This document shows, piece by piece, positions 1 to 46,577 of a stretch of 46,577 bases of DNA; positions within the stretch are counted from its first letter, which is position 1; every line of letters starts with the position of its first letter. The position numbers and the translations under genes are program-made. The notes under the pieces are model-generated. The model saw nothing but the letters and a program-made list of their open reading frames with translations, had not been told where the DNA came from and did no database searches. Source of the stretch: a virus. The stretch lies in IMG/VR virus record IMGVR_UViG_3300043773_001254, positions 1 through 46,577 of that record; one strand, given 5' to 3'.

Positions 1-2901
1 CAGGGCGGTGGCGTGCAGCCGAAGCGCTGGACCGGCTCCGGCTCGTCCACGAACGCCGGCATCGTAGCCCCAGCATCCGCCCCGACGATTGCACTCAACA
101 CGACGGCCAGGTACTACGTCGCCCGCGCCGACGTTCACAAGCCGGGTGCCGTGTACAACGCCTCGCCGGCAGTGACGTTCTCCGCGCCGACGGCCCCCGC
201 CCCCACCGGGTATCGGGCGGCCAAAGCGTCCTCCTACCTCAACCAGTCCGTCGTGAGCGAAGTGCTGGTCACGGACGGCGGCAAGCACTACCCAGACCCT
301 CCATCGGTGACGCTCAGTGCCACGCACGGGGCGGGTGCCGTGCTGACGCCCGTGATGGACGGCACTCTGCCCGCCCCCAACTCGATCACGCACTACGAAA
401 TCATCCAGGGACCGCCGTTCGATGACGAGGCGGACTCTCCGGCGTACTTCCGCACCCGCTGGGCTGCGTGGGGCTCTGTGGAGATTCCCGTCGCCAACGG
501 CTCCGGGACGGTGAACAGGACCGTGTGGATTTACCACAACGCCTGCGGTCTGGGGCCGGGCAACTTGGGCAGTTATTACCAAGTCTCGCTCTCGCTCCCG
601 TACACGGTGAGCGGGGTGGCGGCTGGGGCGTCAGGGGCGATTGCCCGCGTCAACTTCTACGGCCAGCAAGTCGTGGAGACGAAGTGCAGCGGCACGACTC
701 CGATCATCCTGTACGCCGAGTCCTGCTTCGTCCGGTCTGTCACGGCGAAGGCTGCGGGCACGGGCTACTCCACCACCAACCCCGTGACGATCACGATCCC
801 GGCTGGCGTGACGCTCGACACGACGACCGGCACGCTGACCACGACGGTGCCGTCCACGAAGAACCTCGTCATCGAGGGCTACCCGCCGGGACACGGCAAG
901 AACACCTCGACTCCGCGATTCTCGCTCAAGTCCATCACGATCACGAACGGCGGCACGGGCTACACGGTCGCCCCCGAAATCAAGATCGCCTCCAGTTCCG
1001 GTTTCGGTGCCTACGCCACCTGTGCCGTGACCAATGGCGTCATCACCTCCGTCACGGTCGAATCCGGCGGCGGTGGATACAAGACGCTGCCGACCGTCAC
1101 TGCCGTCTCTGGCGGTGCGGAGGTGTTTGCCGTCGCCCGGCCGCACCTGCGTGGCAAGTACCAGTGCCACTACCGCTACGTTGACAACACGTCTGCGGCC
1201 AACGGCGGGCCGATCCCCAGCAACCTCTCTCCAGTCCGCGAGGTGGACGCCGGAGAGGGGGCACAGTCGATGACCTGGACCGCAACCGGCCCGAGCAACA
1301 CCGACGGCCGGTCGCTGACCGTCGAGTTGTGGCGAACGACGAGCAACCAAGCGCTGATGCTCTACCGGGTGGGGACGGGCACGTCGTTCGTGGACGACCT
1401 GACGGACGAGGAGGTTCGCGATCCGGACAGGGCCGGGTACGCCGCCATGCCCATCGTCCTACCCAACGGCGACCTCAACGCCATGCGGTTCTCTCCGCCG
1501 CCCAACAACAAGTCTGTGGTCGTCCGCTACCAGGACCGCTTCTGGTACGGCGTGGACACCAGCGGCACGGAGCCTAACTCCCTGTACTTCTCGGAGGTGG
1601 ACGAACCGGAGAGCGTGCCCGACATCAACGAGTTCGTGCTGCAACAGAACGCCCGAGACGGCGACTATGTGACGGCTCTCGTCCCGTTTGGCACGTCCAT
1701 GCTCGTCATGCAGTCCCGGCACGCCTATTCGCTGTCGTTTGCCAAGCAGCCGCTCCTCGACGCCAACGTGAACCCCATCGCCAATCGGGGGTGCATCGGC
1801 CAGCGTTGCTGGGACATCCACTCTGGCGTGTGCTACGTCCTCGATCAGTACGGCCTGTACGGCATCTCGCCGCAGGGCGACCTCAAGGACTTGTCGGCTC
1901 CGATTGCCGACATCATCCGCGACCGGGTGGACTTCTCAAACGTCACCTGGAACTTCGTGCTGGCGGATGCGGCCAAGCGTGTGGTGCGGGCCTTCGTCGC
2001 CTTCAAGGAGGACGCCTCTGGCGGGTATCCGACGCGGGCCTTGTGCTACTCCATCGACACGAACGCATGGTGGATGGAGCGCTACCCGCACCGCATCTCC
2101 GGCGGCGTCACGGCCCCGCTTGCCAGCGGCGAACTCAAGTGCATGTTCTCCGGTCAGGGAGGCGTGTACCTGCTCGATGAGGGCCACTGCGATGCGGCTC
2201 GTGGCTCCATCCATACCGTGACGGTGACGAACAAGGGGGCGGGCTACAGGACGCCGCCAAAGGTCACGGTCACGGGCGGGTCGGGGGCGGAGTTGCAGGC
2301 CGTCCTGGACTCCGACGGTCGCGTCAGCGGCATCTGGGTCGTCAATCCAGGATACGGGTACTCGTCAGGGACGCTCACCCTTTCGGCCCCAGACGATCCC
2401 GACTGTGCGGCCCCAGTGCAGGCGACGGCCACCTTCCTCGCCACGACGACCGCATCCGACACGGCCATCTCTCCGTCGTACCGCTACCGCAGCGGCAACT
2501 ACGCCTTCCCGACCGACGCGAATACCAAGCCCGGCGGCTCTGGTCAGTCCCGTGACATCAGCGTCACCTACAAGCCGCAGCCGAGTGCGTGCGACTTGGC
2601 GATGCGGCTGTACTACAACAACTCGTCCCACGCCCGGCCCAACGCCGCCAACCGGGATAGGGGTGCCGGGTTCGCAACACGCACGGTGGATGGTGCGTCA
2701 CGGATCAACATGGCCGCCCTGACGGCCAAGACGGGGGCGGATTCCGGCGTGGCAAAGGCGGCGTTCGCAAACCGCAGCATTGACGAGATGCGGTCGGCCG
2801 ACAGGCATGTGGCCGTCGAACTGCTGGGAGCCCGCAGGACTTCCGAGCCGGTGATCGTCTACGGGCTCGATGTGTACGGGACTGCCAACCAGCAGGGGTG
2901 A
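1..2901 (+). CDS. Nozzle/stabilization-like phage virion protein, 5' end cut by window
   Basis: The frame is open to the left edge, so the true start lies upstream; the first start codon inside is GTG at 13. The central part (about nt 1480-2150) reads like podovirus tail-nozzle or DNA-stabilization proteins: a segment with PNSLYFSEVDEPES followed by VTALVPFGTSMLVMQSR and a WDIHSGVCYVLDQYGLYG stretch, the repeated hydrophobic pattern of a beta-propeller. On both sides are GxGY...P.V repeats (near nt 735-810, 930-1120 and 2215-2390), a beta-rich repeat type I have seen in phage tail and baseplate proteins. It heads a tightly packed plus-strand virion operon. The propeller assignment is by pattern memory, so the structural class is fairly safe and the exact position in the virion is not. 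Confidence 0.6.
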   Translation, partial: QGGGVQPKRWTGSGSSTNAGIVAPASAPTIALNTTARYYVARADVHKPGAVYNASPAVTFSAPTAPAPTGYRAAKASSYLNQSVVSEVLVTDGGKHYPDPPSVTLSATHGAGAVLTPVMDGTLPAPNSITHYEIIQGPPFDDEADSPAYFRTRWAAWGSVEIPVANGSGTVNRTVWIYHNACGLGPGNLGSYYQVSLSLPYTVSGVAAGASGAIARVNFYGQQVVETKCSGTTPIILYAESCFVRSVTAKAAGTGYSTTNPVTITIPAGVTLDTTTGTLTTTVPSTKNLVIEGYPPGHGKNTSTPRFSLKSITITNGGTGYTVAPEIKIASSSGFGAYATCAVTNGVITSVTVESGGGGYKTLPTVTAVSGGAEVFAVARPHLRGKYQCHYRYVDNTSAANGGPIPSNLSPVREVDAGEGAQSMTWTATGPSNTDGRSLTVELWRTTSNQALMLYRVGTGTSFVDDLTDEEVRDPDRAGYAAMPIVLPNGDLNAMRFSPPPNNKSVVVRYQDRFWYGVDTSGTEPNSLYFSEVDEPESVPDINEFVLQQNARDGDYVTALVPFGTSMLVMQSRHAYSLSFAKQPLLDANVNPIANRGCIGQRCWDIHSGVCYVLDQYGLYGISPQGDLKDLSAPIADIIRDRVDFSNVTWNFVLADAAKRVVRAFVAFKEDASGGYPTRALCYSIDTNAWWMERYPHRISGGVTAPLASGELKCMFSGQGGVYLLDEGHCDAARGSIHTVTVTNKGAGYRTPPKVTVTGGSGAELQAVLDSDGRVSGIWVVNPGYGYSSGTLTLSAPDDPDCAAPVQATATFLATTTASDTAISPSYRYRSGNYAFPTDANTKPGGSGQSRDISVTYKPQPSACDLAMRLYYNNSSHARPNAANRDRGAGFATRTVDGASRINMAALTAKTGADSGVAKAAFANRSIDEMRSADRHVAVELLGARRTSEPVIVYGLDVYGTANQQG

Positions 2902-2904
2902 GGC

Positions 2905-4287
2905 ATGTTCTCCGAGCAGCGTGAGCAGTTGCGGCAAGCGCTCGCGGCGGCTGGCCTGCCTCCCGATGCCGCCACGCGGATCGCCAACATTCTTGGCAAT
3001 AGCGCACAGACTATACGCCACACTGGCGAAGTGCAGTTCGACAACACGCCGGCCGACCTGCGGATGGTTGGGCCGCAGCAGCGGAAGTTGCGGTTCCCAC
3101 ACCTTGACTTTCGTGAGGGCGACCCGGACCACCGCCCTAAACGCACAGCCGCCTCCGAGAACAAGAAGGAAAAGGAGCCAGAGCCGAACGTCGTGCAGGT
3201 CTATGCCCCGCAGCAGTACGACGCCAATTTCCGAGTCGCCAACGGCGTGCTGACTGAGGTGACGGGCGACGGCCAGTCGGCTGCGGTCAACGTCCGCAAC
3301 GTCGTGGCCGCCCGCCCGCCCGGTGGCCTGCCGCTCGCCATGCTGGACAGCCAGGCCAACCAGTTCGTCGGCAAGGCACCCAGAGCGCAGGTGGCGGCCA
3401 ACGACGGCACGGCCCGCCTGGACATCCAGGAGACTGGGCAGGAGATGCTCTGGAACCTCCAGATGCTCAACCGGGCCGACTACGACGTTGTGACCAAGAT
3501 CGAGTTCATTCCCGGCAAGGGTCTGGAGATCACATACGACCGGATCAAGGCGTGGAACCAGAACAACGAGCGGGTGGAGACGATCCCGACCGTCGATCAG
3601 CCGGTCGTCAGCGAGATCGTGGATGACAAGCATGGGCTGCGGGGGCGACGCAGGACTGTCACTGTGCTGGCGTCTGCCGGGCAGGCCAACACGTTTTTCA
3701 ATGTGTACCGTGTCGGGAAGTTCACTGGCGGCTGGGCGGCAGGTGCCACCAAGACCATCACGCAGGTCTGGCCCACATCGCCATCCACTGCATCCGTCAT
3801 CAACCTGACACAGGACGTGGCGGACACGCCGTCCGAGAAGTATGTCCTGTACGCCATCCGCACGCGGGACGCAGTGCCCACTGCCGACACGGCCAACGAC
3901 GATCCGATCACCACGCAGACGAACGCTCCGCAGTTCTCCGTCTCTGGCAGCATCGTGGAGGTGGCCGGCGACCCGGTGGCGGAGTACTACGCCATCGAGA
4001 TTCAGCCTGCCTCCGAGTGTACGGCCTTCTCGTCGCTCAACGGCAAGTTGGTGTCGGCCCTGACGGGATTCAATTCGACCGTGCCGTCTGCGCTGTCGTA
4101 CATCACCGACAGCGAGGGTGAGGATAACTGCCTTGTGTGGCGATCCCAACTGCTGACGGTCGTGACTGACGTGGCGCTGACCGAGTTCGGACTGGAGGTC
4201 AGCAAGGCGAACGTCTATGTGCTGGCTGCGGAAGCGGCGGACCCGAGCCTCATCCCCATCACCGACTGCCCGACAGAGCCGGCGTAG
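2905..4287 (+). CDS. Probable virion structural protein, unknown
   Basis: 460 aa, starting 3 nt after the preceding stop with a GGGGTGAGG ribosome binding site just before ATG. The N-terminal part is polar with a helical start (residues 1-35) and a Lys/Glu-rich linker near 85-95. The rest alternates short beta-like and polar segments, with no membrane segment or catalytic motif. The segment around residues 110-220 is rich in Asn, Val and Gln, as in tail adaptor or fibre-attachment proteins. I do not recognise the family; position between the nozzle-like gene and the Cys-rich gene makes a tail-associated role likely. Confidence 0.6.
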   Translation: MFSEQREQLRQALAAAGLPPDAATRIANILGNSAQTIRHTGEVQFDNTPADLRMVGPQQRKLRFPHLDFREGDPDHRPKRTAASENKKEKEPEPNVVQVYAPQQYDANFRVANGVLTEVTGDGQSAAVNVRNVVAARPPGGLPLAMLDSQANQFVGKAPRAQVAANDGTARLDIQETGQEMLWNLQMLNRADYDVVTKIEFIPGKGLEITYDRIKAWNQNNERVETIPTVDQPVVSEIVDDKHGLRGRRRTVTVLASAGQANTFFNVYRVGKFTGGWAAGATKTITQVWPTSPSTASVINLTQDVADTPSEKYVLYAIRTRDAVPTADTANDDPITTQTNAPQFSVSGSIVEVAGDPVAEYYAIEIQPASECTAFSSLNGKLVSALTGFNSTVPSALSYITDSEGEDNCLVWRSQLLTVVTDVALTEFGLEVSKANVYVLAAEAADPSLIPITDCPTEPA

Positions 4288-4304
4288 AAGGTGCCGGCGT
4301 TCGC

Positions 4305-5372
4305 ATGACACTGATCCGCAAAGACGGCGCTCTGCTCATCAACGGTGGCGTGCTGGCCGCGTCAGAAGCCTGCTGCTGCGGCCATACGGATTACTGCTTC
4401 ACCTATTCGTGCATGGAGTATTTTGGCGAGGAGCGCCCGCTCTCGGAGGAGTGCTACGGCGACAATCTGGTGGTGTGCCAGCAGACCGTCACGCGGCCTG
4501 CTGGGCTTACTGGTGCGCTGCGGGCATATATCACGGGCTGGGTGGACGACCAGTTGGCGATCAACGGCGAGCCCGTCGGCTCTCCATGCGTCAATGGCCC
4601 TATCTCGGTGGACACGAGCGTGTGCCTGCCGACCGACGTGGACTCCTTTGAGATCGCGGCCATCGACCATTTCGGCCAGGAGGCCGGGTACGAACTGACC
4701 ATCTGCTTCGTGCCAGTCGAGTGCTGCACCTTCAAGAAGATTTGCTTTGAGGAAGTGGTGTTCACCTACACGGCCGGCGGGGCTGGCACGCCGGCAGAGG
4801 TGGACGACGAGTGCCGCTATCCACCGATCCCCGCCCAGCCTGCTGGCGTGATCGCTGTCAACGGGCGTCGGCGGAAGAACTATCTCACGAACCAGTGGCT
4901 CGACTGCCCGCCAAACGGCGGTAGCCCGCCTCCGGAACAACAGGTCTGCGTCGATGATCCGGAGTTCAGCGAGTATCTCGCCCTGACGGAGGGGCCGTGC
5001 TGCCGCGACGGGGTGTACCAGTCCCCATGCGGCGATGCGTTGGACGAGTGCGTTGCGAATTGCGACGGTGCCGCCAACGAGGAGGAGTGCTTGGCGCAGT
5101 GCCAGGCCGACCTTGAGGAGTGCCTGCGTCAGCCGACGCTGCGAGTTGCGTCTTACTGGCGATGGCGAGTCGTGGATGATTGCAGCGATTGCGGGGCAAG
5201 CCTCACGGACCTCAGTGGCGACTGCTCGCACCCGGAGTACAGCGCCGGGTGCGAGGAAGGGCGAAGGGGCGGCACTTGCTTCACATGGAGCGGGAGCCTG
5301 ACCGGCTACCCCAACACCTGCAAGCCAGAGGAGACTTCCCGCTGCCTTGACGAGGCCAATCCATTCCCATGA
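4305..5372 (+). CDS. Cysteine-rich virion-region protein, possible surface/adhesin domain
   Basis: 355 aa with about 31 cysteines, including a CCC cluster near residue 24 and CC pairs near 145 and 230. This is far above its neighbours. Residues 70-140 contain a segment (WVDDQLAINGE ... DSFEIAAIDHFGQEAGYEL) that resembles carbohydrate-binding or PA14-like beta domains in which a short chain displays a ligand. No signal peptide or membrane segment is seen. The many Cys could form disulfides or bind metal; the pattern is not a simple CxxC zinc ribbon. It overlaps the next gene by ATGA. Function unknown. Confidence 0.6.
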   Translation: MTLIRKDGALLINGGVLAASEACCCGHTDYCFTYSCMEYFGEERPLSEECYGDNLVVCQQTVTRPAGLTGALRAYITGWVDDQLAINGEPVGSPCVNGPISVDTSVCLPTDVDSFEIAAIDHFGQEAGYELTICFVPVECCTFKKICFEEVVFTYTAGGAGTPAEVDDECRYPPIPAQPAGVIAVNGRRRKNYLTNQWLDCPPNGGSPPPEQQVCVDDPEFSEYLALTEGPCCRDGVYQSPCGDALDECVANCDGAANEEECLAQCQADLEECLRQPTLRVASYWRWRVVDDCSDCGASLTDLSGDCSHPEYSAGCEEGRRGGTCFTWSGSLTGYPNTCKPEETSRCLDEANPFP

Positions 5373-5791
5373 TTTCCGGTCCACGCAAACTCTTTGAGGC
5401 GAGGTGTGCGGAGCGTGGGTACACGCTCGATGAGGTGAAGGGCTGCATCGTCGCTGAGGACGGCGATATGGTCACGGTCGATCCGTCTCACCCCGCCTAC
5501 CCCGCCGTGAATCGGGTCGTCGCCCTCCCGCAGCCGCCTGGAGGGCCGGGCACGCACCTCAAGGCTCTGCTCCGCCGCATCGGCATCACGGCCAAGCCGA
5601 ACTGCCCGTGCAACGCCCACGCCGCACAGATGGACCGCTGGGGGGCGGACGAGTGCGAGCGGAGGCTGGACGAGATCGTGGGCTGGCTGCGGGACGAGGC
5701 CGCCCGCCGCAGCCTGCCTTTCGTGGAACTTATCGCCCGGCAGGTGGTTCTGCTGGCGATCCGGAGGGCCAGAAACGCCGCCGCTCAGTAG
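5369..5791 (+). CDS. Small phage protein with conserved CxC / WGxxxC helical domain
   Basis: 140 aa, ATGA overlap with the Cys-rich gene, so translation is coupled. The C-terminal half contains LKALLRRIGI, then CPC, then a MDRWGADECERRLDEIVGWLRDEA-type helix and a final IARQVVLLAIRRAR helix. I recall this arrangement (GI...CxC...M..WG...C...I..WL..EA) from many phage proteins encoded next to tail genes and fused to sugar-acting enzymes, but the role is not known. The N-terminal 60 residues are variable. Confidence 0.6.
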   Translation: MISGPRKLFEARCAERGYTLDEVKGCIVAEDGDMVTVDPSHPAYPAVNRVVALPQPPGGPGTHLKALLRRIGITAKPNCPCNAHAAQMDRWGADECERRLDEIVGWLRDEAARRSLPFVELIARQVVLLAIRRARNAAAQ

Positions 5792-5827
5792 CCCGCCTGC
5801 GGACATAAATCCGTAGAGGGGCTATTC

Positions 5828-6475
5828 ATGCCGCAGCCGTTTGTGTCCTTATCCGCCCGTTCCTCCGACCCGTCCGCAAAGGCGAGCCGGAGCGTGTCGC
5901 TGGACTATCGCGGCCTGGACGACCTCATCCGCAAGCAGGATGCGGTCGGTGGCCTGCGTGACGCCAAGTTCTCCGCCAACTACGGCGGTGACGTGGCCGG
6001 CAGCGTGACGGCGGGCAACCAGATTCGCGACCTGCTGCAATCCATTCGGTCCATCGACCCTGGAGCGAACGAGCGTTCCCCGAACCGGGTTCGCGGCCCT
6101 CTCGTTCGTGCGGACTCGATCAGCGAAAGCGACTCCTTCGACGGTGGCAGCGGCGGCTGGGAGTCACAGCACGCCTTTCCTCAGCCGACGCCCTTCAAGC
6201 CGCAGGCTGTGGCCCCCATGCCCAATCCGTCGTATGGGCCGCAGTTGCCACCCAAGCCTCCGGCCGTTCCGGGAGCGAAAGATCCCGGCCCCGATCCGCG
6301 TCCGGACATGCCCAACGTCAGCAACGCCGGTCTGGCGGACTTCATCCGGCAGGGCGGCGTGAGCCAGATGCGGCTTGTCGATCCGGACAGCCCAGACGGC
6401 AAGGCGGATCGCGAGCGCCGCATGAAGGAATCGCCGCGAGTGCTTGGCGACATCGGCAATCGCAACTACGCGTGA
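5828..6475 (+). CDS. Hypothetical virion-region protein, Pro/Ser-rich
   Basis: 215 aa; GAGGGG lies a suitable distance before the ATG. The N-terminal 80 residues contain a charged helix-forming stretch, the middle (about 105-160) is proline-rich and probably disordered, and the end is charged. No known domain is seen. It begins a run of small Gln/Gly/Ala-rich genes leading to three giant virion proteins, where scaffolding, chaperone or minor internal proteins would be expected; none is shown by the sequence. Confidence 0.55.
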   Translation: MPQPFVSLSARSSDPSAKASRSVSLDYRGLDDLIRKQDAVGGLRDAKFSANYGGDVAGSVTAGNQIRDLLQSIRSIDPGANERSPNRVRGPLVRADSISESDSFDGGSGGWESQHAFPQPTPFKPQAVAPMPNPSYGPQLPPKPPAVPGAKDPGPDPRPDMPNVSNAGLADFIRQGGVSQMRLVDPDSPDGKADRERRMKESPRVLGDIGNRNYA

Positions 6476-6487
6476 GTGGAACCGGCC

Positions 6488-6778
6488 ATGAGTTATGTCA
6501 ACCAGAACGTGAATCGCTATTACGCGAACCTCGCCTACAAGCAGAGCCCGGACTACGAACGGGAGATGTTTGAGCGCGGCCTCCAGCAGCAGGAGCAGTC
6601 CCGCCGCCAGTTCGACTCCGAGACGGCCCGTCAGGGGCAGGACCGGAAGTACGGCGTGCTGTCCGGTTTGCTCGGCAAGAGCGGCGGCATGAGCGGTGGC
6701 GGCATGGGGGGCTACGGCGGATTCGGTGGTGGCTTCGGCTACAGCGTCGGCAACGACGGCAAGGTGGCGAGGTTCTAG
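6488..6778 (+). CDS. Small Gly-rich-tailed protein
   Basis: 97 aa from ATG at 6488, with a weak GAGTGG upstream; a GTG at 6476 directly abutting the previous stop would add four residues. A charged, Gln-rich helix (residues 15-45) is followed by a glycine-rich tail (GMSGGGMGGYGGFGGGFGY). The tail is probably flexible. The helix plus Gly-tail plan resembles the two next genes, suggesting a set of small virion-assembly partners. Function unknown. Confidence 0.55.
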   Translation: MSYVNQNVNRYYANLAYKQSPDYEREMFERGLQQQEQSRRQFDSETARQGQDRKYGVLSGLLGKSGGMSGGGMGGYGGFGGGFGYSVGNDGKVARF

Positions 6779-6781
6779 CCC

Positions 6782-7147
6782 GTGTACCAGCAAGCCGTCG
6801 GATTCAATCCGGGATCGCTCCTGTCTGGCCTGTCCAAGAAAGCCAGCCCGTATGGCAAGGGGCAGGCCATGCAGGCGGCTGCGTCTCTGGGCATGGACCG
6901 CGAGCAGAAGAACCAGGAGTTCGCCACCAAGCAGATGCAGGACGAGAGCCAGCAGCGGCAGCAGGAGTCCCGCAACAGCGCCATGCAGGCATCCAACGCA
7001 TCGCAGGAGCGGGTGGCGCGGGGCAATCTCGCCAATCGCGGTGCCGCGTTTGAGACGGGCATGGGCTTTGACTACGCCGGCTTGCAGAAGCGGCAGTGGA
7101 TGAACCTCCAGCAAACGCTCCTCAGCGGGCTGGCAAAGGACTTCTGA
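6782..7147 (+). CDS. Small Gln-rich coiled-coil protein
   Basis: 121 aa with a GTG start 3 nt after the previous stop; GAGG lies 9 nt upstream. Residues 35-80 are Gln/Glu/Arg/Ser-rich and strongly helical, likely a coiled coil. The C-terminal part (FDYAGLQKRQWMNLQQTLL) is another helix and resembles the C-terminus of the next gene (FGLDQQQLDYTPLLRGL) in style. The stop overlaps the next start as TGATG. Unknown, probably a minor virion or assembly protein. Confidence 0.55.
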   Translation: MYQQAVGFNPGSLLSGLSKKASPYGKGQAMQAAASLGMDREQKNQEFATKQMQDESQQRQQESRNSAMQASNASQERVARGNLANRGAAFETGMGFDYAGLQKRQWMNLQQTLLSGLAKDF

Positions 7148-7683
7148 TGGCCGTTGGCATGGACAAAGCGTTGCCGCAGTTCGGCAAGGCCGTGCTGACG
7201 CCTCCTCCGCAGGGGCCGATGCAGCCGCCGTCGATTCCTGGCTACAGCCGTCGGCCGCCAGCGATTTCCGACTCTGCCGTGCAGGGTGCCGTCAACAACC
7301 AGTTGGCCGCCGGCTACGGCGCTCGCGAGATGACGCTGGCCGACAGCAACCGCAGCGGCGTTTCGCGTGGCAAGGGGCAGCAGTACGCCGCCCGCATGGC
7401 TCAGGAGGCCGCTGACGCGAAGGCTGCTGCCGGTGCCGTCCAGACGGAGATGGGTGCCGCTGCCTCCAACGCTGCGGCTCGTCAGGCATACGACATGACG
7501 ATGCAGGGCGAGCGTGCTGCGAACGCCAACCTGCTTGAGGGCTTGCGAAACACGCAAGCGATGGAACGCACGGCTCGCAGCGGATGGCAGCAGGACTTGT
7601 ACGAGGCTATCCGCAGGGGGCAGTTCGGCTTAGACCAGCAGCAACTCGACTACACGCCGCTACTGCGGGGACTTTTTGAATGA
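7147..7683 (+). CDS. Ala/Gln-rich helical virion-region protein
   Basis: 178 aa from ATG 7147 (TGATG overlap with the previous gene). A longer reading from GTG 7096 exists but would overlap the upstream gene by 50 nt, so I prefer 7147. After a Pro-rich N-terminus the protein is almost entirely Ala, Gln, Glu and Arg helices (residues 50-165). It ends with an ATGA overlap. This kind of long helical protein is common beside tail and ejection genes in phages; function is not shown. Confidence 0.6.
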   Translation: MAVGMDKALPQFGKAVLTPPPQGPMQPPSIPGYSRRPPAISDSAVQGAVNNQLAAGYGAREMTLADSNRSGVSRGKGQQYAARMAQEAADAKAAAGAVQTEMGAAASNAAARQAYDMTMQGERAANANLLEGLRNTQAMERTARSGWQQDLYEAIRRGQFGLDQQQLDYTPLLRGLFE

Positions 7684-7694
7684 AGGAGAAAGGC

Positions 7695-7994
7695 ATGGAC
7701 GCCGCCGAACTCGACCTGGAAGACCTGCCGCCGAAGGCGCTTCGCAAACTCATCAAGAGCATGCTGGCGAAGGCTGGCAAGAAGCCGGAGAGCAAGGACG
7801 CCGACAAGGCGGACGAGGAGCGGGAAGCCCTCACCGACCTGCACGAGGAAACCAACGGCAAGCCGGCTCCGATCCCGGTGACGGAGGAAGACCTGCCTCC
7901 GGAACTCGCGCAGGACGACGAGGACGAGGCCGGCGACGACAGCGTGGCGGACGAGAAGGCCGACGCCAAGCCCCCGAAGAAGAAGGGCAAGTAA
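7695..7994 (+). CDS. Small highly charged protein
   Basis: 99 aa from ATG 7695, chosen because AAGGAG lies 6 nt upstream; an ATG at 7680 overlapping the previous stop would add five residues. The N-terminus (ELDLEDLPPKALRKLIKSML) is an amphipathic helix; the rest is a Lys/Asp/Glu-rich tail ending in a Lys-rich cluster, probably disordered. The stop shares an A with the next ATG (TAATG). It might be a scaffold or binding adaptor for the giant protein that follows; that is inference from position only. Confidence 0.55.
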   Translation: MDAAELDLEDLPPKALRKLIKSMLAKAGKKPESKDADKADEEREALTDLHEETNGKPAPIPVTEEDLPPELAQDDEDEAGDDSVADEKADAKPPKKKGK

Positions 7995-10900
7995 TGCCGA
8001 CTCCTTACACGCAGCGGATACGGCAACTCCGGCAGGCGGCAGCAGCGAAAGAGGCGGCCGTCCGGGCGGCTGTAGAGGAGGCTGCGCTGGTTGCGGACCG
8101 GCAGCGGAGCCTGCCCAAGCCTCGCGGCATCCCTGTCGATGACGCTCCGATGCACATGGACCCGACGCCCGGCGAGGTGCCGCGTGGGCCGGAAGGCGTT
8201 GGGACCAGCGACATTCCTCCGCAGGCTCCAGAGGAAACCCTGCTGCGGGTCAATGAGATTGCGCCCGAAGACGCGCCAGAAATCTACCGCCTGCTCAAGC
8301 GACTCGGCAACGAAGGCCCGCAATCGTTGCGTGAGGAAGAACTCCTGCTGCTGATTCGGGCCGGAGCCGACCCAGACCGGCTCATGGCCGGGCCGCTTCC
8401 GCCCGCGCAGGTGCAGGCGATTCTGCGAAAGGTCGCCAACGAGGGCGCGCTGACGCCAGAGGAACTGGCAGGCTTGCACCGCAGCAACGTGGACGACGAC
8501 CTCGACGCATCGTCCACGCCCATTGAGACAGACGCGACCGACCCGCGCAACAACATCACGCCCAATCGCGTGCGGGTGGGCGACATCGACAGTCTGGCCC
8601 AGCAGATTGCCGCCGTCACCGCCGACCCGGAGCCCGTGTCCGCCACGACGCTGCGCCGGCTGCAACGCGGCGTGGATCGTGCCATGCAAGACCCGGACGC
8701 CAGAGCGGAACTCCTGGCGCATCCTTCTCTGGCTGCTGGCATCGAGAACATCAAGTCCAAGACCGACCCCGCTGCCCGTCAGGCAGCGATGGACGCCGCC
8801 CAGTCCCGGCTCGACAGGCTGGCCGAAATGGCTGGCATTGGAAACCGGGAGCGTGCCTTTGATCGGCTGGAGTCTGCCGCCGATGCCCGTGCTGTCGCCG
8901 CCGCCCCACGACCGGCCCCCGCCTCCGCCGCGCCGGCTGACGTGCGTGCTGCTCGCAGCCGGCTGGAGGCGAACCTGCCGGAGGGGGACTGGAACGCGCT
9001 GACAGAGGTGTTCAACAACCTCGACCCAGAACGCAAGGAAGCGGTGCTGGCACGCCTGTCTTCTGGCCGCTCGCTTGAGCCGCTGGTCGGCGGCCGGGCT
9101 GGCGTCGATCCGGCCGTGTTCAAGCAGCGCCGCATCAAGGGAGAGGACGAGGCGTTGTCGCTGGAGGGTGCCGCAGTCTCCACGCCACACCCGATGGGCG
9201 TGCGTGAGGGCGTGCGAGACATGACCGCTGCCCGTCCTTTCATCGAGTCCAAACTGGACCGCAGCACTGGCGAACTATCGTTTTCCCCAAACTCCCGTGC
9301 CGAGTTGGCGCGCGGGGCGAACGAACTGGAAGACGCCCTCATTCGCCTTGACGCAGCGATGCGGTCTGGCGACGAGGAAGCAGTCGCGGCGGCACGCGAT
9401 GCGGTGCTGGACTTCCAGACCCGCCCAATGCCCGACGACGAGCGGCAGGCAATCATGGAGTCTGCCAAGCAGTCTTTTCTGCTTCGGAAACAGGCCGAGT
9501 CCGAGTTGCGCAACGCCATCATCGGCACCGATCCGCTGTATGTGGACGAACAGTCCCGCATGATCCGTGAGGCCGTGCAGCCGGCTCCTCGACCGGCGAT
9601 TGCTCCGGGAGCCAGGACGCCCATCGTGCCGACGGAGGAACTCGGGCGGGCCGACCTTCCTTCTGCTGCGGACGACGCCTTTGCGGAAGCGGCCGAACGC
9701 GACGTGCGTCTGGACAAGCAGGCACCGCAGGGCGGCCTGACGCAGGCCCAGCGCCGCAGCATCTTGCAATTCAAGGGCCGCAAACCAAACAAGTTGCCAC
9801 TCGCCTTCAAGGGCGACGACACGCTCAATCCGCATGAGTCGCGGCCTCGTGGATCGCGGGGACCAGGAACGACCGACCGAGACGCCATCAAGCAGGCAGA
9901 GGAACTCCAGGCCGCCATCCAGGAGTCTGGTGTCGAACTGCAACTGGCACGACTGCAAGTGGCACTGGCACGCCGGGCTCCACTCAGCGGCCAGAGCGTG
10001 TCTCCGGAGGATTTGCAAGAGGCCGTGTCGCGTCTGGAGGGGGCTCGGGTCGTTCACCGCCGGTTGCTGGACATGCAGGACGACCTGTTCGAGCCTCGCC
10101 TAGTGCATGAGGCGTCGGGGCGCGTCGAGCCTGCACGGGCGGGAATGACTTCGGACAACGTGCCGAAGGGCTATGTGCTGGAGCGTGGCTATCGCCCGGC
10201 CGGAGATGGCAAACTGAACGCCGCCGGCCAGCAGGAAACCATCGACAACTTTATTGTCACGATTGTCGGCGGGCGTCCAAAGGCCCAGCCAACACTCGAC
10301 CGCATCAGCCAAGACCTGACGCCTGCCGAGCGGGCCGTGCTGAACAACGATGCCACGCAGAAGTTGGGCGAGCGCGGCGTTGACACCCTTGACCTTCTGC
10401 CGGAGTCGCCAGACGACGAGGTTGTGGGGCTGGGCCAGGATGGCCGCAGGGGCCGAATGGGCAGCACGCAGCAGGACAGCCGAGTCCAGGCTGCGCTTCG
10501 CGGGCTGTACGAAGACAACAACCCGCTGGATCTACAGTTTGAGGACGGCGGGTTCACCTACAACGTGTTTGAAAATGCCGAGCAGGCGGCTGACGACCTG
10601 CTCCGTCGGCAGACCATCTTCAAGCCCGGCACGCCTTCGTGGGACTACGCGAAGGAAAAGATCACCAACGCCATCGTGGATACCTACACGCCCGGCGGCC
10701 GCATGAGTGAGACGCCGCCTCCGGCGACGACCATCGGGCAGGAGTCGCGTGCGAAGGAACTGGCCGAGATCAAGCGGACTCCGGCGGGCGGAACGACCGG
10801 CACCCCAGCCCGCGACCTGCGAGATGGCACGTCGCAAGATCCGGCTCAAGTGCCGAGCGAGCAGGGAGCGTGGCCGTCCGGGAGGATGAAACAGCGTGCC

Positions 10901-12025
10901 GCAGAGGGGCCGAACCCACGCACCAACGTGCGTGGCGAATCTCCGGTTCCGGCAGCACCGGAGGAGGACGGCCCCGACCTGACTCAGTTCCCGAGCAGGC
11001 CGGCAGCGTTGCCAAGCGATGCCGAACTGGAGGCCGCCAAGTTCCCGGACGCGGATGCCGACCCGGTTCCTGGCACCACCCGCCGCACCCGCCGCAAGAA
11101 GGCCGCCTCCGCCGAAGACGAGAAGTTGGACGCCTCCGACACCACCATCATCGACCCGGAAGGCGGCGATCTTGCCGGCGGTGCTGCCCGCAGCGACGAC
11201 GACATCCGGGCGGAGATCGAGCAGGAGGCACAGCAAATCTACGACGAGGAGTACCGGGCCAACATCGACAGTGGCATGGACGCCTCCGAAGCCGCCGCAG
11301 AGGCACGTTCCTCCAGGAACAAGCACGTCGCCACGCAGACTGCCGCCCGCATCAAGCCCACTGGCGGAGCCCCGCTTCTGGACGGTGCCGCACCCCAAGC
11401 CGCCGAGAAGCCGAAGGGCCGAAGGGGAGGCGGGAGAAGGGGCAAGAAAGACGCCGCTCAGGCGGCGGACGCAGCCGAATCGGCACCGGCCACTAACCCT
11501 GAGTCCGGAGTCAGCGAGGCTTTGGGTGGTGATGCGGAACTGCCGACTTCGCCAGCCAACTGGCCCGAAGGCATGCGTCCAAGCACCCGCGACCCGCTTG
11601 AAGGCCCGGAGAACTGGCCGGATGGCATGGTCCGAAGGGCTGATGACGCAGCCGAAGTCACTCCAACGCCAGACACGCCGCAGCCACAACCCCAGCCCGC
11701 ACCGGACAAGAAAGGTAGGTGGCCTTGGAAGGGGATGCTTGCAGGAGCGGCTGGCGCTGGCGCTGTCGGGCTGGGCATCGCGTCCCGTGTGGGCGGCACC
11801 CGCGACATCACCGACATCCCAATCCCTCCTGGAGGCGGCGGTGGTGGTCGTGGTCCGGGAGGAGACTTCTACCCGGTGCCGGGCGGGACCGACGGGGCTG
11901 GCCTCATGGACGAGCAGGCGGCTCAGGAGGCAGCGATCCTCCGGGCTCTCGACAGGATTCGCGGCTCTCGCGGTGGCGGCCCGGTCCAGTACCAGACCAT
12001 GCAGAACTACACAGAGGGGAGATGA
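7994..12025 (+). CDS. Giant internal/ejection-type virion protein (1343 aa)
   Basis: Starts at ATG 7994 (TAATG overlap). The reading frame is open further left, but that part only shadows the preceding gene. The protein is mostly charged Ala/Arg/Glu helices with Pro-rich linkers. Near residues 1240-1262 a tryptophan-flanked WPWKGMLAGAAGAG hydrophobic stretch followed by a Gly-rich loop looks like a membrane-active segment. No enzyme motif was seen. Together with the next two large genes this matches the set of internal proteins that podoviruses eject into the cell envelope. Identification rests on size, composition and position. Confidence 0.6.
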   Translation: MPTPYTQRIRQLRQAAAAKEAAVRAAVEEAALVADRQRSLPKPRGIPVDDAPMHMDPTPGEVPRGPEGVGTSDIPPQAPEETLLRVNEIAPEDAPEIYRLLKRLGNEGPQSLREEELLLLIRAGADPDRLMAGPLPPAQVQAILRKVANEGALTPEELAGLHRSNVDDDLDASSTPIETDATDPRNNITPNRVRVGDIDSLAQQIAAVTADPEPVSATTLRRLQRGVDRAMQDPDARAELLAHPSLAAGIENIKSKTDPAARQAAMDAAQSRLDRLAEMAGIGNRERAFDRLESAADARAVAAAPRPAPASAAPADVRAARSRLEANLPEGDWNALTEVFNNLDPERKEAVLARLSSGRSLEPLVGGRAGVDPAVFKQRRIKGEDEALSLEGAAVSTPHPMGVREGVRDMTAARPFIESKLDRSTGELSFSPNSRAELARGANELEDALIRLDAAMRSGDEEAVAAARDAVLDFQTRPMPDDERQAIMESAKQSFLLRKQAESELRNAIIGTDPLYVDEQSRMIREAVQPAPRPAIAPGARTPIVPTEELGRADLPSAADDAFAEAAERDVRLDKQAPQGGLTQAQRRSILQFKGRKPNKLPLAFKGDDTLNPHESRPRGSRGPGTTDRDAIKQAEELQAAIQESGVELQLARLQVALARRAPLSGQSVSPEDLQEAVSRLEGARVVHRRLLDMQDDLFEPRLVHEASGRVEPARAGMTSDNVPKGYVLERGYRPAGDGKLNAAGQQETIDNFIVTIVGGRPKAQPTLDRISQDLTPAERAVLNNDATQKLGERGVDTLDLLPESPDDEVVGLGQDGRRGRMGSTQQDSRVQAALRGLYEDNNPLDLQFEDGGFTYNVFENAEQAADDLLRRQTIFKPGTPSWDYAKEKITNAIVDTYTPGGRMSETPPPATTIGQESRAKELAEIKRTPAGGTTGTPARDLRDGTSQDPAQVPSEQGAWPSGRMKQRAAEGPNPRTNVRGESPVPAAPEEDGPDLTQFPSRPAALPSDAELEAAKFPDADADPVPGTTRRTRRKKAASAEDEKLDASDTTIIDPEGGDLAGGAARSDDDIRAEIEQEAQQIYDEEYRANIDSGMDASEAAAEARSSRNKHVATQTAARIKPTGGAPLLDGAAPQAAEKPKGRRGGGRRGKKDAAQAADAAESAPATNPESGVSEALGGDAELPTSPANWPEGMRPSTRDPLEGPENWPDGMVRRADDAAEVTPTPDTPQPQPQPAPDKKGRWPWKGMLAGAAGAGAVGLGIASRVGGTRDITDIPIPPGGGGGGRGPGGDFYPVPGGTDGAGLMDEQAAQEAAILRALDRIRGSRGGGPVQYQTMQNYTEGR

Positions 12026-12028
12026 TTC

Positions 12029-13888
12029 ATGGCGACGGCAGATGACATTCGGCGGCTGCAAGAGGCCCACCGTCAGTTGCAGGCGGAGCGAGCAGCCCGA
12101 CAAGAGGCGGAGCCGGCCGAGCCTGACGCCGGCCAGCCTCCCCCCATGACTGTTGGCGATCCGGATCGCACTGTTTCCCCTCGCACGGTGGCGCATGCCA
12201 CCACCGTCTTGCGCGGCATGCAGCCGCAACCAGAGGGCCGCAGTCCATCGCAAGAAAACGCCCAGACGTTTGCCGACACCCAGCGGGGATTGGAGTCTGG
12301 CATCCTGCCCGGCGAGGAGCAGGTCACGAGCCAGGACACGTTCCGTCAGTTGACCGCTGACGAGCAAGCGGCCCTGCGACGCAAGTACGAAACGGGCGGG
12401 CACGCCGAGACGATGAAGTGGGAGGACTGGCTGGCCGACAACTTTGGCGACGACCCGCCAGACGCTCGCCTGCAAATGATGCGGGGCTCTGCCACCAGCA
12501 CGCCACGCCTCTCAATCGGCAGAGACGAAAGCCTCAAGCCGGGAGAGAACAGCCCGCTGGCTCGCTCGCGACTGGCCGCCGGAAAGCCGCTGCCGGAGGG
12601 CCGAGAGCCCCACCAGTATTCTCCGCAGCAGCGCCGCACGATGCAGCGGAACGTCCACAATCCGGAAGTTCCGATGACGCCGTTCGGTGGCACTTTCACC
12701 CTCAACGAGGACGGGGCGATGTCGTCGCGGGCACCCGCCCCGCAGTCCATGCAGGAAGCGGCGGCGATTGCCAAAGATCAAGGCGAGTTCTCGCCCAGCC
12801 ACGTCATCGCACTGGCTCAGGCTTACGGCATCGACGCCCAGCAGTACGGCGACGACATCGACATGCTGCGGGCCGACGTGATGCGGGAAAAGGAGCGGCA
12901 CGACCGGCTGGCGACCAAGTACGACATCAAGCCTACCCCGATGGGTGCCACTCGGTACGCCGCCAACCCGCAGAAGATGAGTGAGGCACGGGCGGCGCGT
13001 GAAGCGCAGGCGACTCCCGAACGGAGACTGGAGTTGGCCCAGACGCTCCTGACCCGGTACGGCCGCCTGCTGACCCCAGAAGACCGGGCCGCGATCCAGG
13101 AGTACGTCAAGACTCCAGATGGGTTCACGAAACTCCGCGAACTCAACCAGATGAAGCGGATCGAACTGGCCGACAAGGGGGCTCAGGCGTGGCGTGACCG
13201 GCAGGCCAACTTCCGAATGACCACCGACCTCAACAACCCCCGCTACGCTCCGGGATTCTACCTGCGGTCGCTGATCGACGCCGCCCGCAACGGCGACCCG
13301 GTGATGCTCTCGACGGTGAACGACATCGCCGGCAACCCGATGGGTGCCCAGCGGGCGATGGACTTGGCGATGGCCGAGCGTGCCGGTGCTGCACAACTGG
13401 CACAGTCCGAGATGGCGGCGCGGAATAAGCCGGGCGACGACCAAAAGCCGCTTGGGCAGCAGTTGAGTACCGAGTTTGCTTCAGCGCTCTCCATCAGCGA
13501 CCCATCGCTCCAGCGCGAAGCAGTGCGGACGATCATCGCTCGCAATCCCGCTAACCAGAACCTCGCACCGGCGGATGTCGATGCCCGCGCAAGGGAAATC
13601 ATCGCGACGCACTTTGCTCGATCCAACCCGTCGCACCCGGCCGTGCAAGAACACCTACGTTCGCTGATGGCAAACAAGCCGGCGTTCGTCAAGTTTGCCG
13701 AAGAATCGCTGGGACTGACGGCCGACCAGGCCAATCAACTCCACTCGCAGGCCGCAGGCGGCGGATGGCGTGGCTTCGGCCAGGCGATTGGCAACGCGCT
13801 TGGACTGCTTGCTCCGGGAGCGCCGATAGCCATTGGGGCAAAGATCGGGGCAGAGATGGGTGCCGGCATGTCGCGACCTAGCCGATGA
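12029..13888 (+). CDS. Large helical internal-virion-type protein (619 aa)
   Basis: ATG 12029 has GGGGAG before it and sits 3 nt after the previous stop. Residues 1-60 form a Gln/Arg/Glu coiled coil, 60-230 are polar and Pro-rich, and 270-560 are dense charged helices. The last 45 residues are Gly/Ala-rich and hydrophobic (LGLLAPGAPIAIGAKIGAEMGAG), as in the giant upstream protein. It ends with an ATGA overlap. It is likely a partner in the ejected complex; no catalytic motif is visible. Confidence 0.6.
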   Translation: MATADDIRRLQEAHRQLQAERAARQEAEPAEPDAGQPPPMTVGDPDRTVSPRTVAHATTVLRGMQPQPEGRSPSQENAQTFADTQRGLESGILPGEEQVTSQDTFRQLTADEQAALRRKYETGGHAETMKWEDWLADNFGDDPPDARLQMMRGSATSTPRLSIGRDESLKPGENSPLARSRLAAGKPLPEGREPHQYSPQQRRTMQRNVHNPEVPMTPFGGTFTLNEDGAMSSRAPAPQSMQEAAAIAKDQGEFSPSHVIALAQAYGIDAQQYGDDIDMLRADVMREKERHDRLATKYDIKPTPMGATRYAANPQKMSEARAAREAQATPERRLELAQTLLTRYGRLLTPEDRAAIQEYVKTPDGFTKLRELNQMKRIELADKGAQAWRDRQANFRMTTDLNNPRYAPGFYLRSLIDAARNGDPVMLSTVNDIAGNPMGAQRAMDLAMAERAGAAQLAQSEMAARNKPGDDQKPLGQQLSTEFASALSISDPSLQREAVRTIIARNPANQNLAPADVDARAREIIATHFARSNPSHPAVQEHLRSLMANKPAFVKFAEESLGLTADQANQLHSQAAGGGWRGFGQAIGNALGLLAPGAPIAIGAKIGAEMGAGMSRPSR

Positions 13889-16800
13889 ACATCTTTGAAG
13901 GCGGCCTGTTTGAGGACGAGCGGAAACGCAGGCGTCCCGCCGGCTACATCCCGCTGTTTGACGACGCCCTGCTGGCTGACGAGCCAGTAGCGGAGGAGGC
14001 TGTCACTCCGGAGGAGCGGAACTCGGTCCTGGCAGAGATCGGTGCCGTCACGGGTGGCACCCTGTCTCGCGTCGGGGACGCTCTGGCGATGCCAGGCGAC
14101 TACGCTCGCGGGCTGCTGGCCGGCAGGACTGGCGAGCGAGTGACCGGCCGAGAACTCAACCGCATGGCTGGGCTGGCCGGGCCGGAAGACAACTGGCTGA
14201 ACTTCGCGGGCGGGCTGGCGACCGAACTCATCACCGATCCATTGGCCCTGTTGAGCGGCCCGGCAAAGGCTCTGACCCCAGCCGGAAAGGCCGCAGCCAA
14301 GTTGGCCGGCACCACCGGGAACCTGCTCGACACCGCCCCGACGGCCATGACCCGGAAGGCCATCTCGGAGGGCTGGCTGGCAAAGCCGCCTCCCGGCACC
14401 ACGCAGGTCACTCCCAGCCTCCCGATGGTCGCAGAACGCACCAGGAAGGCTTTGGAGGACACTGGACGCACGATCAGTACCTTTGATCCTGCGACGGTCG
14501 GTCGGCCGCTGTACGGCACCAGGACGGCCCGTAGAGCGGGCACGCTGGACGACCTCATCAAGTACGCCGACGACCCGGATGCGGCAGAGGCGTCCGCCCG
14601 CCAGTTGCTCGGGGATGCCCAACTTGCCCAGATTCGCAACCAGCCTCTCGCCAAGTCGTTTGGCATCGGCATGCCGCTGGGCGACCCGATGATCGTGGGC
14701 GACTTTCTGGGGAAGGGCTTTGGCGACAAGTACGCCGACGTGCTGGACACCATCGGGCAGGCGACCCGGTGGAGCATGCTCGGCAGGGGCTTGGCCGCAG
14801 GGTTCGACGCCCGCGTGGGCGGCAAGATCGACGCAGAGGAGCAGATCACCAACATCGCCAACTGGCAGGCCAGGAAGGTCGGTGGTGGTGCCGAGACGGC
14901 CGACCACACGCTTCGCCTGTCCCGCCTGCGGTCGGCCCACCCGGACGTGTTCTCGCAGGAGGGCAACGAGCGGCTCGGCAGATACCTGGAGGGTGCCGCC
15001 GTCCGCACTCCGGAGGACGTGCAGTACGTCAACAGCCGCCCGGCACTCAAGGAGTACGCCGACTGGTGGGCCTCCAAGCGGGACACTTCGCTGGGGGCAC
15101 GCCGAGAACTGGGGCTCAATGGCGAGCCGCTCACCGACCAGTACGGCATCGACTACCTGCCCCGTCGAGCCGACCCCGCCCTAGAGATGGAGGCCCGCAC
15201 CGACCGCAAAATCGGCAGTGCGTTGTCGTACATGACGACGGATGCCCTGCGGCGAACCGACGCCATGTCAGTTCCCGGTGGCCGCTCCACGATCATGGAA
15301 CTGTCCCAAGACGCCAACGTCTCCGGCCCCAAGCGGCTGATGAAGACCGACGAGGAAGCGGCGGTCTACATCCAGGACCGACTCAATGCCCTTGTGACCG
15401 GCGATCAGCCGGAGGTCACGCTCAGTAAGGCCCGCAAGATCGCCCGCATCCTCAACGCCTTGCCGGAGCAGGCGACGAAGAAGATGCCGCTGTTCGGCCA
15501 GCATCCGACGGAAATGATCGGGTCGTATGTCCGCAACACGGGCGAGTCGCTGGGCACGGGCACCACGCTGCTTGACTCGCTGGCGACGTTCGCGGTGGAC
15601 CGGCCCTACAACTTGGTGGACACCAGCGCTCGCGGCACGCACGTCTCCCTGCCCAACGCCCTTCGCAGTCTGGGGCTCAAGACGTATGACGACGCTACTG
15701 ACCAAGTGTTCGACGCCCTGCCTGGCGGCGGCCTGCGGGACATCACGCCACAAGTCGGTGCCGCCCAGCAGATGCGGGAGCGGCTCGCCAAGTTGCTTGG
15801 CAAAGACCCGGATGAAATCAACCTCAACCAGTTCTCCATCCCGGAGGAACACGTCAGGCGGCTGACTCGGGCCAAAGACCTGTACAGCACGGGCGAGGCG
15901 TCGGGTGCCTTGATGAAGTACCTCGACCACTACACGCAGGCATGGCGTGGCTCGATCTTGGCGTGGCCCTCTCGGGCCGTCCGCGACCTCTACTCGGGTG
16001 CGATCAGTAATTGGCTGGAGGGGGCACTGGACTGGGATTCCGTCCGGGCGGCGAAGGCACTGGTCATGGAGGGACCGGACAGCCAGAAGTTCCGCAGCAC
16101 GCTGGCGTCGATTCCCCGCTACGCCAACGACGATGGGCTGGCCCAGTTCTATGCCGACCTGTCCAGCACGGGACTCGTCAGCGGCGGATCGGCCAGCGAC
16201 CTCAGTGCCAGCGTGGCAGGCCAGCGGGCGATGGACAACCTCGTGGGATCGGACCCCATCAGCATGGCGTCCATCGGCCGCGAACTCGGAAAGGGCTGGA
16301 ACTCGCAGGATTTCTTCAGTTGGAGATCCAAACTCACGCCGCTGGTCGAGCAGACCAATCCGCTCTTGCGTGCAGGGGATCGGATGAACTCGCTGACCGA
16401 TGGCGTCAATCGCCTCACCGGATACCTGTCGCTGCTCAAGCAGGGCTACGATCCGATGGCTGCTGCGGCGGCGATGAAACGAGCCCACATCGACTACGCA
16501 TCCCTATCCGGGATGGAGAAATCGCTGCTGAAGGCGGTTTTTCCCTGGTACTCCTACCAAAGTAGGATTTTCCGCGAAGTGCTGCGGCAACTGGCAGAGC
16601 GACCGGGCGGACGGTACGGACAAATGATCCGGGCCACCGAAGCGGTGCAAGACGAGGGCGAGGACACGTACATCCCGTCTTACCTGCGGTCGCAGTTCGC
16701 CTTCCCGATCCCGGAGGCGTTCGGTGGCGTTCCTGCGCCGGGCACGCAGACCTACTTGACCGACATCGACGCACCGGGCTTCGACCAGATCAACATGATC

Positions 16801-17400
16801 GAGACTCCCGGCACTCTCGGCGGCATGGCGTCTGGGACGGCCCGCCAGATCGCCATGCAGACGCATCCCGGCATCCGCATGATCGCTGAGTTTGCATTCG
16901 GCAAAGACCTGTTCACCAACCGCCCGCTCTCGGAAGCGACCTCCTCGCTCGACGCTATTGCTCGTGCGGTGAGCGGCAACCCGCACGCCGATGTGCCGAC
17001 TTTCCCAGAGAAGTTGATCGAGGCGGCGCCGTTCGTTGGCCGTCCGCTGTACGTCGCGCGCTCGCTGCTCGATGATCGCGGCGGCCAGCCGCTCTTGCAT
17101 CGCTTCAGCAAGACCACCTTGAATGCCCTGTCCGGAATCAAGATCCGCGACGAGCCAGACGCGCTCGCGGATGCCGTGCGGCAGATCGAGGAGTCCATCG
17201 ACCCGTACACCCGCGAGTTCAAGCAGACCTATATCCCCGAGCATCTCCAGCCGGGAGTGCCGCAGTGGGCCTTGCAGCGGATGGCCGTCTCCCGAGCGCT
17301 CGGACGTGAACGTCGCGAGGCCCGGAAGAAGACCGCCAGCAAGGGGAAGAAGTCCAAGAAGCGGAAGTCCGACACCAGTGCCGTCTCCCTATTTGAGTAG
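13885..17400 (+). CDS. Very large virion protein with FPWYSYQ motif (1171 aa)
   Basis: ATGA overlap with the upstream gene. Residues 40-130 contain Ala/Gly-rich helices (TLSRVGDALAMPGDYARGLLAG). Around residue 890 is the aromatic segment VFPWYSYQSRIFREVLRQLAERPG, like the F(P/T)(W/F)Y(S/T)F... segment I remember from large internal virion proteins of podoviruses and large polyvalent phage proteins. The C-terminus is a Lys/Arg-rich tail. Its 3' end overlaps the convergent recombinase gene by 12 nt, leaving no room for a terminator. Placement as an internal/ejection protein is inference. Confidence 0.6.
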   Translation: MNIFEGGLFEDERKRRRPAGYIPLFDDALLADEPVAEEAVTPEERNSVLAEIGAVTGGTLSRVGDALAMPGDYARGLLAGRTGERVTGRELNRMAGLAGPEDNWLNFAGGLATELITDPLALLSGPAKALTPAGKAAAKLAGTTGNLLDTAPTAMTRKAISEGWLAKPPPGTTQVTPSLPMVAERTRKALEDTGRTISTFDPATVGRPLYGTRTARRAGTLDDLIKYADDPDAAEASARQLLGDAQLAQIRNQPLAKSFGIGMPLGDPMIVGDFLGKGFGDKYADVLDTIGQATRWSMLGRGLAAGFDARVGGKIDAEEQITNIANWQARKVGGGAETADHTLRLSRLRSAHPDVFSQEGNERLGRYLEGAAVRTPEDVQYVNSRPALKEYADWWASKRDTSLGARRELGLNGEPLTDQYGIDYLPRRADPALEMEARTDRKIGSALSYMTTDALRRTDAMSVPGGRSTIMELSQDANVSGPKRLMKTDEEAAVYIQDRLNALVTGDQPEVTLSKARKIARILNALPEQATKKMPLFGQHPTEMIGSYVRNTGESLGTGTTLLDSLATFAVDRPYNLVDTSARGTHVSLPNALRSLGLKTYDDATDQVFDALPGGGLRDITPQVGAAQQMRERLAKLLGKDPDEINLNQFSIPEEHVRRLTRAKDLYSTGEASGALMKYLDHYTQAWRGSILAWPSRAVRDLYSGAISNWLEGALDWDSVRAAKALVMEGPDSQKFRSTLASIPRYANDDGLAQFYADLSSTGLVSGGSASDLSASVAGQRAMDNLVGSDPISMASIGRELGKGWNSQDFFSWRSKLTPLVEQTNPLLRAGDRMNSLTDGVNRLTGYLSLLKQGYDPMAAAAAMKRAHIDYASLSGMEKSLLKAVFPWYSYQSRIFREVLRQLAERPGGRYGQMIRATEAVQDEGEDTYIPSYLRSQFAFPIPEAFGGVPAPGTQTYLTDIDAPGFDQINMIETPGTLGGMASGTARQIAMQTHPGIRMIAEFAFGKDLFTNRPLSEATSSLDAIARAVSGNPHADVPTFPEKLIEAAPFVGRPLYVARSLLDDRGGQPLLHRFSKTTLNALSGIKIRDEPDALADAVRQIEESIDPYTREFKQTYIPEHLQPGVPQWALQRMAVSRALGRERREARKKTASKGKKSKKRKSDTSAVSLFE

Positions 17401-18204
17401 GGTCGGCACCGACGGAATGTCTCTCCGCACCTGCGACCAGTCGATGTAGCAGCGTTCGGCCAGCCCGTGCGTCTTGTGGCCCAGATGCAGCCGGCCCTTG
17501 CCGGGATGCTCCATCTCGATGTGGGTGGCCCCGCTCCGCCTCAGCCACTTGGACGAGCCTCCGAGCCGGAGGGAGGACAGGTACGCCTGCATCCTCCGCC
17601 GGGCAGACCCCGACCTCATGACCCACCCAAGCACCCTTCCGTCAGGGGAGTGGGCCAGCATTTCATTGACCTCCTTGACGCAGGCCGGGCTGAGGACTTT
17701 GACGTGCGGCTCGCCGGTTTTGTGCTGGCCCCACCGGACTACGCCATCCGCAAAGTCTGAGCCGCGCATCTCCCACAAGTCCCCCAGCCGTGCCCCAGAT
17801 TCGTAGCCGAGAAGAATCCAGCACCGGAGGAACTGCCCCTCCGTGACCTTCGTTCTGCGAATCGTATTTCCGCGAAGGTAAGTCCCCTTGACAGCCGTAC
17901 AGCACTGTTCTAAAGTCCATGCCTTAGTGGGCTGTCGTGGCACTTTGATCTTGACGAGTCCGCGAGGCAGCGAATCAACTAGCCCGGTTTCGTAGGCCCA
18001 TCGCCACACGCTCAGAATCATGCGTCTTTCCGAATCAACCGAGATCGGCTTGACCTCAGCCATGCGACGAGTGAGGTGCCTGTTGACGGCTGGCACGGTC
18101 ATCGACTTGCATGAGCGGGCAAGCGCTCGCAGGTGTGACTGGTAGACGGGACTGACGCACCGGGATCGCAGGTACTTCTCGATCAAGGCATGGAGGCTGG
18201 TCAT
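17389..18204 (-). CDS. int: Tyrosine recombinase / integrase
   Basis: 271 aa from ATG 18204; a GTG at 18312 would add 36 residues but would cross the dyad-rich divergent region. The N-terminal 90 residues fit a SAM-like core-binding domain. Catalytic signature (numbered from 18204): Arg139 in GARLGDL, Lys162 in HKTGE, Arg222 in KWLRRSGATH, His243 in LGHK and nucleophile Tyr253 in CYID. The first position of the usual HxxR box is Lys. Such enzymes integrate phages or resolve genomes. It is the only minus gene between two plus operons, with the phage recombination genes diverging from it. No attachment core was found. Confidence 0.85.
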   Translation of the reverse strand: MTSLHALIEKYLRSRCVSPVYQSHLRALARSCKSMTVPAVNRHLTRRMAEVKPISVDSERRMILSVWRWAYETGLVDSLPRGLVKIKVPRQPTKAWTLEQCCTAVKGTYLRGNTIRRTKVTEGQFLRCWILLGYESGARLGDLWEMRGSDFADGVVRWGQHKTGEPHVKVLSPACVKEVNEMLAHSPDGRVLGWVMRSGSARRRMQAYLSSLRLGGSSKWLRRSGATHIEMEHPGKGRLHLGHKTHGLAERCYIDWSQVRRDIPSVPTLLK

Positions 18205-18328
18205 GACGTTTTCCACTGCGGAGGCAGCAGAAGGTGTGGACGAACTCGGCACTGTTGGTCGTGCCAATTCGACCGCTATTTCCGCTACGCCCGTCACTCT
18301 CGGTGCGCACACAACTCATGTACGCACC
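18205..18328. promoter_or_regulatory. Divergent int / nuclease control region
   Basis: About 125 nt between the preferred starts of the recombinase and the nuclease. Third-position GC is clearly lower here than in surrounding genes if it is read as codons, so I treat it as non-coding. It contains GGTCG(18257-18261)/CGACC(18270-18274) and GGCAC(18248-18252)/GTGCC(18261-18265) inverted repeats besides the large dyad listed separately. TTGGTC at 18255-18260 with TATTTC at 18277-18282 is only a weak promoter match. The palindrome TCATGA at 18202-18207 holds both possible ATG starts. Confidence 0.5.
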
Positions 18329-18329
18329 G
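18301..18329. promoter_or_regulatory. Operator-like dyad, 10-bp arms
   Basis: CGGTGCGCAC (18301-18310) and GTACGCACCG (18320-18329) form an inverted repeat with nine of ten positions matching and a 9-nt spacer. The left arm itself contains the palindrome GTGCGCAC. The right arm runs into the GTG preferred as the nuclease start, so a bound protein would block its expression and could also govern int. A phage repressor site is the simplest reading; an arm-type recombinase site is possible. Confidence 0.55.
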
Positions 18330-19153
18330 TGATTCGGCGTGGAGAAGCGAACGCCGACTATCACGCTAACGAAACGCACAGGTCATGCAGTCGAGTCCGG
18401 ACACTCCTTGACTCTCCCTCCCTGTACTACCAGCGGTACATCTCCAAGACGCTCCCGCCCTTCTCCAGCAGTGCCACCGATCATGGCACCCTGCTGCATA
18501 GGTGGCTGGAAGTGGGGGACGACCTCCTTGAATTGCTGGTAGTTCCTCCGCCGGAAACTCTAACGGCAACCGGGCTGGTTGGCAAAGAAGCGGCGAAATG
18601 GGCGAAAAACGAGGCTCCTGCGGGGGCGGTGGTCGTCCCCCCGAAGGAGAAGGCCCAGATTGTGGCGGAGGTGGCGGCCATCAAGGGCAACCCCGCCTCC
18701 GCTGAACTGCTGTCCAGAATCACCGAGCGAGAGATCGGTGCGTACTGGGAGTCGCCGGAGGGGGACTTGCTCAAGTGCAGGTTCGACGCCCTGACCAGCG
18801 ACGGCCTTGCCATCGACCTCAAGACCACCCGCGAGAAGGACATCCTCGCTGACTTCTGGAAGTCGGTCCTGTCGTACCGCTACCACCTCCAGGATGCGTG
18901 GTATCGGTGTGGCATGGAGGCGATGGGCCTAGAGCCCCAGCCGCTCCGCTTCATCGTCATCTCAACGTCACTGCCCCACGACTGTCAGGTGGTGACTCTC
19001 CCTGCGGCCATCGTCGCAGAGGGCCGGCGGCTCATGGATGCCGCTCTGGCCGAACTCCGTCTTCGTGAAAGCCTCGACTGGTGGTTGCCGGAAACGCACG
19101 GCGAGGTTGTTGAACTGCAATTTCCGGCTCATGTACTCGGGAGGATGGCATGA
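18329..19153 (+). CDS. RecE/Cas4-like PD-(D/E)XK exonuclease
   Basis: 274 aa from GTG 18329; an ATG at 18203 would give 316 aa but would cover the divergent control region with atypical codons. The plan matches phage exonuclease VIII/DUF3799-type nucleases: YHANETHRSCSRVRTLLDSP at the N-terminus, His57 in GTLLHRWLE, then Glu135, Asp153 (CRFD), Asp163-x-Lys165 (DLKTT) and YHLQ at 185-188. These enzymes resect double-stranded DNA ends to feed an annealing protein. The ERF gene follows with an ATGA overlap, giving an Exo/annealase recombination pair. Confidence 0.85.
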   Translation: MIRRGEANADYHANETHRSCSRVRTLLDSPSLYYQRYISKTLPPFSSSATDHGTLLHRWLEVGDDLLELLVVPPPETLTATGLVGKEAAKWAKNEAPAGAVVVPPKEKAQIVAEVAAIKGNPASAELLSRITEREIGAYWESPEGDLLKCRFDALTSDGLAIDLKTTREKDILADFWKSVLSYRYHLQDAWYRCGMEAMGLEPQPLRFIVISTSLPHDCQVVTLPAAIVAEGRRLMDAALAELRLRESLDWWLPETHGEVVELQFPAHVLGRMA

Positions 19154-19788
19154 CTTCGGTTATCGCTGAGTGGCCTGCATCAAGTCAGGCGCTCGACAAG
19201 TTGTTTGAGGCCAAGAGCAAGGCGTTGGGGCAGATGAAGAACGCCCCTCGCACGAGCAAGTCGCACTTCGGCATGTACGCCGACTTGGCGACCGTGATCG
19301 ACACGATCCGCAAGCCTCTCTCCGACAACGGGCTGGACGTGATCCAGTGCTTCGTGCCCTACGACGAGAACTTCGTCATGTTGGTCACGACGCTGGGCCA
19401 CACCAGCGGCCAGTTCATCCGGTCGTTCCTGCCCATCAAGGCATCGCTCCAGCCGCAGCAGTTGGCGGCGACGGCCACCTACCTCAAGCGAGTCGAGTTG
19501 GCCGCCATCGTCGGCGTGGCCGCTGAGGACGAGGACGACGGCGAGACGGCCCAGCGGGCTGCGGTGGCGTCGGCCATCACCGACGAGCCCAAGATCGAGA
19601 AGGCTCTGATGGCGAAGGTGCGGGCCGCGAAGGACGAGGCGGGCGTGAAGGCCGTCCTCGCCCAGACGGATCGCGGCGTCGAGTCCGGGCAGTTGGGCAA
19701 GGCCGCCGCCGAGCGGATCGCCCTGCTCGCCCAAGACTGTGCCGCCAAGTTCTCCAAGCCCAAGCAGGAGCCAGCGTTGGCTTCGTGA
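19150..19788 (+). CDS. erf: ERF-family single-strand annealing protein
   Basis: 212 aa, ATGA overlap with the nuclease and GGGAGG 7 nt before ATG. The ERF core is clear: MKNAPRTSKSHFGMYADLAT, then VIDTIRKPLSDNGLDVIQ, LGHTSGQFI and the TATYLKRVELAAIVGVAAEDEDDG segment that closes the family core near residue 135. The C-terminal 75 residues form an Ala/Lys-rich helical tail. ERF proteins bind and anneal complementary single strands, usually for genome circularisation or recombination-dependent replication. It works with the upstream nuclease. Confidence 0.9.
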   Translation: MTSVIAEWPASSQALDKLFEAKSKALGQMKNAPRTSKSHFGMYADLATVIDTIRKPLSDNGLDVIQCFVPYDENFVMLVTTLGHTSGQFIRSFLPIKASLQPQQLAATATYLKRVELAAIVGVAAEDEDDGETAQRAAVASAITDEPKIEKALMAKVRAAKDEAGVKAVLAQTDRGVESGQLGKAAAERIALLAQDCAAKFSKPKQEPALAS

Positions 19789-19825
19789 TCGCACAGGCAG
19801 GTGGTTGGCCTTCCTCCGTCGGCAC

Positions 19826-19851
19826 GCCGGATGCCGTCATCACCATCCGGC
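19826..19851 (+). other. Intergenic hairpin after ERF gene
   Basis: Perfect 8-bp stem GCCGGATG (19826-19833) / CATCCGGC (19844-19851) with a 10-nt loop, followed by ATTTC and 11 nt before the next ATG. No long U run follows, so an attenuator or mRNA-protecting hairpin is more likely than a full terminator. Confidence 0.5.
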
Positions 19852-19861
19852 ATTTCAAACC

Positions 19862-20167
19862 ATGAACCCTGACATCGACCGCTACCTCACGCTGGCTCAA
19901 GGCGTCTCGTCCCATGCGAACGCCGGCACGCTCGACGCCGACACCGCCCTGCGGTTCTGCCGCGTCGTGCTGCCGGCCCTGCTGGTGGAGATGGAGTTGG
20001 CCCGCCGGGTGGACGCCCGGCTGAGTTCCATGTTCCCGGCCCCTGCTGCGGACCCCAAGCCCTGCGAGGCGACGGTGTGCAGCAGCCGGTGGCAGGAGCC
20101 GGAGGCCAAGAAGGCCAAGAAGAAGGCGGCGAAGAAGCCCCGCAAGAAGAAGGAGCAGGCCAAATGA
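19862..20167 (+). CDS. Small protein with Lys-rich C-terminal tail
   Basis: 101 aa from ATG 19862; the frame is open upstream but the added residues look like random Arg/Ser-rich translation. No Shine-Dalgarno is visible before this ATG. Residues 1-60 are helical (TALRFCRVVLPALLVEMELARR); the last 35 residues are dominated by Lys and Ala (KKAKKKAAKKPRKKKEQ), suitable for binding nucleic acid. It overlaps the helicase start as ATGA, so a replication or recombination accessory role is likely but unproven. Confidence 0.6.
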   Translation: MNPDIDRYLTLAQGVSSHANAGTLDADTALRFCRVVLPALLVEMELARRVDARLSSMFPAPAADPKPCEATVCSSRWQEPEAKKAKKKAAKKPRKKKEQAK

Positions 20168-21693
20168 GCGGACGAGCATTTCTCCGGGACTACCAGCAGC
20201 GGGCCGTCGAGCAGGTCTGCAAGGCGGCCAAGCGTGGCGACCGCAGGGTCGTCGTCTGCCAGCCCGTCGGCAGCGGCAAGACGGAGGTGCAGGCCGAACT
20301 GTGCCGGATCGCCCGGTTTCCGGTCAATGTCATCCCGCTGGTGGACTTGATGCGGCAGAACCGCGACCGGCTGGAGTTGCGGCTGGGCGAGCGGGTGGAC
20401 ATCGAGCAGGGCGGCAACTACGCCGAGTCCATCGAGGGGCTGCGGCGGAGGGTGATCGTCTCCTCCCGTGACTCGATGCTGTCCGCCGGCCGGTACAAGG
20501 CGAAGGCGTTTGAGCGGACGACGCTCGTCATGGTGGACGAGTGCCACGTCGGCATGACGCCCCGCATGGAGGAGATGCTGCGGTGGTTTGAGGATCGGGG
20601 GGCGACCATCGTCGGCTTCTCCGCCACGCCATACAAGGGCAAGGGCAAGGCTCTCAGGTATTGGCCCCGCCCGCAGGTCGTCTACTCGCTCATGGACGCG
20701 ATCAACGACGGCTGGCTGGTGCCGCCCAAGTGCTTCCTCTCGGAGGCCCGCTCGTTCGACCTCACGCTGATTGACGACGAGGCCGGCGAGTGGAACAAGT
20801 CGCAACTCGCCGCCGTGCTGACGGCCGAGCATTTCGCTCAGGAGGTCACGAGCCTCGTCCTCTCGACCTACAAGCAGAAGCCGTCGGTCATCTACGCCTG
20901 CAACCGCAAGCAGGCGGAACTGTTCGTCCAGGTGTTTGAGCGGTACGGGGCTCGCGTCTCGCTCGTCCACTGCCGCCAGAACCCGGAGGTGCGGAAGGCC
21001 AACATGGATGCCTTCCTGGCCGGCGACACGAAGATCATTGTGAACGTCGGCATCTTGGGCTACGGCTGGGACCATCCGACCCTGACCAACGTCTACATGG
21101 CCGCCCCGACCCGCTCCCTGTCCCGGTACGAACAACGGCTGGGCAGAGGGACGCGAGTCCTGCCGGGCACCCTGCACCCGGAGATGACTCGCGACGAGAG
21201 GCTGGCCGCCATCGCCGCCAGCGGCAAGCCCCACTTCAACATCTACGACATCACCGACTCCAGCCGGTCGCACCAGTTGCTCAATGCCCTGCAAGTCCTC
21301 GACGCCAAGTGCCGGAAGACGAAGGCCCGCCAGGAGCGGATTGCCTCCATGCTGTCGATGGAGGGCGTGGATGCCGTCGATGCGATCAAGCAGGCCGACG
21401 CCATCGACCTTGAGGAACTTGAGGCACAGGCTCAGGAGTTGATCGAGAAGCGGAAGCGGCTGGTCGTCGGCGTCACCTTCGATCACGACACCCGCGACCT
21501 GTTCTCCGAGCCGGAGGGCAAGAAGCGTCGTGGCTGGCGGATGATGTACGGCAAGTACAAGGGCGTCACTCTGGACTCCATCCCGGAGGGCTACCTCTCG
21601 TGGGTGCTGGACTCACAGAAGAAGGAGACGCCGTTCAAGTCTGCGGTTCGGAGGGAACTGAGCCGCCGCAAGGAGAAGCCTGCGGCCCTGTGA
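20164..21693 (+). CDS. SF2 DNA helicase with C-terminal exonuclease-X-like domain
   Basis: 509 aa. Motifs in order: Q-motif-like FLRDYQQRAVEQV, Walker A PVGSGKT (34-40), DECH (125-128), SAT (153-155) and arginine-finger motif QRLGRGTR (324-331). The N-terminal half is the RecA-like ATPase and residues 240-335 are the second RecA-like lobe. Residues about 455-490 (MMYGKYKGVTLDSIPEGYLSWVL) match the small YGKYKG...P.GYL.W domain (DUF3820, exoDNase X C-terminus type). Such phage helicases unwind branched DNA in replication or recombination. It begins with an ATGA overlap downstream of the ERF cluster. Confidence 0.85.
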   Translation: MSGRAFLRDYQQRAVEQVCKAAKRGDRRVVVCQPVGSGKTEVQAELCRIARFPVNVIPLVDLMRQNRDRLELRLGERVDIEQGGNYAESIEGLRRRVIVSSRDSMLSAGRYKAKAFERTTLVMVDECHVGMTPRMEEMLRWFEDRGATIVGFSATPYKGKGKALRYWPRPQVVYSLMDAINDGWLVPPKCFLSEARSFDLTLIDDEAGEWNKSQLAAVLTAEHFAQEVTSLVLSTYKQKPSVIYACNRKQAELFVQVFERYGARVSLVHCRQNPEVRKANMDAFLAGDTKIIVNVGILGYGWDHPTLTNVYMAAPTRSLSRYEQRLGRGTRVLPGTLHPEMTRDERLAAIAASGKPHFNIYDITDSSRSHQLLNALQVLDAKCRKTKARQERIASMLSMEGVDAVDAIKQADAIDLEELEAQAQELIEKRKRLVVGVTFDHDTRDLFSEPEGKKRRGWRMMYGKYKGVTLDSIPEGYLSWVLDSQKKETPFKSAVRRELSRRKEKPAAL

Positions 21694-21703
21694 GGGAGGC
21701 GGC

Positions 21704-22108
21704 ATGAGCGAAGGATCGCTGAATGGAAAAGTCATTGGTGAAATCGGCGTGTCGATGGCTGTGGAGCGGCTCCTGCGGGCTGGCTTCCAGGTGGCCGTTC
21801 CAATCGTGGACGACGGGTACGACCTGCTCGCTTTCAGCGGGCGGCGTTTCTGGCGCATCCAGGTCAAGGCGACGGCCATCAGCACTTGCAAGCGGAATCG
21901 CAGCCGCATCCGGATCGGACGCGGCAAGAGACGCACGGGCCGGTACACGGCGGCAGATGTTGACGCCTTCGTGGTGGTCAACATCGCCACGAACGTCGTC
22001 ATGTGCGTGCCCATCGCTGACGCCATCGGCAAGTCGCACCTCAACTGGAGCAGTGCCCACAAGTACGGCGACCTCTGCCTGCTGCGGAGTATCCCGCCAC
22101 TGAAATAA
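21704..22108 (+). CDS. PD-(D/E)XK endonuclease-like protein
   Basis: 134 aa with a good GGGAGG site before ATG. The order GEIG (12-15), Asp40 in DDGYDLLAF and QVK (53-55) after WRI is that of the small PD-(D/E)XK nucleases related to Holliday-junction resolvases and group I intron endonucleases; Gln replaces the usual Glu before xK, as in several such families. The C-terminal half holds a DAFVVVNIATNVVMCVP beta-hairpin typical of the fold. It likely cuts branched DNA or acts in recombination. A long coding-free structured stretch follows. Confidence 0.7.
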   Translation: MSEGSLNGKVIGEIGVSMAVERLLRAGFQVAVPIVDDGYDLLAFSGRRFWRIQVKATAISTCKRNRSRIRIGRGKRRTGRYTAADVDAFVVVNIATNVVMCVPIADAIGKSHLNWSSAHKYGDLCLLRSIPPLK

Positions 22109-22110
22109 CG

Positions 22111-22380
22111 CATCGACAACACGAACGGCTGCGTGGGTTGGGAAAACCTCTGGCACGCAGCCGCATGACCCACGACCAGAAGGGATCGTGACGACAGTGG
22201 GTAAGCCAGCCGCAAGCGACAGGGCTAAGTCACGCGGGCAACAGGATGCTCGATAAGCAGGTCGCATGCCTCCGCCCCTGTGGCAAGGAGGACACCCCCA
22301 TGCGTCCTAACGACCAGTGGGCAGGTGGCGGCTAACCCTAGCCTTCGGGCTGGGGATTAGTCGCCGTCCACCCGCAGCGA
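22111..22380 (+). ncRNA. Candidate structured non-coding RNA
   Basis: The 335 nt between the PD-(D/E)XK gene and the next start hold no credible ORF but several strong helices in the plus sense. GGCTGCGTG (22127-22135) pairs with CACGCAGCC (22154-22162). CACGA (22171-22175) pairs with TCGTG (22186-22190). GCGG (22234-22237) with CCGC and ATGC with GCAT form a longer arm to about 22275. A 17-bp helix at 22327-22365 is capped by a C(UUCG)G tetraloop and contains two G-U pairs. No tRNA fold and no known class were recognised. Could be a phage regulatory RNA or a ribozyme relic. Confidence 0.5.
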
Positions 22381-22412
22381 GCCTTCAACCAGTGAGCAGA
22401 TTTGTTTCAGAG

Positions 22413-22427
22413 AGCGCTTAGAGCGCT
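22413..22427. promoter_or_regulatory. AGCGCT-TAG-AGCGCT inverted repeat
   Basis: Two AGCGCT palindromes (22413-22418 and 22422-22427) separated by TAG form a 15-bp dyad, 16 nt upstream of the ATG at 22444 and between the RNA-like region and the gene. A repressor or activator site is plausible. Confidence 0.4.
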
Positions 22428-22443
22428 AAGGGAAGTAAGGGAA

Positions 22444-22713
22444 ATGGCAAAAGACTTGGTTCTTCTCAGGTACACGGACAGCAAGGGGGAGAAACTCGCC
22501 GCCTTGTGCCGCCCCCGAGAGGGAGTGGACACGCTGAAGGACATCATCGGGGAGGAGACGGAAGCGGACTCCCAGTGGTTCTCGCAGGATCACCAGTCAG
22601 CAGTCGTCATCGACACCAGCGGCACCGTCGTCGTCACCTCGTCGGAGGACTTGACGATGCTCTCGTTCTGGTTCGCCGTCGCTGCTCAATGGCTCAAGAC
22701 TCACGGAGGTTGA
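22444..22713 (+). CDS. Small hypothetical protein
   Basis: 89 aa from ATG 22444, preceded by AAGGGAA; an upstream TTG at 22402 would read through the dyad and is rejected. The protein is acidic with alternating beta-like stretches (LVLLRYTDSKGEKLAAL, SAVVIDTSGTVVVTSS) and a hydrophobic end (LSFWFAVAAQWL). No family recognised. It starts a run of small genes with overlapping or closely spaced starts. Confidence 0.55.
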   Translation: MAKDLVLLRYTDSKGEKLAALCRPREGVDTLKDIIGEETEADSQWFSQDHQSAVVIDTSGTVVVTSSEDLTMLSFWFAVAAQWLKTHGG

Positions 22714-22714
22714 G

Positions 22715-22993
22715 GTGTCCGATTTCACGAAGGGAGTGATCGTCATGGGCGGATTCATGGCTCAGGCATTGGGTGCGTTGTTCAAGGAGAACGAGGAGTT
22801 GGTGGCGTCGGCCAAGACGCTGGGTGGCGTGGCCGCCTGCCGCGTCCACCGCCGGGAGGAGGCGACCAACCTTGCCACTGGCGAGCGGGTGTTCCGCTGG
22901 CAGATCGAGTTCCAGACGGAGGAGGACGCTGAGGCGTTCGACAACTCCGTTCGGGCCATCGTGGGGGCCGTGACGGAGGAGGGCGATGAGTGA
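22715..22993 (+). CDS. Small hypothetical protein
   Basis: 92 aa from GTG 22715, with GGAGGT 4 nt upstream. ATG 22745 preceded by GGGAGTGATCGTC is an equally good start and would give 82 aa. Contains a helix (FMAQALGALFKENEELVASA) and a charged beta/alpha C-terminal half ending in an acidic tail. The 3' end overlaps the HNH gene by 8 nt. Unknown function. Confidence 0.5.
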   Translation: MSDFTKGVIVMGGFMAQALGALFKENEELVASAKTLGGVAACRVHRREEATNLATGERVFRWQIEFQTEEDAEAFDNSVRAIVGAVTEEGDE

Positions 22994-23690
22994 TGGGCGT
23001 CAGGAACTATCGGCCTTCGCGGACGAGTACCAGTTCTGTGCGGTGTGCTGGGGCAGGTCGGACGCCCTGCACATCCACCACTTGCAGCAGGGTGCTGGCC
23101 GGGCGCACGACCGCAGGAACCTCCTGCGGCTCTGCCACTGGTGCCACGAGGGATTGCACTTCGGCGGAAAGCACAACCTCACCAAAGGCATGTGCCTCAC
23201 CGCCAAGCGGGAGGTGGACGACGCCAACTTCGACCCGGAGTTCCTGGCTTCGCTCCGTCTCAAGAAGCATCTGGGCTACAGCCTGGAGCGGTATCCGGTT
23301 CGTGTGTTCGTGTTTCGCAGGAAGAACGGAGTCCCCCTGGAGGTGAAGCGAATGGCGATCAACAGTCGGCAGAAGGGCAAGCGTGGCGAGTTGGAGGCGG
23401 CGGCCGAGTGGAATCGGCTCGTCCCCAATGCCCACGCCCGCAGGAGTCAGCAGCACTCCGGCACGGAGTCGGCCAGCGACCTCATCAGTCCGGGCACCCC
23501 GCACCTCTGGCTGGAAGTGAAGCGTGTCGAGCGGGGGCTGAACCTGCACGCCGTCATGGACAAGTCCCGTGAGCAGTGCGGGGAACTCTGCCCGGTCGTG
23601 CTGCACCGGCAGAACGAGCAGGAGTGGCTTGTGACGTTCCCTCTGGAGCAGATCAAGCGGTTCATCCAGCAGGTGCAGGGGGCTCTCTGA
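22986..23690 (+). CDS. HNH nuclease fused to a Hjc-like PD-(D/E)XK domain
   Basis: 234 aa reading continuously through two nuclease domains. Residues 15-60 form an HNH finger: Cys18-x2-Cys21, HIHH at 29-32, Asn45 and CHWCHEGLH at 50-58. Residues 123-234 form a PD-(D/E)XK domain: INSRQKGKRGE (Glu135), Asp165 in ASDL and LEVKR (Glu177-x-Lys179), ending in the WLVTFPLEQI strand common in phage resolvase-like proteins. The second domain begins with its own ATG (23352) and a GGAGGT 7 nt upstream, so a C-terminal-only product may also be made. Likely DNA-branch or end processing. Confidence 0.75.
   Translation: MSDGRQELSAFADEYQFCAVCWGRSDALHIHHLQQGAGRAHDRRNLLRLCHWCHEGLHFGGKHNLTKGMCLTAKREVDDANFDPEFLASLRLKKHLGYSLERYPVRVFVFRRKNGVPLEVKRMAINSRQKGKRGELEAAAEWNRLVPNAHARRSQQHSGTESASDLISPGTPHLWLEVKRVERGLNLHAVMDKSREQCGELCPVVLHRQNEQEWLVTFPLEQIKRFIQQVQGAL
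23339..23354 (+). promoter_or_regulatory. Internal ribosome binding site and ATG inside the HNH fusion gene
   Basis: GGAGGT at 23339-23344 lies 7 nt before an in-frame ATG at 23352, exactly where the PD-(D/E)XK domain begins (MAINSRQKG). This would allow a 112-aa resolvase-like protein to be made separately from the fusion. Confidence 0.5.
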
Positions 23691-24019
23691 TGCCAGTCAG
23701 GTACTACGACAGGACGAAGCGGTGGCTGCGGAAGAACTATCCGCTGCCGTTCCCGTGCCGCGTGCTGCTGCGGCCGGTGGCGGTGATGAAGAAGCACAAG
23801 GCTCACGGGATTTTCTACTGGCACGGGGATCGGGCGGTCATCTGGATTCGCAACAGCGGGAACGAGGAGCAGATGGCGGAGACGTTGATCGAGGAACACG
23901 TCCACGCCATGCGTCAGGCGACTCCAGTCAAGGTGGACTACGAAGGCGAGGCCCATGACGCGGCGTTCTGGGCTCTGTACGGCGAGGTGGTGACGCGATG
24001 GCGGAAGGAACTGCTGTGA
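23690..24019 (+). CDS. Metallopeptidase-like protein with altered HExxH
   Basis: 109 aa, TGATG overlap with the previous gene. The C-terminal half has ETLIEEHVHAMRQ followed about 20 residues later by HDAAFWALYGEV, the layout of small phage proteins with an L.HE..H ... H...W motif. Here the first His is Glu (EEHVH), so zinc binding by the normal three ligands is doubtful. The N-terminus is basic (RYYDRTKRWLRKNYP). Role unknown; the site looks degenerate or modified. Confidence 0.55.
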   Translation: MPVRYYDRTKRWLRKNYPLPFPCRVLLRPVAVMKKHKAHGIFYWHGDRAVIWIRNSGNEEQMAETLIEEHVHAMRQATPVKVDYEGEAHDAAFWALYGEVVTRWRKELL

Positions 24020-24486
24020 ACGTGCGTCTGGAATGGTTTGAGGTGAGCCGGGCCGCCCTCGTCGGCGTGTCTCGCAACGTCGAGGCACTGCGGAAGGGGT
24101 GCGTCAGCCGGCTCAAGGTCAACGACGAGTGGTCGATCCACATTCTCGGGGCACTGGGGGAGTGTGCGTTCGCGAAGGCGACCAACCGCTACTGGAACGG
24201 CAGCGTCAACACGTTCAAGGCGGGCGGAGACGTGGGCGAGTCCATCCAGATCCGCACCCGGTCGCGTCACTCCTACGACCTCATCGTCCGGGACGACGAC
24301 AAGGACGGCGATGCCTTCGTGCTTGTGACCGGAGGCCCGCACGACTTCACCATTCACGGCTGGATGCCCGCATCGGAGGCGAAGCAGCCGAAGTTCCGTG
24401 CCAACTACGGCGGCTATGGCGAGGCGTACTTCGTGCCGCAGTCGGCCCTGCGTCCGATTGACCCCCTGGTGTGCAAGGAGTGCTGA
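24016..24486 (+). CDS. Phage protein of a PD-(D/E)XK-like family
   Basis: 156 aa from GTG 24016, which overlaps the previous stop (GTGA) and has AAGGA 7 nt upstream; ATG 23998 is an alternative. Contains HILGALGECAFAKATNRYWN, GDVGESIQIRTRSRHSYDLIV and the closing FVLVTGGPHDFTIHGWM segment; I remember this sequence pattern as very common in phages of several hosts, with Glu...Asp...IQIR arranged like a PD-(D/E)XK nuclease core. Activity is not established. It sits among recombination and nucleotide genes. Confidence 0.65.
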   Translation: MNVRLEWFEVSRAALVGVSRNVEALRKGCVSRLKVNDEWSIHILGALGECAFAKATNRYWNGSVNTFKAGGDVGESIQIRTRSRHSYDLIVRDDDKDGDAFVLVTGGPHDFTIHGWMPASEAKQPKFRANYGGYGEAYFVPQSALRPIDPLVCKEC

Positions 24487-24488
24487 CC

Positions 24489-25004
24489 ATGAACGCGACG
24501 ACCATGCAGACGTACACGGGCCGGCTGATCGACCTCGCAAACTTCCGCAGGGAGGACGTGCATATCCCGGACATCGCCCATGCCCTGTCCCTCATCAACC
24601 GATTCACCGGCCACAGCAAGTGCCCCTACTCGGTGGCCCAGCACAGCGTCATGGTCAGCCGCCTGACGCAGCCGGAGAACGCCATGTGGGGGCTGCTGCA
24701 CGACGCCAGCGAGGCGTACTTGGGGGACGTGGCTACGCCGCTCAAGTCGCTGATGCCGGGCTACCGGGAACTGGAGGAGCATGTCCAGCGGACTGTCGCA
24801 AAGGTGTTCGGCCTGCCCTGGCCCATGCCCGCCGACGTGAAGACGGCGGACCTGCGGGCCTTGATGGCGGAGAAGCGTGACCTTGTGTCAGTCAGTCACG
24901 ACTGGGGAATCGACGTGGAGCCGGCGTGCGGGCCGATCAACCCGTACTGCTGGACTCAGGCAAAGCAGTTGTTTGAGGACCGTTTCAAGGAGTTGTCTCG
25001 ATGA
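24489..25004 (+). CDS. HD-domain nucleotide phosphohydrolase (YfbR/DatZ-like)
   Basis: 171 aa from ATG 24489, AAGGAG 8 nt upstream. HD-domain signature: VAQHSVMVS (His52), LLHDASEAYLGD (His71-Asp72, Glu75, Asp80) and the following TPLKSLMPGYRELEEHV helix. The short single-domain form and the SEAYLGD motif match YfbR-type deoxynucleotidases, which act on dNMPs or dNTPs using a divalent metal. It overlaps the next gene as ATGA, and that gene encodes a second nucleotide-hydrolase-like protein. Together they would reshape the deoxynucleotide pool. Confidence 0.8.
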   Translation: MNATTMQTYTGRLIDLANFRREDVHIPDIAHALSLINRFTGHSKCPYSVAQHSVMVSRLTQPENAMWGLLHDASEAYLGDVATPLKSLMPGYRELEEHVQRTVAKVFGLPWPMPADVKTADLRALMAEKRDLVSVSHDWGIDVEPACGPINPYCWTQAKQLFEDRFKELSR

Positions 25005-25360
25005 TAAAGGTGACGGAGGAAAAGTCGGTGAAGTACGCCAGCGGTGCCGTGCGGTCGAGCGATGCGGAGGCGACGAGGTACGACCTCATCACGCCCATCG
25101 GACTCGCAGCCGTTGCCGCTGCCTGTGCGGAGGGCGCAGCCAAGTACGGGGATTTCAACTGGGAAAAAGGGATGCCGGCCAACGACATGCTGAACCATGC
25201 GTTGCGGCACGTCTACCTGTTTCTCGGAGGGGATCGCTCAGAGGATCACTTGGGCCACGCCGCCTGGAATCTGATGGCGGCAATCCACTCGCTTGAGGTT
25301 TGGCCGCACCTCAACGAGGGGACACTTCGCAGCGGCTTTTGCGAGGCACCGACGAAATAA
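25001..25360 (+). CDS. dATP/dGTP diphosphohydrolase-like protein (MazG-like)
   Basis: 119 aa, ATGA overlap with the HD gene. Contains ATRYDLITPIGL, GAAKYGDFNWEKGM and ALRHVYLFLGGDRSEDHLGHAAWNL; this RxD...KYGxxNWxxG...RH...EDxLxxxxWN layout is that of the phage dATP/dGTP-diphosphohydrolase N-terminal family (DUF5664-type), all-alpha MazG-related proteins that remove pyrophosphate from deoxynucleotides. Paired with the HD enzyme. Neither specificity can be read from the sequence. Confidence 0.7.
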   Translation: MIKVTEEKSVKYASGAVRSSDAEATRYDLITPIGLAAVAAACAEGAAKYGDFNWEKGMPANDMLNHALRHVYLFLGGDRSEDHLGHAAWNLMAAIHSLEVWPHLNEGTLRSGFCEAPTK

Positions 25361-25899
25361 TGATCGCCGTCGCCGTAAAGGATTACGACGACGAGAACAT
25401 CGTGGAGGAGTGCGAAACCGGATGGAGACGGTTTTGTGCAGAGGTTCTCGTTCGGACGCACTATCACGTCCGCGAACTGTGCCGCCGGCACAGGCGGATT
25501 GGGTATGCCCAGATGTTGCCCACCAACAGGAAGGAGTTTGAGATTCTGCGCCGGCAGGTGGCGGCGTGGAGGTGGGTCTTTGAGGGTACGGGAGGGGCGT
25601 TCACCTTCGCCCAGACCTGCGAGGACTTGAGCCTGGACCCGTTCCTGGTGCGGCGAAAACTACTGTCCCTGTGCCAGCCGTGCCGGGACATAAATCTCCT
25701 AGTGGCATGGGTGTCTCGCCAGAAGGAGAAGCCTCGTGGCAACCGTCGCGGACAAGGTGCGGATGATTGTGGAGTGGGCACCGGCCTTGTCGCTGCTGTC
25801 CGAGATTTCCGCAGCCGACACGGCGAAAGAGCGGGCCGCAGGGGCGCTCAAACTCATGCGGTTTGTCGCTACCAAGACGGAAACTCCGGTGGACGATGA
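25360..25899 (+). CDS. Hypothetical protein with long overlap of the next gene
   Basis: 179 aa; ATG 25360 overlaps the previous stop (TAATG). Residues 1-125 look like a real protein: acidic start, then HYHVRELCRRHRRIGYAQMLPTNR, REFE/RRQVAAWRW helices and DPFLVRRKLLSLC. Residues 126-179 are Arg/Gly-rich and lie over the next gene in another frame, so this 164-nt overlap suggests that an original stop was lost by mutation or a frameshift. The central part may bind DNA. Family not recognised. Confidence 0.5.
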   Translation: MIAVAVKDYDDENIVEECETGWRRFCAEVLVRTHYHVRELCRRHRRIGYAQMLPTNRKEFEILRRQVAAWRWVFEGTGGAFTFAQTCEDLSLDPFLVRRKLLSLCQPCRDINLLVAWVSRQKEKPRGNRRGQGADDCGVGTGLVAAVRDFRSRHGERAGRRGAQTHAVCRYQDGNSGGR

Positions 25900-26005
25900 C
25901 CTGTGCGAGCGGGTGGAGGCGTGCCTCATGAGCCCGCAGGGCGAGGAACTGTTCCGGTACGTCGTGGCTCTGGTCACGGCTGTTTCCAACGCAGAGATCG
26001 ACTGA
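25736..26005 (+). CDS. Small helical hypothetical protein
   Basis: 89 aa, GTG start with AAGGAG 7 nt before. Entirely helical: ADKVRMIVEWAPALSLLSEI, AKERAAGALKLMRFVA and CERVEACLMSPQGEELFRYVVALVTAV. Its stop overlaps the next ATG (TGATG). No family is firmly recognised; genes like this often precede small membrane proteins in such phages. Confidence 0.6.
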   Translation: MATVADKVRMIVEWAPALSLLSEISAADTAKERAAGALKLMRFVATKTETPVDDDLCERVEACLMSPQGEELFRYVVALVTAVSNAEID

Positions 26006-26250
26006 TGCTCCTGGCTGTGGTCGCCGTCGCTGCGTTCGCCGTTGCCGGCGGGGCTCTGGCCCTGCCGTACCTGCCGTCTACGGCCCGGTCGCCTGGAGTT
26101 TCTCCGGCTGACCGGGCCGGGTGGGTCAACCGGCTGTTCGGCCTCGCCGGGCAGGCCGACGAGGCGGGCGACGTGGCGGTGGCATCGGCGGCTCGGGCAC
26201 TGATCGCAGCCCTTGTGGCGGAGAAGGAACTCCCGAAGAAGGGTCGGTAG
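26005..26250 (+). CDS. Small membrane protein
   Basis: 81 aa with one hydrophobic segment at the start (residues 1-20, LLAVVAVAAFAVAGGALALP), then a helical domain with RAGWVNRLFGLAGQADEAGDVAVASAARALIAALV. It is likely anchored in the cytoplasmic membrane. I have seen similar short proteins in GC-rich phages next to lysis genes. It overlaps the upstream gene by TGATG. Function unknown; lysis or envelope association is suggested by context only. Confidence 0.6.
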   Translation: MLLAVVAVAAFAVAGGALALPYLPSTARSPGVSPADRAGWVNRLFGLAGQADEAGDVAVASAARALIAALVAEKELPKKGR

Positions 26251-26253
26251 AGC

Positions 26254-26661
26254 GTGGCGAGGACGGTGGCAATCTGGGCGGGGCTCCTGGTCGGGCTTGC
26301 GGCCATGACGGCTACCGTCCTGCCCGCAGTCAAGCCGTCTGTGCCGGCCCCGTCGTCCGTCCTGGAGGGCGTGAGTGCCGGCGATGCGGCGATCCTCCGG
26401 GACTTCCATGCGGCGATGGCCGACATCGTGGTGCGGGACGGGAACGCCAAGCAGCCGGTGGCAAAGACCGTCCTCGACCTGCGGAATCGCTACCGGAACG
26501 CCCTGTCGATGGCGTTTGAGAACACTGGGATCGCCGGCAAGTACGCCGGTCTGGGCCAGCGGCTCGATGACTACCTGCTCGCCGCCGTTGGCGACAAGGA
26601 CGTGCCGTTGACGCCGGAACTCCGGCAGTCAGCAGCCAAAGCGTTCGCGGCGATCAAGTAG
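26254..26661 (+). CDS. Small membrane-anchored or exported protein
   Basis: 135 aa from GTG 26254. An N-terminal hydrophobic stretch (VAIWAGLLVGLAAMTATVLP) fits a membrane anchor or signal peptide, followed by a polar helical domain (GDAAILRDFHAAMADIVVRDG, NRYRNALSMAFENTGIAG). No catalytic motif is seen. With the previous gene it forms a pair of small envelope proteins just before the papain-like peptidase, so an accessory role in lysis is possible. Confidence 0.55.
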   Translation: MARTVAIWAGLLVGLAAMTATVLPAVKPSVPAPSSVLEGVSAGDAAILRDFHAAMADIVVRDGNAKQPVAKTVLDLRNRYRNALSMAFENTGIAGKYAGLGQRLDDYLLAAVGDKDVPLTPELRQSAAKAFAAIK

Positions 26662-26668
26662 GTGGGGC

Positions 26669-27610
26669 ATGTCGGACTTCTTCGCCTCACCGCAGGACAT
26701 AGTTCGGGCCTACAACAACGGCCTGCTCGGGTCGTACTGCGACCCGGACGCGACAGAGCGGCTGCTCAAGTCCTTGCCCATGCCGCTGTTTGGCGACACG
26801 CTGGCCGGCAGTGGGGCAGGCAAGGTGTCGCTGCCCTTCAAGGCCGTCGTGGCGCTTGAGACAGCCACCGGGCGGAAGCCATACGACGAAACGCAAACGA
26901 CGGGCGACTGCGTGTCGCATGCAGTGCGTGGAGCGGCGGACCTGGCAAGGGCCAACGACCCCGACATCGCCACGACTGAGGACTGGGTGGATCGCACGGC
27001 GACGGAGCCTCTCTACGGGGCACGCGGGCATGGCGGGCAGGGTGCCAGTTGTTCGCAGATCGTCGGCTGGGCACACAGGACGGGCGGGCTGATGCTCCGC
27101 CAGAAGTACGACGACTTGGGTCTCGACTTGTCCATCTACGACGCCTCCATCGGCATGAAGTGGGGCGGGCGTGGTGTACCGGCGAACGTGACAAGCGTTG
27201 CGGCCAAGCATCACGTCGGCACGATCAGCCTCGTGACGACGTGGCAGCAGGCCAGAGACGCCATCGCCAACGGATTTGGCGTGGTGTGCTGTTCGGACGT
27301 GGGATTCTCGCGGATGCGACGGGACGAGCAGGGCATGATTCCGCCGTCTGGGACGTGGCATCACGCGATGCAGTGGCACGCAGCGGACGACTCGCGGCCG
27401 GGCGACTGCCGCTTCTGCATCCAGAACTCTTGGGGGTGGAACGCACACTCCGGCCCGAAGGTGCATGACCAGCCGGAGGGTTCGTTCTGGATCAGTCAGT
27501 CCACTGCCCAGCGGATGATCGCGCAGGGGGGAACCTATGCGGTATCGAACGTGGTGGGATTTCCTAAGAGGACGCTCAAGGACTGGGGCGGACGGGAGAT
27601 TCTCGGATGA
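26669..27610 (+). CDS. Papain-like (C1-fold) cysteine peptidase
   Basis: 313 aa, with GGTGGGG before ATG. Catalytic layout: Gln76 then Cys81 in TTGDCVSHAVRG, His231/His232 in TWHHAMQWHAAD and Asn253 in IQNSWGWN, the order Cys-His-Asn of family C1 with the typical NSWG ending. No signal peptide or propeptide is seen. It overlaps the next gene by ATGA and lies in a group of small membrane proteins, so it may be an envelope- or lysis-acting peptidase in place of a conventional endolysin, or it may process virion proteins. No other muralytic enzyme was recognised in the window. Confidence 0.75.
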   Translation: MSDFFASPQDIVRAYNNGLLGSYCDPDATERLLKSLPMPLFGDTLAGSGAGKVSLPFKAVVALETATGRKPYDETQTTGDCVSHAVRGAADLARANDPDIATTEDWVDRTATEPLYGARGHGGQGASCSQIVGWAHRTGGLMLRQKYDDLGLDLSIYDASIGMKWGGRGVPANVTSVAAKHHVGTISLVTTWQQARDAIANGFGVVCCSDVGFSRMRRDEQGMIPPSGTWHHAMQWHAADDSRPGDCRFCIQNSWGWNAHSGPKVHDQPEGSFWISQSTAQRMIAQGGTYAVSNVVGFPKRTLKDWGGREILG

Positions 27611-27843
27611 AGGTTTCCATCGCTACTGTCGCCGTATGGCTCGCGTTTGCCCCCGACGTGCCTACCAATCCGCCCAGTCCGCCGCCGATCAAATGCTGCG
27701 GCAAATGCGGCGGGACCGGAATGGTGCCGACAGGTGACGGGATTACCCGCGTGTGGTGTTCGTGCCCGGCCGCCTGCCCGTGTGCGAAGAACCGACCGAA
27801 GCCGCAGTCCGCATGCAAGGACGGTGCCTGCCATGCCAAGTGA
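27607..27843 (+). CDS. Small exported protein with DnaJ-like zinc motif
   Basis: 78 aa, ATGA overlap with the peptidase. The first 20 residues (MKVSIATVAVWLAFAPDVP) look like a signal peptide; a Pro-rich linker follows, then CCGKCGGTGMVPTGDGITRVWCSC, a CxxCxGxG zinc-binding turn, and further CxC motifs (CPC, CKDGAC). Likely a secreted or periplasmic metal-binding protein. I recall similar proteins next to papain-like peptidases in related phages. Role unknown. Confidence 0.55.
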   Translation: MKVSIATVAVWLAFAPDVPTNPPSPPPIKCCGKCGGTGMVPTGDGITRVWCSCPAACPCAKNRPKPQSACKDGACHAK

Positions 27844-28204
27844 CTCGGCCAGCGAGTTGTGCGAGTACGTCCGCAGCCGCCTGCCCGTCCGGTCCAGGCT
27901 GCTGGGCCGGGAGAAGGTTGACGCCCTCGTGCTGGCGACCATCGCGGAGTGGCCGACCGACTGGCTGCTGCGGTGCGAGCGGGAGTCGCAGGACTACGGG
28001 AAGCCTCTGGAGGACACGGCACAGCGGGTGTCGTTCGCACTTTCGGGATTCGCGAAAGACGAACGATACGGGTTCATCTGGGCTTTCCTGCTGTCTGCTG
28101 TCCTGTCAGCGGTGGTCAAGGAAGTCCTGGAGTGGTGGCTATCCAGATGGGCGAATCGAGCAAAGATGGCGGTCTGGCAGTGCGAGATGAGAGGGAGCCA
28201 GTGA
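27833..28204 (+). CDS. Small protein with C-terminal membrane helix
   Basis: 123 aa from ATG 27833, AAGGACGG upstream, overlapping the previous gene by 11 nt. A charged helical N-terminal domain is followed by one hydrophobic span near residues 84-108 (YGFIWAFLLSAVLSAVVKEVL) and a short basic tail. With the next gene, which also has a single membrane span, it is a candidate for a lysis membrane pair (holin or antiholin); no family was recognised. Confidence 0.55.
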   Translation: MPSDSASELCEYVRSRLPVRSRLLGREKVDALVLATIAEWPTDWLLRCERESQDYGKPLEDTAQRVSFALSGFAKDERYGFIWAFLLSAVLSAVVKEVLEWWLSRWANRAKMAVWQCEMRGSQ

Positions 28205-28449
28205 GCAGCGTCGAGGTGTACGAAACCGCCCTGCGGATGCTGGAGCGGTACGGGTTCGGTCTTGTCCTGGCAAGCCTCGTCCTGTGGTTTGTCCGGGTGG
28301 ACATCGTGCTGCCTATGGTCGAGGCCCACCAAGCGTTCCTCAAGGAGATGAGCCAGACGCAGCGGGACATCGCCCAAGCGGTGCATGAGCAGACCCGCCT
28401 GCTGTACGCACTCCAGCCCAGTGCTTCTTCGGACGGCGCGAGGAACTGA
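28201..28449 (+). CDS. Small membrane protein with coiled-coil tail, possible holin
   Basis: 82 aa from GTG 28201 (GTGA overlap with the previous stop) with GAGGGAG upstream. One membrane span (FGLVLASLVLWFVRVDIVLP, about residues 18-38) and a Gln/Glu-rich helix after it (FLKEMSQTQRDIAQAVHEQT) form the usual layout of small phage membrane or spanin-like proteins. It lies directly before the receptor-binding gene. A holin or accessory lysis role is possible but unproven. Confidence 0.55.
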   Translation: MSSVEVYETALRMLERYGFGLVLASLVLWFVRVDIVLPMVEAHQAFLKEMSQTQRDIAQAVHEQTRLLYALQPSASSDGARN

Positions 28450-28452
28450 CCA

Positions 28453-30066
28453 ATGCCCATGTCGCCTCGCCTGCTTCGGCCAAGAAACAACCTGTTCGAC
28501 CCCCGATCCATTTCGGGCGCTGTGGCGTGGTGGAAGTTCGACGAGGCGGCGACAAACACCAACGTCGCGGCAGTCGATTCCATAGGCGGACTCTCTGTCT
28601 CTGCTTTTGGCGGGCCGATGAGTGCTTCGGGCCGAACCGGCAGAGCCCGCAGATTGACGGTGGGCGTTTCTGGTGGCGTGCCTGCGGCGGGTTTGTCCGC
28701 AAATCTAATCGGCGGCGCGGGGGCGATTGTCGGTGTGGATCAGTCGTTCACTGTCTGCATGTGGGTGAAGCCAGAGTACGCGCTACAGCCAAGTGCGTCC
28801 GCAAGTTTCGCGCTTTCTGGTTTCACGGGAGTTGTCAATTCAAACCCAAGCAATCAGTGGCGGCTCGGTTTGGGAACAGCAGCCACAAACTGGAACGCAC
28901 AACTCAACGCGCGCATCTATTACACGGATGGCTCATTCACATCACTCCTCGTCCCTGGAGCGTGCCTCACTTCCTTGCCGGATGGAGTGTGGGCGCACAC
29001 AGCGGTCGTCGCAAACAAGGAATCTGGAACTGCCACGTTTTATATCAACGGCGTGAGTGCTGCTAGTGCCTCGCTTGCAAGCGGTAAGGTAATCGACGGA
29101 ATCGACGCCACGAAACAAATGACAATTCTATTCCCTGGACTCGTAGACGATTTGGTTGTCTACAACAGGGCTCTGTCGCAGTCGGAAGTATTGAGGTTCG
29201 TGCAAGCCCCGCAGAGGTCTGCCCAAGTGACGGCCATTCATATCGAGGCCGAGCGGTGGGCGGGTCGAGTGATTGCAAACGGTGGAACCGTGTCGCTCGC
29301 CACCGTCCAGGCTGTGTCTGATTTTTGCACGGCAGTGGATAGCAATAACCTCCGGTCGCTGCTGTGGCGGGTGAACCCAATGGCTGGTGGCAATCTTTCG
29401 GCCGCCCTCGTCCCGCTATACCTGTCCACAAGTCTCACTGGGGCGACTCAAGGGACAGTTACAGACGCAAACCCAAGCATCAGCCCATTCGTCGCTGGCG
29501 ACTACTCGGAAGCCAGCGGCCTTCTGGGAGACGGCAGCAGCAAGCGGCTGCTGACCGGGCTGCCACTCAATTTCAACACCAGCCGACACCTTGCCTGTTT
29601 TGTCCACACGCTTCCTACGTCGACGTTTCGCGCCTACATCGCGGCAACGGGATCAGTCAACCAGGACGGCCTCTTGTCGCTTCAGTGCGACAGCCCGACT
29701 ACCGTTTTCCGGATGGAGAACCTTCGCACAACCGCAGACGGCGGCGCGTCTGGTGGCGGAACTTCAGGAACGCACGCGGCCGGTGACTTCATTATGGGAA
29801 CCAGCCAGGGCAACAACGCCGGAGGCGGGTCTGTCCTGTACGCCAACGGTGTGAGTACCGGAAACAGTGGGACCGGCAACGCGCCAGGTTTGGTCAGCAC
29901 GGGATTTGCGCTGTACGCCTACCATCGCTCCGACGGCACATTCTCCGCGTACTCCAACGCCCGCATCGGCGGCTATAGCATCGGTGCCCACATGAATCCA
30001 ACGCAAGCCCTCGTCTACGCAAACGCCTGGAACACCATGCTTCGTGCGCTTGGGAGGAAGGTATGA
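28453..30066 (+). CDS. LamG-domain receptor-binding / tail fibre protein
   Basis: 537 aa, GAGGA 9 nt before ATG. Residues 20-255 show a concanavalin/LamG jelly roll: AVAWWKFDEA at the start, SFTVCMWVKP, WAHTAVVANKESGTATFYINGVSAASA and the LVDDLVVYNRALSQSEVLRF strand that closes the domain. The C-terminal 265 residues form a different beta-rich domain with AVSDFCTAVDSNNLRSLLWRVN, FVAGDYSEASGLLGDGSSK and a terminal YANAWNTMLRALGR. I recall this C-terminal pattern from phage tail proteins. A/T in codon third positions is visibly higher than in neighbours, which suggests exchange with other phages. Likely binds host surface sugar. Confidence 0.7.
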   Translation: MPMSPRLLRPRNNLFDPRSISGAVAWWKFDEAATNTNVAAVDSIGGLSVSAFGGPMSASGRTGRARRLTVGVSGGVPAAGLSANLIGGAGAIVGVDQSFTVCMWVKPEYALQPSASASFALSGFTGVVNSNPSNQWRLGLGTAATNWNAQLNARIYYTDGSFTSLLVPGACLTSLPDGVWAHTAVVANKESGTATFYINGVSAASASLASGKVIDGIDATKQMTILFPGLVDDLVVYNRALSQSEVLRFVQAPQRSAQVTAIHIEAERWAGRVIANGGTVSLATVQAVSDFCTAVDSNNLRSLLWRVNPMAGGNLSAALVPLYLSTSLTGATQGTVTDANPSISPFVAGDYSEASGLLGDGSSKRLLTGLPLNFNTSRHLACFVHTLPTSTFRAYIAATGSVNQDGLLSLQCDSPTTVFRMENLRTTADGGASGGGTSGTHAAGDFIMGTSQGNNAGGGSVLYANGVSTGNSGTGNAPGLVSTGFALYAYHRSDGTFSAYSNARIGGYSIGAHMNPTQALVYANAWNTMLRALGRKV

Positions 30067-30377
30067 CGCTGGCGGATATTCAACTTCCGATCACTGACGC
30101 AGAGGCCAAGCAGTTGGCCCTCGTCTTCTCGCCTCAACTGGCGGCCCGGCTTGCGGAACTCCATGCACAGTACGGAACACCAAACTGCATTCCCATTCCT
30201 GGCGTCATGTCTGACGGCCGAATGGTGCTGCGTGGCGATGTTCTTACCGAAGTTATGCCGGGCGGGTTGCTGCACGGCATGTGGGTTCGCGCCGACCAAG
30301 AAGTCCTCGTGGCCCAAGTCGAGGTCATTCCCTGGTCCGAAGCGGTGGCGATGCTGCCTGCCGAGAACACGGCCTGA
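30063..30377 (+). CDS. Small hypothetical protein downstream of tail fibre
   Basis: 104 aa; ATGA overlap with the fibre gene and a GGGAGGAAGG site before ATG. Contains AKQLALVFSPQLAARLAELHAQYG helices and a beta-rich end (MVLRGDVLTEVMPGGLLHGMW, EVLVAQVEVIPW). Its tight coupling to the fibre gene suggests an assembly chaperone or a small structural partner, but no family is recognised. Confidence 0.55.
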   Translation: MTLADIQLPITDAEAKQLALVFSPQLAARLAELHAQYGTPNCIPIPGVMSDGRMVLRGDVLTEVMPGGLLHGMWVRADQEVLVAQVEVIPWSEAVAMLPAENTA

Positions 30378-30411
30378 CGTTGGCCTATCGACTTGGCTGG
30401 CGTGCGTCAGA

Positions 30412-30425
30412 GTGCATGTATGCAC
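30412..30425. promoter_or_regulatory. Palindrome GTGCATGTATGCAC over the sigma start codon
   Basis: A perfect 6-bp inverted repeat (GTGCAT, then GT, then ATGCAC) at 30412-30425. It contains the ATG at 30420 chosen as the start of the sigma gene. A protein bound here would block transcription or translation initiation, so it is a likely operator. Confidence 0.5.
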
Positions 30426-30944
30426 CTGACACCGGACCAGCAGCGGCTTGCCGAGCAGGCGATTGAGATTGTGCCGAAGGCAATCGTGGCCTTTCGGTGC
30501 CGCTACCCCACGCTCCGCAAGCAGGTGGCGGCCATCGACGCAACCAGCGTGGCGTATCTTGCGATTTGCAAGGCGGCAGTGACGTATGACCCGGCGAAGT
30601 CAAAGGTCACGACGTACTTCTCGATGGCGATACGCAACGCCCTGCTCAAGGAGATCGACCGCAACCGCCGCCATCGGTACGACTCGCCGGATCGGGTGCC
30701 GATGGAACTGGCGGAGGCACTGGCGGTCAGCAAGCAGCACGGGTTCTCGACCCGACTCCAGACGGCCATCGCCCGCCTCCCCGCCAAGTCCCGCAAACTG
30801 ATCCACCTCCGGTTCTTTCGTGGGCTCAGTCTGCGGGAGATTGGCGAGCAGGCGGGGTGCGACCCACGAACTATCCAGCGGAGACTCGCCGTCGCTTTGG
30901 GCTATCTGGAAACGCTTTTGCAAAGCGAGCCGCTTGTGCCTTGA
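30420..30944 (+). CDS. Sigma-70-family RNA polymerase sigma factor
   Basis: 174 aa from ATG 30420; the frame is open to 30393 but only with a TTG. Region 2-like segment near residues 40-85 (SVAYLAICKAAVTYDPAKSKVTTYFSMAIRNALLKEI) and region 4 with helix-turn-helix near 115-160 (LPAKSRKLIHLRFFRGLSLREIGEQAGCDPRTIQRRL). The linker is short, as in group IV or phage sigma factors. No Shine-Dalgarno precedes the ATG. The 3' end overlaps the convergent serine recombinase by 74 nt. It probably redirects host polymerase to phage late promoters. Confidence 0.8.
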   Translation: MHLTPDQQRLAEQAIEIVPKAIVAFRCRYPTLRKQVAAIDATSVAYLAICKAAVTYDPAKSKVTTYFSMAIRNALLKEIDRNRRHRYDSPDRVPMELAEALAVSKQHGFSTRLQTAIARLPAKSRKLIHLRFFRGLSLREIGEQAGCDPRTIQRRLAVALGYLETLLQSEPLVP

Positions 30945-31611
30945 GGGCACGGGTGATGGAGTTGATGTTCCACTTGTAGCCGTTCGGCCGGCGGACGTTG
31001 TAGAAGGCCAGCGTGATCCGCTCCAGGCTGGCCCCTCCCTTCCGCATGGCGGCCATCGCCTCGACCTGCTTCCGCTCCGCCTCGTCGGGCAGGTAGTAGG
31101 AATCCTTGCCGGTCCCGCACTTCCGCCAGCCGACTGGGGCGTGACGGCCATGCGGCTTGCCGGCCTTCCGCTTTTCCCGCAGGCTGTCCCGCGTCCGCTG
31201 CCGGATGAACTCCACCTCCAGTTCTGCGAACGCCGTCAGGATCGTGAACACGCACCGGCCGATGGGACTGCCGGTGTCGAGGCCCAAGTCCAGCGAGTTG
31301 AACGACACGCCCTTGTGCGACAGGAGTTGCATCGTCTGGGCAGCGTCGATGACGGAGCGGAAGGCCCGGTCCAGTTTCGCCCACACGATCTTGTCGCCGG
31401 GCTGGACGAGAGCCCACACCTTGCGGCCCTCGTCCCGCTCAAACATCGGCTTCGTGCCGCTGGTGGCCGAGTCGTAGAGCCAGCCGCCGTAGGTGTAGCC
31501 CTCCGGCACGAGCGCCCGCTTGATGTACTCCTCGCACACGGATCGCTGGGCGTCTTCCGTGATTGTCTGCCGGCCGGTGGAAGCCCGGCCATACGCATAG
31601 ACGACAGGCAT
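30871..31611 (-). CDS. Serine recombinase (resolvase/invertase type)
   Basis: 246 aa from ATG 31611, with TAGGAG 8 nt upstream. Catalytic Ser11 lies in YGRASTGRQT. Further signature: AKLDRAFRSVIDAAQ, GLDTGSPIGRCVFTILTAFAELEVEFIRQRTRDSL and KRKAGKPHGRHAPVGW, then a C-terminal DNA-binding part with GASLERITLAFYNVRRPNGY. It is shorter than large serine integrases and resembles resolvase/invertase size. The gene ends inside the sigma gene. Since the phage also has a tyrosine recombinase, this enzyme may invert or resolve a segment; no target sites were seen. Confidence 0.85.
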   Translation of the reverse strand: MPVVYAYGRASTGRQTITEDAQRSVCEEYIKRALVPEGYTYGGWLYDSATSGTKPMFERDEGRKVWALVQPGDKIVWAKLDRAFRSVIDAAQTMQLLSHKGVSFNSLDLGLDTGSPIGRCVFTILTAFAELEVEFIRQRTRDSLREKRKAGKPHGRHAPVGWRKCGTGKDSYYLPDEAERKQVEAMAAMRKGGASLERITLAFYNVRRPNGYKWNINSITRALKAQAARFAKAFPDSPKRRRVSAG

Positions 31612-31622
31612 TGGTGTGTCTC

Positions 31623-31835
31623 CTAGATCAAGTAGAAGAAGACGAAGAACACGGTGCAGACCCAGCCGAACACGCCCATGTAGATGGGCTCCGTCGGGTC
31701 GAGGCTGGTGCGAACCATGAGGGCCAGGATCGCCAGCCGGAAGGCCCACTCGATAGGCCCGGCGTCGAGGCCGAGCATGACGCGGAACCGTTGGCGGATG
31801 GTGCTGTGACTGTACTTGTAGTCGAGCCAAGACAT
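31623..31835 (-). CDS. Small two-span membrane protein
   Basis: 70 aa from ATG 31835, AGGAG 7 nt upstream within the CACACAGGAG leader shared with two other minus genes. Two hydrophobic spans, EWAFRLAILALMV (about residues 28-41) and YMGVFGWVCTVFFVFFYLI (52-70), predict a membrane protein. It lies between the serine recombinase and an unknown gene. Function unknown. Confidence 0.55.
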   Translation of the reverse strand: MSWLDYKYSHSTIRQRFRVMLGLDAGPIEWAFRLAILALMVRTSLDPTEPIYMGVFGWVCTVFFVFFYLI

Positions 31836-31853
31836 GATCGTTCTCCTGTGTGA

Positions 31854-32687
31854 TTAGCCCGGACCAGGGATGTAGATGTCCCCGAGAACCCACTCCACGA
31901 TCCCGTTGATGGCGTCCTTGCTGCATTTCCAGCGGTACTTGGGCCGCCATTCCGTGCAATTTTTCTCTAGTCCCAAGAACTCCAGGTGCTTGAAGGCGTA
32001 GTCCCCGTCGATGTGGTGGAAACAGCGCGACTCGTCGCCGTGCTGGCGAGGCACGATGGTCAGTTTCCTGCCGTCGCTTCGCTGAGTCGGGGGCGTGTAG
32101 ACCACGATGTCCACGTCGTCCCCTTCTCCACGCACCATGCAGCCCGGCAGGTCGGCCGTCGCCTTTGCGAGGCGGCCGGCAAACAACTTCGCACGGCGAG
32201 ACAGGTGCGGGTGCAGCGTCCCCCAGTTGTGGTCGTACCTCTCGTGCCGTCGAGGTGGGTGGAGCCAGACGCCCGGACGACTGACGCACGGCGTAGCCAC
32301 TCCGTCCCTGACCAGATACCACGACCAGACGTTGCTCGGCAGCAGCCGCTTCTCCTGGTGTGGCGTGAACACGGGGACGTACCGTTTCCATGCGGCGACC
32401 TGCTGCCTCCGCATGTCCCGGTCTACGGAACGTGGCGGCCCAGTCACGGCGTACACGGTCGCCCCGTCCGCCCCCCTGTAGGCACGGGCCAGAGCGATCC
32501 ACCACTTCGATGTGCTGTAGGTAATCTCCAGGCATGGCGGGTCGCCGCTGGGTCGTGCCCCGACGACCACGCCACCGTACAGGACGGTCGAGCGTTTGCC
32601 GGCGTGGAACAAACGCATGAGCGACTCCAACTTTTCGTAGGTGTAGAGGCGTGGTGCCAGTTTCTTCCGTCGCTTCGCCATGCTCAT
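31854..32687 (-). CDS. Hypothetical basic protein in the MoxR-VWA operon
   Basis: 277 aa from ATG 32687 (AGGAGG just upstream, ATGA overlap with the VWA gene); ATG 32681 is possible. Basic N-terminus MAKRRKK, then LESLMRLFHAGKRSTVLYGGVVV, and a middle rich in Arg/Trp and His (KWWIALARAYRG, RPGVWLHPPRRHERYDHNWG). The C-terminal part has alternating beta segments (DVDIVVYTPPTQ, KLTIVPRQHG) and CTEWRPKYRWKCSKD. No family recognised. Tight coupling to the VWA gene suggests a related role. Confidence 0.5.
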   Translation of the reverse strand: MSMAKRRKKLAPRLYTYEKLESLMRLFHAGKRSTVLYGGVVVGARPSGDPPCLEITYSTSKWWIALARAYRGADGATVYAVTGPPRSVDRDMRRQQVAAWKRYVPVFTPHQEKRLLPSNVWSWYLVRDGVATPCVSRPGVWLHPPRRHERYDHNWGTLHPHLSRRAKLFAGRLAKATADLPGCMVRGEGDDVDIVVYTPPTQRSDGRKLTIVPRQHGDESRCFHHIDGDYAFKHLEFLGLEKNCTEWRPKYRWKCSKDAINGIVEWVLGDIYIPGPG

Positions 32688-34180
32688 GCCCCCTCCTGTG
32701 GCAGCGGCACGACGCGAGCCCAGTGGGGGATGGCGTTGTGCCACGAAGATCCCTTCTCGCCTGTGTACGCCACGACGACACGGGCACGGGGCTTCTTGCC
32801 GTGCCAGTTCGTCTCGGCGTCGGTGATGAGGACGATGGAATCGGGCTTGTCCGTCCGCTCCACCTGCTCGATGGCGGTGGACATGTCCGTTCCGCCGCCC
32901 CCGTGCCAGTCGAACACCCGTGTCGTGGCGACCAGTGCGTGCGACTGCACCTTCGTGTCGGCACAGTACACCTTGACTCGCCCCAGTTTCCGCAACCCTT
33001 GAGCGATGACGGAGAGTGCCTTCGCCTGGATGTCCTTCGTCATCATGGACGCGGACGTATCCACGATGACGACGGCGTGCGGCTGCACGGTGATACGGCC
33101 GTGCAGGAGGGGGGCGTCATCGCCCGGTGGCTGCTTGCGTGACCGGCGGCGGTGGGAGTAGTCCCGCCCGCCAACCGGCGAGGCCACGCTGGTGCAGACT
33201 GCCGACCGCAACTGAGCGAACGGGTCGGGCGTGGGCCGCAACTTCTGCTTGAGTGCCTGCTTGATGGAGCCGGGCACCTTGCCGGGATTGCTGGCCTCGT
33301 ACTTGGCTATGGCTTCTTCCGCTTGGGCTGCGGCCATGTCTTCGCCGTAGGCCTGCCACGACCCGTCGTCCTCGATTTCGTAGGGGCGAGGGCACCCGTC
33401 CGCACACGAGCCGCCTGTGCCGGGCGAGCCGGCCGGTGGCGGTGCCTTGCCCTTCCCAGACGAAGGCGATCCCGCTCCGTTGCCAGACGGACTCTTGCCG
33501 CCCTCCGCCTCAGCATCGTCGTCGTCAGCATCTCCGTCATCGCCCTGACGTGAATCGCCACCGTCGCTGCCTGTGCCGCCGTTGTCGTCATCCCCGTCAC
33601 CGTCGGAACTGTCGCTGCCGGATGCGGACGAATCTCCCTGCTCGCCACCGTCTCCAGAAGACCCATCGGAATCAGACTCCCCATCTCCGTCTCCTTGCTG
33701 CTGGTTGTTGCTGCCGTTCTTCAACTTCTCCATGATGAGGCGGTAGTACTCCTGCATCGACCTGTTCTCAGGGAAGTCGAGCGTGATGCCCCAGTCCGGG
33801 ACTTCGCATCCCAGATAGACCGCCCCCTCCGGCCGCAGGTGCCGCATCATCGAGAGCGTCTGCTCGATGACCAGATCGGCGGCCACGTTGCAGACGAACC
33901 GCTCCAGGTCGGACGGGTTCTCCCCGATGATCTCGGGTGCCCGGCCGTGATGGTCGAAGATCAGATGCAGTACCTCGTGGGCGACGAGGTACGCCGTCTG
34001 ATCCCGGCCGATCTTGGACACGAACTCGGCATCCCAGTACAGGTTGCCGGCTGCGTCCACTGCCGCCGTGCCGATGCCCGGAGTCTCCTGCTCACGCAGG
34101 GAGTAGATGTATGAGGCGAGGTACGGGACGTATTCAAAGGTGTGTACCCGTGCCTGCCCCAGTAGTTGTCTCGGGGTCAT
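32684..34180 (-). CDS. Metallopeptidase-VWA protein (DUF2201-like)
   Basis: 498 aa. N-terminal putative metallopeptidase domain with HEVLH at residues 68-72 in AYLVAHEVLHLIFDH. A long acidic, Ser/Asp/Gly-rich linker (about 165-265) is probably disordered. The C-terminal von Willebrand A domain begins at VVIVDTSASMM, giving MIDAS DxSxS at 374-378, then GGGTDMS and LITDAE. This is the combination found in DUF2201-type proteins encoded with MoxR ATPases in bacteria. The MoxR gene lies upstream in the same operon. Such pairs use ATP to remodel protein assemblies; the phage target is unknown. Confidence 0.85.
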   Translation of the reverse strand: MTPRQLLGQARVHTFEYVPYLASYIYSLREQETPGIGTAAVDAAGNLYWDAEFVSKIGRDQTAYLVAHEVLHLIFDHHGRAPEIIGENPSDLERFVCNVAADLVIEQTLSMMRHLRPEGAVYLGCEVPDWGITLDFPENRSMQEYYRLIMEKLKNGSNNQQQGDGDGESDSDGSSGDGGEQGDSSASGSDSSDGDGDDDNGGTGSDGGDSRQGDDGDADDDDAEAEGGKSPSGNGAGSPSSGKGKAPPPAGSPGTGGSCADGCPRPYEIEDDGSWQAYGEDMAAAQAEEAIAKYEASNPGKVPGSIKQALKQKLRPTPDPFAQLRSAVCTSVASPVGGRDYSHRRRSRKQPPGDDAPLLHGRITVQPHAVVIVDTSASMMTKDIQAKALSVIAQGLRKLGRVKVYCADTKVQSHALVATTRVFDWHGGGGTDMSTAIEQVERTDKPDSIVLITDAETNWHGKKPRARVVVAYTGEKGSSWHNAIPHWARVVPLPQEGA

Positions 34181-34446
34181 GCTGTCCTCCCTTCTGCCCA
34201 GTCGGGCTGGGCCTTTACTCGGAACGTCTCTCGCTTGTCAGTCTTGGGGTGGGCACGATGCCGGAACTCATGCACCCACCCGACGGGCATGCTGGCGGTG
34301 CCCATGTACTGCCATGCCTCGCAGGCACCGTCGTGAAAGCACTGCGTTGGCACAGCGTCGTCGCTGTTCAGCGGGTCGGAGGCAAGTCGCTCCCACATGT
34401 AGTCCCACTCGGGGCTTCCCGCAGTCACGAACCGTATCCCTTCCAT
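34177..34446 (-). CDS. Small hypothetical protein between MoxR and VWA genes
   Basis: 89 aa; ATG 34446 overlaps the upstream stop as TGATG (a GTG at 34449 would add one residue), and its end overlaps the VWA gene start as ATGA. Polar and mixed, with WDYMWERLASDPLNSDD and VGWVHEFRHRAHPKTDKRETF. No membrane segment or known motif. Position suggests a role in the MoxR-VWA set; unproven. Confidence 0.55.
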   Translation of the reverse strand: MEGIRFVTAGSPEWDYMWERLASDPLNSDDAVPTQCFHDGACEAWQYMGTASMPVGWVHEFRHRAHPKTDKRETFRVKAQPDWAEGRTA

Positions 34447-34775
34447 CACTCGTCCCTCCCTTCGGCTGTGGCGATGGCTGCGATGGCCCGGTCGATGACG
34501 GCAGTGGTGTCGTTGTCCGACTCGTCATCTGGATACAGTTGCTCGTACAAGTCGATTAGTTCTGACGTGCAGTCACGCAATACCGCAAGCAACTCCGGTG
34601 CGGCAAGGAGCGTGGGCATCATCTCCTGCAAGGCGGCGAACCCATCGCGAGTGTCGCCGTTCATCGCCTCGTCGGCATCGTTCGCACCCCTCCCGATCCG
34701 GTAGTTCTCCTCGACGTTCTCCTTCTCGACATCCATCAAGAACTTGAGGTACTGATCCCAAGTCATCGCAGCCAT
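34446..34775 (-). CDS. Small acidic helical protein in MoxR operon
   Basis: 109 aa from ATG 34775, AGGAG 8 nt upstream; ATG 34781 is too close to that site. The start (MAAMTWDQYLKFLMDVEKEN) is helical; the rest is acidic helices (APELLAVLRDCTSELIDLYEQL) ending with ESDNDTTAVIDRAIAAIA. Lies 26 nt after the MoxR stop. Unknown; possibly an adaptor of the ATPase. Confidence 0.55.
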   Translation of the reverse strand: MAAMTWDQYLKFLMDVEKENVEENYRIGRGANDADEAMNGDTRDGFAALQEMMPTLLAAPELLAVLRDCTSELIDLYEQLYPDDESDNDTTAVIDRAIAAIATAEGRDE

Positions 34776-34801
34776 GTGCATGTCTCCTGTGTGTGGGTGA
34801 A

Positions 34802-35905
34802 TCACGACTGAACCAACGCCATCAACTTGGCAAGCACGTCCTTCGGGGGCGACCAGCCATCCGGGCGGACGCCGCCCTTGCTGACGGGATTCCAGAACGA
34901 ACGGAACTGCATGAGGAACGACTCGATCTCCTGCTCCCCGACGGTGATGAAAGCCTCCGCCGCACGGGTCCACCGCTCCTTGCTGGTGTTGTCACGCAAC
35001 GCCTTCACCAGCCCGGTGAGGAAGCAGATGTTGGCGTCGGGCCGCTTCTCATACTTGTAGTCCTCAGCACCGGACAGGTACGCCTCCGGGTTGAGGAGGT
35101 CGAGCCGGTGCCAGTACCGGAGGAACTCGCCGCCCACCTCCGCACCGACGCAGCCGACGGCGAGCGGCCGGTAGATGGGGTCTTTCTGTTCGTACCCGCA
35201 TGCACCAGCCGCAGCGAAGCACTTGACCAGGAACGTCCAGGTCCGCAGGTTAGGGAACGCCATCGTCTCGTCGTCCTGCGGCAACTTCTCCCGTGCGTCG
35301 GGAGCCGAGCGGAGGAACGCCTCGACCAGCGAGCCGAACTGCGGGAGGAAGTCGGTCCAGTGGGCCGGCACGATGGGGAACTCGGGTGCCTTCCACTCGC
35401 AGCCAGCACGCAAGCCGGTGAACCAGTGTTCGTAGTCCACCTCCCATGGGAAGTGGACGAACCGGGCACGCATGGCAGGTGCAAGGGGCACCGCATTGGG
35501 GCACAGTTCCGGCGGGTTGCAGGCACCGACGATGATGGTCGATGCCGGCATGACGTACTCGCCAACCCGTCGCTCGGACAGGACGGAGAGCAGGCCACCC
35601 TGCGTGGCGGACGGCACGTTCGTCACCTCGTCCACGAGGACGAGAGCCTTGCCGTCTTTGGTCTTGTCCCACAGCGAGGTCGGCATCATGCGGACGACGC
35701 CGGCCTTGTTGTCGGGGATGGGATAGCCCGAGAAATCTTCGGGCAGGTGGGTCGCACCGAGTAGCGGAACGAACGTCCGCTCCAGTGCATTTGCCAACGC
35801 CTCCCACGTCGAGGACTTGCCGACGCCAGTGCCGCCCGTGACCAGCACGGGGGCGACCTGACAGGCGAGGAACGCAGGGGTGTTGCCGAGTGTTGCGCGA
35901 GCCAT
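34802..35905 (-). CDS. MoxR-type AAA+ ATPase
   Basis: 367 aa from ATG 35905, with CGGAG about 10 nt before; upstream in-frame codons at 35965 would read through the repeat-bearing gap and are rejected. Walker A GGTGVGKSS (24-32), Walker B LVLVDE (88-93), sensor-1 IIVGACNPPE (about 123-132) and arginine finger MRARF (about 144-148). The C-terminal half is a helical lid. MoxR ATPases work with VWA-domain proteins as chaperone-like remodelling machines; the partner gene lies two genes downstream. A hairpin and the repeated 14-mer lie just upstream. Confidence 0.85.
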   Translation of the reverse strand: MARATLGNTPAFLACQVAPVLVTGGTGVGKSSTWEALANALERTFVPLLGATHLPEDFSGYPIPDNKAGVVRMMPTSLWDKTKDGKALVLVDEVTNVPSATQGGLLSVLSERRVGEYVMPASTIIVGACNPPELCPNAVPLAPAMRARFVHFPWEVDYEHWFTGLRAGCEWKAPEFPIVPAHWTDFLPQFGSLVEAFLRSAPDAREKLPQDDETMAFPNLRTWTFLVKCFAAAGACGYEQKDPIYRPLAVGCVGAEVGGEFLRYWHRLDLLNPEAYLSGAEDYKYEKRPDANICFLTGLVKALRDNTSKERWTRAAEAFITVGEQEIESFLMQFRSFWNPVSKGGVRPDGWSPPKDVLAKLMALVQS

Positions 35906-35940
35906 GAGAGTGAGACTCCGAAGTGGGGAACCAATGGGAC

Positions 35941-35976
35941 GGGGGACGGGGCAGCACGATGCCACCCCGTTCCCCC
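35941..35976 (-). other. Hairpin before MoxR gene
   Basis: GGGGGACGGGG (35941-35951) pairs with CCCCGT-CCCCC (35965-35976) with one bulged T. Placed between 14-mer copy 1 and the MoxR start. Confidence 0.5.
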
Positions 35977-35983
35977 ACGAACC

Positions 35984-36015
35984 GGACTCCGCAGCGGGAA
36001 AACTGCGGGGAAAAC
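35984..36015 (-). repeat. 14-mer repeat copy 1, long form
   Basis: GGACTCCGCAGCGG (35984-35997) extended by GAAAACTGCGGGGAAAAC; ends 1 nt from the stop of the HTH gene at 36017. Confidence 0.85.
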
Positions 36016-36016
36016 G

Positions 36017-36346
36017 TCAGCCGCCGACGCAGATCACGAACGTCGCGTCCGTCGCCTGCGGCATGGGCCGTGCTGCCCGCACGACCTGCTGCTCGACCCG
36101 CCCGGACGCCCGGGCGGCCTTCTTGCGGCCATTCCGCTGGCCGGGCTTGATGCCCAGCGGCCGACGCCGCATGCCCTTCAACTTGGGCAGAGAGATGCCA
36201 CGCCGGGCGAGCATCTGGAGCCGGTCGTTGAGAACGAAGTGGCTGATGCCAGCCAGGTGCAGGAACTCCTTGAAGTGCAGGTCGCACGACAGGGCGTCCT
36301 TGTAATCCGCGATGAACTTGGTGTAGTCGGCACGAAGGGCACGCAT
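36017..36346 (-). CDS. Small basic protein with HTH-like segment
   Basis: 109 aa from ATG 36346, AAGGAG 6 nt upstream. Residues 30-60 (KEFLHLAGISHFVLNDRLQMLARRGISLPKLKG) look like a helix-turn-helix or homeodomain-like DNA-binding segment, followed by a strongly basic stretch (MRRRPLGIKPGQRNGRKK). It is encoded directly before the first repeat-hairpin gap, so it is a candidate DNA- or RNA-binding regulator of this region. This is an inference from the segment and position. Confidence 0.5.
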   Translation of the reverse strand: MRALRADYTKFIADYKDALSCDLHFKEFLHLAGISHFVLNDRLQMLARRGISLPKLKGMRRRPLGIKPGQRNGRKKAARASGRVEQQVVRAARPMPQATDATFVICVGG

Positions 36347-36374
36347 AGCACTCTCCTTAGTGATGGTGGGTGGG

Positions 36375-37253
36375 TCAGACTGCAACAGCGAGCAGGCGAT
36401 TGACGGCGACAGCCTGCTTGACCTGCTCGATGGCGGCGGTCAGGTCGGGCATGGGCTTGCCGAGAACCTGCTCATAGAGACGAACCTTGTCGAGGAACTT
36501 GTCGGCACGGTTGAGGCGGATGTTGATGGAGCGGTCGGCCATGCCGCCGGTCGCGTCCATCACGTCCTGCATGATCTCCGCCAGCCCGGCCTGCACCTCA
36601 GTGCCGAGCCGGTCGAGGACGTGCATCACCGTGTCGGGATCGGATGCGATCTCGACTTGGTGAACCGTGAAGTTGGGGCCGTCGGCGTTCGGTCCACGCA
36701 CAAGCGAGGCGAACTGGCGGAAGTCATCGAGGCTCTGGCCCAGCAGGAACCAGACGCCACCGTCATCCTTGAGCGGCGTGGCCTTCCACGACCGCAGCAT
36801 CTTGACCACCACCTGCCCGACCACGCTGGACGGGAGGTAGTCACGCTCCCGCACGACCGCAGGGTCGAGGGAGGCGAGAACCTGCGAGCCTCGCGGGCCG
36901 GCGGAGTCGTACTCCAGGATGCCCACGTCCCAGTTCGCTCCGATGAGGGCGGAGAACAGGAAGCGGTACTCGTTCTGCGACTGGCCCGGCACCACACGCA
37001 CGACCTCAAACGAGGCCGGGTCGTCCAGTTGCCGCACGACGTTGGGCTGTCGGCGGATGCGTCCGTACAGCCCGTCGGCCACCTCCTTCATGCACTCACG
37101 CAGGACGGTGGTGCGGGCCGGCATGGCGGGCACGAACTTCCCGCCGCCCACCGCATCCGCCGCTGCGAACAGCCGGTCACGGGCGACCGTCTTGGTGTTG
37201 AGGATGACGATGCCGCCGAGCCCCGAGCCGATGGTCAGAATTGTCGGTGTCAT
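36375..37253 (-). CDS. Hypothetical protein at the head of the MoxR-VWA operon
   Basis: 292 aa from ATG 37253 with AAGGAGC just upstream. Contains IGSGLGGIVILNTK near the start, a Val/Leu-rich middle (FEVVRVVPGQSQNEYRFLF, VVVKMLRSWKATPLKDDGG) and a helical end (AGLAEIMQDVMDATGG, LTAAIEQVKQAVA). No nucleotide-binding motif is evident despite the Gly-rich turn. Unknown; its place two genes before MoxR suggests it could be a partner or substrate of the ATPase. Confidence 0.55.
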   Translation of the reverse strand: MTPTILTIGSGLGGIVILNTKTVARDRLFAAADAVGGGKFVPAMPARTTVLRECMKEVADGLYGRIRRQPNVVRQLDDPASFEVVRVVPGQSQNEYRFLFSALIGANWDVGILEYDSAGPRGSQVLASLDPAVVRERDYLPSSVVGQVVVKMLRSWKATPLKDDGGVWFLLGQSLDDFRQFASLVRGPNADGPNFTVHQVEIASDPDTVMHVLDRLGTEVQAGLAEIMQDVMDATGGMADRSINIRLNRADKFLDKVRLYEQVLGKPMPDLTAAIEQVKQAVAVNRLLAVAV

Positions 37254-37264
37254 GGTTGCTCCTT

Positions 37265-37441
37265 TCAGTGAGCGATGAGTTGGGTCTGTGCCTTGAGGAA
37301 CCGGCGTTGCAGGACGGTGAACGCCGCCGCCTGCTCGTGTTCATCGAACTGCTCGCGGTCCTCCGCCGATTCGCAGAGGGCAGCGATGATGAGTTCCACT
37401 TCTCGGGGTGTGAGTGTCACGGTAGTAGTCGGGTATGACAT
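37265..37441 (-). CDS. Small acidic helical protein
   Basis: 58 aa from ATG 37441, with AGGAGG 6 nt upstream inside the CACACAGGAGG leader. The sequence (TLTPREVELIIAALCESAEDREQFDEHEQAAAFTVLQRRF) forms one or two amphipathic helices. A good sigma-70-type promoter lies 18 nt upstream of it. Unknown; first gene behind that promoter. Confidence 0.55.
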   Translation of the reverse strand: MSYPTTTVTLTPREVELIIAALCESAEDREQFDEHEQAAAFTVLQRRFLKAQTQLIAH

Positions 37442-37458
37442 GCCCCGCCTCCTGTGTG

Positions 37459-37486
37459 AGTGTACAGATTTACAGTCATTCGTCAA
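37459..37486 (-). promoter_or_regulatory. Sigma-70-type promoter on the minus strand
   Basis: Minus-strand TTGACG (37486-37481), a 16-nt spacer and TACACT (37464-37459) match five and four of six consensus positions. It lies 18 nt upstream of the 37441 start and partly overlaps the end of the upstream gene, so it can drive the MoxR-VWA operon. Confidence 0.6.
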
Positions 37487-37637
37487 TGGGCTCGACACGA
37501 TTCGCGCCCACGTTCCAGTCCTCGTTCGGGTGCGCCCGCAACCCGGTGAGGACAACCACTTCGCCGTCTCCCGTCTCATCGAACATGGCGTCGGGGCACA
37601 CGGCGACGATTCGATCCATCAGTTCTTTCAGCGTCAT
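37476..37637 (-). CDS. Very small hypothetical protein
   Basis: 53 aa from ATG 37637, AAGGAG 7 nt upstream. MTLKELMDRIVAVCPDAMFDE then a GDGEVVVLTGLRA strand and an acidic end. I recall very similar small proteins in other phages. The minus-strand promoter overlaps its 3' end. It overlaps the LexA-type gene's C-terminus by 62 nt. Confidence 0.5.
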   Translation of the reverse strand: MTLKELMDRIVAVCPDAMFDETGDGEVVVLTGLRAHPNEDWNVGANRVEPIDE

Positions 37638-37866
37638 GCTGTTTCTCCTTGAGGTACGACTTCCAGTCGAACGACCACGCACGGGGGCCAACCACTGTGG
37701 CGTGTCCCTTGCGTGCGATTCTGCGGGCGAGGTACTGCAACCAGCCGAGCCCGGTCCACCCGAAGTGGGCGGCGATCTCCCGGTACGACGGCTGGTATCC
37801 GTTGGCGTCAATCGAGCGGGCGATGAGGGTGAGAATCTCTCGCTCGCGTGGGGTCAGGTCCGACAT
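37576..37866 (-). CDS. LexA-type N-terminal winged-helix DNA-binding protein
   Basis: 96 aa from ATG 37866, GGGAGG about 11 nt upstream. Residues 1-65 (LTPREREILTLIARSIDANGYQPSYREIAAHFGWTGLGWLQYLARRIARKG) match the LexA DNA-binding domain closely: LTPRE.EIL..I...I..NGY.PS.REIA.HFG. The serine-peptidase domain that makes LexA self-cleaving is absent, so this is a stand-alone regulator. It overlaps the next small gene. It could bind the operators noted in this window. Confidence 0.75.
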   Translation of the reverse strand: MSDLTPREREILTLIARSIDANGYQPSYREIAAHFGWTGLGWLQYLARRIARKGHATVVGPRAWSFDWKSYLKEKQHDAERTDGSNRRRVPRRHVR

Positions 37867-38123
37867 GCAGGCGGCACCTCCCTGGCGATCCTCTCGCAGG
37901 AGTCGCCGCTGCACCCGTAGGTAAGCACGCCGTTCCGGGTGATGGCGCACACCCACAGGTCCGGGTCGTCGGTGCCCTCGTAACACACGGCAATCTCCAC
38001 CTTTGGCCCGGCCTCCTCGATGTACAGTCGCTCGCCGTTGGTGAGCGTGAGGGTGTAAGCCGGCCAGCCTCCACCCGAAAGCCGCTTGGCGGACGGCGGG
38101 TACTTGGCATCTGCAAATGGCAT
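37854..38123 (-). CDS. Small hypothetical protein
   Basis: 89 aa from ATG 38123, AAGGAG 7 nt upstream; ATG 38129 is too close to that site. Beta-rich with YTLTLTNGERLYIEE and VEIAVCYEGTDDPDLWVCAITR, two Cys in GCSGDSCERIAREVPPAC. Overlaps the LexA-type gene start. Unknown. Confidence 0.5.
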   Translation of the reverse strand: MPFADAKYPPSAKRLSGGGWPAYTLTLTNGERLYIEEAGPKVEIAVCYEGTDDPDLWVCAITRNGVLTYGCSGDSCERIAREVPPACRT

Positions 38124-38125
38124 GG

Positions 38126-38344
38126 TCATTCTCCTTCGATGTATGCCGTGTCGCCAGCGAGGCGGACGTTGCCTCGCCCTGCCATCACGACACGGGGCTG
38201 TGAGTTCCGCTCCCGGCTACGCACCGGGACGGAACACACGATCTTGCGAACCAAGAGACAGGCACCCTTGTGATGCACCGTCAGCACGGGATGCCCGGCC
38301 TTCGCAGACGCGGGCTTGTTGTAGTGAAACCAGAACGCCGTCAT
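38126..38344 (-). CDS. Small hypothetical protein
   Basis: 72 aa from ATG 38344 (ATGA overlap with the upstream gene), TAGGAG 7 nt before. FWFHYNKPASAKAGHPVLTVHHKGACLLVRKIVC and a final VVMAGRGNVRLAGDTAYIEGE: beta-rich, compact, no known motif. Part of the small-gene run. Confidence 0.5.
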   Translation of the reverse strand: MTAFWFHYNKPASAKAGHPVLTVHHKGACLLVRKIVCSVPVRSRERNSQPRVVMAGRGNVRLAGDTAYIEGE

Positions 38345-38628
38345 GGCTTGACTCCTATGGCCTTGTGGCTGTCGTCGGGCAGTCGCTCGTGAGTGCAGGG
38401 CTTGCCGCCGTCTGGCTGTCCACACGTCGGGCACAGCGAGCAGGTCGCCCGCCACACACGCCCCCACCAATCGCACGGATCGACGGAGATGCTCGCGTAG
38501 TCGGGGAACAGCGACTCATACGCACGCATGACAGACTGGCCGCGTCGTGAGTCCGCGAACACGAACGTCATCGTGTCCTGTGTCTTGTCGCGGTCGAGCG
38601 TGACCGACACCCTCCAGAAGTGCGTCAT
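38341..38628 (-). CDS. Small protein with C-terminal zinc-finger-like motif
   Basis: 95 aa from ATG 38628, AAGGAG 9 nt upstream. Begins MTHFWRVSVTLDRDK, with a beta-rich middle and WWGRVWRATCSLCPTCGQPDGG, two CxxC units plus PCTH, likely binding zinc. The role is unknown. Confidence 0.5.
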   Translation of the reverse strand: MTHFWRVSVTLDRDKTQDTMTFVFADSRRGQSVMRAYESLFPDYASISVDPCDWWGRVWRATCSLCPTCGQPDGGKPCTHERLPDDSHKAIGVKP

Positions 38629-38642
38629 TCCGATCTCTCCTT

Positions 38643-38735
38643 TCAGTCGAGTTCCGCCCACCGTGCCAGTGCCTTCATGGCGACGAAGCACATGGCGAGG
38701 AAGATTTCGATTTCCGTATGGGTCCAACGAGTCAT
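38643..38735 (-). CDS. Tiny predicted protein (30 aa)
   Basis: From ATG 38735 with a strong AAGGAGG 6 nt upstream to the stop at 38643: MTRWTHTEIEIFLAMCFVAM then a short helix. Very short, supported mainly by the ribosome binding site and its place in the run. May be a membrane-associated peptide because of its hydrophobic middle. Confidence 0.4.
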   Translation of the reverse strand: MTRWTHTEIEIFLAMCFVAMKALARWAELD

Positions 38736-38762
38736 GGCTTGCCTCCTTGCTTGCCGTAGAAC

Positions 38763-38795
38763 GGACTCCGCAGCGGGAAAACTGCGGGGAAAACG
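38763..38795 (-). repeat. 14-mer repeat copy 2, long form
   Basis: Same extended sequence as at 35984, exact through its shared 32 bases; ends 5 nt from the DUF4241-like stop at 38801. Confidence 0.85.
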
Positions 38796-38800
38796 CATCG

Positions 38801-39301
38801 TCAGTCGGCGTCGTCCTCTCCGATGAACTCGATTCTGATGCGGAAGCACAGGCCGGCAGCGTCACGCCGGATCGTGGCTGCATATCCACCGTCCCCGAAC
38901 CCGGAGCAACTCACGGCCCCGAACGGCAGGACGCCGGCGCCCGGCTTGTTGAGGGTGAGGCGGCAGCACTTGTCGTAGAAAGACGACTCGTCGGGGTCGT
39001 CGGGGTAGCGAGCGTCGTCGAACACGCCCGCCTGCCCGCTGTCCACGCCCACTTGAAAGTCCGCCGGGATGGCGACGCCCATGCCCCTGAGTGCGTGCGT
39101 CACCGTGAGGCGGCTGATGCGGTTGCCCCATGCGCCGCAGTTCTTTCGCTCGATCTGTGCAATCCACTCGCCCTTCCGGCAGTTGGCGACAGTGCCGCAG
39201 CACCATGTCCCCTTGCCGTAGCACGGGTCGGTGACGCGAAGCACGCCCGACTCGCACTTGAAGGTGCCGATGCTGGTGCTGTCATTGGTTGCGACTGACA
39301 T
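38801..39301 (-). CDS. DUF4241-like hypothetical phage protein
   Basis: 166 aa from ATG 39301, GAGGAG upstream. FKCESGVLRVTDPCYGKGTWCCG at the start and VGVDSGQAGVFDDARYPDD and VSCSGFGDGGYAAT later give the SG.L.VTDPCY ... VDSGQAG..D ... SGFGDGGY layout I associate with a family of phage and bacterial proteins of unknown function. Ten or so Cys, some in CC pairs. Sits between the amidotransferase gene and the long 14-mer copy at 38763. Confidence 0.6.
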   Translation of the reverse strand: MSVATNDSTSIGTFKCESGVLRVTDPCYGKGTWCCGTVANCRKGEWIAQIERKNCGAWGNRISRLTVTHALRGMGVAIPADFQVGVDSGQAGVFDDARYPDDPDESSFYDKCCRLTLNKPGAGVLPFGAVSCSGFGDGGYAATIRRDAAGLCFRIRIEFIGEDDAD

Positions 39302-39320
39302 CGAATAGTCTCCTCGTGTG

Positions 39321-39361
39321 GAAAGAAAGCGGGGCCAGTGACCCAGTGCCACTGGCCCCGC
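39321..39361 (-). terminator. Terminator-like hairpin after the amidotransferase gene
   Basis: A perfect 12-bp stem GCGGGGCCAGTG (39329-39340) / CACTGGCCCCGC (39350-39361) with a 9-nt loop, followed on the minus strand by TTTCTTTC (39328-39321). It lies 24 nt from the amidotransferase stop and precedes the DUF4241-like gene. Confidence 0.65.
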
Positions 39362-39367
39362 AGGAAC

Positions 39368-39381
39368 GGACTCCGCAGCGG
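39368..39381 (-). repeat. 14-mer repeat copy 3
   Basis: Exact 14-mer, 4 nt after the amidotransferase stop in the direction of transcription; the 12-bp hairpin follows. Confidence 0.85.
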
Positions 39382-39385
39382 TGAA

Positions 39386-40237
39386 TTACCGGGCGTCGTG
39401 CAGTGCCTCGATGCCGTAGTGCCCGAGAATCTCACGCACTTCATCCAGGCAAGAGCGGGTGAACCCGTACTCCAGGAGTTCCTCCATCCGCATCTCGGTG
39501 TAGAACTCCTCCGCCCGCTCCGCATCGTCGTCATCCATGCTGTCGTATGCCTGGCGGGCCAGCGTGGCGGAGGCGGAGGTGTCCTCCTCGACGTACTTCC
39601 ACTTGCCGTCGGAAGTCTCGACCCACTCCCGCTCCTTCTTGGGGGCGGGCTGCGTCTTGGCGGGAGTCGAGTACCCGATGGCGGAGCGGTAGTAGTACCC
39701 GGTGTGCGAGTCGTTGCTGTACCAGTGGCCGTCGTCCTCCCAGTCCCCGTCGCCCTCGTTCCAGATGCAGAAGTCGCCGTCCGCACGGAGGAACACGAAC
39801 TTGCTGCCCTTGTGGGCGAGTTGCTGCGTGTACACGACCTCGTTGCGGCGGTAGAAGTCTGCGTCCCGTGCGTACAGCGGCTTGAGAACCAACTCGTTGA
39901 AGTGCCAGGTGTCGCTGCGATCCTTGTCTACCTCGCACTCGATTGAGATGACGCCGTTGTGGATCATGGCGAGCGACTCGGACACGAGGAACGGGTGGCA
40001 GTTGCCCGTGTCCTTCTTGCCGTGCGTTGCCCATCGGAAGTGGATGATGGACTGGCACTCCGAGTACGGCTCAAACGCCTCACGGAACTCCTCGAAATTG
40101 CCGATGCCGCAGCGGGTGACGAGCGTGCCGTTGACGACGACGGCGAACCCCCACGAATCGTCGTTGACTGCGAACCCGTTGCGGTAGGCATCCCAATCGG
40201 GGCGGGTGGTGGCGGGCTTGTAGATGGCGAGGCACAT
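39386..40237 (-). CDS. Class II glutamine amidotransferase
   Basis: 283 aa, ATG 40237. After Met removal Cys2 would be the N-terminal nucleophile. Further motifs: FRWATHG (67-73), NCHPF (79-83) and MIHNGVI (91-97), the GATase II core order. The domain hydrolyses glutamine and channels ammonia to a partner. The C-terminal half (Tyr/Asp/Ser-rich, from residue 150) differs from known biosynthetic enzymes. It lies 39 nt downstream of the amidoligase gene, the pairing described for amidoligase systems, so it likely supplies ammonia for that reaction. Confidence 0.85.
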   Translation of the reverse strand: MCLAIYKPATTRPDWDAYRNGFAVNDDSWGFAVVVNGTLVTRCGIGNFEEFREAFEPYSECQSIIHFRWATHGKKDTGNCHPFLVSESLAMIHNGVISIECEVDKDRSDTWHFNELVLKPLYARDADFYRRNEVVYTQQLAHKGSKFVFLRADGDFCIWNEGDGDWEDDGHWYSNDSHTGYYYRSAIGYSTPAKTQPAPKKEREWVETSDGKWKYVEEDTSASATLARQAYDSMDDDDAERAEEFYTEMRMEELLEYGFTRSCLDEVREILGHYGIEALHDAR

Positions 40238-40276
40238 GCGTGGATCTCCTTGCGGGTGATGGATGAAGGGAAGGAA

Positions 40277-41518
40277 TCAGGCACCGACGATGCGAGACGT
40301 GTGAACCAGTGCGAACAACGGGCTCCGCTCCTTCGGGTTGGCAACGCTCTCGGGCAGGCCCGAGTTGTTGCGGTAGCCGACGCGAAGGGCCGTGTGAGAC
40401 AGGAGGAACTCGTGCAGGTGGCGGTACGTCCGCCGATTGGTGGCAACGAACCGGCGGAAGTTCATGAAGTGCAGCGGGTCGGTGCCGGCATCGACCAAGC
40501 CGAACCCGTGTGCCGCCTGCTCGCAGAACTTCACGGCAGCGATGGCGAACTCGTGGTTCTTGAGGATCGCCCGGCTGTACAGGTTGCTCTTGAACAGGCG
40601 GAACTCCACCGTGTCGTTGGTGATGTTCAGCACTTCGTACCTGTCGCTGTTCTCCTGGTCCGTGATCCGCTTGGTGCGGAACTTGTTGAACCCGGCGGGC
40701 CGGCAGGCGATGGCCTCCAAGAACGCCCGGTTTGGCTCGGCGTTCATGAACACCAGCAACTTGCCCAGAGTGAGCGGGCCAATGGCCGCACGACTCAGGT
40801 GGATGTGATGCCCAACGTCCTCGCCCTTGTCCCACGCGGAGCAACGCCCGTTGCCCAGCGTCTTGAACGCCCCGAAGATGCCGTACACCTGCTCGGTCGT
40901 GAGCGGCACCGTCACCAACTCAAACCCGCCGCTGCCGTACTCATCGAGCGAGCCGTCGCGTTTGGCGATGGCACACTTGCGGGTGCGGGTTAGCGGGTTG
41001 AGGTTGGCGTACAGGTCGTCAACCTGCTTGATCGTGTACTCCACGTCATCGAAGTCCTCGTCGTCCGAGTACATCTCGATCTCGTGCCCGGCGTACATGT
41101 ACGAACCGGGCAGGTCGGGATCGGGGTTCCAGCCGTGACGGCGATGGGCACGGGTGCCGTAGTCGTCCAGTTGGTCATCGAAATTGGAGGCGCGACACTC
41201 GCACGAGTCGTCGTAGCACTCGCCGTTCGCACAGCGGGAGTTGCCGAAGGAGTCCTGGCCGTACTGGTCGTACCCGTCGGAGTCGTAGCCTTCCCGGTCG
41301 TACCCGTCCTCGTTGTATCCCGCGACGCTGTACCCCTCGCTGTCGATGCGCTCGCCGTCTCGGGTGAGGCGAGTTGTGGGATGGAACTCCGTCTCGGTGA
41401 CGGAGTGGATGCCGTCACTGTCGAACCCGTTGGGGTCGAGGACCGTGCCGGTTTCACGGTGCATGCCCACGCTGTCGAACCCGTACTCGTCGTACTCGAT
41501 CTCGATGCCGTCGCTCAT
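40277..41518 (-). CDS. Amidoligase (ATP-dependent COOH-NH2 ligase)
   Basis: 413 aa from ATG 41518, GGAGGAG upstream. Core motifs: GHEIEM (144-149), GGFELVTVP (197-205), GHHIHLS (236-242) and the YEVLNITNDTVEFRLFK strand (294-310), as in phage Amidoligase_2 proteins of the glutamine-synthetase-like fold. These join a carboxyl group to an amine using ATP. The N-terminal 95 residues carry acidic (Y/F)(D/N)xxG pentads. The amidotransferase gene follows in the same operon. A Rho-independent-type hairpin sits immediately upstream, suggesting conditional expression. Substrate unknown. Confidence 0.85.
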   Translation of the reverse strand: MSDGIEIEYDEYGFDSVGMHRETGTVLDPNGFDSDGIHSVTETEFHPTTRLTRDGERIDSEGYSVAGYNEDGYDREGYDSDGYDQYGQDSFGNSRCANGECYDDSCECRASNFDDQLDDYGTRAHRRHGWNPDPDLPGSYMYAGHEIEMYSDDEDFDDVEYTIKQVDDLYANLNPLTRTRKCAIAKRDGSLDEYGSGGFELVTVPLTTEQVYGIFGAFKTLGNGRCSAWDKGEDVGHHIHLSRAAIGPLTLGKLLVFMNAEPNRAFLEAIACRPAGFNKFRTKRITDQENSDRYEVLNITNDTVEFRLFKSNLYSRAILKNHEFAIAAVKFCEQAAHGFGLVDAGTDPLHFMNFRRFVATNRRTYRHLHEFLLSHTALRVGYRNNSGLPESVANPKERSPLFALVHTSRIVGA

Positions 41519-41540
41519 GTCACTCCTCCGTTGAAGTGGG

Positions 41541-41575
41541 GAAAAGAAAAGGGCCGCCCCACAACGGGACGGCCC
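41541..41575 (-). terminator. Terminator-like hairpin before the amidoligase gene
   Basis: Minus-strand stem from 41575 to 41551: GGGCCGUCCC, loop GUUGU, GGGGCGGCCC, ten pairs including one U-G pair, followed by TTTTCTTTTC at 41550-41541. The next start codon is 23 nt further, leaving no room for a separate promoter, so this acts as an attenuator if transcription comes from upstream. Confidence 0.65.
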
Positions 41576-41586
41576 AGCCGAAACAC

Positions 41587-41600
41587 GGACTCCGCAGCGG
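41587..41600 (-). repeat. 14-mer repeat copy 4
   Basis: Exact 14-mer, 34 nt after the stop at 41635; terminator-like hairpin 41541-41575 follows. Confidence 0.85.
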
Positions 41601-41634
41601 CAGGTCAGCCGCAATTCGCCTCGTCGCTCACCAC

Positions 41635-41853
41635 TCAGTCCTCCTCAAGGGACGGGAACACAGGGAACGCTCCCGCCTTGCCCTCACGGGCGTCGTCCAG
41701 CAGGCTGGCGAGATGCCGCAGCGTGGCGGCACAGTCGGCCGCGACCTGCTGCCACGTTGCGTGCGGCGGCCCCACTGTCTCGCCCGACAGGGCGGAGAAG
41801 TGGGACCGCAGCATCCGCAGCCCGTGCCGCATGCGGTCGTAGTTGTCTGCCAC
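41635..41853 (-). CDS. Small helical hypothetical protein
   Basis: 72 aa from GTG 41853, GGAGG 8 nt upstream, 3 nt after the upstream stop. Helical: MRHGLRMLRSHFSALSG, AADCAATLRHLASLLDDARE. No family recognised. Confidence 0.5.
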   Translation of the reverse strand: MADNYDRMRHGLRMLRSHFSALSGETVGPPHATWQQVAADCAATLRHLASLLDDAREGKAGAFPVFPSLEED

Positions 41854-41856
41854 GAA

Positions 41857-42069
41857 TCAGTCCTCCTTTCCGTCTGGCGGATCGCACGCATTGATTTCGA
41901 GCGGCGTTTCGTGCGTTGCGTTGCCGAAACGGAACGGCTCCACGATCACCAGTTCCGGGTCGAAGTTGTCGTAGAACTGATCCTCCGCCTCCTCCTCTGT
42001 CGCGGCGTCTATGTGCATCACCTCTCGCACCCAGTAGGCGCGATCGCGTGTGACCAAGAAGTGCGTCAT
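41857..42069 (-). CDS. Small hypothetical protein with acidic helix
   Basis: 70 aa from ATG 42069, GGAGGG 6 nt upstream. MTHFLVTRDRAYWVREVMHIDAATEEEAEDQFYD then PELVIVEPF; a pattern of short phage proteins with a beta-helix-beta plan. It starts 2 nt after the upstream stop. Unknown. Confidence 0.55.
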   Translation of the reverse strand: MTHFLVTRDRAYWVREVMHIDAATEEEAEDQFYDNFDPELVIVEPFRFGNATHETPLEINACDPPDGKED

Positions 42070-42071
42070 GT

Positions 42072-42242
42072 TCAGCCCTCCTTCTTCACGAGGTCGGCCA
42101 CCTCACGACGCTCACGATGGGTGAGCGTGCGAAGGTCGGCCAGCAGGTGACGCTGCGACTTCGCACCCACCTCGCGTGCCACACGGGCGAGCGAGACGAA
42201 GTGCATGAGGCGGGGGTTGGTGACAGTGACATGCGTGCGCAT
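42072..42242 (-). CDS. Small basic hypothetical protein
   Basis: 56 aa from ATG 42242, GGAGGAG 5 nt upstream. RLMHFVSLARVAREVGAKSQRHLLADLRTLTHRERREVADLVKK is a basic helical stretch that could bind nucleic acid. Unknown. Confidence 0.5.
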   Translation of the reverse strand: MRTHVTVTNPRLMHFVSLARVAREVGAKSQRHLLADLRTLTHRERREVADLVKKEG

Positions 42243-42274
42243 GGGATCTCCTCCGAAACAGGGACAAGGGACGG

Positions 42275-42295
42275 CCGACGGCAACGTGCCGCCGG
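42275..42295 (-). other. Hairpin upstream of the 42242 gene
   Basis: CCGACGGC (42275-42282) / GCCGCCGG (42288-42295), loop AACGT; the one odd position is a G-U pair in the minus-strand RNA. Core sequence ACGGCAACGTGCCGCC recurs near 43764. Confidence 0.5.
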
Positions 42296-42556
42296 TCAGG
42301 AACCGGACTCCGCAGCGGCTAAACTTCGGCGAAAACTGGGGTGGCTGGTGTTCCACTTCTCGACAATCGCCCACGCCACGCTTCGCCACTCGCAGCGTGT
42401 GATTCGCAGCACACTGGCAGGAGAGACGCCTGCCTTGCGTGCCACTTCGTCACGCCACTCGCCTCGCGTGCATCCGCCCACAGGCTCAACGATGCGGGCG
42501 TGATTCCAGGTGAACACGACGTAGCACGGCGACCTTTCGTGCGAGTAGTCGATCAT
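42296..42556 (-). CDS. Small hypothetical protein reading through a repeat copy
   Basis: 86 aa from ATG 42556, GGAG 9 nt upstream. Its last residues (LAAAESGS) are encoded by the 14-mer copy at 42305, the only repeat in this array inside a gene. A segment WRDEVARKAGVSPASVLRITRCEWR resembles a short HTH. Possibly its stop was moved by mutation. Confidence 0.5.
   Translation of the reverse strand: MIDYSHERSPCYVVFTWNHARIVEPVGGCTRGEWRDEVARKAGVSPASVLRITRCEWRSVAWAIVEKWNTSHPSFRRSLAAAESGS
42305..42318 (-). repeat. 14-mer repeat copy 5, near-long form
   Basis: Exact 14-mer continued by a diverged long form (shares AAACT and GAAAACT). It lies inside the last codons of the 42296 gene rather than after its stop. 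Confidence 0.8.
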
Positions 42557-42578
42557 TCGTGGGGCTCCGTGAAATGCG

Positions 42579-42613
42579 ACGGGGCCAGCCGCCACAGTGA
42601 CGACTGGCCCCGT
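42579..42613 (-). other. Hairpin upstream of the 42556 gene
   Basis: Perfect 10-bp stem ACGGGGCCAG (42579-42588) / CTGGCCCCGT (42604-42613); nine pairs are shared with the hairpin at 39329. Confidence 0.55.
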
Positions 42614-42629
42614 TCGCAGGATGAAAACC

Positions 42630-42643
42630 GGACTCCGCAGCGG
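42630..42643 (-). repeat. 14-mer repeat copy 6
   Basis: Exact 14-mer, 4 nt after the stop at 42648; a 10-bp hairpin follows. Confidence 0.85.
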
Positions 42644-42647
42644 CGGA

Positions 42648-42851
42648 TTACCGCACGAACACCGGCAGTGCCGCATCGGCTGGCTGCGGCTCGCGTTCCA
42701 GTCGGGCGATCTCGTCCGCCCACTCGTTCGTGCGGAGGGCGGAGGCGACGGCCTTCACCTGCTCGACGGTCTTGTACGGACCCTGCACGGGCGTCTCGGC
42801 ACGGGTCGAGACGAGGTAGAGCAGTCCGTCGTTGGCACGAAAGCACTTCAT
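42648..42851 (-). CDS. Small hypothetical protein
   Basis: 67 aa from ATG 42851, AAGGAG 6 nt upstream. MKCFRANDGLLYLVSTRAETPVQGPYKTVEQVKAVASALRTNEWADEI: short beta strands then a helix. Followed by the 14-mer at 42630. Unknown. Confidence 0.5.
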   Translation of the reverse strand: MKCFRANDGLLYLVSTRAETPVQGPYKTVEQVKAVASALRTNEWADEIARLEREPQPADAALPVFVR

Positions 42852-42887
42852 GGGAAACTCCTTTGAAACAGGGGCTAGAAACACAAA

Positions 42888-42961
42888 CGCCCACCGCGAA
42901 GTTGCGATGGGCGAGAGCCTGCGAGTGCAGGTCGAGGCGGGGTGGACAATGCCAGCCCCGC
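42888..42961 (-). other. Two hairpins upstream of the 42851 gene
   Basis: CGCCCACCGC (42888-42897) / GCGATGGGCG (42904-42913), with one U-G pair in minus-strand RNA, and GCGGGGTGG (42937-42945) / CCAGCCCCGC (42952-42961) with one bulge. Confidence 0.55.
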
Positions 42962-42969
42962 TACGATCT

Positions 42970-42983
42970 GGACTCCGCAGCGG
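42970..42983 (-). repeat. 14-mer repeat copy 7
   Basis: Exact 14-mer directly abutting the stop codon at 42984; two hairpins follow. Confidence 0.85.
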
Positions 42984-43178
42984 TCAGACGCGGCGTGGCT
43001 CCGGCCGCTTCGCCATGAGTTCCAGGCCGGCGACGGGCTCGCCCGCCAGGAAGTGCCGCACCCAGTTGGCACGCTCGCGTGTCGAGCCATTCGCTCCGCC
43101 GCCGTGCTTCTCGCACTGCGACAAGGCGGCGGGCTTGAGGTCACGCATCGACTGCACGTTCACGAACTTCATCTTCAT
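42984..43178 (-). CDS. Small basic hypothetical protein
   Basis: 64 aa from ATG 43178 (a second ATG at 43172 is possible), GGAGG 8 nt upstream. Basic with CEKHGGGANGSTRERANWVRHFLAGEPVAG. Its stop directly abuts 14-mer copy 7. Unknown. Confidence 0.5.
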   Translation of the reverse strand: MKMKFVNVQSMRDLKPAALSQCEKHGGGANGSTRERANWVRHFLAGEPVAGLELMAKRPEPRRV

Positions 43179-43210
43179 CGCACGGTCCTCCGTTCAAGGC
43201 ATCGCACATT

Positions 43211-43258
43211 CCTGCAACGGCGCAGGCGAACACCCTGCCAGCGTGAGCCGACAGGGTG
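43211..43258 (-). other. Two hairpins upstream of the 43178 gene
   Basis: CCTGC (43211-43215) / GCAGG (43222-43226) and CACCCTG (43231-43237) / CAGGGTG (43252-43258). Confidence 0.5.
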
Positions 43259-43281
43259 CGTCGTGTGAGCCGTCGTCAGTC

Positions 43282-43295
43282 GGACTCCGCAGCGG
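43282..43295 (-). repeat. 14-mer repeat copy 8
   Basis: Exact 14-mer, 3 nt after the stop at 43299. Confidence 0.85.
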
Positions 43296-43298
43296 CGA

Positions 43299-43721
43299 TC
43301 AGCCGCCGAGCCGAGCCTTGACGAACGCACCGGCAGCGTGGGCTTCGGCACTGCGGCAGGCGTTCACGAACGCCACGAACTCCGCATGGCTGCGGAACCC
43401 GATGCCACGACGACGCCCGGCCGGGCGAAGCACCACGCCGCCGTCGTAGGGCAGGCACTCCAGGCCGCCGAATCGCACGGCACCATCCTCCATCGCCTTG
43501 AGGGCGGGCTTCGCGGCGGGCTTGGCCTTCGCCTTGCGGGTCGCGGGCTTGCCGGTCGCTTTCGCGGCCTTCTGCTCCTCCCGCCACTTGCGGAGGGCTT
43601 CGGGATTGCCCTTCCGCTTCTTCACGGGGGCGGGCACGGCCATCGTCTGCAACTCCGCGACAGCCGCAGCGTGGGCCTTCGCATCGGTCGTGGACAGGAA
43701 CTTCAAGAACTGGGCGATCAT
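43299..43721 (-). CDS. Hypothetical protein with Lys/Ala-rich linker
   Basis: 140 aa from ATG 43721, GGAGG 5 nt upstream. Helical start (MIAQFLKFLSTTDAKAHAAAVAELQ), a Lys/Ala/Pro-rich middle (KRKGNPEALRKWREEQKAAK, KAKAKPAAKPALKAM), and a C-terminal compact part (FGGLECLPYDGGVVLRPAGR). The basic linker could bind nucleic acid. Unknown. Confidence 0.55.
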   Translation of the reverse strand: MIAQFLKFLSTTDAKAHAAAVAELQTMAVPAPVKKRKGNPEALRKWREEQKAAKATGKPATRKAKAKPAAKPALKAMEDGAVRFGGLECLPYDGGVVLRPAGRRRGIGFRSHAEFVAFVNACRSAEAHAAGAFVKARLGG

Positions 43722-43763
43722 GGGAACCTCCGATTGGAAAGAAACACACCGAACCAGTGACGA

Positions 43764-43780
43764 ACGGCAACGTGCCGCCG
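43764..43780 (-). other. Hairpin upstream of the 43721 gene
   Basis: CGGC (43765-43768) / GCCG (43774-43777), loop AACGT. Sequence ACGGCAACGTGCCGCCG is identical to that at 42278-42294. Confidence 0.45.
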
Positions 43781-43789
43781 CCACAATTC

Positions 43790-43803
43790 AGACTCCGCAG
43801 CGG
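43790..43803 (-). repeat. 14-mer repeat copy 9, one mismatch
   Basis: AGACTCCGCAGCGG, differing only at the first base; 4 nt after the stop at 43808. Confidence 0.8.
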
Positions 43804-43807
43804 CGAT

Positions 43808-43987
43808 TTACGCCACCATCAGCACCGGGAACCGGGACTCGATCACGACCTCACCGGCAGGGTCGTAAAGCACGAACAGCCGCACGCCGTCCGCGTTGTC
43901 GTTGATATGCCAGCGGGCCTTCCGCTCGCTGGAAAAGACGTAGGACCGACGCTCGCCATTCGCAGCGATGCACACGACGCAGAACAT
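43808..43987 (-). CDS. Small hypothetical protein (59 aa)
   Basis: Below the usual length cut-off for open-frame listing, but clear: ATG 43987, CGGAG 6 nt upstream, stop at 43808 four nt before the repeat. MFCVVCIAANGERRSYVFSS, then RKARWHINDNADGVRLFVLYD and EVVIESRFPVLMV, a beta-rich small domain. Unknown. Confidence 0.6.
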   Translation of the reverse strand: MFCVVCIAANGERRSYVFSSERKARWHINDNADGVRLFVLYDPAGEVVIESRFPVLMVA

Positions 43988-44019
43988 GGGACGCTCCGGG
44001 TGAGAGGGACGGGACGGCA

Positions 44020-44034
44020 GGCCGAACGTCGGCC
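44020..44034 (-). other. Hairpin upstream of the 43987 gene
   Basis: GGCCGA (44020-44025) / TCGGCC (44029-44034), loop ACG. Confidence 0.45.
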
Positions 44035-44045
44035 AGCCGATAGAC

Positions 44046-44059
44046 GGACTCCGCAGCGG
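44046..44059 (-). repeat. 14-mer repeat copy 10
   Basis: Exact 14-mer, 5 nt after the stop at 44065. Confidence 0.85.
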
Positions 44060-44064
44060 CGAAA

Positions 44065-44193
44065 TCAGCGGATCGGCACACTGGCAATCAGGGCCGACTC
44101 AAGCGCACGCCAAGCATCGCCCTTGTGGATGGAGAGGAACATGGCGTAGCGGGCGTCGAAGTGGCGGATGCAATGGCGAACGAGTCGGTGCAT
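44065..44193 (-). CDS. Small hypothetical protein (42 aa), first gene of minus array
   Basis: ATG 44193 with TGGAG 8 nt upstream, stop at 44065. MHRLVRHCIRHFDARYAMFL then SIHKGDAWRALESALIASV: a short helical peptide. Supported by ribosome binding site and its fit to the stop-repeat spacing of the array. Confidence 0.5.
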   Translation of the reverse strand: MHRLVRHCIRHFDARYAMFLSIHKGDAWRALESALIASVPIR

Positions 44194-44204
44194 GGCAGAG
44201 TCTC

Positions 44205-44247
44205 CAGTCGGTCACTGGACGGTCGCTCGCCGTCGTCGTGCCGACTG
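44205..44247 (-). other. Hairpin upstream of the 44193 gene
   Basis: CAGTCGG (44205-44211) / CCGACTG (44241-44247) enclosing GACGG (44218-44222) / CCGTC (44230-44234). Lies between the 44254 repeat and the first gene of the minus array. Confidence 0.5.
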
Positions 44248-44253
44248 AAAGAC

Positions 44254-44267
44254 GGACTCCGCATCGG
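44254..44267 (-). repeat. 14-mer repeat copy 11, variant, first of the array
   Basis: GGACTCCGCATCGG, one mismatch. No gene stop precedes it in the array, so it marks the promoter-proximal end of the minus operon. Confidence 0.7.
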
Positions 44268-44532
44268 ACGGACCAGGCAGAAAAGAGGTTTCGCCGTCCG
44301 GGTTCACGGCGGCCCTCGACAGCGTGAAGCGGAACCCGTTGGAAAGGCAGGGCTTGCGGCGTCGTATAGATGGAAGGCCCGAAGCCCCCCCAGCCGCATC
44401 ATGTGTTAGTTACGTTCCCCTCCTGGATTTTTTCCCAAAATAGATCGACCCCTGCCCGTTGGGGGGTTGATATACGCCCGTCCAGCGGTATGCTGTCCAC
44501 CTGTCCAGCATCCCAATGAGAGAGAGGAACCG
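44268..44532. promoter_or_regulatory. Divergent intergenic region between minus array and SSB operon
   Basis: 265 nt with no good ORF. It is AT-rich around 44402-44460 (GTTAGTTACG, GATTTTTTCCC, AAAATAGATC), unlike the rest. The plus promoter is listed separately. TGTCCACCTGTCCA (44494-44507) is a direct repeat and may be an operator. No convincing minus-strand promoter was found, though one must lie here or upstream. Confidence 0.5.
44467..44494 (+). promoter_or_regulatory. Sigma-70-type promoter of the SSB operon
   Basis: TTGATA (44467-44472), 16-nt spacer and TATGCT (44489-44494); start about 44501 gives a leader near 30 nt. A TGTCCA direct repeat just downstream overlaps the predicted start. 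Confidence 0.65.
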
Positions 44533-44901
44533 ATGATCGACGCGACCGTGACTGGCAACGTGGGCAAGGTGAACGAACTCCGGATCACCAAGAGCGGGAA
44601 GGCGATGCTGACCTTCTCGGTGGCCTCGACGGAGAAGAAGGACGGCCCGACGACGTGGGTGGAGGTGGTCTGCTTTGACGAGCAGGCGGAGGCATGCTCC
44701 CAGACGCTCTCGAAGGGCCGCGGGGTGGTCGTTTCCGGCCGGATGGGTCTGGAGACGTATGAGAAGAAGGACGGCACACAGGGCTTCTCGTTGCGTCTGA
44801 TGGCGAACGAGGTGGGCGTCAGCCTCCGGTGGCTCCCGAAGGAGGCGGTGGGCGTCTCCGGGCAGGATGAGGAGGCGGTTGTCGGGGAGATCCCGTTCTG
44901 A
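44533..44901 (+). CDS. ssb: Single-stranded DNA-binding protein
   Basis: 122 aa from ATG 44533, GAGAGAGGAA upstream. OB-fold pattern ATVTGNVGKVNELRITKSGKAMLTFSVASTE, TTWVEVVCFDEQAE, GRGVVVSGRMGLETYEKKDG and LRLMANEV. The short tail ends in GEIPF, the acidic tip that binds partner proteins. It protects single strands during phage replication and would work with the nuclease, ERF and helicase genes elsewhere. Heads a plus operon with TGATG-linked genes. Confidence 0.9.
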   Translation: MIDATVTGNVGKVNELRITKSGKAMLTFSVASTEKKDGPTTWVEVVCFDEQAEACSQTLSKGRGVVVSGRMGLETYEKKDGTQGFSLRLMANEVGVSLRWLPKEAVGVSGQDEEAVVGEIPF

Positions 44902-45194
44902 TGGCAAGCGTCGAGGAGATGGACCGACTTGTCGCCGCGATGCCGGAGTGGGAAAGGATGCCCCCTCCGGCTTCCGGCGTTGAGGCGGAACTGACGGCCC
45001 TCGCGTTGCGGCATGCGGCGGAGTCGGCCGAGTACCGCATGCGGATGGACGCCAAGATGGACAGCATCCGGAGCATGGAGCGAACGGTGTGGGTCTTGGC
45101 GGTGGCCTTGCTGGCTGGGACGGCGGCTGCTGTGGTGGCTGAGGTGTTATCCGCCCCACCGCCGACCGCTGAGTTCTTGAGGGAGAAACCATGA
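44901..45194 (+). CDS. Small membrane protein with coiled coil
   Basis: 97 aa; TGATG overlap with SSB. A charged helix (residues 28-60, ALRHAAESAEYRMRMDAKMDS) is followed by a membrane span (TVWVLAVALLAGTAAAVVAEV). Stop overlaps the next ATG as ATGA. Unknown; resembles small phage membrane proteins. Confidence 0.55.
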   Translation: MASVEEMDRLVAAMPEWERMPPPASGVEAELTALALRHAAESAEYRMRMDAKMDSIRSMERTVWVLAVALLAGTAAAVVAEVLSAPPPTAEFLREKP

Positions 45195-45433
45195 CGCTGC
45201 CCTACCAGCGGACCATCGCCGTGCTGCGGGCCAAAGCGTTCCTGACCCGGCTGTCCAGTGCCTACATCCCGGACGGCATCAAGGGCATACGCCGGGAGGT
45301 TCGCCAGGAGGCACGGGAAATCCTCCGGCACTTCCCCCTGTGGTTCGATCTCGGGCGGGCGGACTGCTGGGACGGGGAGGCGGCGATGAAGTTCGCACAG
45401 GAGGAGGCTTCCGGCAATGCCGTGCAACAGTGA
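45191..45433 (+). CDS. BPSL0761-like small protein
   Basis: 80 aa, ATGA overlap. MTLPYQRTIAVLRAKAFLTRL with REVRQEAREILRHFPLWFDL matches the MTLP..RT.AV...FL..L ... R.EA...LRHFP layout of a small phage and proteobacterial family of unknown function. It overlaps the next gene by 17 nt. Confidence 0.6.
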   Translation: MTLPYQRTIAVLRAKAFLTRLSSAYIPDGIKGIRREVRQEAREILRHFPLWFDLGRADCWDGEAAMKFAQEEASGNAVQQ

Positions 45434-45803
45434 CCACCTAGAGGCCACGCAACTGGAGGTTGAGTGCAGCCGCATGTACCTCCTGCTAGGCGAACTGGCC
45501 GGAGGCGGCCCGCCAGATTCCAGCAGTTCAGCGTGGGCTGGGTACGACGACCGGGCCTACTGCAAGGCCGACAGGGCACTGGCTGACGAGTTGACGCAAG
45601 AACTGTGCGACCGCATCGCCAACATCGAACTGGAAGGCGACCTGACGACGTACTCGCTGGAACTGCAAATCTGGGCGAGGGACCACAAAATAGCGGACGC
45701 CAAGCGAAAGAAGCGAGAGGCCGCCGAGAAGACGAAAGCCGCCATTCGGAAAGCGGCGCTGGCGAAATTGACACCGGCAGAGAGGAAGGCGCTTGGGATA
45801 TGA
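45417..45803 (+). CDS. Hypothetical protein (MPCNSDHL family)
   Basis: 128 aa. Starts MPCNSDHLEATQLEVECSRM, an N-terminal pattern I recall in many short phage proteins, followed by an acidic middle and Lys-rich helix (IADAKRKKREAAEKTKAAIRKA). Overlaps the previous gene by 17 nt and the next by ATGA. Unknown. Confidence 0.55.
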   Translation: MPCNSDHLEATQLEVECSRMYLLLGELAGGGPPDSSSSAWAGYDDRAYCKADRALADELTQELCDRIANIELEGDLTTYSLELQIWARDHKIADAKRKKREAAEKTKAAIRKAALAKLTPAERKALGI

Positions 45804-46162
45804 CCGACCGTGACCATTTCGCCGCTGCGGCGCAGGACGGTGCCGAGCCGTCTCCTGCATCCGCTGGTTCTCAGCCGGTTGCATGGTCGGTCGGCAATCC
45901 GGCACTCGTCAGCAGCCGCACGCGGGCGGTGTCGGTGCATCCGCAGCGGAAGTGGGCAGAAGCGAGCGCGAGGCACAACGGCAGGAGCGAGGACGATATT
46001 CTGCCTCTGTATCTGATGCCACCGCCAGCCCTTACCGCAGCGGAACGAGCAGCGATTCGGGAGTCGCTGGAGGGAGCAGAGCAGGACGCAAGACTGTTTG
46101 GGGACAAGGCTGCGGCGGCGGACGCTGTGGCACTTCGGGGATTGTTGGAACGACTAGGCTGA
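45800..46162 (+). CDS. Hypothetical protein
   Basis: 120 aa from ATG 45800 (ATGA overlap). Ala/Arg-rich, with AVSVHPQRKWAEASARHNGR and a helical C-terminus (LTAAERAAIRESLEGAEQDARL). Directly after the stop begins the TGAGAACGCCAGC repeat. Unknown. Confidence 0.5.
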   Translation: MTDRDHFAAAAQDGAEPSPASAGSQPVAWSVGNPALVSSRTRAVSVHPQRKWAEASARHNGRSEDDILPLYLMPPPALTAAERAAIRESLEGAEQDARLFGDKAAAADAVALRGLLERLG

Positions 46163-46172
46163 GAACGCCAGC
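46160..46172. repeat. TGAGAACGCCAGC direct repeat, copy 1
   Basis: 13-nt sequence overlapping the stop of the preceding gene; identical copy at 46531-46543 flanks the next gene on the other side. Confidence 0.6.
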
Positions 46173-46200
46173 ATTGAGCAGCCCGAGAAAGGACGTTGAA

Positions 46201-46527
46201 ATGACACAGGACGATGCCGGGTCTGCTCCAATGCTTGGTTCTCACTTCGACCGCGCCGCCGAAGACCATGCCATGTCTCGCGGCTGGATGCCGCACAAAC
46301 CGGAAACGTGGCCGCACCGATACGCGACACTGAAACGCGACGTTGCGATGCTTCACCTGCGAGACAGCAAGGAAGTAGAGATTCCCGTTCCTGCGGGCAG
46401 CACAGTGAAACTCGTCATGGTGTCTAGGTTTGGGGACGTTGGCGTTACGGAAGACCTGACGGCAGAGAATGGGTACGGCGTCCGACTGCCGCTGTGCGAC
46501 CTGTGCGATTGGCGTGATGAGCCGTAA
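46201..46527 (+). CDS. Hypothetical protein flanked by repeats
   Basis: 108 aa from ATG 46201. HAMSRGWMPHKPETWPHRYATLK, then a beta-rich DSKEVEIPVPAGSTVKLVMVSRFGDVGVTED, and CDLCDW near the end. It is lower in third-position GC than neighbours and is flanked by 13-nt direct repeats, so it may be a separate inserted cassette. I recall similar genes in planctomycete genomes, without a known function. Confidence 0.5.
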   Translation: MTQDDAGSAPMLGSHFDRAAEDHAMSRGWMPHKPETWPHRYATLKRDVAMLHLRDSKEVEIPVPAGSTVKLVMVSRFGDVGVTEDLTAENGYGVRLPLCDLCDWRDEP

Positions 46528-46530
46528 GCG

Positions 46531-46577
46531 TGAGAACGCCAGCGATCAGCGGCTCGTCCGCTGCATCGCGTGGTTCT
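46531..46577. repeat. Direct repeat copy 2 and imperfect hairpin at window end
   Basis: TGAGAACGCCAGC (46531-46543) starts an inverted repeat: AGAAC (46533-46537) with GTTCT (46573-46577), GCGAT (46542-46546) with ATCGC (46565-46569) and AGCGG (46548-46552) with CCGCT (46558-46562). The window stops exactly at its end. Confidence 0.6.

Follow-up and report, generated by a model that had tools for sequence, protein, structure and literature searches.

Putative single-block promoters with hairpin leaders at exchangeable genes of a phage operon

The repeats that punctuate a minus-strand gene array in an uncultured phage lineage are read here, with a probability of roughly 0.55, as single-block, phage-specific promoters with hairpin leaders, perhaps recognized by an ECF-type sigma factor of the phage itself. 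The make-up of the element, its spacing, the covariation of its hairpins, its position at the heads of units and the exchange of the surrounding genes are evident from the sequences; from these we infer promoter activity, the start site, recognition by the sigma factor and the role of the hairpin.

In the proposed arrangement, each repeat would be the recognition block of a compact promoter from which one or a few genes are transcribed as a unit. With the block, T-N-N-CCGCTGCGGAGTC[T/C]G, placed at about -24 to -7, the first nucleotide of the RNA would be a conserved purine, separated from the block by a T-rich gap and lying 21 nt past its first C. The transcript would begin at or near a strong hairpin that may serve as a protected 5' leader, perhaps also as a barrier to readthrough, and that would be followed by a ribosome-binding site and a start codon 57-80 nt after the motif. 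On the other side, coding sequence would run to the 5' edge of the block, which would account for the anchoring of the repeats at stop codons, the stop adjoining the block and being able to supply its conserved T. The reader may be the host polymerase carrying the phage's own ECF-type sigma, and the elements also act as recombination joints, at which genes are swapped and leaders stay. The head of each unit has the geometry of a promoter, in that the block is contiguous, the gap AT-rich and the pyrimidine-purine step fixed in position.

The repeat array and the element behind it

The window analyzed is the whole 46,577-base IMG/VR virus record, in which stops and open reading frames are the predictions of a custom gene finder. 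A 14-mer occurs in it 11 times between 35984 and 44267, always on the minus strand, with nine exact copies and two of one mismatch (43790, AGACTCCGCAGCGG, and 44254, GGACTCCGCATCGG), so that all of the sites reported in a preliminary description, and their single orientation, were recovered. Shuffling, which that description had named as a check on the copy number, does not reproduce it: dinucleotide shuffles gave an expectation of 0.09 copies and a largest count of 1, which rules out a chance origin of the array.

Element 1 (44254..44267, motif CCGATGCGGAGTCC) is followed by a hairpin at about 44207-44245, with a putative start site at about 44246 and the next start codon beginning at 44193. 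Elements 2 (44046..44059), 3 (43790..43803, motif CCGCTGCGGAGTCT), 4 (43282..43295), 5 (42970..42983) and 6 (42630..42643) lie 5, 4, 3, 0 and 4 nt, respectively, after a stop in the minus-strand sense, the motif of Element 5 directly adjoining a TGA. Their hairpins lie at about 44015-44039, 43757-43784, 43230-43259, 42937-42961 (with a second at about 42888-42913 in Element 5) and 42579-42613. Element 7 (42305..42318, hairpin at about 42275-42295) falls within the 3' end of the chosen open reading frame, as had been said of one copy, and a TAG in another frame adjoins its motif. Element 8 (41587..41600), the leader of an amidoligase-like gene, stands 34 nt after a stop and Element 9 (39368..39381) 4 nt; their hairpins, at 41551-41575 and 39329-39361, each run into a T-tract. 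Elements 10 (38763..38776) and 11 (35984..35997), the latter being the leader of an AAA ATPase gene, lie 24 and 19 nt after a stop and carry an extra CCGCAGTTTTC arm. Element 10 has a short leader of 27 nt and lacks a strong downstream hairpin, and the hairpin of Element 11 lies at about 35941-35975. The stop distances given earlier (0-5 nt for six copies, 34 nt for one) held on recount. A hairpin lies downstream of ten of the eleven copies, a feature that the preliminary description did not mention.

Pattern and protein scans of viral contigs revealed arrays of this kind in no fewer than 22 related virus records. With few exceptions, a record has its copies on one strand only and at one locus, and a reversed control pattern produced no arrays in these scans. 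Isolated phage relatives gave distant matches only. Two longer forms of the motif had no match in 85,000 bacterial and archaeal species genomes, which excludes a host repeat. Copy statistics refer to 144 copies in 16 non-redundant array regions; the records being related, the copies are not independent, and where possible the counts were based on the 16 non-redundant records and on 15 hairpin families.

Alignment of the copies shows the 14-mer to be just the 5' block of a longer element, which comprises, from 5' to 3', the block, a T-rich 6-nt gap, a pyrimidine-purine step, a covarying hairpin, a ribosome-binding site and a start codon. The signal is one of 15 letters; a T at -3 is present in 81% of the aligned copies, CCGCTGCGGAGTC[T/C]G is nearly invariant, and no conserved sequence was found further upstream in these copies. 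The gap is AT-rich in a genome of 65% GC. Six nucleotides past the block, at +20/+21, 91 of the 97 unique leaders have a pyrimidine-purine step, as do 14 of the 15 hairpin families, compared to 3-5% at the neighboring positions; most others from +14 to +29 range between 2 and 33%, with a maximum of 44% at +23. The hairpins, which often have a 3-nt loop closed by A-T, vary widely in sequence inside one genome. In the ATPase leader, both sides have changed in 7 of 16 pairs, a count matched by 4 of 500 shuffles and a covariation score matched by none of the 500; in the first leader, both-side changes affect 7 of 18 predicted pairs.

The main rival to the promoter reading is a signal that acts at the RNA level, with one long transcript starting in the divergent region and each motif, together with its hairpin, working in the RNA as a nut-like site for antitermination, processing or stability. 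We give this reading a probability of about one in four. In its favor, compensatory changes maintain the hairpins, and the linear motif plus hairpin resembles the arrangement of boxA and boxB. A polycistronic transcript would otherwise be blocked by the strong hairpins, some of which have T-tracts, and in the motif stem CCG-NNN-CGG substitutions at positions 0 and 6 preserve G-U pairing. Two of its arguments also weigh against the promoter reading: in some leaders the pairing begins as early as +14, ahead of the proposed start site and within the would-be promoter, and the T-tracts that follow the hairpin in at least two leader families (most hairpins have none) would favor termination just after initiation. 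An RNA signal, however, leaves the fixed pyrimidine-purine step unaccounted for, and one copy per unit exceeds what processive antitermination needs. A boxB-like reader could not recognize the hairpins because of their variability within a genome, and the element has no match in Rfam, where a single sub-threshold microRNA match was returned.

Candidate readers of the block

The candidate reader of such a promoter is a phage ECF-type sigma-70 factor with regions 2 and 4, encoded at 30393..30944 on the plus strand (TIGR02937, 6e-20). Such a factor scored above the curated cut-off in 10 of 11 records, the eleventh being a fragment that ends before that locus, and all large relatives encode one, about 175-185 residues long and likewise with both regions. 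This conservation supports the promoter reading, as do the contiguity of the block and the constancy of the step. Against it, the sigma gene is located past the tail-type genes and faces the end of the array operon in convergent orientation, which is more in keeping with a late product than with a driver of that operon. In addition, the block is very GC-rich and without a recognizable -35 although the sigma has region 4. A T7-type promoter was rejected, as the single-subunit RNA polymerase family PF00940 was absent from 19 records, many of them fragments, while the T7 control was detected at 1e-110; the large plus-strand proteins found no support as polymerases in PDB, Pfam or PHROG.

A query with the window's sigma returned 42 loci. 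Close relatives carry the same motif, and one at 74% identity has CCGATCCGGAGTC in all detected copies. In records at 46-50% identity the array layout is the same and the motif is another: one clade has TTTCAGGGG[C/T]CGGCGA, a second AGGGTCGGCTCT. Most copies in the sister clades lie within about 15 nt after stops and about 60-80 nt before starts, and these clades have an inverted repeat around TTTT (CCCCTGTTTTCAGGGG). In a sister group whose block is altered, 9 of 10 copies again have the +20/+21 step, in line with a promoter; in the more distant sister clade B the step is less pronounced (12 of 18), which counts against one. The motif is uniform within each sister clade and shifts as the sigma diverges, a pattern that would favor a promoter read by that factor, but change of the motif alongside the sigma is also expected from general divergence.

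The alternative candidate reader is a LexA-type winged-helix protein encoded within the array (37576..37866, minus strand) and kept in 11 of 11 relatives. A phage repressor such as this could bind the block and block or halt transcription in the manner of stoperators, for which asymmetric sites of 13-15 bp in one orientation to transcription would be suited. We regard an operator array as improbable, since the sites lie in one operon rather than genome-wide and the start-like step, the hairpin and the fixed start distance would go unaccounted for. Moreover, the 85,000 species genomes held no array with either pattern searched and thus no sign of a resident prophage.

Placement of the elements and exchange of flanking genes

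Tabulation of stop distances in relatives, as the preliminary description had proposed, strongly upheld the association with stops: for 90 of the 144 copies a predicted stop precedes the motif by 0-8 nt, whereas this holds for 2.0% of positions drawn at random from these arrays. Spacings of 1 or 2 nt account for 3 copies, 0 nt for 9 and 3-5 nt for 74; 1-2 nt is probably rare because the block requires a T, which at 0 nt the stop codon would supply. Placement before the next start is at least as tight as placement after the stop, the distance being mostly 57-80 nt in the 16 array regions, with the downstream gene's own ribosome-binding site 3' of the block. Nearly every sizeable gap between array genes holds one copy, and short junctions hold none.

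The ends of the array are informative as to which gene the element serves. The first copy (44254) opens the array, as had been noted, but it has no preceding gene on its strand: the gene beyond is ssb (44533-44901, plus strand, PF00436), which places the copy in a divergent region. The control region between the array and ssb (44268..44532) has conserved blocks and contains a sigma70-like TTGATA-N16-TATGCT at 44467-44494, pointing toward ssb. The first copy keeps a nearly constant distance to the first array gene among relatives, and downstream of the ATPase the remaining genes carry no copy, with none beyond the last of them. Because the first copy lacks a same-strand upstream gene and the last genes lack a copy, the element is to be assigned to the downstream unit as its leader. 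The occupancy of the gaps, the constant distance to the next start and the situation at both ends would all be expected of promoters. Stop anchoring, then, holds as geometry but misleads as to function; stops adjoin the elements because the operon is compact, and the anchoring is mostly compaction. A 3' terminator of the upstream gene, for which the anchoring would be functional, would draw on the hairpins 20-40 nt after stops and the T-tract of some, and is very unlikely given that most hairpins have no T-tract; as a main function it is ruled out by the first copy in the divergent region and the lack of copies after the last genes.

Between genomes, leader cores are 86-89% identical with unrelated genes downstream, upstream or on both sides. 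Element 4 has a leader of 72 nt that is 97% identical to one ahead of an unrelated gene in a relative (L153), and the leader of Element 6 has a 98% identical counterpart, again ahead of an unrelated gene, in another (L161). In 48 pairs in which both flanking genes are unrelated, core identity is 0.86 versus a baseline of 0.57. Over their first 60 nt those genes show 58% identity, no more than unrelated pairs do, and identity across the 14 nt that precede the start is likewise at baseline, so similarity ends at the stop on one side and between the hairpin and the ribosome-binding site on the other. Since conserved cores stand between unrelated genes, the elements are the joints of gene replacement, as anticipated by the earlier idea of a cassette-exchange boundary: by these comparisons, genes of the fast-changing operon are swapped between elements and the leaders stay in place. 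Site-specific recombination of attC-like cassettes, with the element as the site at each cassette end, is the least credible reading of this exchange, for the element does follow a stop, fold and border exchanged genes, but its right-hand end, including the last 14 nt, is not conserved, the first element has no preceding gene, leaders keep place and order while genes change, and homologous recombination at a short shared sequence is enough.

Joined to the promoter reading, the exchange would give lineage-wide, portable gene joints, in which sigma and block co-evolve between clades, the block is fused to a stop and a covarying hairpin leader, and the joint expresses any gene behind it and supplies homology for swaps; we consider this extension less likely than not. 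The leader organization described here yields a directly testable rule, that phages keep fast-changing small genes expressed through one compact leader per unit and exchange them at the leaders. If the promoter reading is true, single-block ECF-sigma promoters would no longer be confined to the phiEco32 group but would include those of an uncultured, GC-rich phage lineage, and the lineage would offer a case of a sigma and its promoter diverging together across clades. The element would also provide a marker for small accessory genes in related metagenomic phages.

Comparison with known systems

The preliminary description drew parallels to mycobacteriophage stoperators and start-associated sequences, which hold for oriented repeats and not for the defining features of either. 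Stoperators are short asymmetric repeats of fixed orientation to transcription, often intergenic, scattered over the genome and bound by the immunity repressor. The present repeats share the asymmetry, the orientation and the frequent location between genes; unlike stoperators, they are concentrated in a single array, which has nearly all copies of a record, and they come with a hairpin and a constant distance to the next start. The SAS/ESAS of cluster K mycobacteriophages, some with inverted repeats and of unproven function, resemble them as oriented repeats upstream of many small genes. SAS, however, adjoin the start codon and are able to base-pair with 16S rRNA (PMC3203893), whereas the block described here lies 57-80 nt upstream of the start, beside the previous stop. 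Integron attC sites also follow gene stops, fold and bound exchangeable genes, but the elements here have no complementary conserved ends, and their right end is at baseline identity.

A closer likeness in layout is found in T4-type phages, for which Arbiol in 2010 and Comeau in 2014 are said to have described PeSLs (promoter early stem-loops), a promoter and stem-loop repeated between small genes of a fast-changing region. The PeSL promoter is a host-type early promoter of sigma70 consensus. The array region holds only two sigma70-like sites, neither at an element, and the motif, whose promoter role here is putative, differs in being specific to the phage family, GC-rich and 5' of the hairpin. 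Shared is the stem-loop per unit between genes of a shuffling region, PeSLs being cited in PMC4503421 as promoter-stem-loop units that mediate gene shuffling.

For the proposed mode of recognition, the precedent is provided by phiEco32 and SU10, each of which encodes an ECF-type sigma (gp36 and gp32, respectively), as does the present phage (30393-30944, plus strand). Their promoters share one motif 6-8 nt upstream of the start sites, the AT-rich tAATGTATA, found at six promoters for middle and late genes (PMC4281155, PMC4331800). In the present leaders, a pyrimidine-purine step lies 6 nt past the block in 91 of 97 and may mark the start sites. The putative promoters of this lineage depart from the phiEco32 type in their GC-rich block (consensus CCGCTGCGGAGTCTG), in the concentration of about 11 copies in one operon, and in adjoining stop codons and heading hairpin leaders.

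Repeat elements at stop codons

In sister clade B, a group of relatives (L253, L255 and L259) with the same array layout, the element carries the inverted repeat CCCCTG-TTTT-CAGGGG, which overlaps the stop codon or follows it. Of the 125 copies from clade A, 15 have a similar left arm, CCGCAG, as against 1.2 expected. Within the window, the motif of element 7, the repeat copy inside the 3' end of an ORF, is read through by that preceding ORF (42296-42330), and a TAG in a different frame adjoins the motif. The stop before element 7 looks to have been shifted by a frameshift.

The divergent ssb-array intergenic region

The region separating ssb from the divergently oriented array (44268-44532) is kept in about 14 relatives and contains GGAACGTAACT, a G-run and the inverted repeat TTCACG...CGTGAA. 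It could be the place of operon control sites or of an origin.

Other genes of the window and its relatives

The 1171-residue protein (13885-17400) has an 87% identical counterpart in a relative, and no family or structure matches. The 81,601-base parent record of L173-L176 holds helicase, nuclease and large structural genes in a second, diverged set, 25-42% identical to the first. The MoxR-type AAA ATPase and DUF2201 metallopeptidase/VWA pair (32684-35905) still adjoins the array end in relatives. The adjoining glutamine amidotransferase-like and amidoligase-like genes (39386-41518) form a pair of the peptide-tagging or cell-wall type, which also occurs in a few other phages.

Follow-up and report, generated by a model that had tools for sequence, protein, structure and literature searches.

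A predicted phage amidoligase-amidotransferase pair with an N-terminal repeat domain as a reduced form of the phiEco32/LUZ24-type cassette

The phages phiEco32, LUZ24, RIO-1 and PSA-HP1 carry a larger gene set that has been termed a 'peptidoglycan modification cassette' (PMC5498523), and the LUZ24-like phages have been described (PMC3890496). In the early region of the podoviruses phiEco32 and LUZ24, an Amidoligase_2-type ligase has a class II glutamine amidotransferase (GATase) as its neighbor, and both phages add a COOH-NH2 ligase (PF14395), an ATP-grasp ligase and a gamma-glutamyl cyclotransferase. That the envelope is the target was conjectured earlier (Iyer 2009, cited by PMC5498523, PMC10580990 and PMC11318856). 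The pair has also been annotated in the OM43 phages MEP401 and MEP402, where it was discussed as being of unknown function (PMC10580990). In the literature searched, no phage member with demonstrated catalysis and no tested substrate was found. Among cellular enzymes, MurT is a relative of the Mur ligases and GatD is a class I-type GATase. Both MurT-GatD (PMC3267633) and AsnB-type peptidoglycan amidation are two-part systems for glutamine-dependent amidation of a carboxylate, a likeness to the phage pair that is a functional analogy only, with no homology claimed.

Here, we analyzed in full an IMG/VR virus record (the window, 46,577 bases long) and compared its ligase-GATase pair with these systems. 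The record may be a fragment (sibling records reach 81 kb, and few structural genes were recognized), and no near DNA relatives were found among named phages. The window pair is a reduced, minimal form of the known phiEco32/LUZ24-type phage cassette; its distinguishing features are the N-terminal DxxG[YF] repeats of the ligase and a conserved four-cysteine knot, the pair itself being already known from many phages. The best overall explanation, to which we assign a probability of about 0.75, is that the locus encodes a glutamine-dependent amidoligase with a docking domain, for which a peptide carboxylate of the envelope would be the likeliest class of target.

Gene unit and predicted active sites

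The two genes lie on the minus strand, the amidoligase first, with 39 nt between its stop codon and the start of the GATase gene (Table 1). Because a Shine-Dalgarno sequence precedes both starts (GGAGG at 41525-41529 for the amidoligase, AAGGAG at 40246-40251 for the GATase) and terminator-like hairpins stand at both ends, the genes look like a two-gene unit of their own. Comparison of the window genes with their relatives gave dN/dS values of 0.29-0.45 for the amidoligase and 0.31-0.37 for the GATase; both are therefore real protein-coding genes under purifying selection. In sibling phages, the pair is always kept, whereas the directly adjoining genes differ. The gene directly downstream of the pair in the window (38801-39313, minus strand) has a weak DUF4241 match and, unlike the pair, is unmatched in the sibling loci.

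Table 1. Positions in the window of the two-gene unit, its coding features and its boundaries
Feature	Position	Strand	Basis
Amidoligase (glutamine-synthetase-like ligase) gene	40277..41518	-	Intact ORF from ATG, 413 aa plus stop
N-terminal DxxG[YF] repeat domain, amidoligase residues 6-95, 9 units matched	41234..41503	-	Pattern count versus shuffles
Four-cysteine knot C96, C101, C106, C108	41195..41236	-	Nearly invariant in close group
Predicted glutamine-synthetase-fold catalytic core, residues 138-376: GxExE, KxDGS, GfE, GxHxH, R273, NxxxxTxExR	40391..41107	-	Conserved columns
Class II GATase (Ntn-hydrolase glutaminase) gene	39386..40237	-	Intact ORF, 283 aa plus stop, MCLAIYKP...
Codon of predicted GATase nucleophile Cys2 (N-terminal once Met is removed)	40232..40234	-	Invariant in 33 relatives
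Predicted GATase glutamine-binding/catalytic block: H66-R68, T71-G73, HNG 93-95, SDT 108-110	39908..40042	-	Invariant columns
Terminator-like hairpin, 5' of two-gene unit	41551..41575	-	Stem 11 + T tract
Terminator-like hairpin, directly 3' of GATase	39329..39361	-	Stem 14 + T tract
CCGCTGCGGAGTCCG copy, upstream boundary of two-gene unit	41586..41600	-	Pattern search
CCGCTGCGGAGTCCG copy, downstream boundary of two-gene unit	39367..39381	-	Pattern search

The GATase scored 24.8 bits (E 2.4e-5) against Pfam GATase_6, for which the curated cut-off is 27, a shortfall that is a matter of score threshold and not of a defining residue or fold. Its residues 27-98 are matched by the glmS model (E 1.4e-12), the profile of its family retrieves GlmS and PurF structures, and its AlphaFold2 (AF2) model (pLDDT 86.2) matches the glutaminase domain of GlmS (Foldseek E 5e-8) as well as EgtC and PurF, all pointing to an Ntn-hydrolase fold. 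Across 33 diverse relatives, no variation was found at C2, H66, R68, T71, G73, N94, G95 or D109; these positions match the known nucleophile and glutamine-binding residues of class II GATases, and the block listed in Table 1 matches R73, N98-G99 and D123 of GlmS. By sequence and model, the product is a class II GATase in which every catalytic residue is present and for which glutaminase activity is predicted.

Against Amidoligase_2 (PF12224; curated cut-off, 22), the window ligase scored 13.8 bits (E 0.055). Since 10 of 14 family members match PF12224 at E <=0.1 (best, 4e-7) and some relatives score above the curated cut-off, its sequence places it in Amidoligase_2 as a divergent member. With curated scores below threshold in the window alone, the identification of both proteins rests on the families of their relatives and on structure models. 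No solved structure was found to match the amidoligase by sequence. In its AF2 model (pLDDT 86.7), residues 135-413 align at Z 9.3-11.4 with glutamine synthetases, with plant glutamate-cysteine ligase and with YbdK, and each of the 50 PDB matches listed is one of these or the Salmonella relative of YbdK; in the Foldseek search, PafA (the Pup ligase) and Dop ranked as well. The window amidoligase thus has its fold in common with the glutamine synthetase/YbdK/glutamate-cysteine ligase/PafA superfamily but shows only 10-15% sequence identity to its members (VIA rows) and is paired with a separate GATase. The superfamily motifs GxExE, DGS, GxE, GxHxH and TxExR are invariant or nearly so in 38 diverse amidoligases (E146, E148, D188, G198, E200, G236, H238, H240 and R273 invariant; E305 and R307 nearly invariant), which we take to be what a glutamine synthetase site that binds metal and ATP would show. 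The product is accordingly annotated, from sequence and model, as an amidoligase with a glutamine synthetase fold and predicted catalysis. The subfamily looks largely viral: one scan of genome contigs found no close bacterial relatives and a second found a single bacterial locus, in a Bacteroidetes MAG, both scans depending on short degenerate patterns.

The first-pass annotation had read this locus as an amidoligase and an N-terminal Cys2 amidotransferase encoded 39 nt apart, with which the intact frames, folds, residues and bounding hairpins all agree. The structure predictions that it proposed gave a GlmS-like GATase and an ATP-binding glutamine synthetase fold for the amidoligase; of the defects that it named as fatal, none was encountered, as Cys2 is invariant, the ATP-binding fold is present in the model, and no frameshift was found in either frame.

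Pairing across viruses and relation to the larger cassettes

A GATase stands beside the amidoligase in 78 of the 80 viral loci listed from a ligase-profile search, and an amidoligase beside the GATase in 79 of the 80 listed from a GATase-profile search, samples that favor nearer relatives and in which some loci overlap on the same contig; all three unpaired loci are truncated at the end of a contig. Chance would produce far fewer such pairs. The amidoligase lies directly upstream of the GATase in all but two of 131 distinct pairs measured (L111 has the reversed order and L096 an inserted stretch), the gaps within the pair being mostly -10 to +60 nt, with overlapping stop and start codons in over half. 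About 32 GATase sequence clades (60% identity) among phages contain the module. In the partial genome of Microcoleus phage My-WqHQDG, the locus read contains a relative of the ligase and no GATase. That the pairing is known in phages and that its substrate is an open question, both statements of the first-pass annotation, is in accord with PMC5498523 and PMC10580990. One existing label is misplaced: gp108 of Mycobacterium phage LittleLaf (L020:4893-6254), entered as 'glutamine amidotransferase domain protein', is actually the amidoligase, and gp109 is the GATase.

A search near the pair found no hidden precursor of a peptide and no third partner that different lineages have in common. Clusters of neighboring genes were considered as a third partner and discarded, as they came down to synteny within one lineage, to shadow frames or to the ATP-grasp gene that other lineages carry.

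The profile of the window ligase family matches the amidoligases of phiEco32, LUZ24 and StenR_269 with a probability of 96.5% (E 8e-10), the cassette GATase has its active site in common with the window GATase, and the two genes lie side by side in the early region in both cases. An ATP-grasp protein of the LUZ24 gp21/phiEco32 gp80 family accompanies the pair in 37 of 135 distinct loci, which ties the window pair to what PMC5498523 terms a peptidoglycan modification cassette. Relatives of this protein, a family hardly recognized by Pfam, follow or lie near the pair at L116:6936-7688, L113:5640-6371 and in about 35 further relatives. A profile search for the ATP-grasp partner found none in the window, whose record may be a fragment, or in 11 sibling records; the profile finds phiEco32, LUZ24 and L116, which are all part of it and hence controls by construction. 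Neither the COOH-NH2 ligase PF14395 (present in the controls phiEco32 and LUZ24) nor the gamma-glutamyl cyclotransferase PF06094 (present in StenR_269) was found in the window or its siblings. Because these three partners were not found, we file the locus as a reduced variant rather than a full cassette, and the DxxG[YF] repeats on its ligase further distinguish it from that of phiEco32 and LUZ24.

The same two genes occur alone, directly adjacent and with the amidoligase first, in MEP401/MEP402, Marvin-type mycobacteriophages and Podoviridae sp. ctgrD200, in the records of which, as in the window, no ATP-grasp gene was found. Their ligases have 25-27% identity to the window ligase and differ from it in having Cys-rich N-termini instead of repeats. 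The pair can be viewed as the irreducible two-gene core of the larger phiEco32-type cassette, and pairs without ATP-grasp, such as those of Marvin-type phages in M. smegmatis mc2 155, are suited to its study; identification of the substrate would account for a widespread phage strategy.

The N-terminal domain and the candidate targets

The first 130 residues of the amidoligase contain nine matches to DxxG[YFIMHQ], all within residues 10-88, against a mean of 0.7 and a maximum of 5 in 10,000 shuffles. Most of residues 11-80 of the repeat domain have pLDDT above 90 (AF2), a value that may be inflated, as repeat sequences can mislead the confidence estimate. The four-cysteine knot that follows is probably a metal site, and distant relatives have a Cys-rich region at the equivalent place. 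Since the number of repeat units per close relative varies from about 2 to about 15 (with L015 and L104 down to about two or three), since the repeats are absent from most pair-bearing phages, many distant pairs having Cys-rich N-termini instead, and since the core (78-82% identity) is better conserved than the N-terminal third (68-71%), the N-terminal region appears to behave as a variable docking or scaffold module and not as a catalytic part.

The chemistry of the pair, judged from sequence and models, is very probably glutamine-dependent carboxamide synthesis, for which the following course can be proposed: (i) the two genes probably form a self-contained unit with early expression; (ii) the GATase, with Cys2 as nucleophile, would hydrolyze glutamine to release ammonia, which would pass to the ligase; (iii) the subunit with the glutamine synthetase fold would bind Mg-ATP and activate a substrate carboxylate as acyl phosphate, from which ammonia would displace phosphate to give the amide; (iv) the DxxG[YF] repeats and the cysteine knot would probably act as a docking or oligomerization domain, recruiting the enzyme to its target; and (v) a peptide carboxylate of the host envelope (peptidoglycan stem peptide or precursor) might thereby be altered after infection, for example to exclude other phages. 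The envelope, and peptidoglycan in particular, is the likeliest single class of target, a tentative choice at clearly less than even odds that derives mainly from kinship to the cassette. The peptidoglycan reading is weakened for the window phage because the gamma-glutamyl and ATP-grasp partners behind the conjecture are missing. On reading, no obvious membrane anchor was found in either protein.

A possible but doubtful alternative is that the pair amidates Asp or Glu side chains, or the C terminus, of a host or phage protein on which the Cys4/repeat region docks. The closeness of the ligase fold to PafA and Dop speaks for a protein target, as does the combination of a constant core with a variable N-terminus, which a targeting module would be expected to show; however, such repeats were found in no other ORF of the window, and no small neighboring peptide was found to be conserved across lineages. 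In a special case of this alternative, the acidic DxxG[YF] repeats would themselves be modified, and they are indeed Asp-rich. They cannot be the general substrate, however, because most pair-bearing phages are without them and L015 and L104 nearly so, and the suggestion of the first-pass annotation that the protein's own repeats are the substrate is thus unlikely as a general rule. It is also rather improbable that the repeat-bearing group forms a separate protein-modifying ligase that uses its repeat domain and Cys4 knot to dock on one particular host protein (a defense or transcription factor, perhaps) and amidates the Asp or Glu residues of that protein; if it did, the window ligase would be a Pup-ligase-like, glutamine-fed enzyme of takeover or counter-defense and not a cell wall enzyme.

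We regard it as unlikely that the pair amidates a small carboxylic acid to yield a modified nucleotide, DNA base or small metabolite. The pair does lie near replication genes in MEP401/402, LUZ24 and phiEco32, but any function in early host takeover would be compatible with such a location close to early genes; moreover, base-hypermodification genes were not seen beside the pair, and no third gene there is conserved across lineages. Quite improbable, in turn, is a general auxiliary set for nitrogen metabolism that feeds amino acid synthesis, as proposed for Phage-ZRK32, a planctomycete phage reported to have an amidoligase, a GATase, glutathione synthase and gamma-glutamyl cyclotransferase and to affect growth (available text of PMC10945688). 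The release of ammonia from glutamine is a poor route of nitrogen acquisition, the window ligase is strongly unlike metabolic glutamine synthetase, and the growth effect is not tied by mutation to these genes in that same text. A degenerate or inactive pair is scarcely credible: both proteins fall below curated Pfam thresholds, but purifying selection, invariant catalytic residues, intact frames and ribosome-binding sites all speak against it.

A repeated element and other features of the window

The element CCGCTGCGGAGTCCG occurs in 11 copies (<=1 mismatch) on the minus strand between positions 35985 and 44267 of the window and in none on the plus strand. The copies lie in the early region, at gene boundaries or close to them, some directly before a Shine-Dalgarno sequence and ATG (38776) and some before a hairpin, and two of them flank the two-gene unit (Table 1). 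The element was found in 10 of 11 sibling records, with 1-10 copies in each and on one strand per record, while the backwards control gave 0; matches in plasmids were at chance level only. It is perhaps a phage promoter or leader element.

Several further genes of the window merit description. For the protein encoded at 2905-4287, no phage match was found. A MoxR-like AAA ATPase lies beside a DUF2201 metallopeptidase/VWA protein (32684-34180 and 34802-35965), an arrangement conserved in the siblings, and the PHROG label of the DUF2201 protein, 'HNH endonuclease' (phrog_1314), conflicts with Pfam. A 697-aa ORF (30871-32964, minus strand) contains a serine recombinase/resolvase domain at residues 455-603; either its true start probably lies further in, or it has a long N-terminal extension. 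Lastly, the plus-strand gene at 28453-30066 encodes a protein with a concanavalin A-like (Laminin_G_3) domain, possibly a virion surface or carbohydrate-binding protein.
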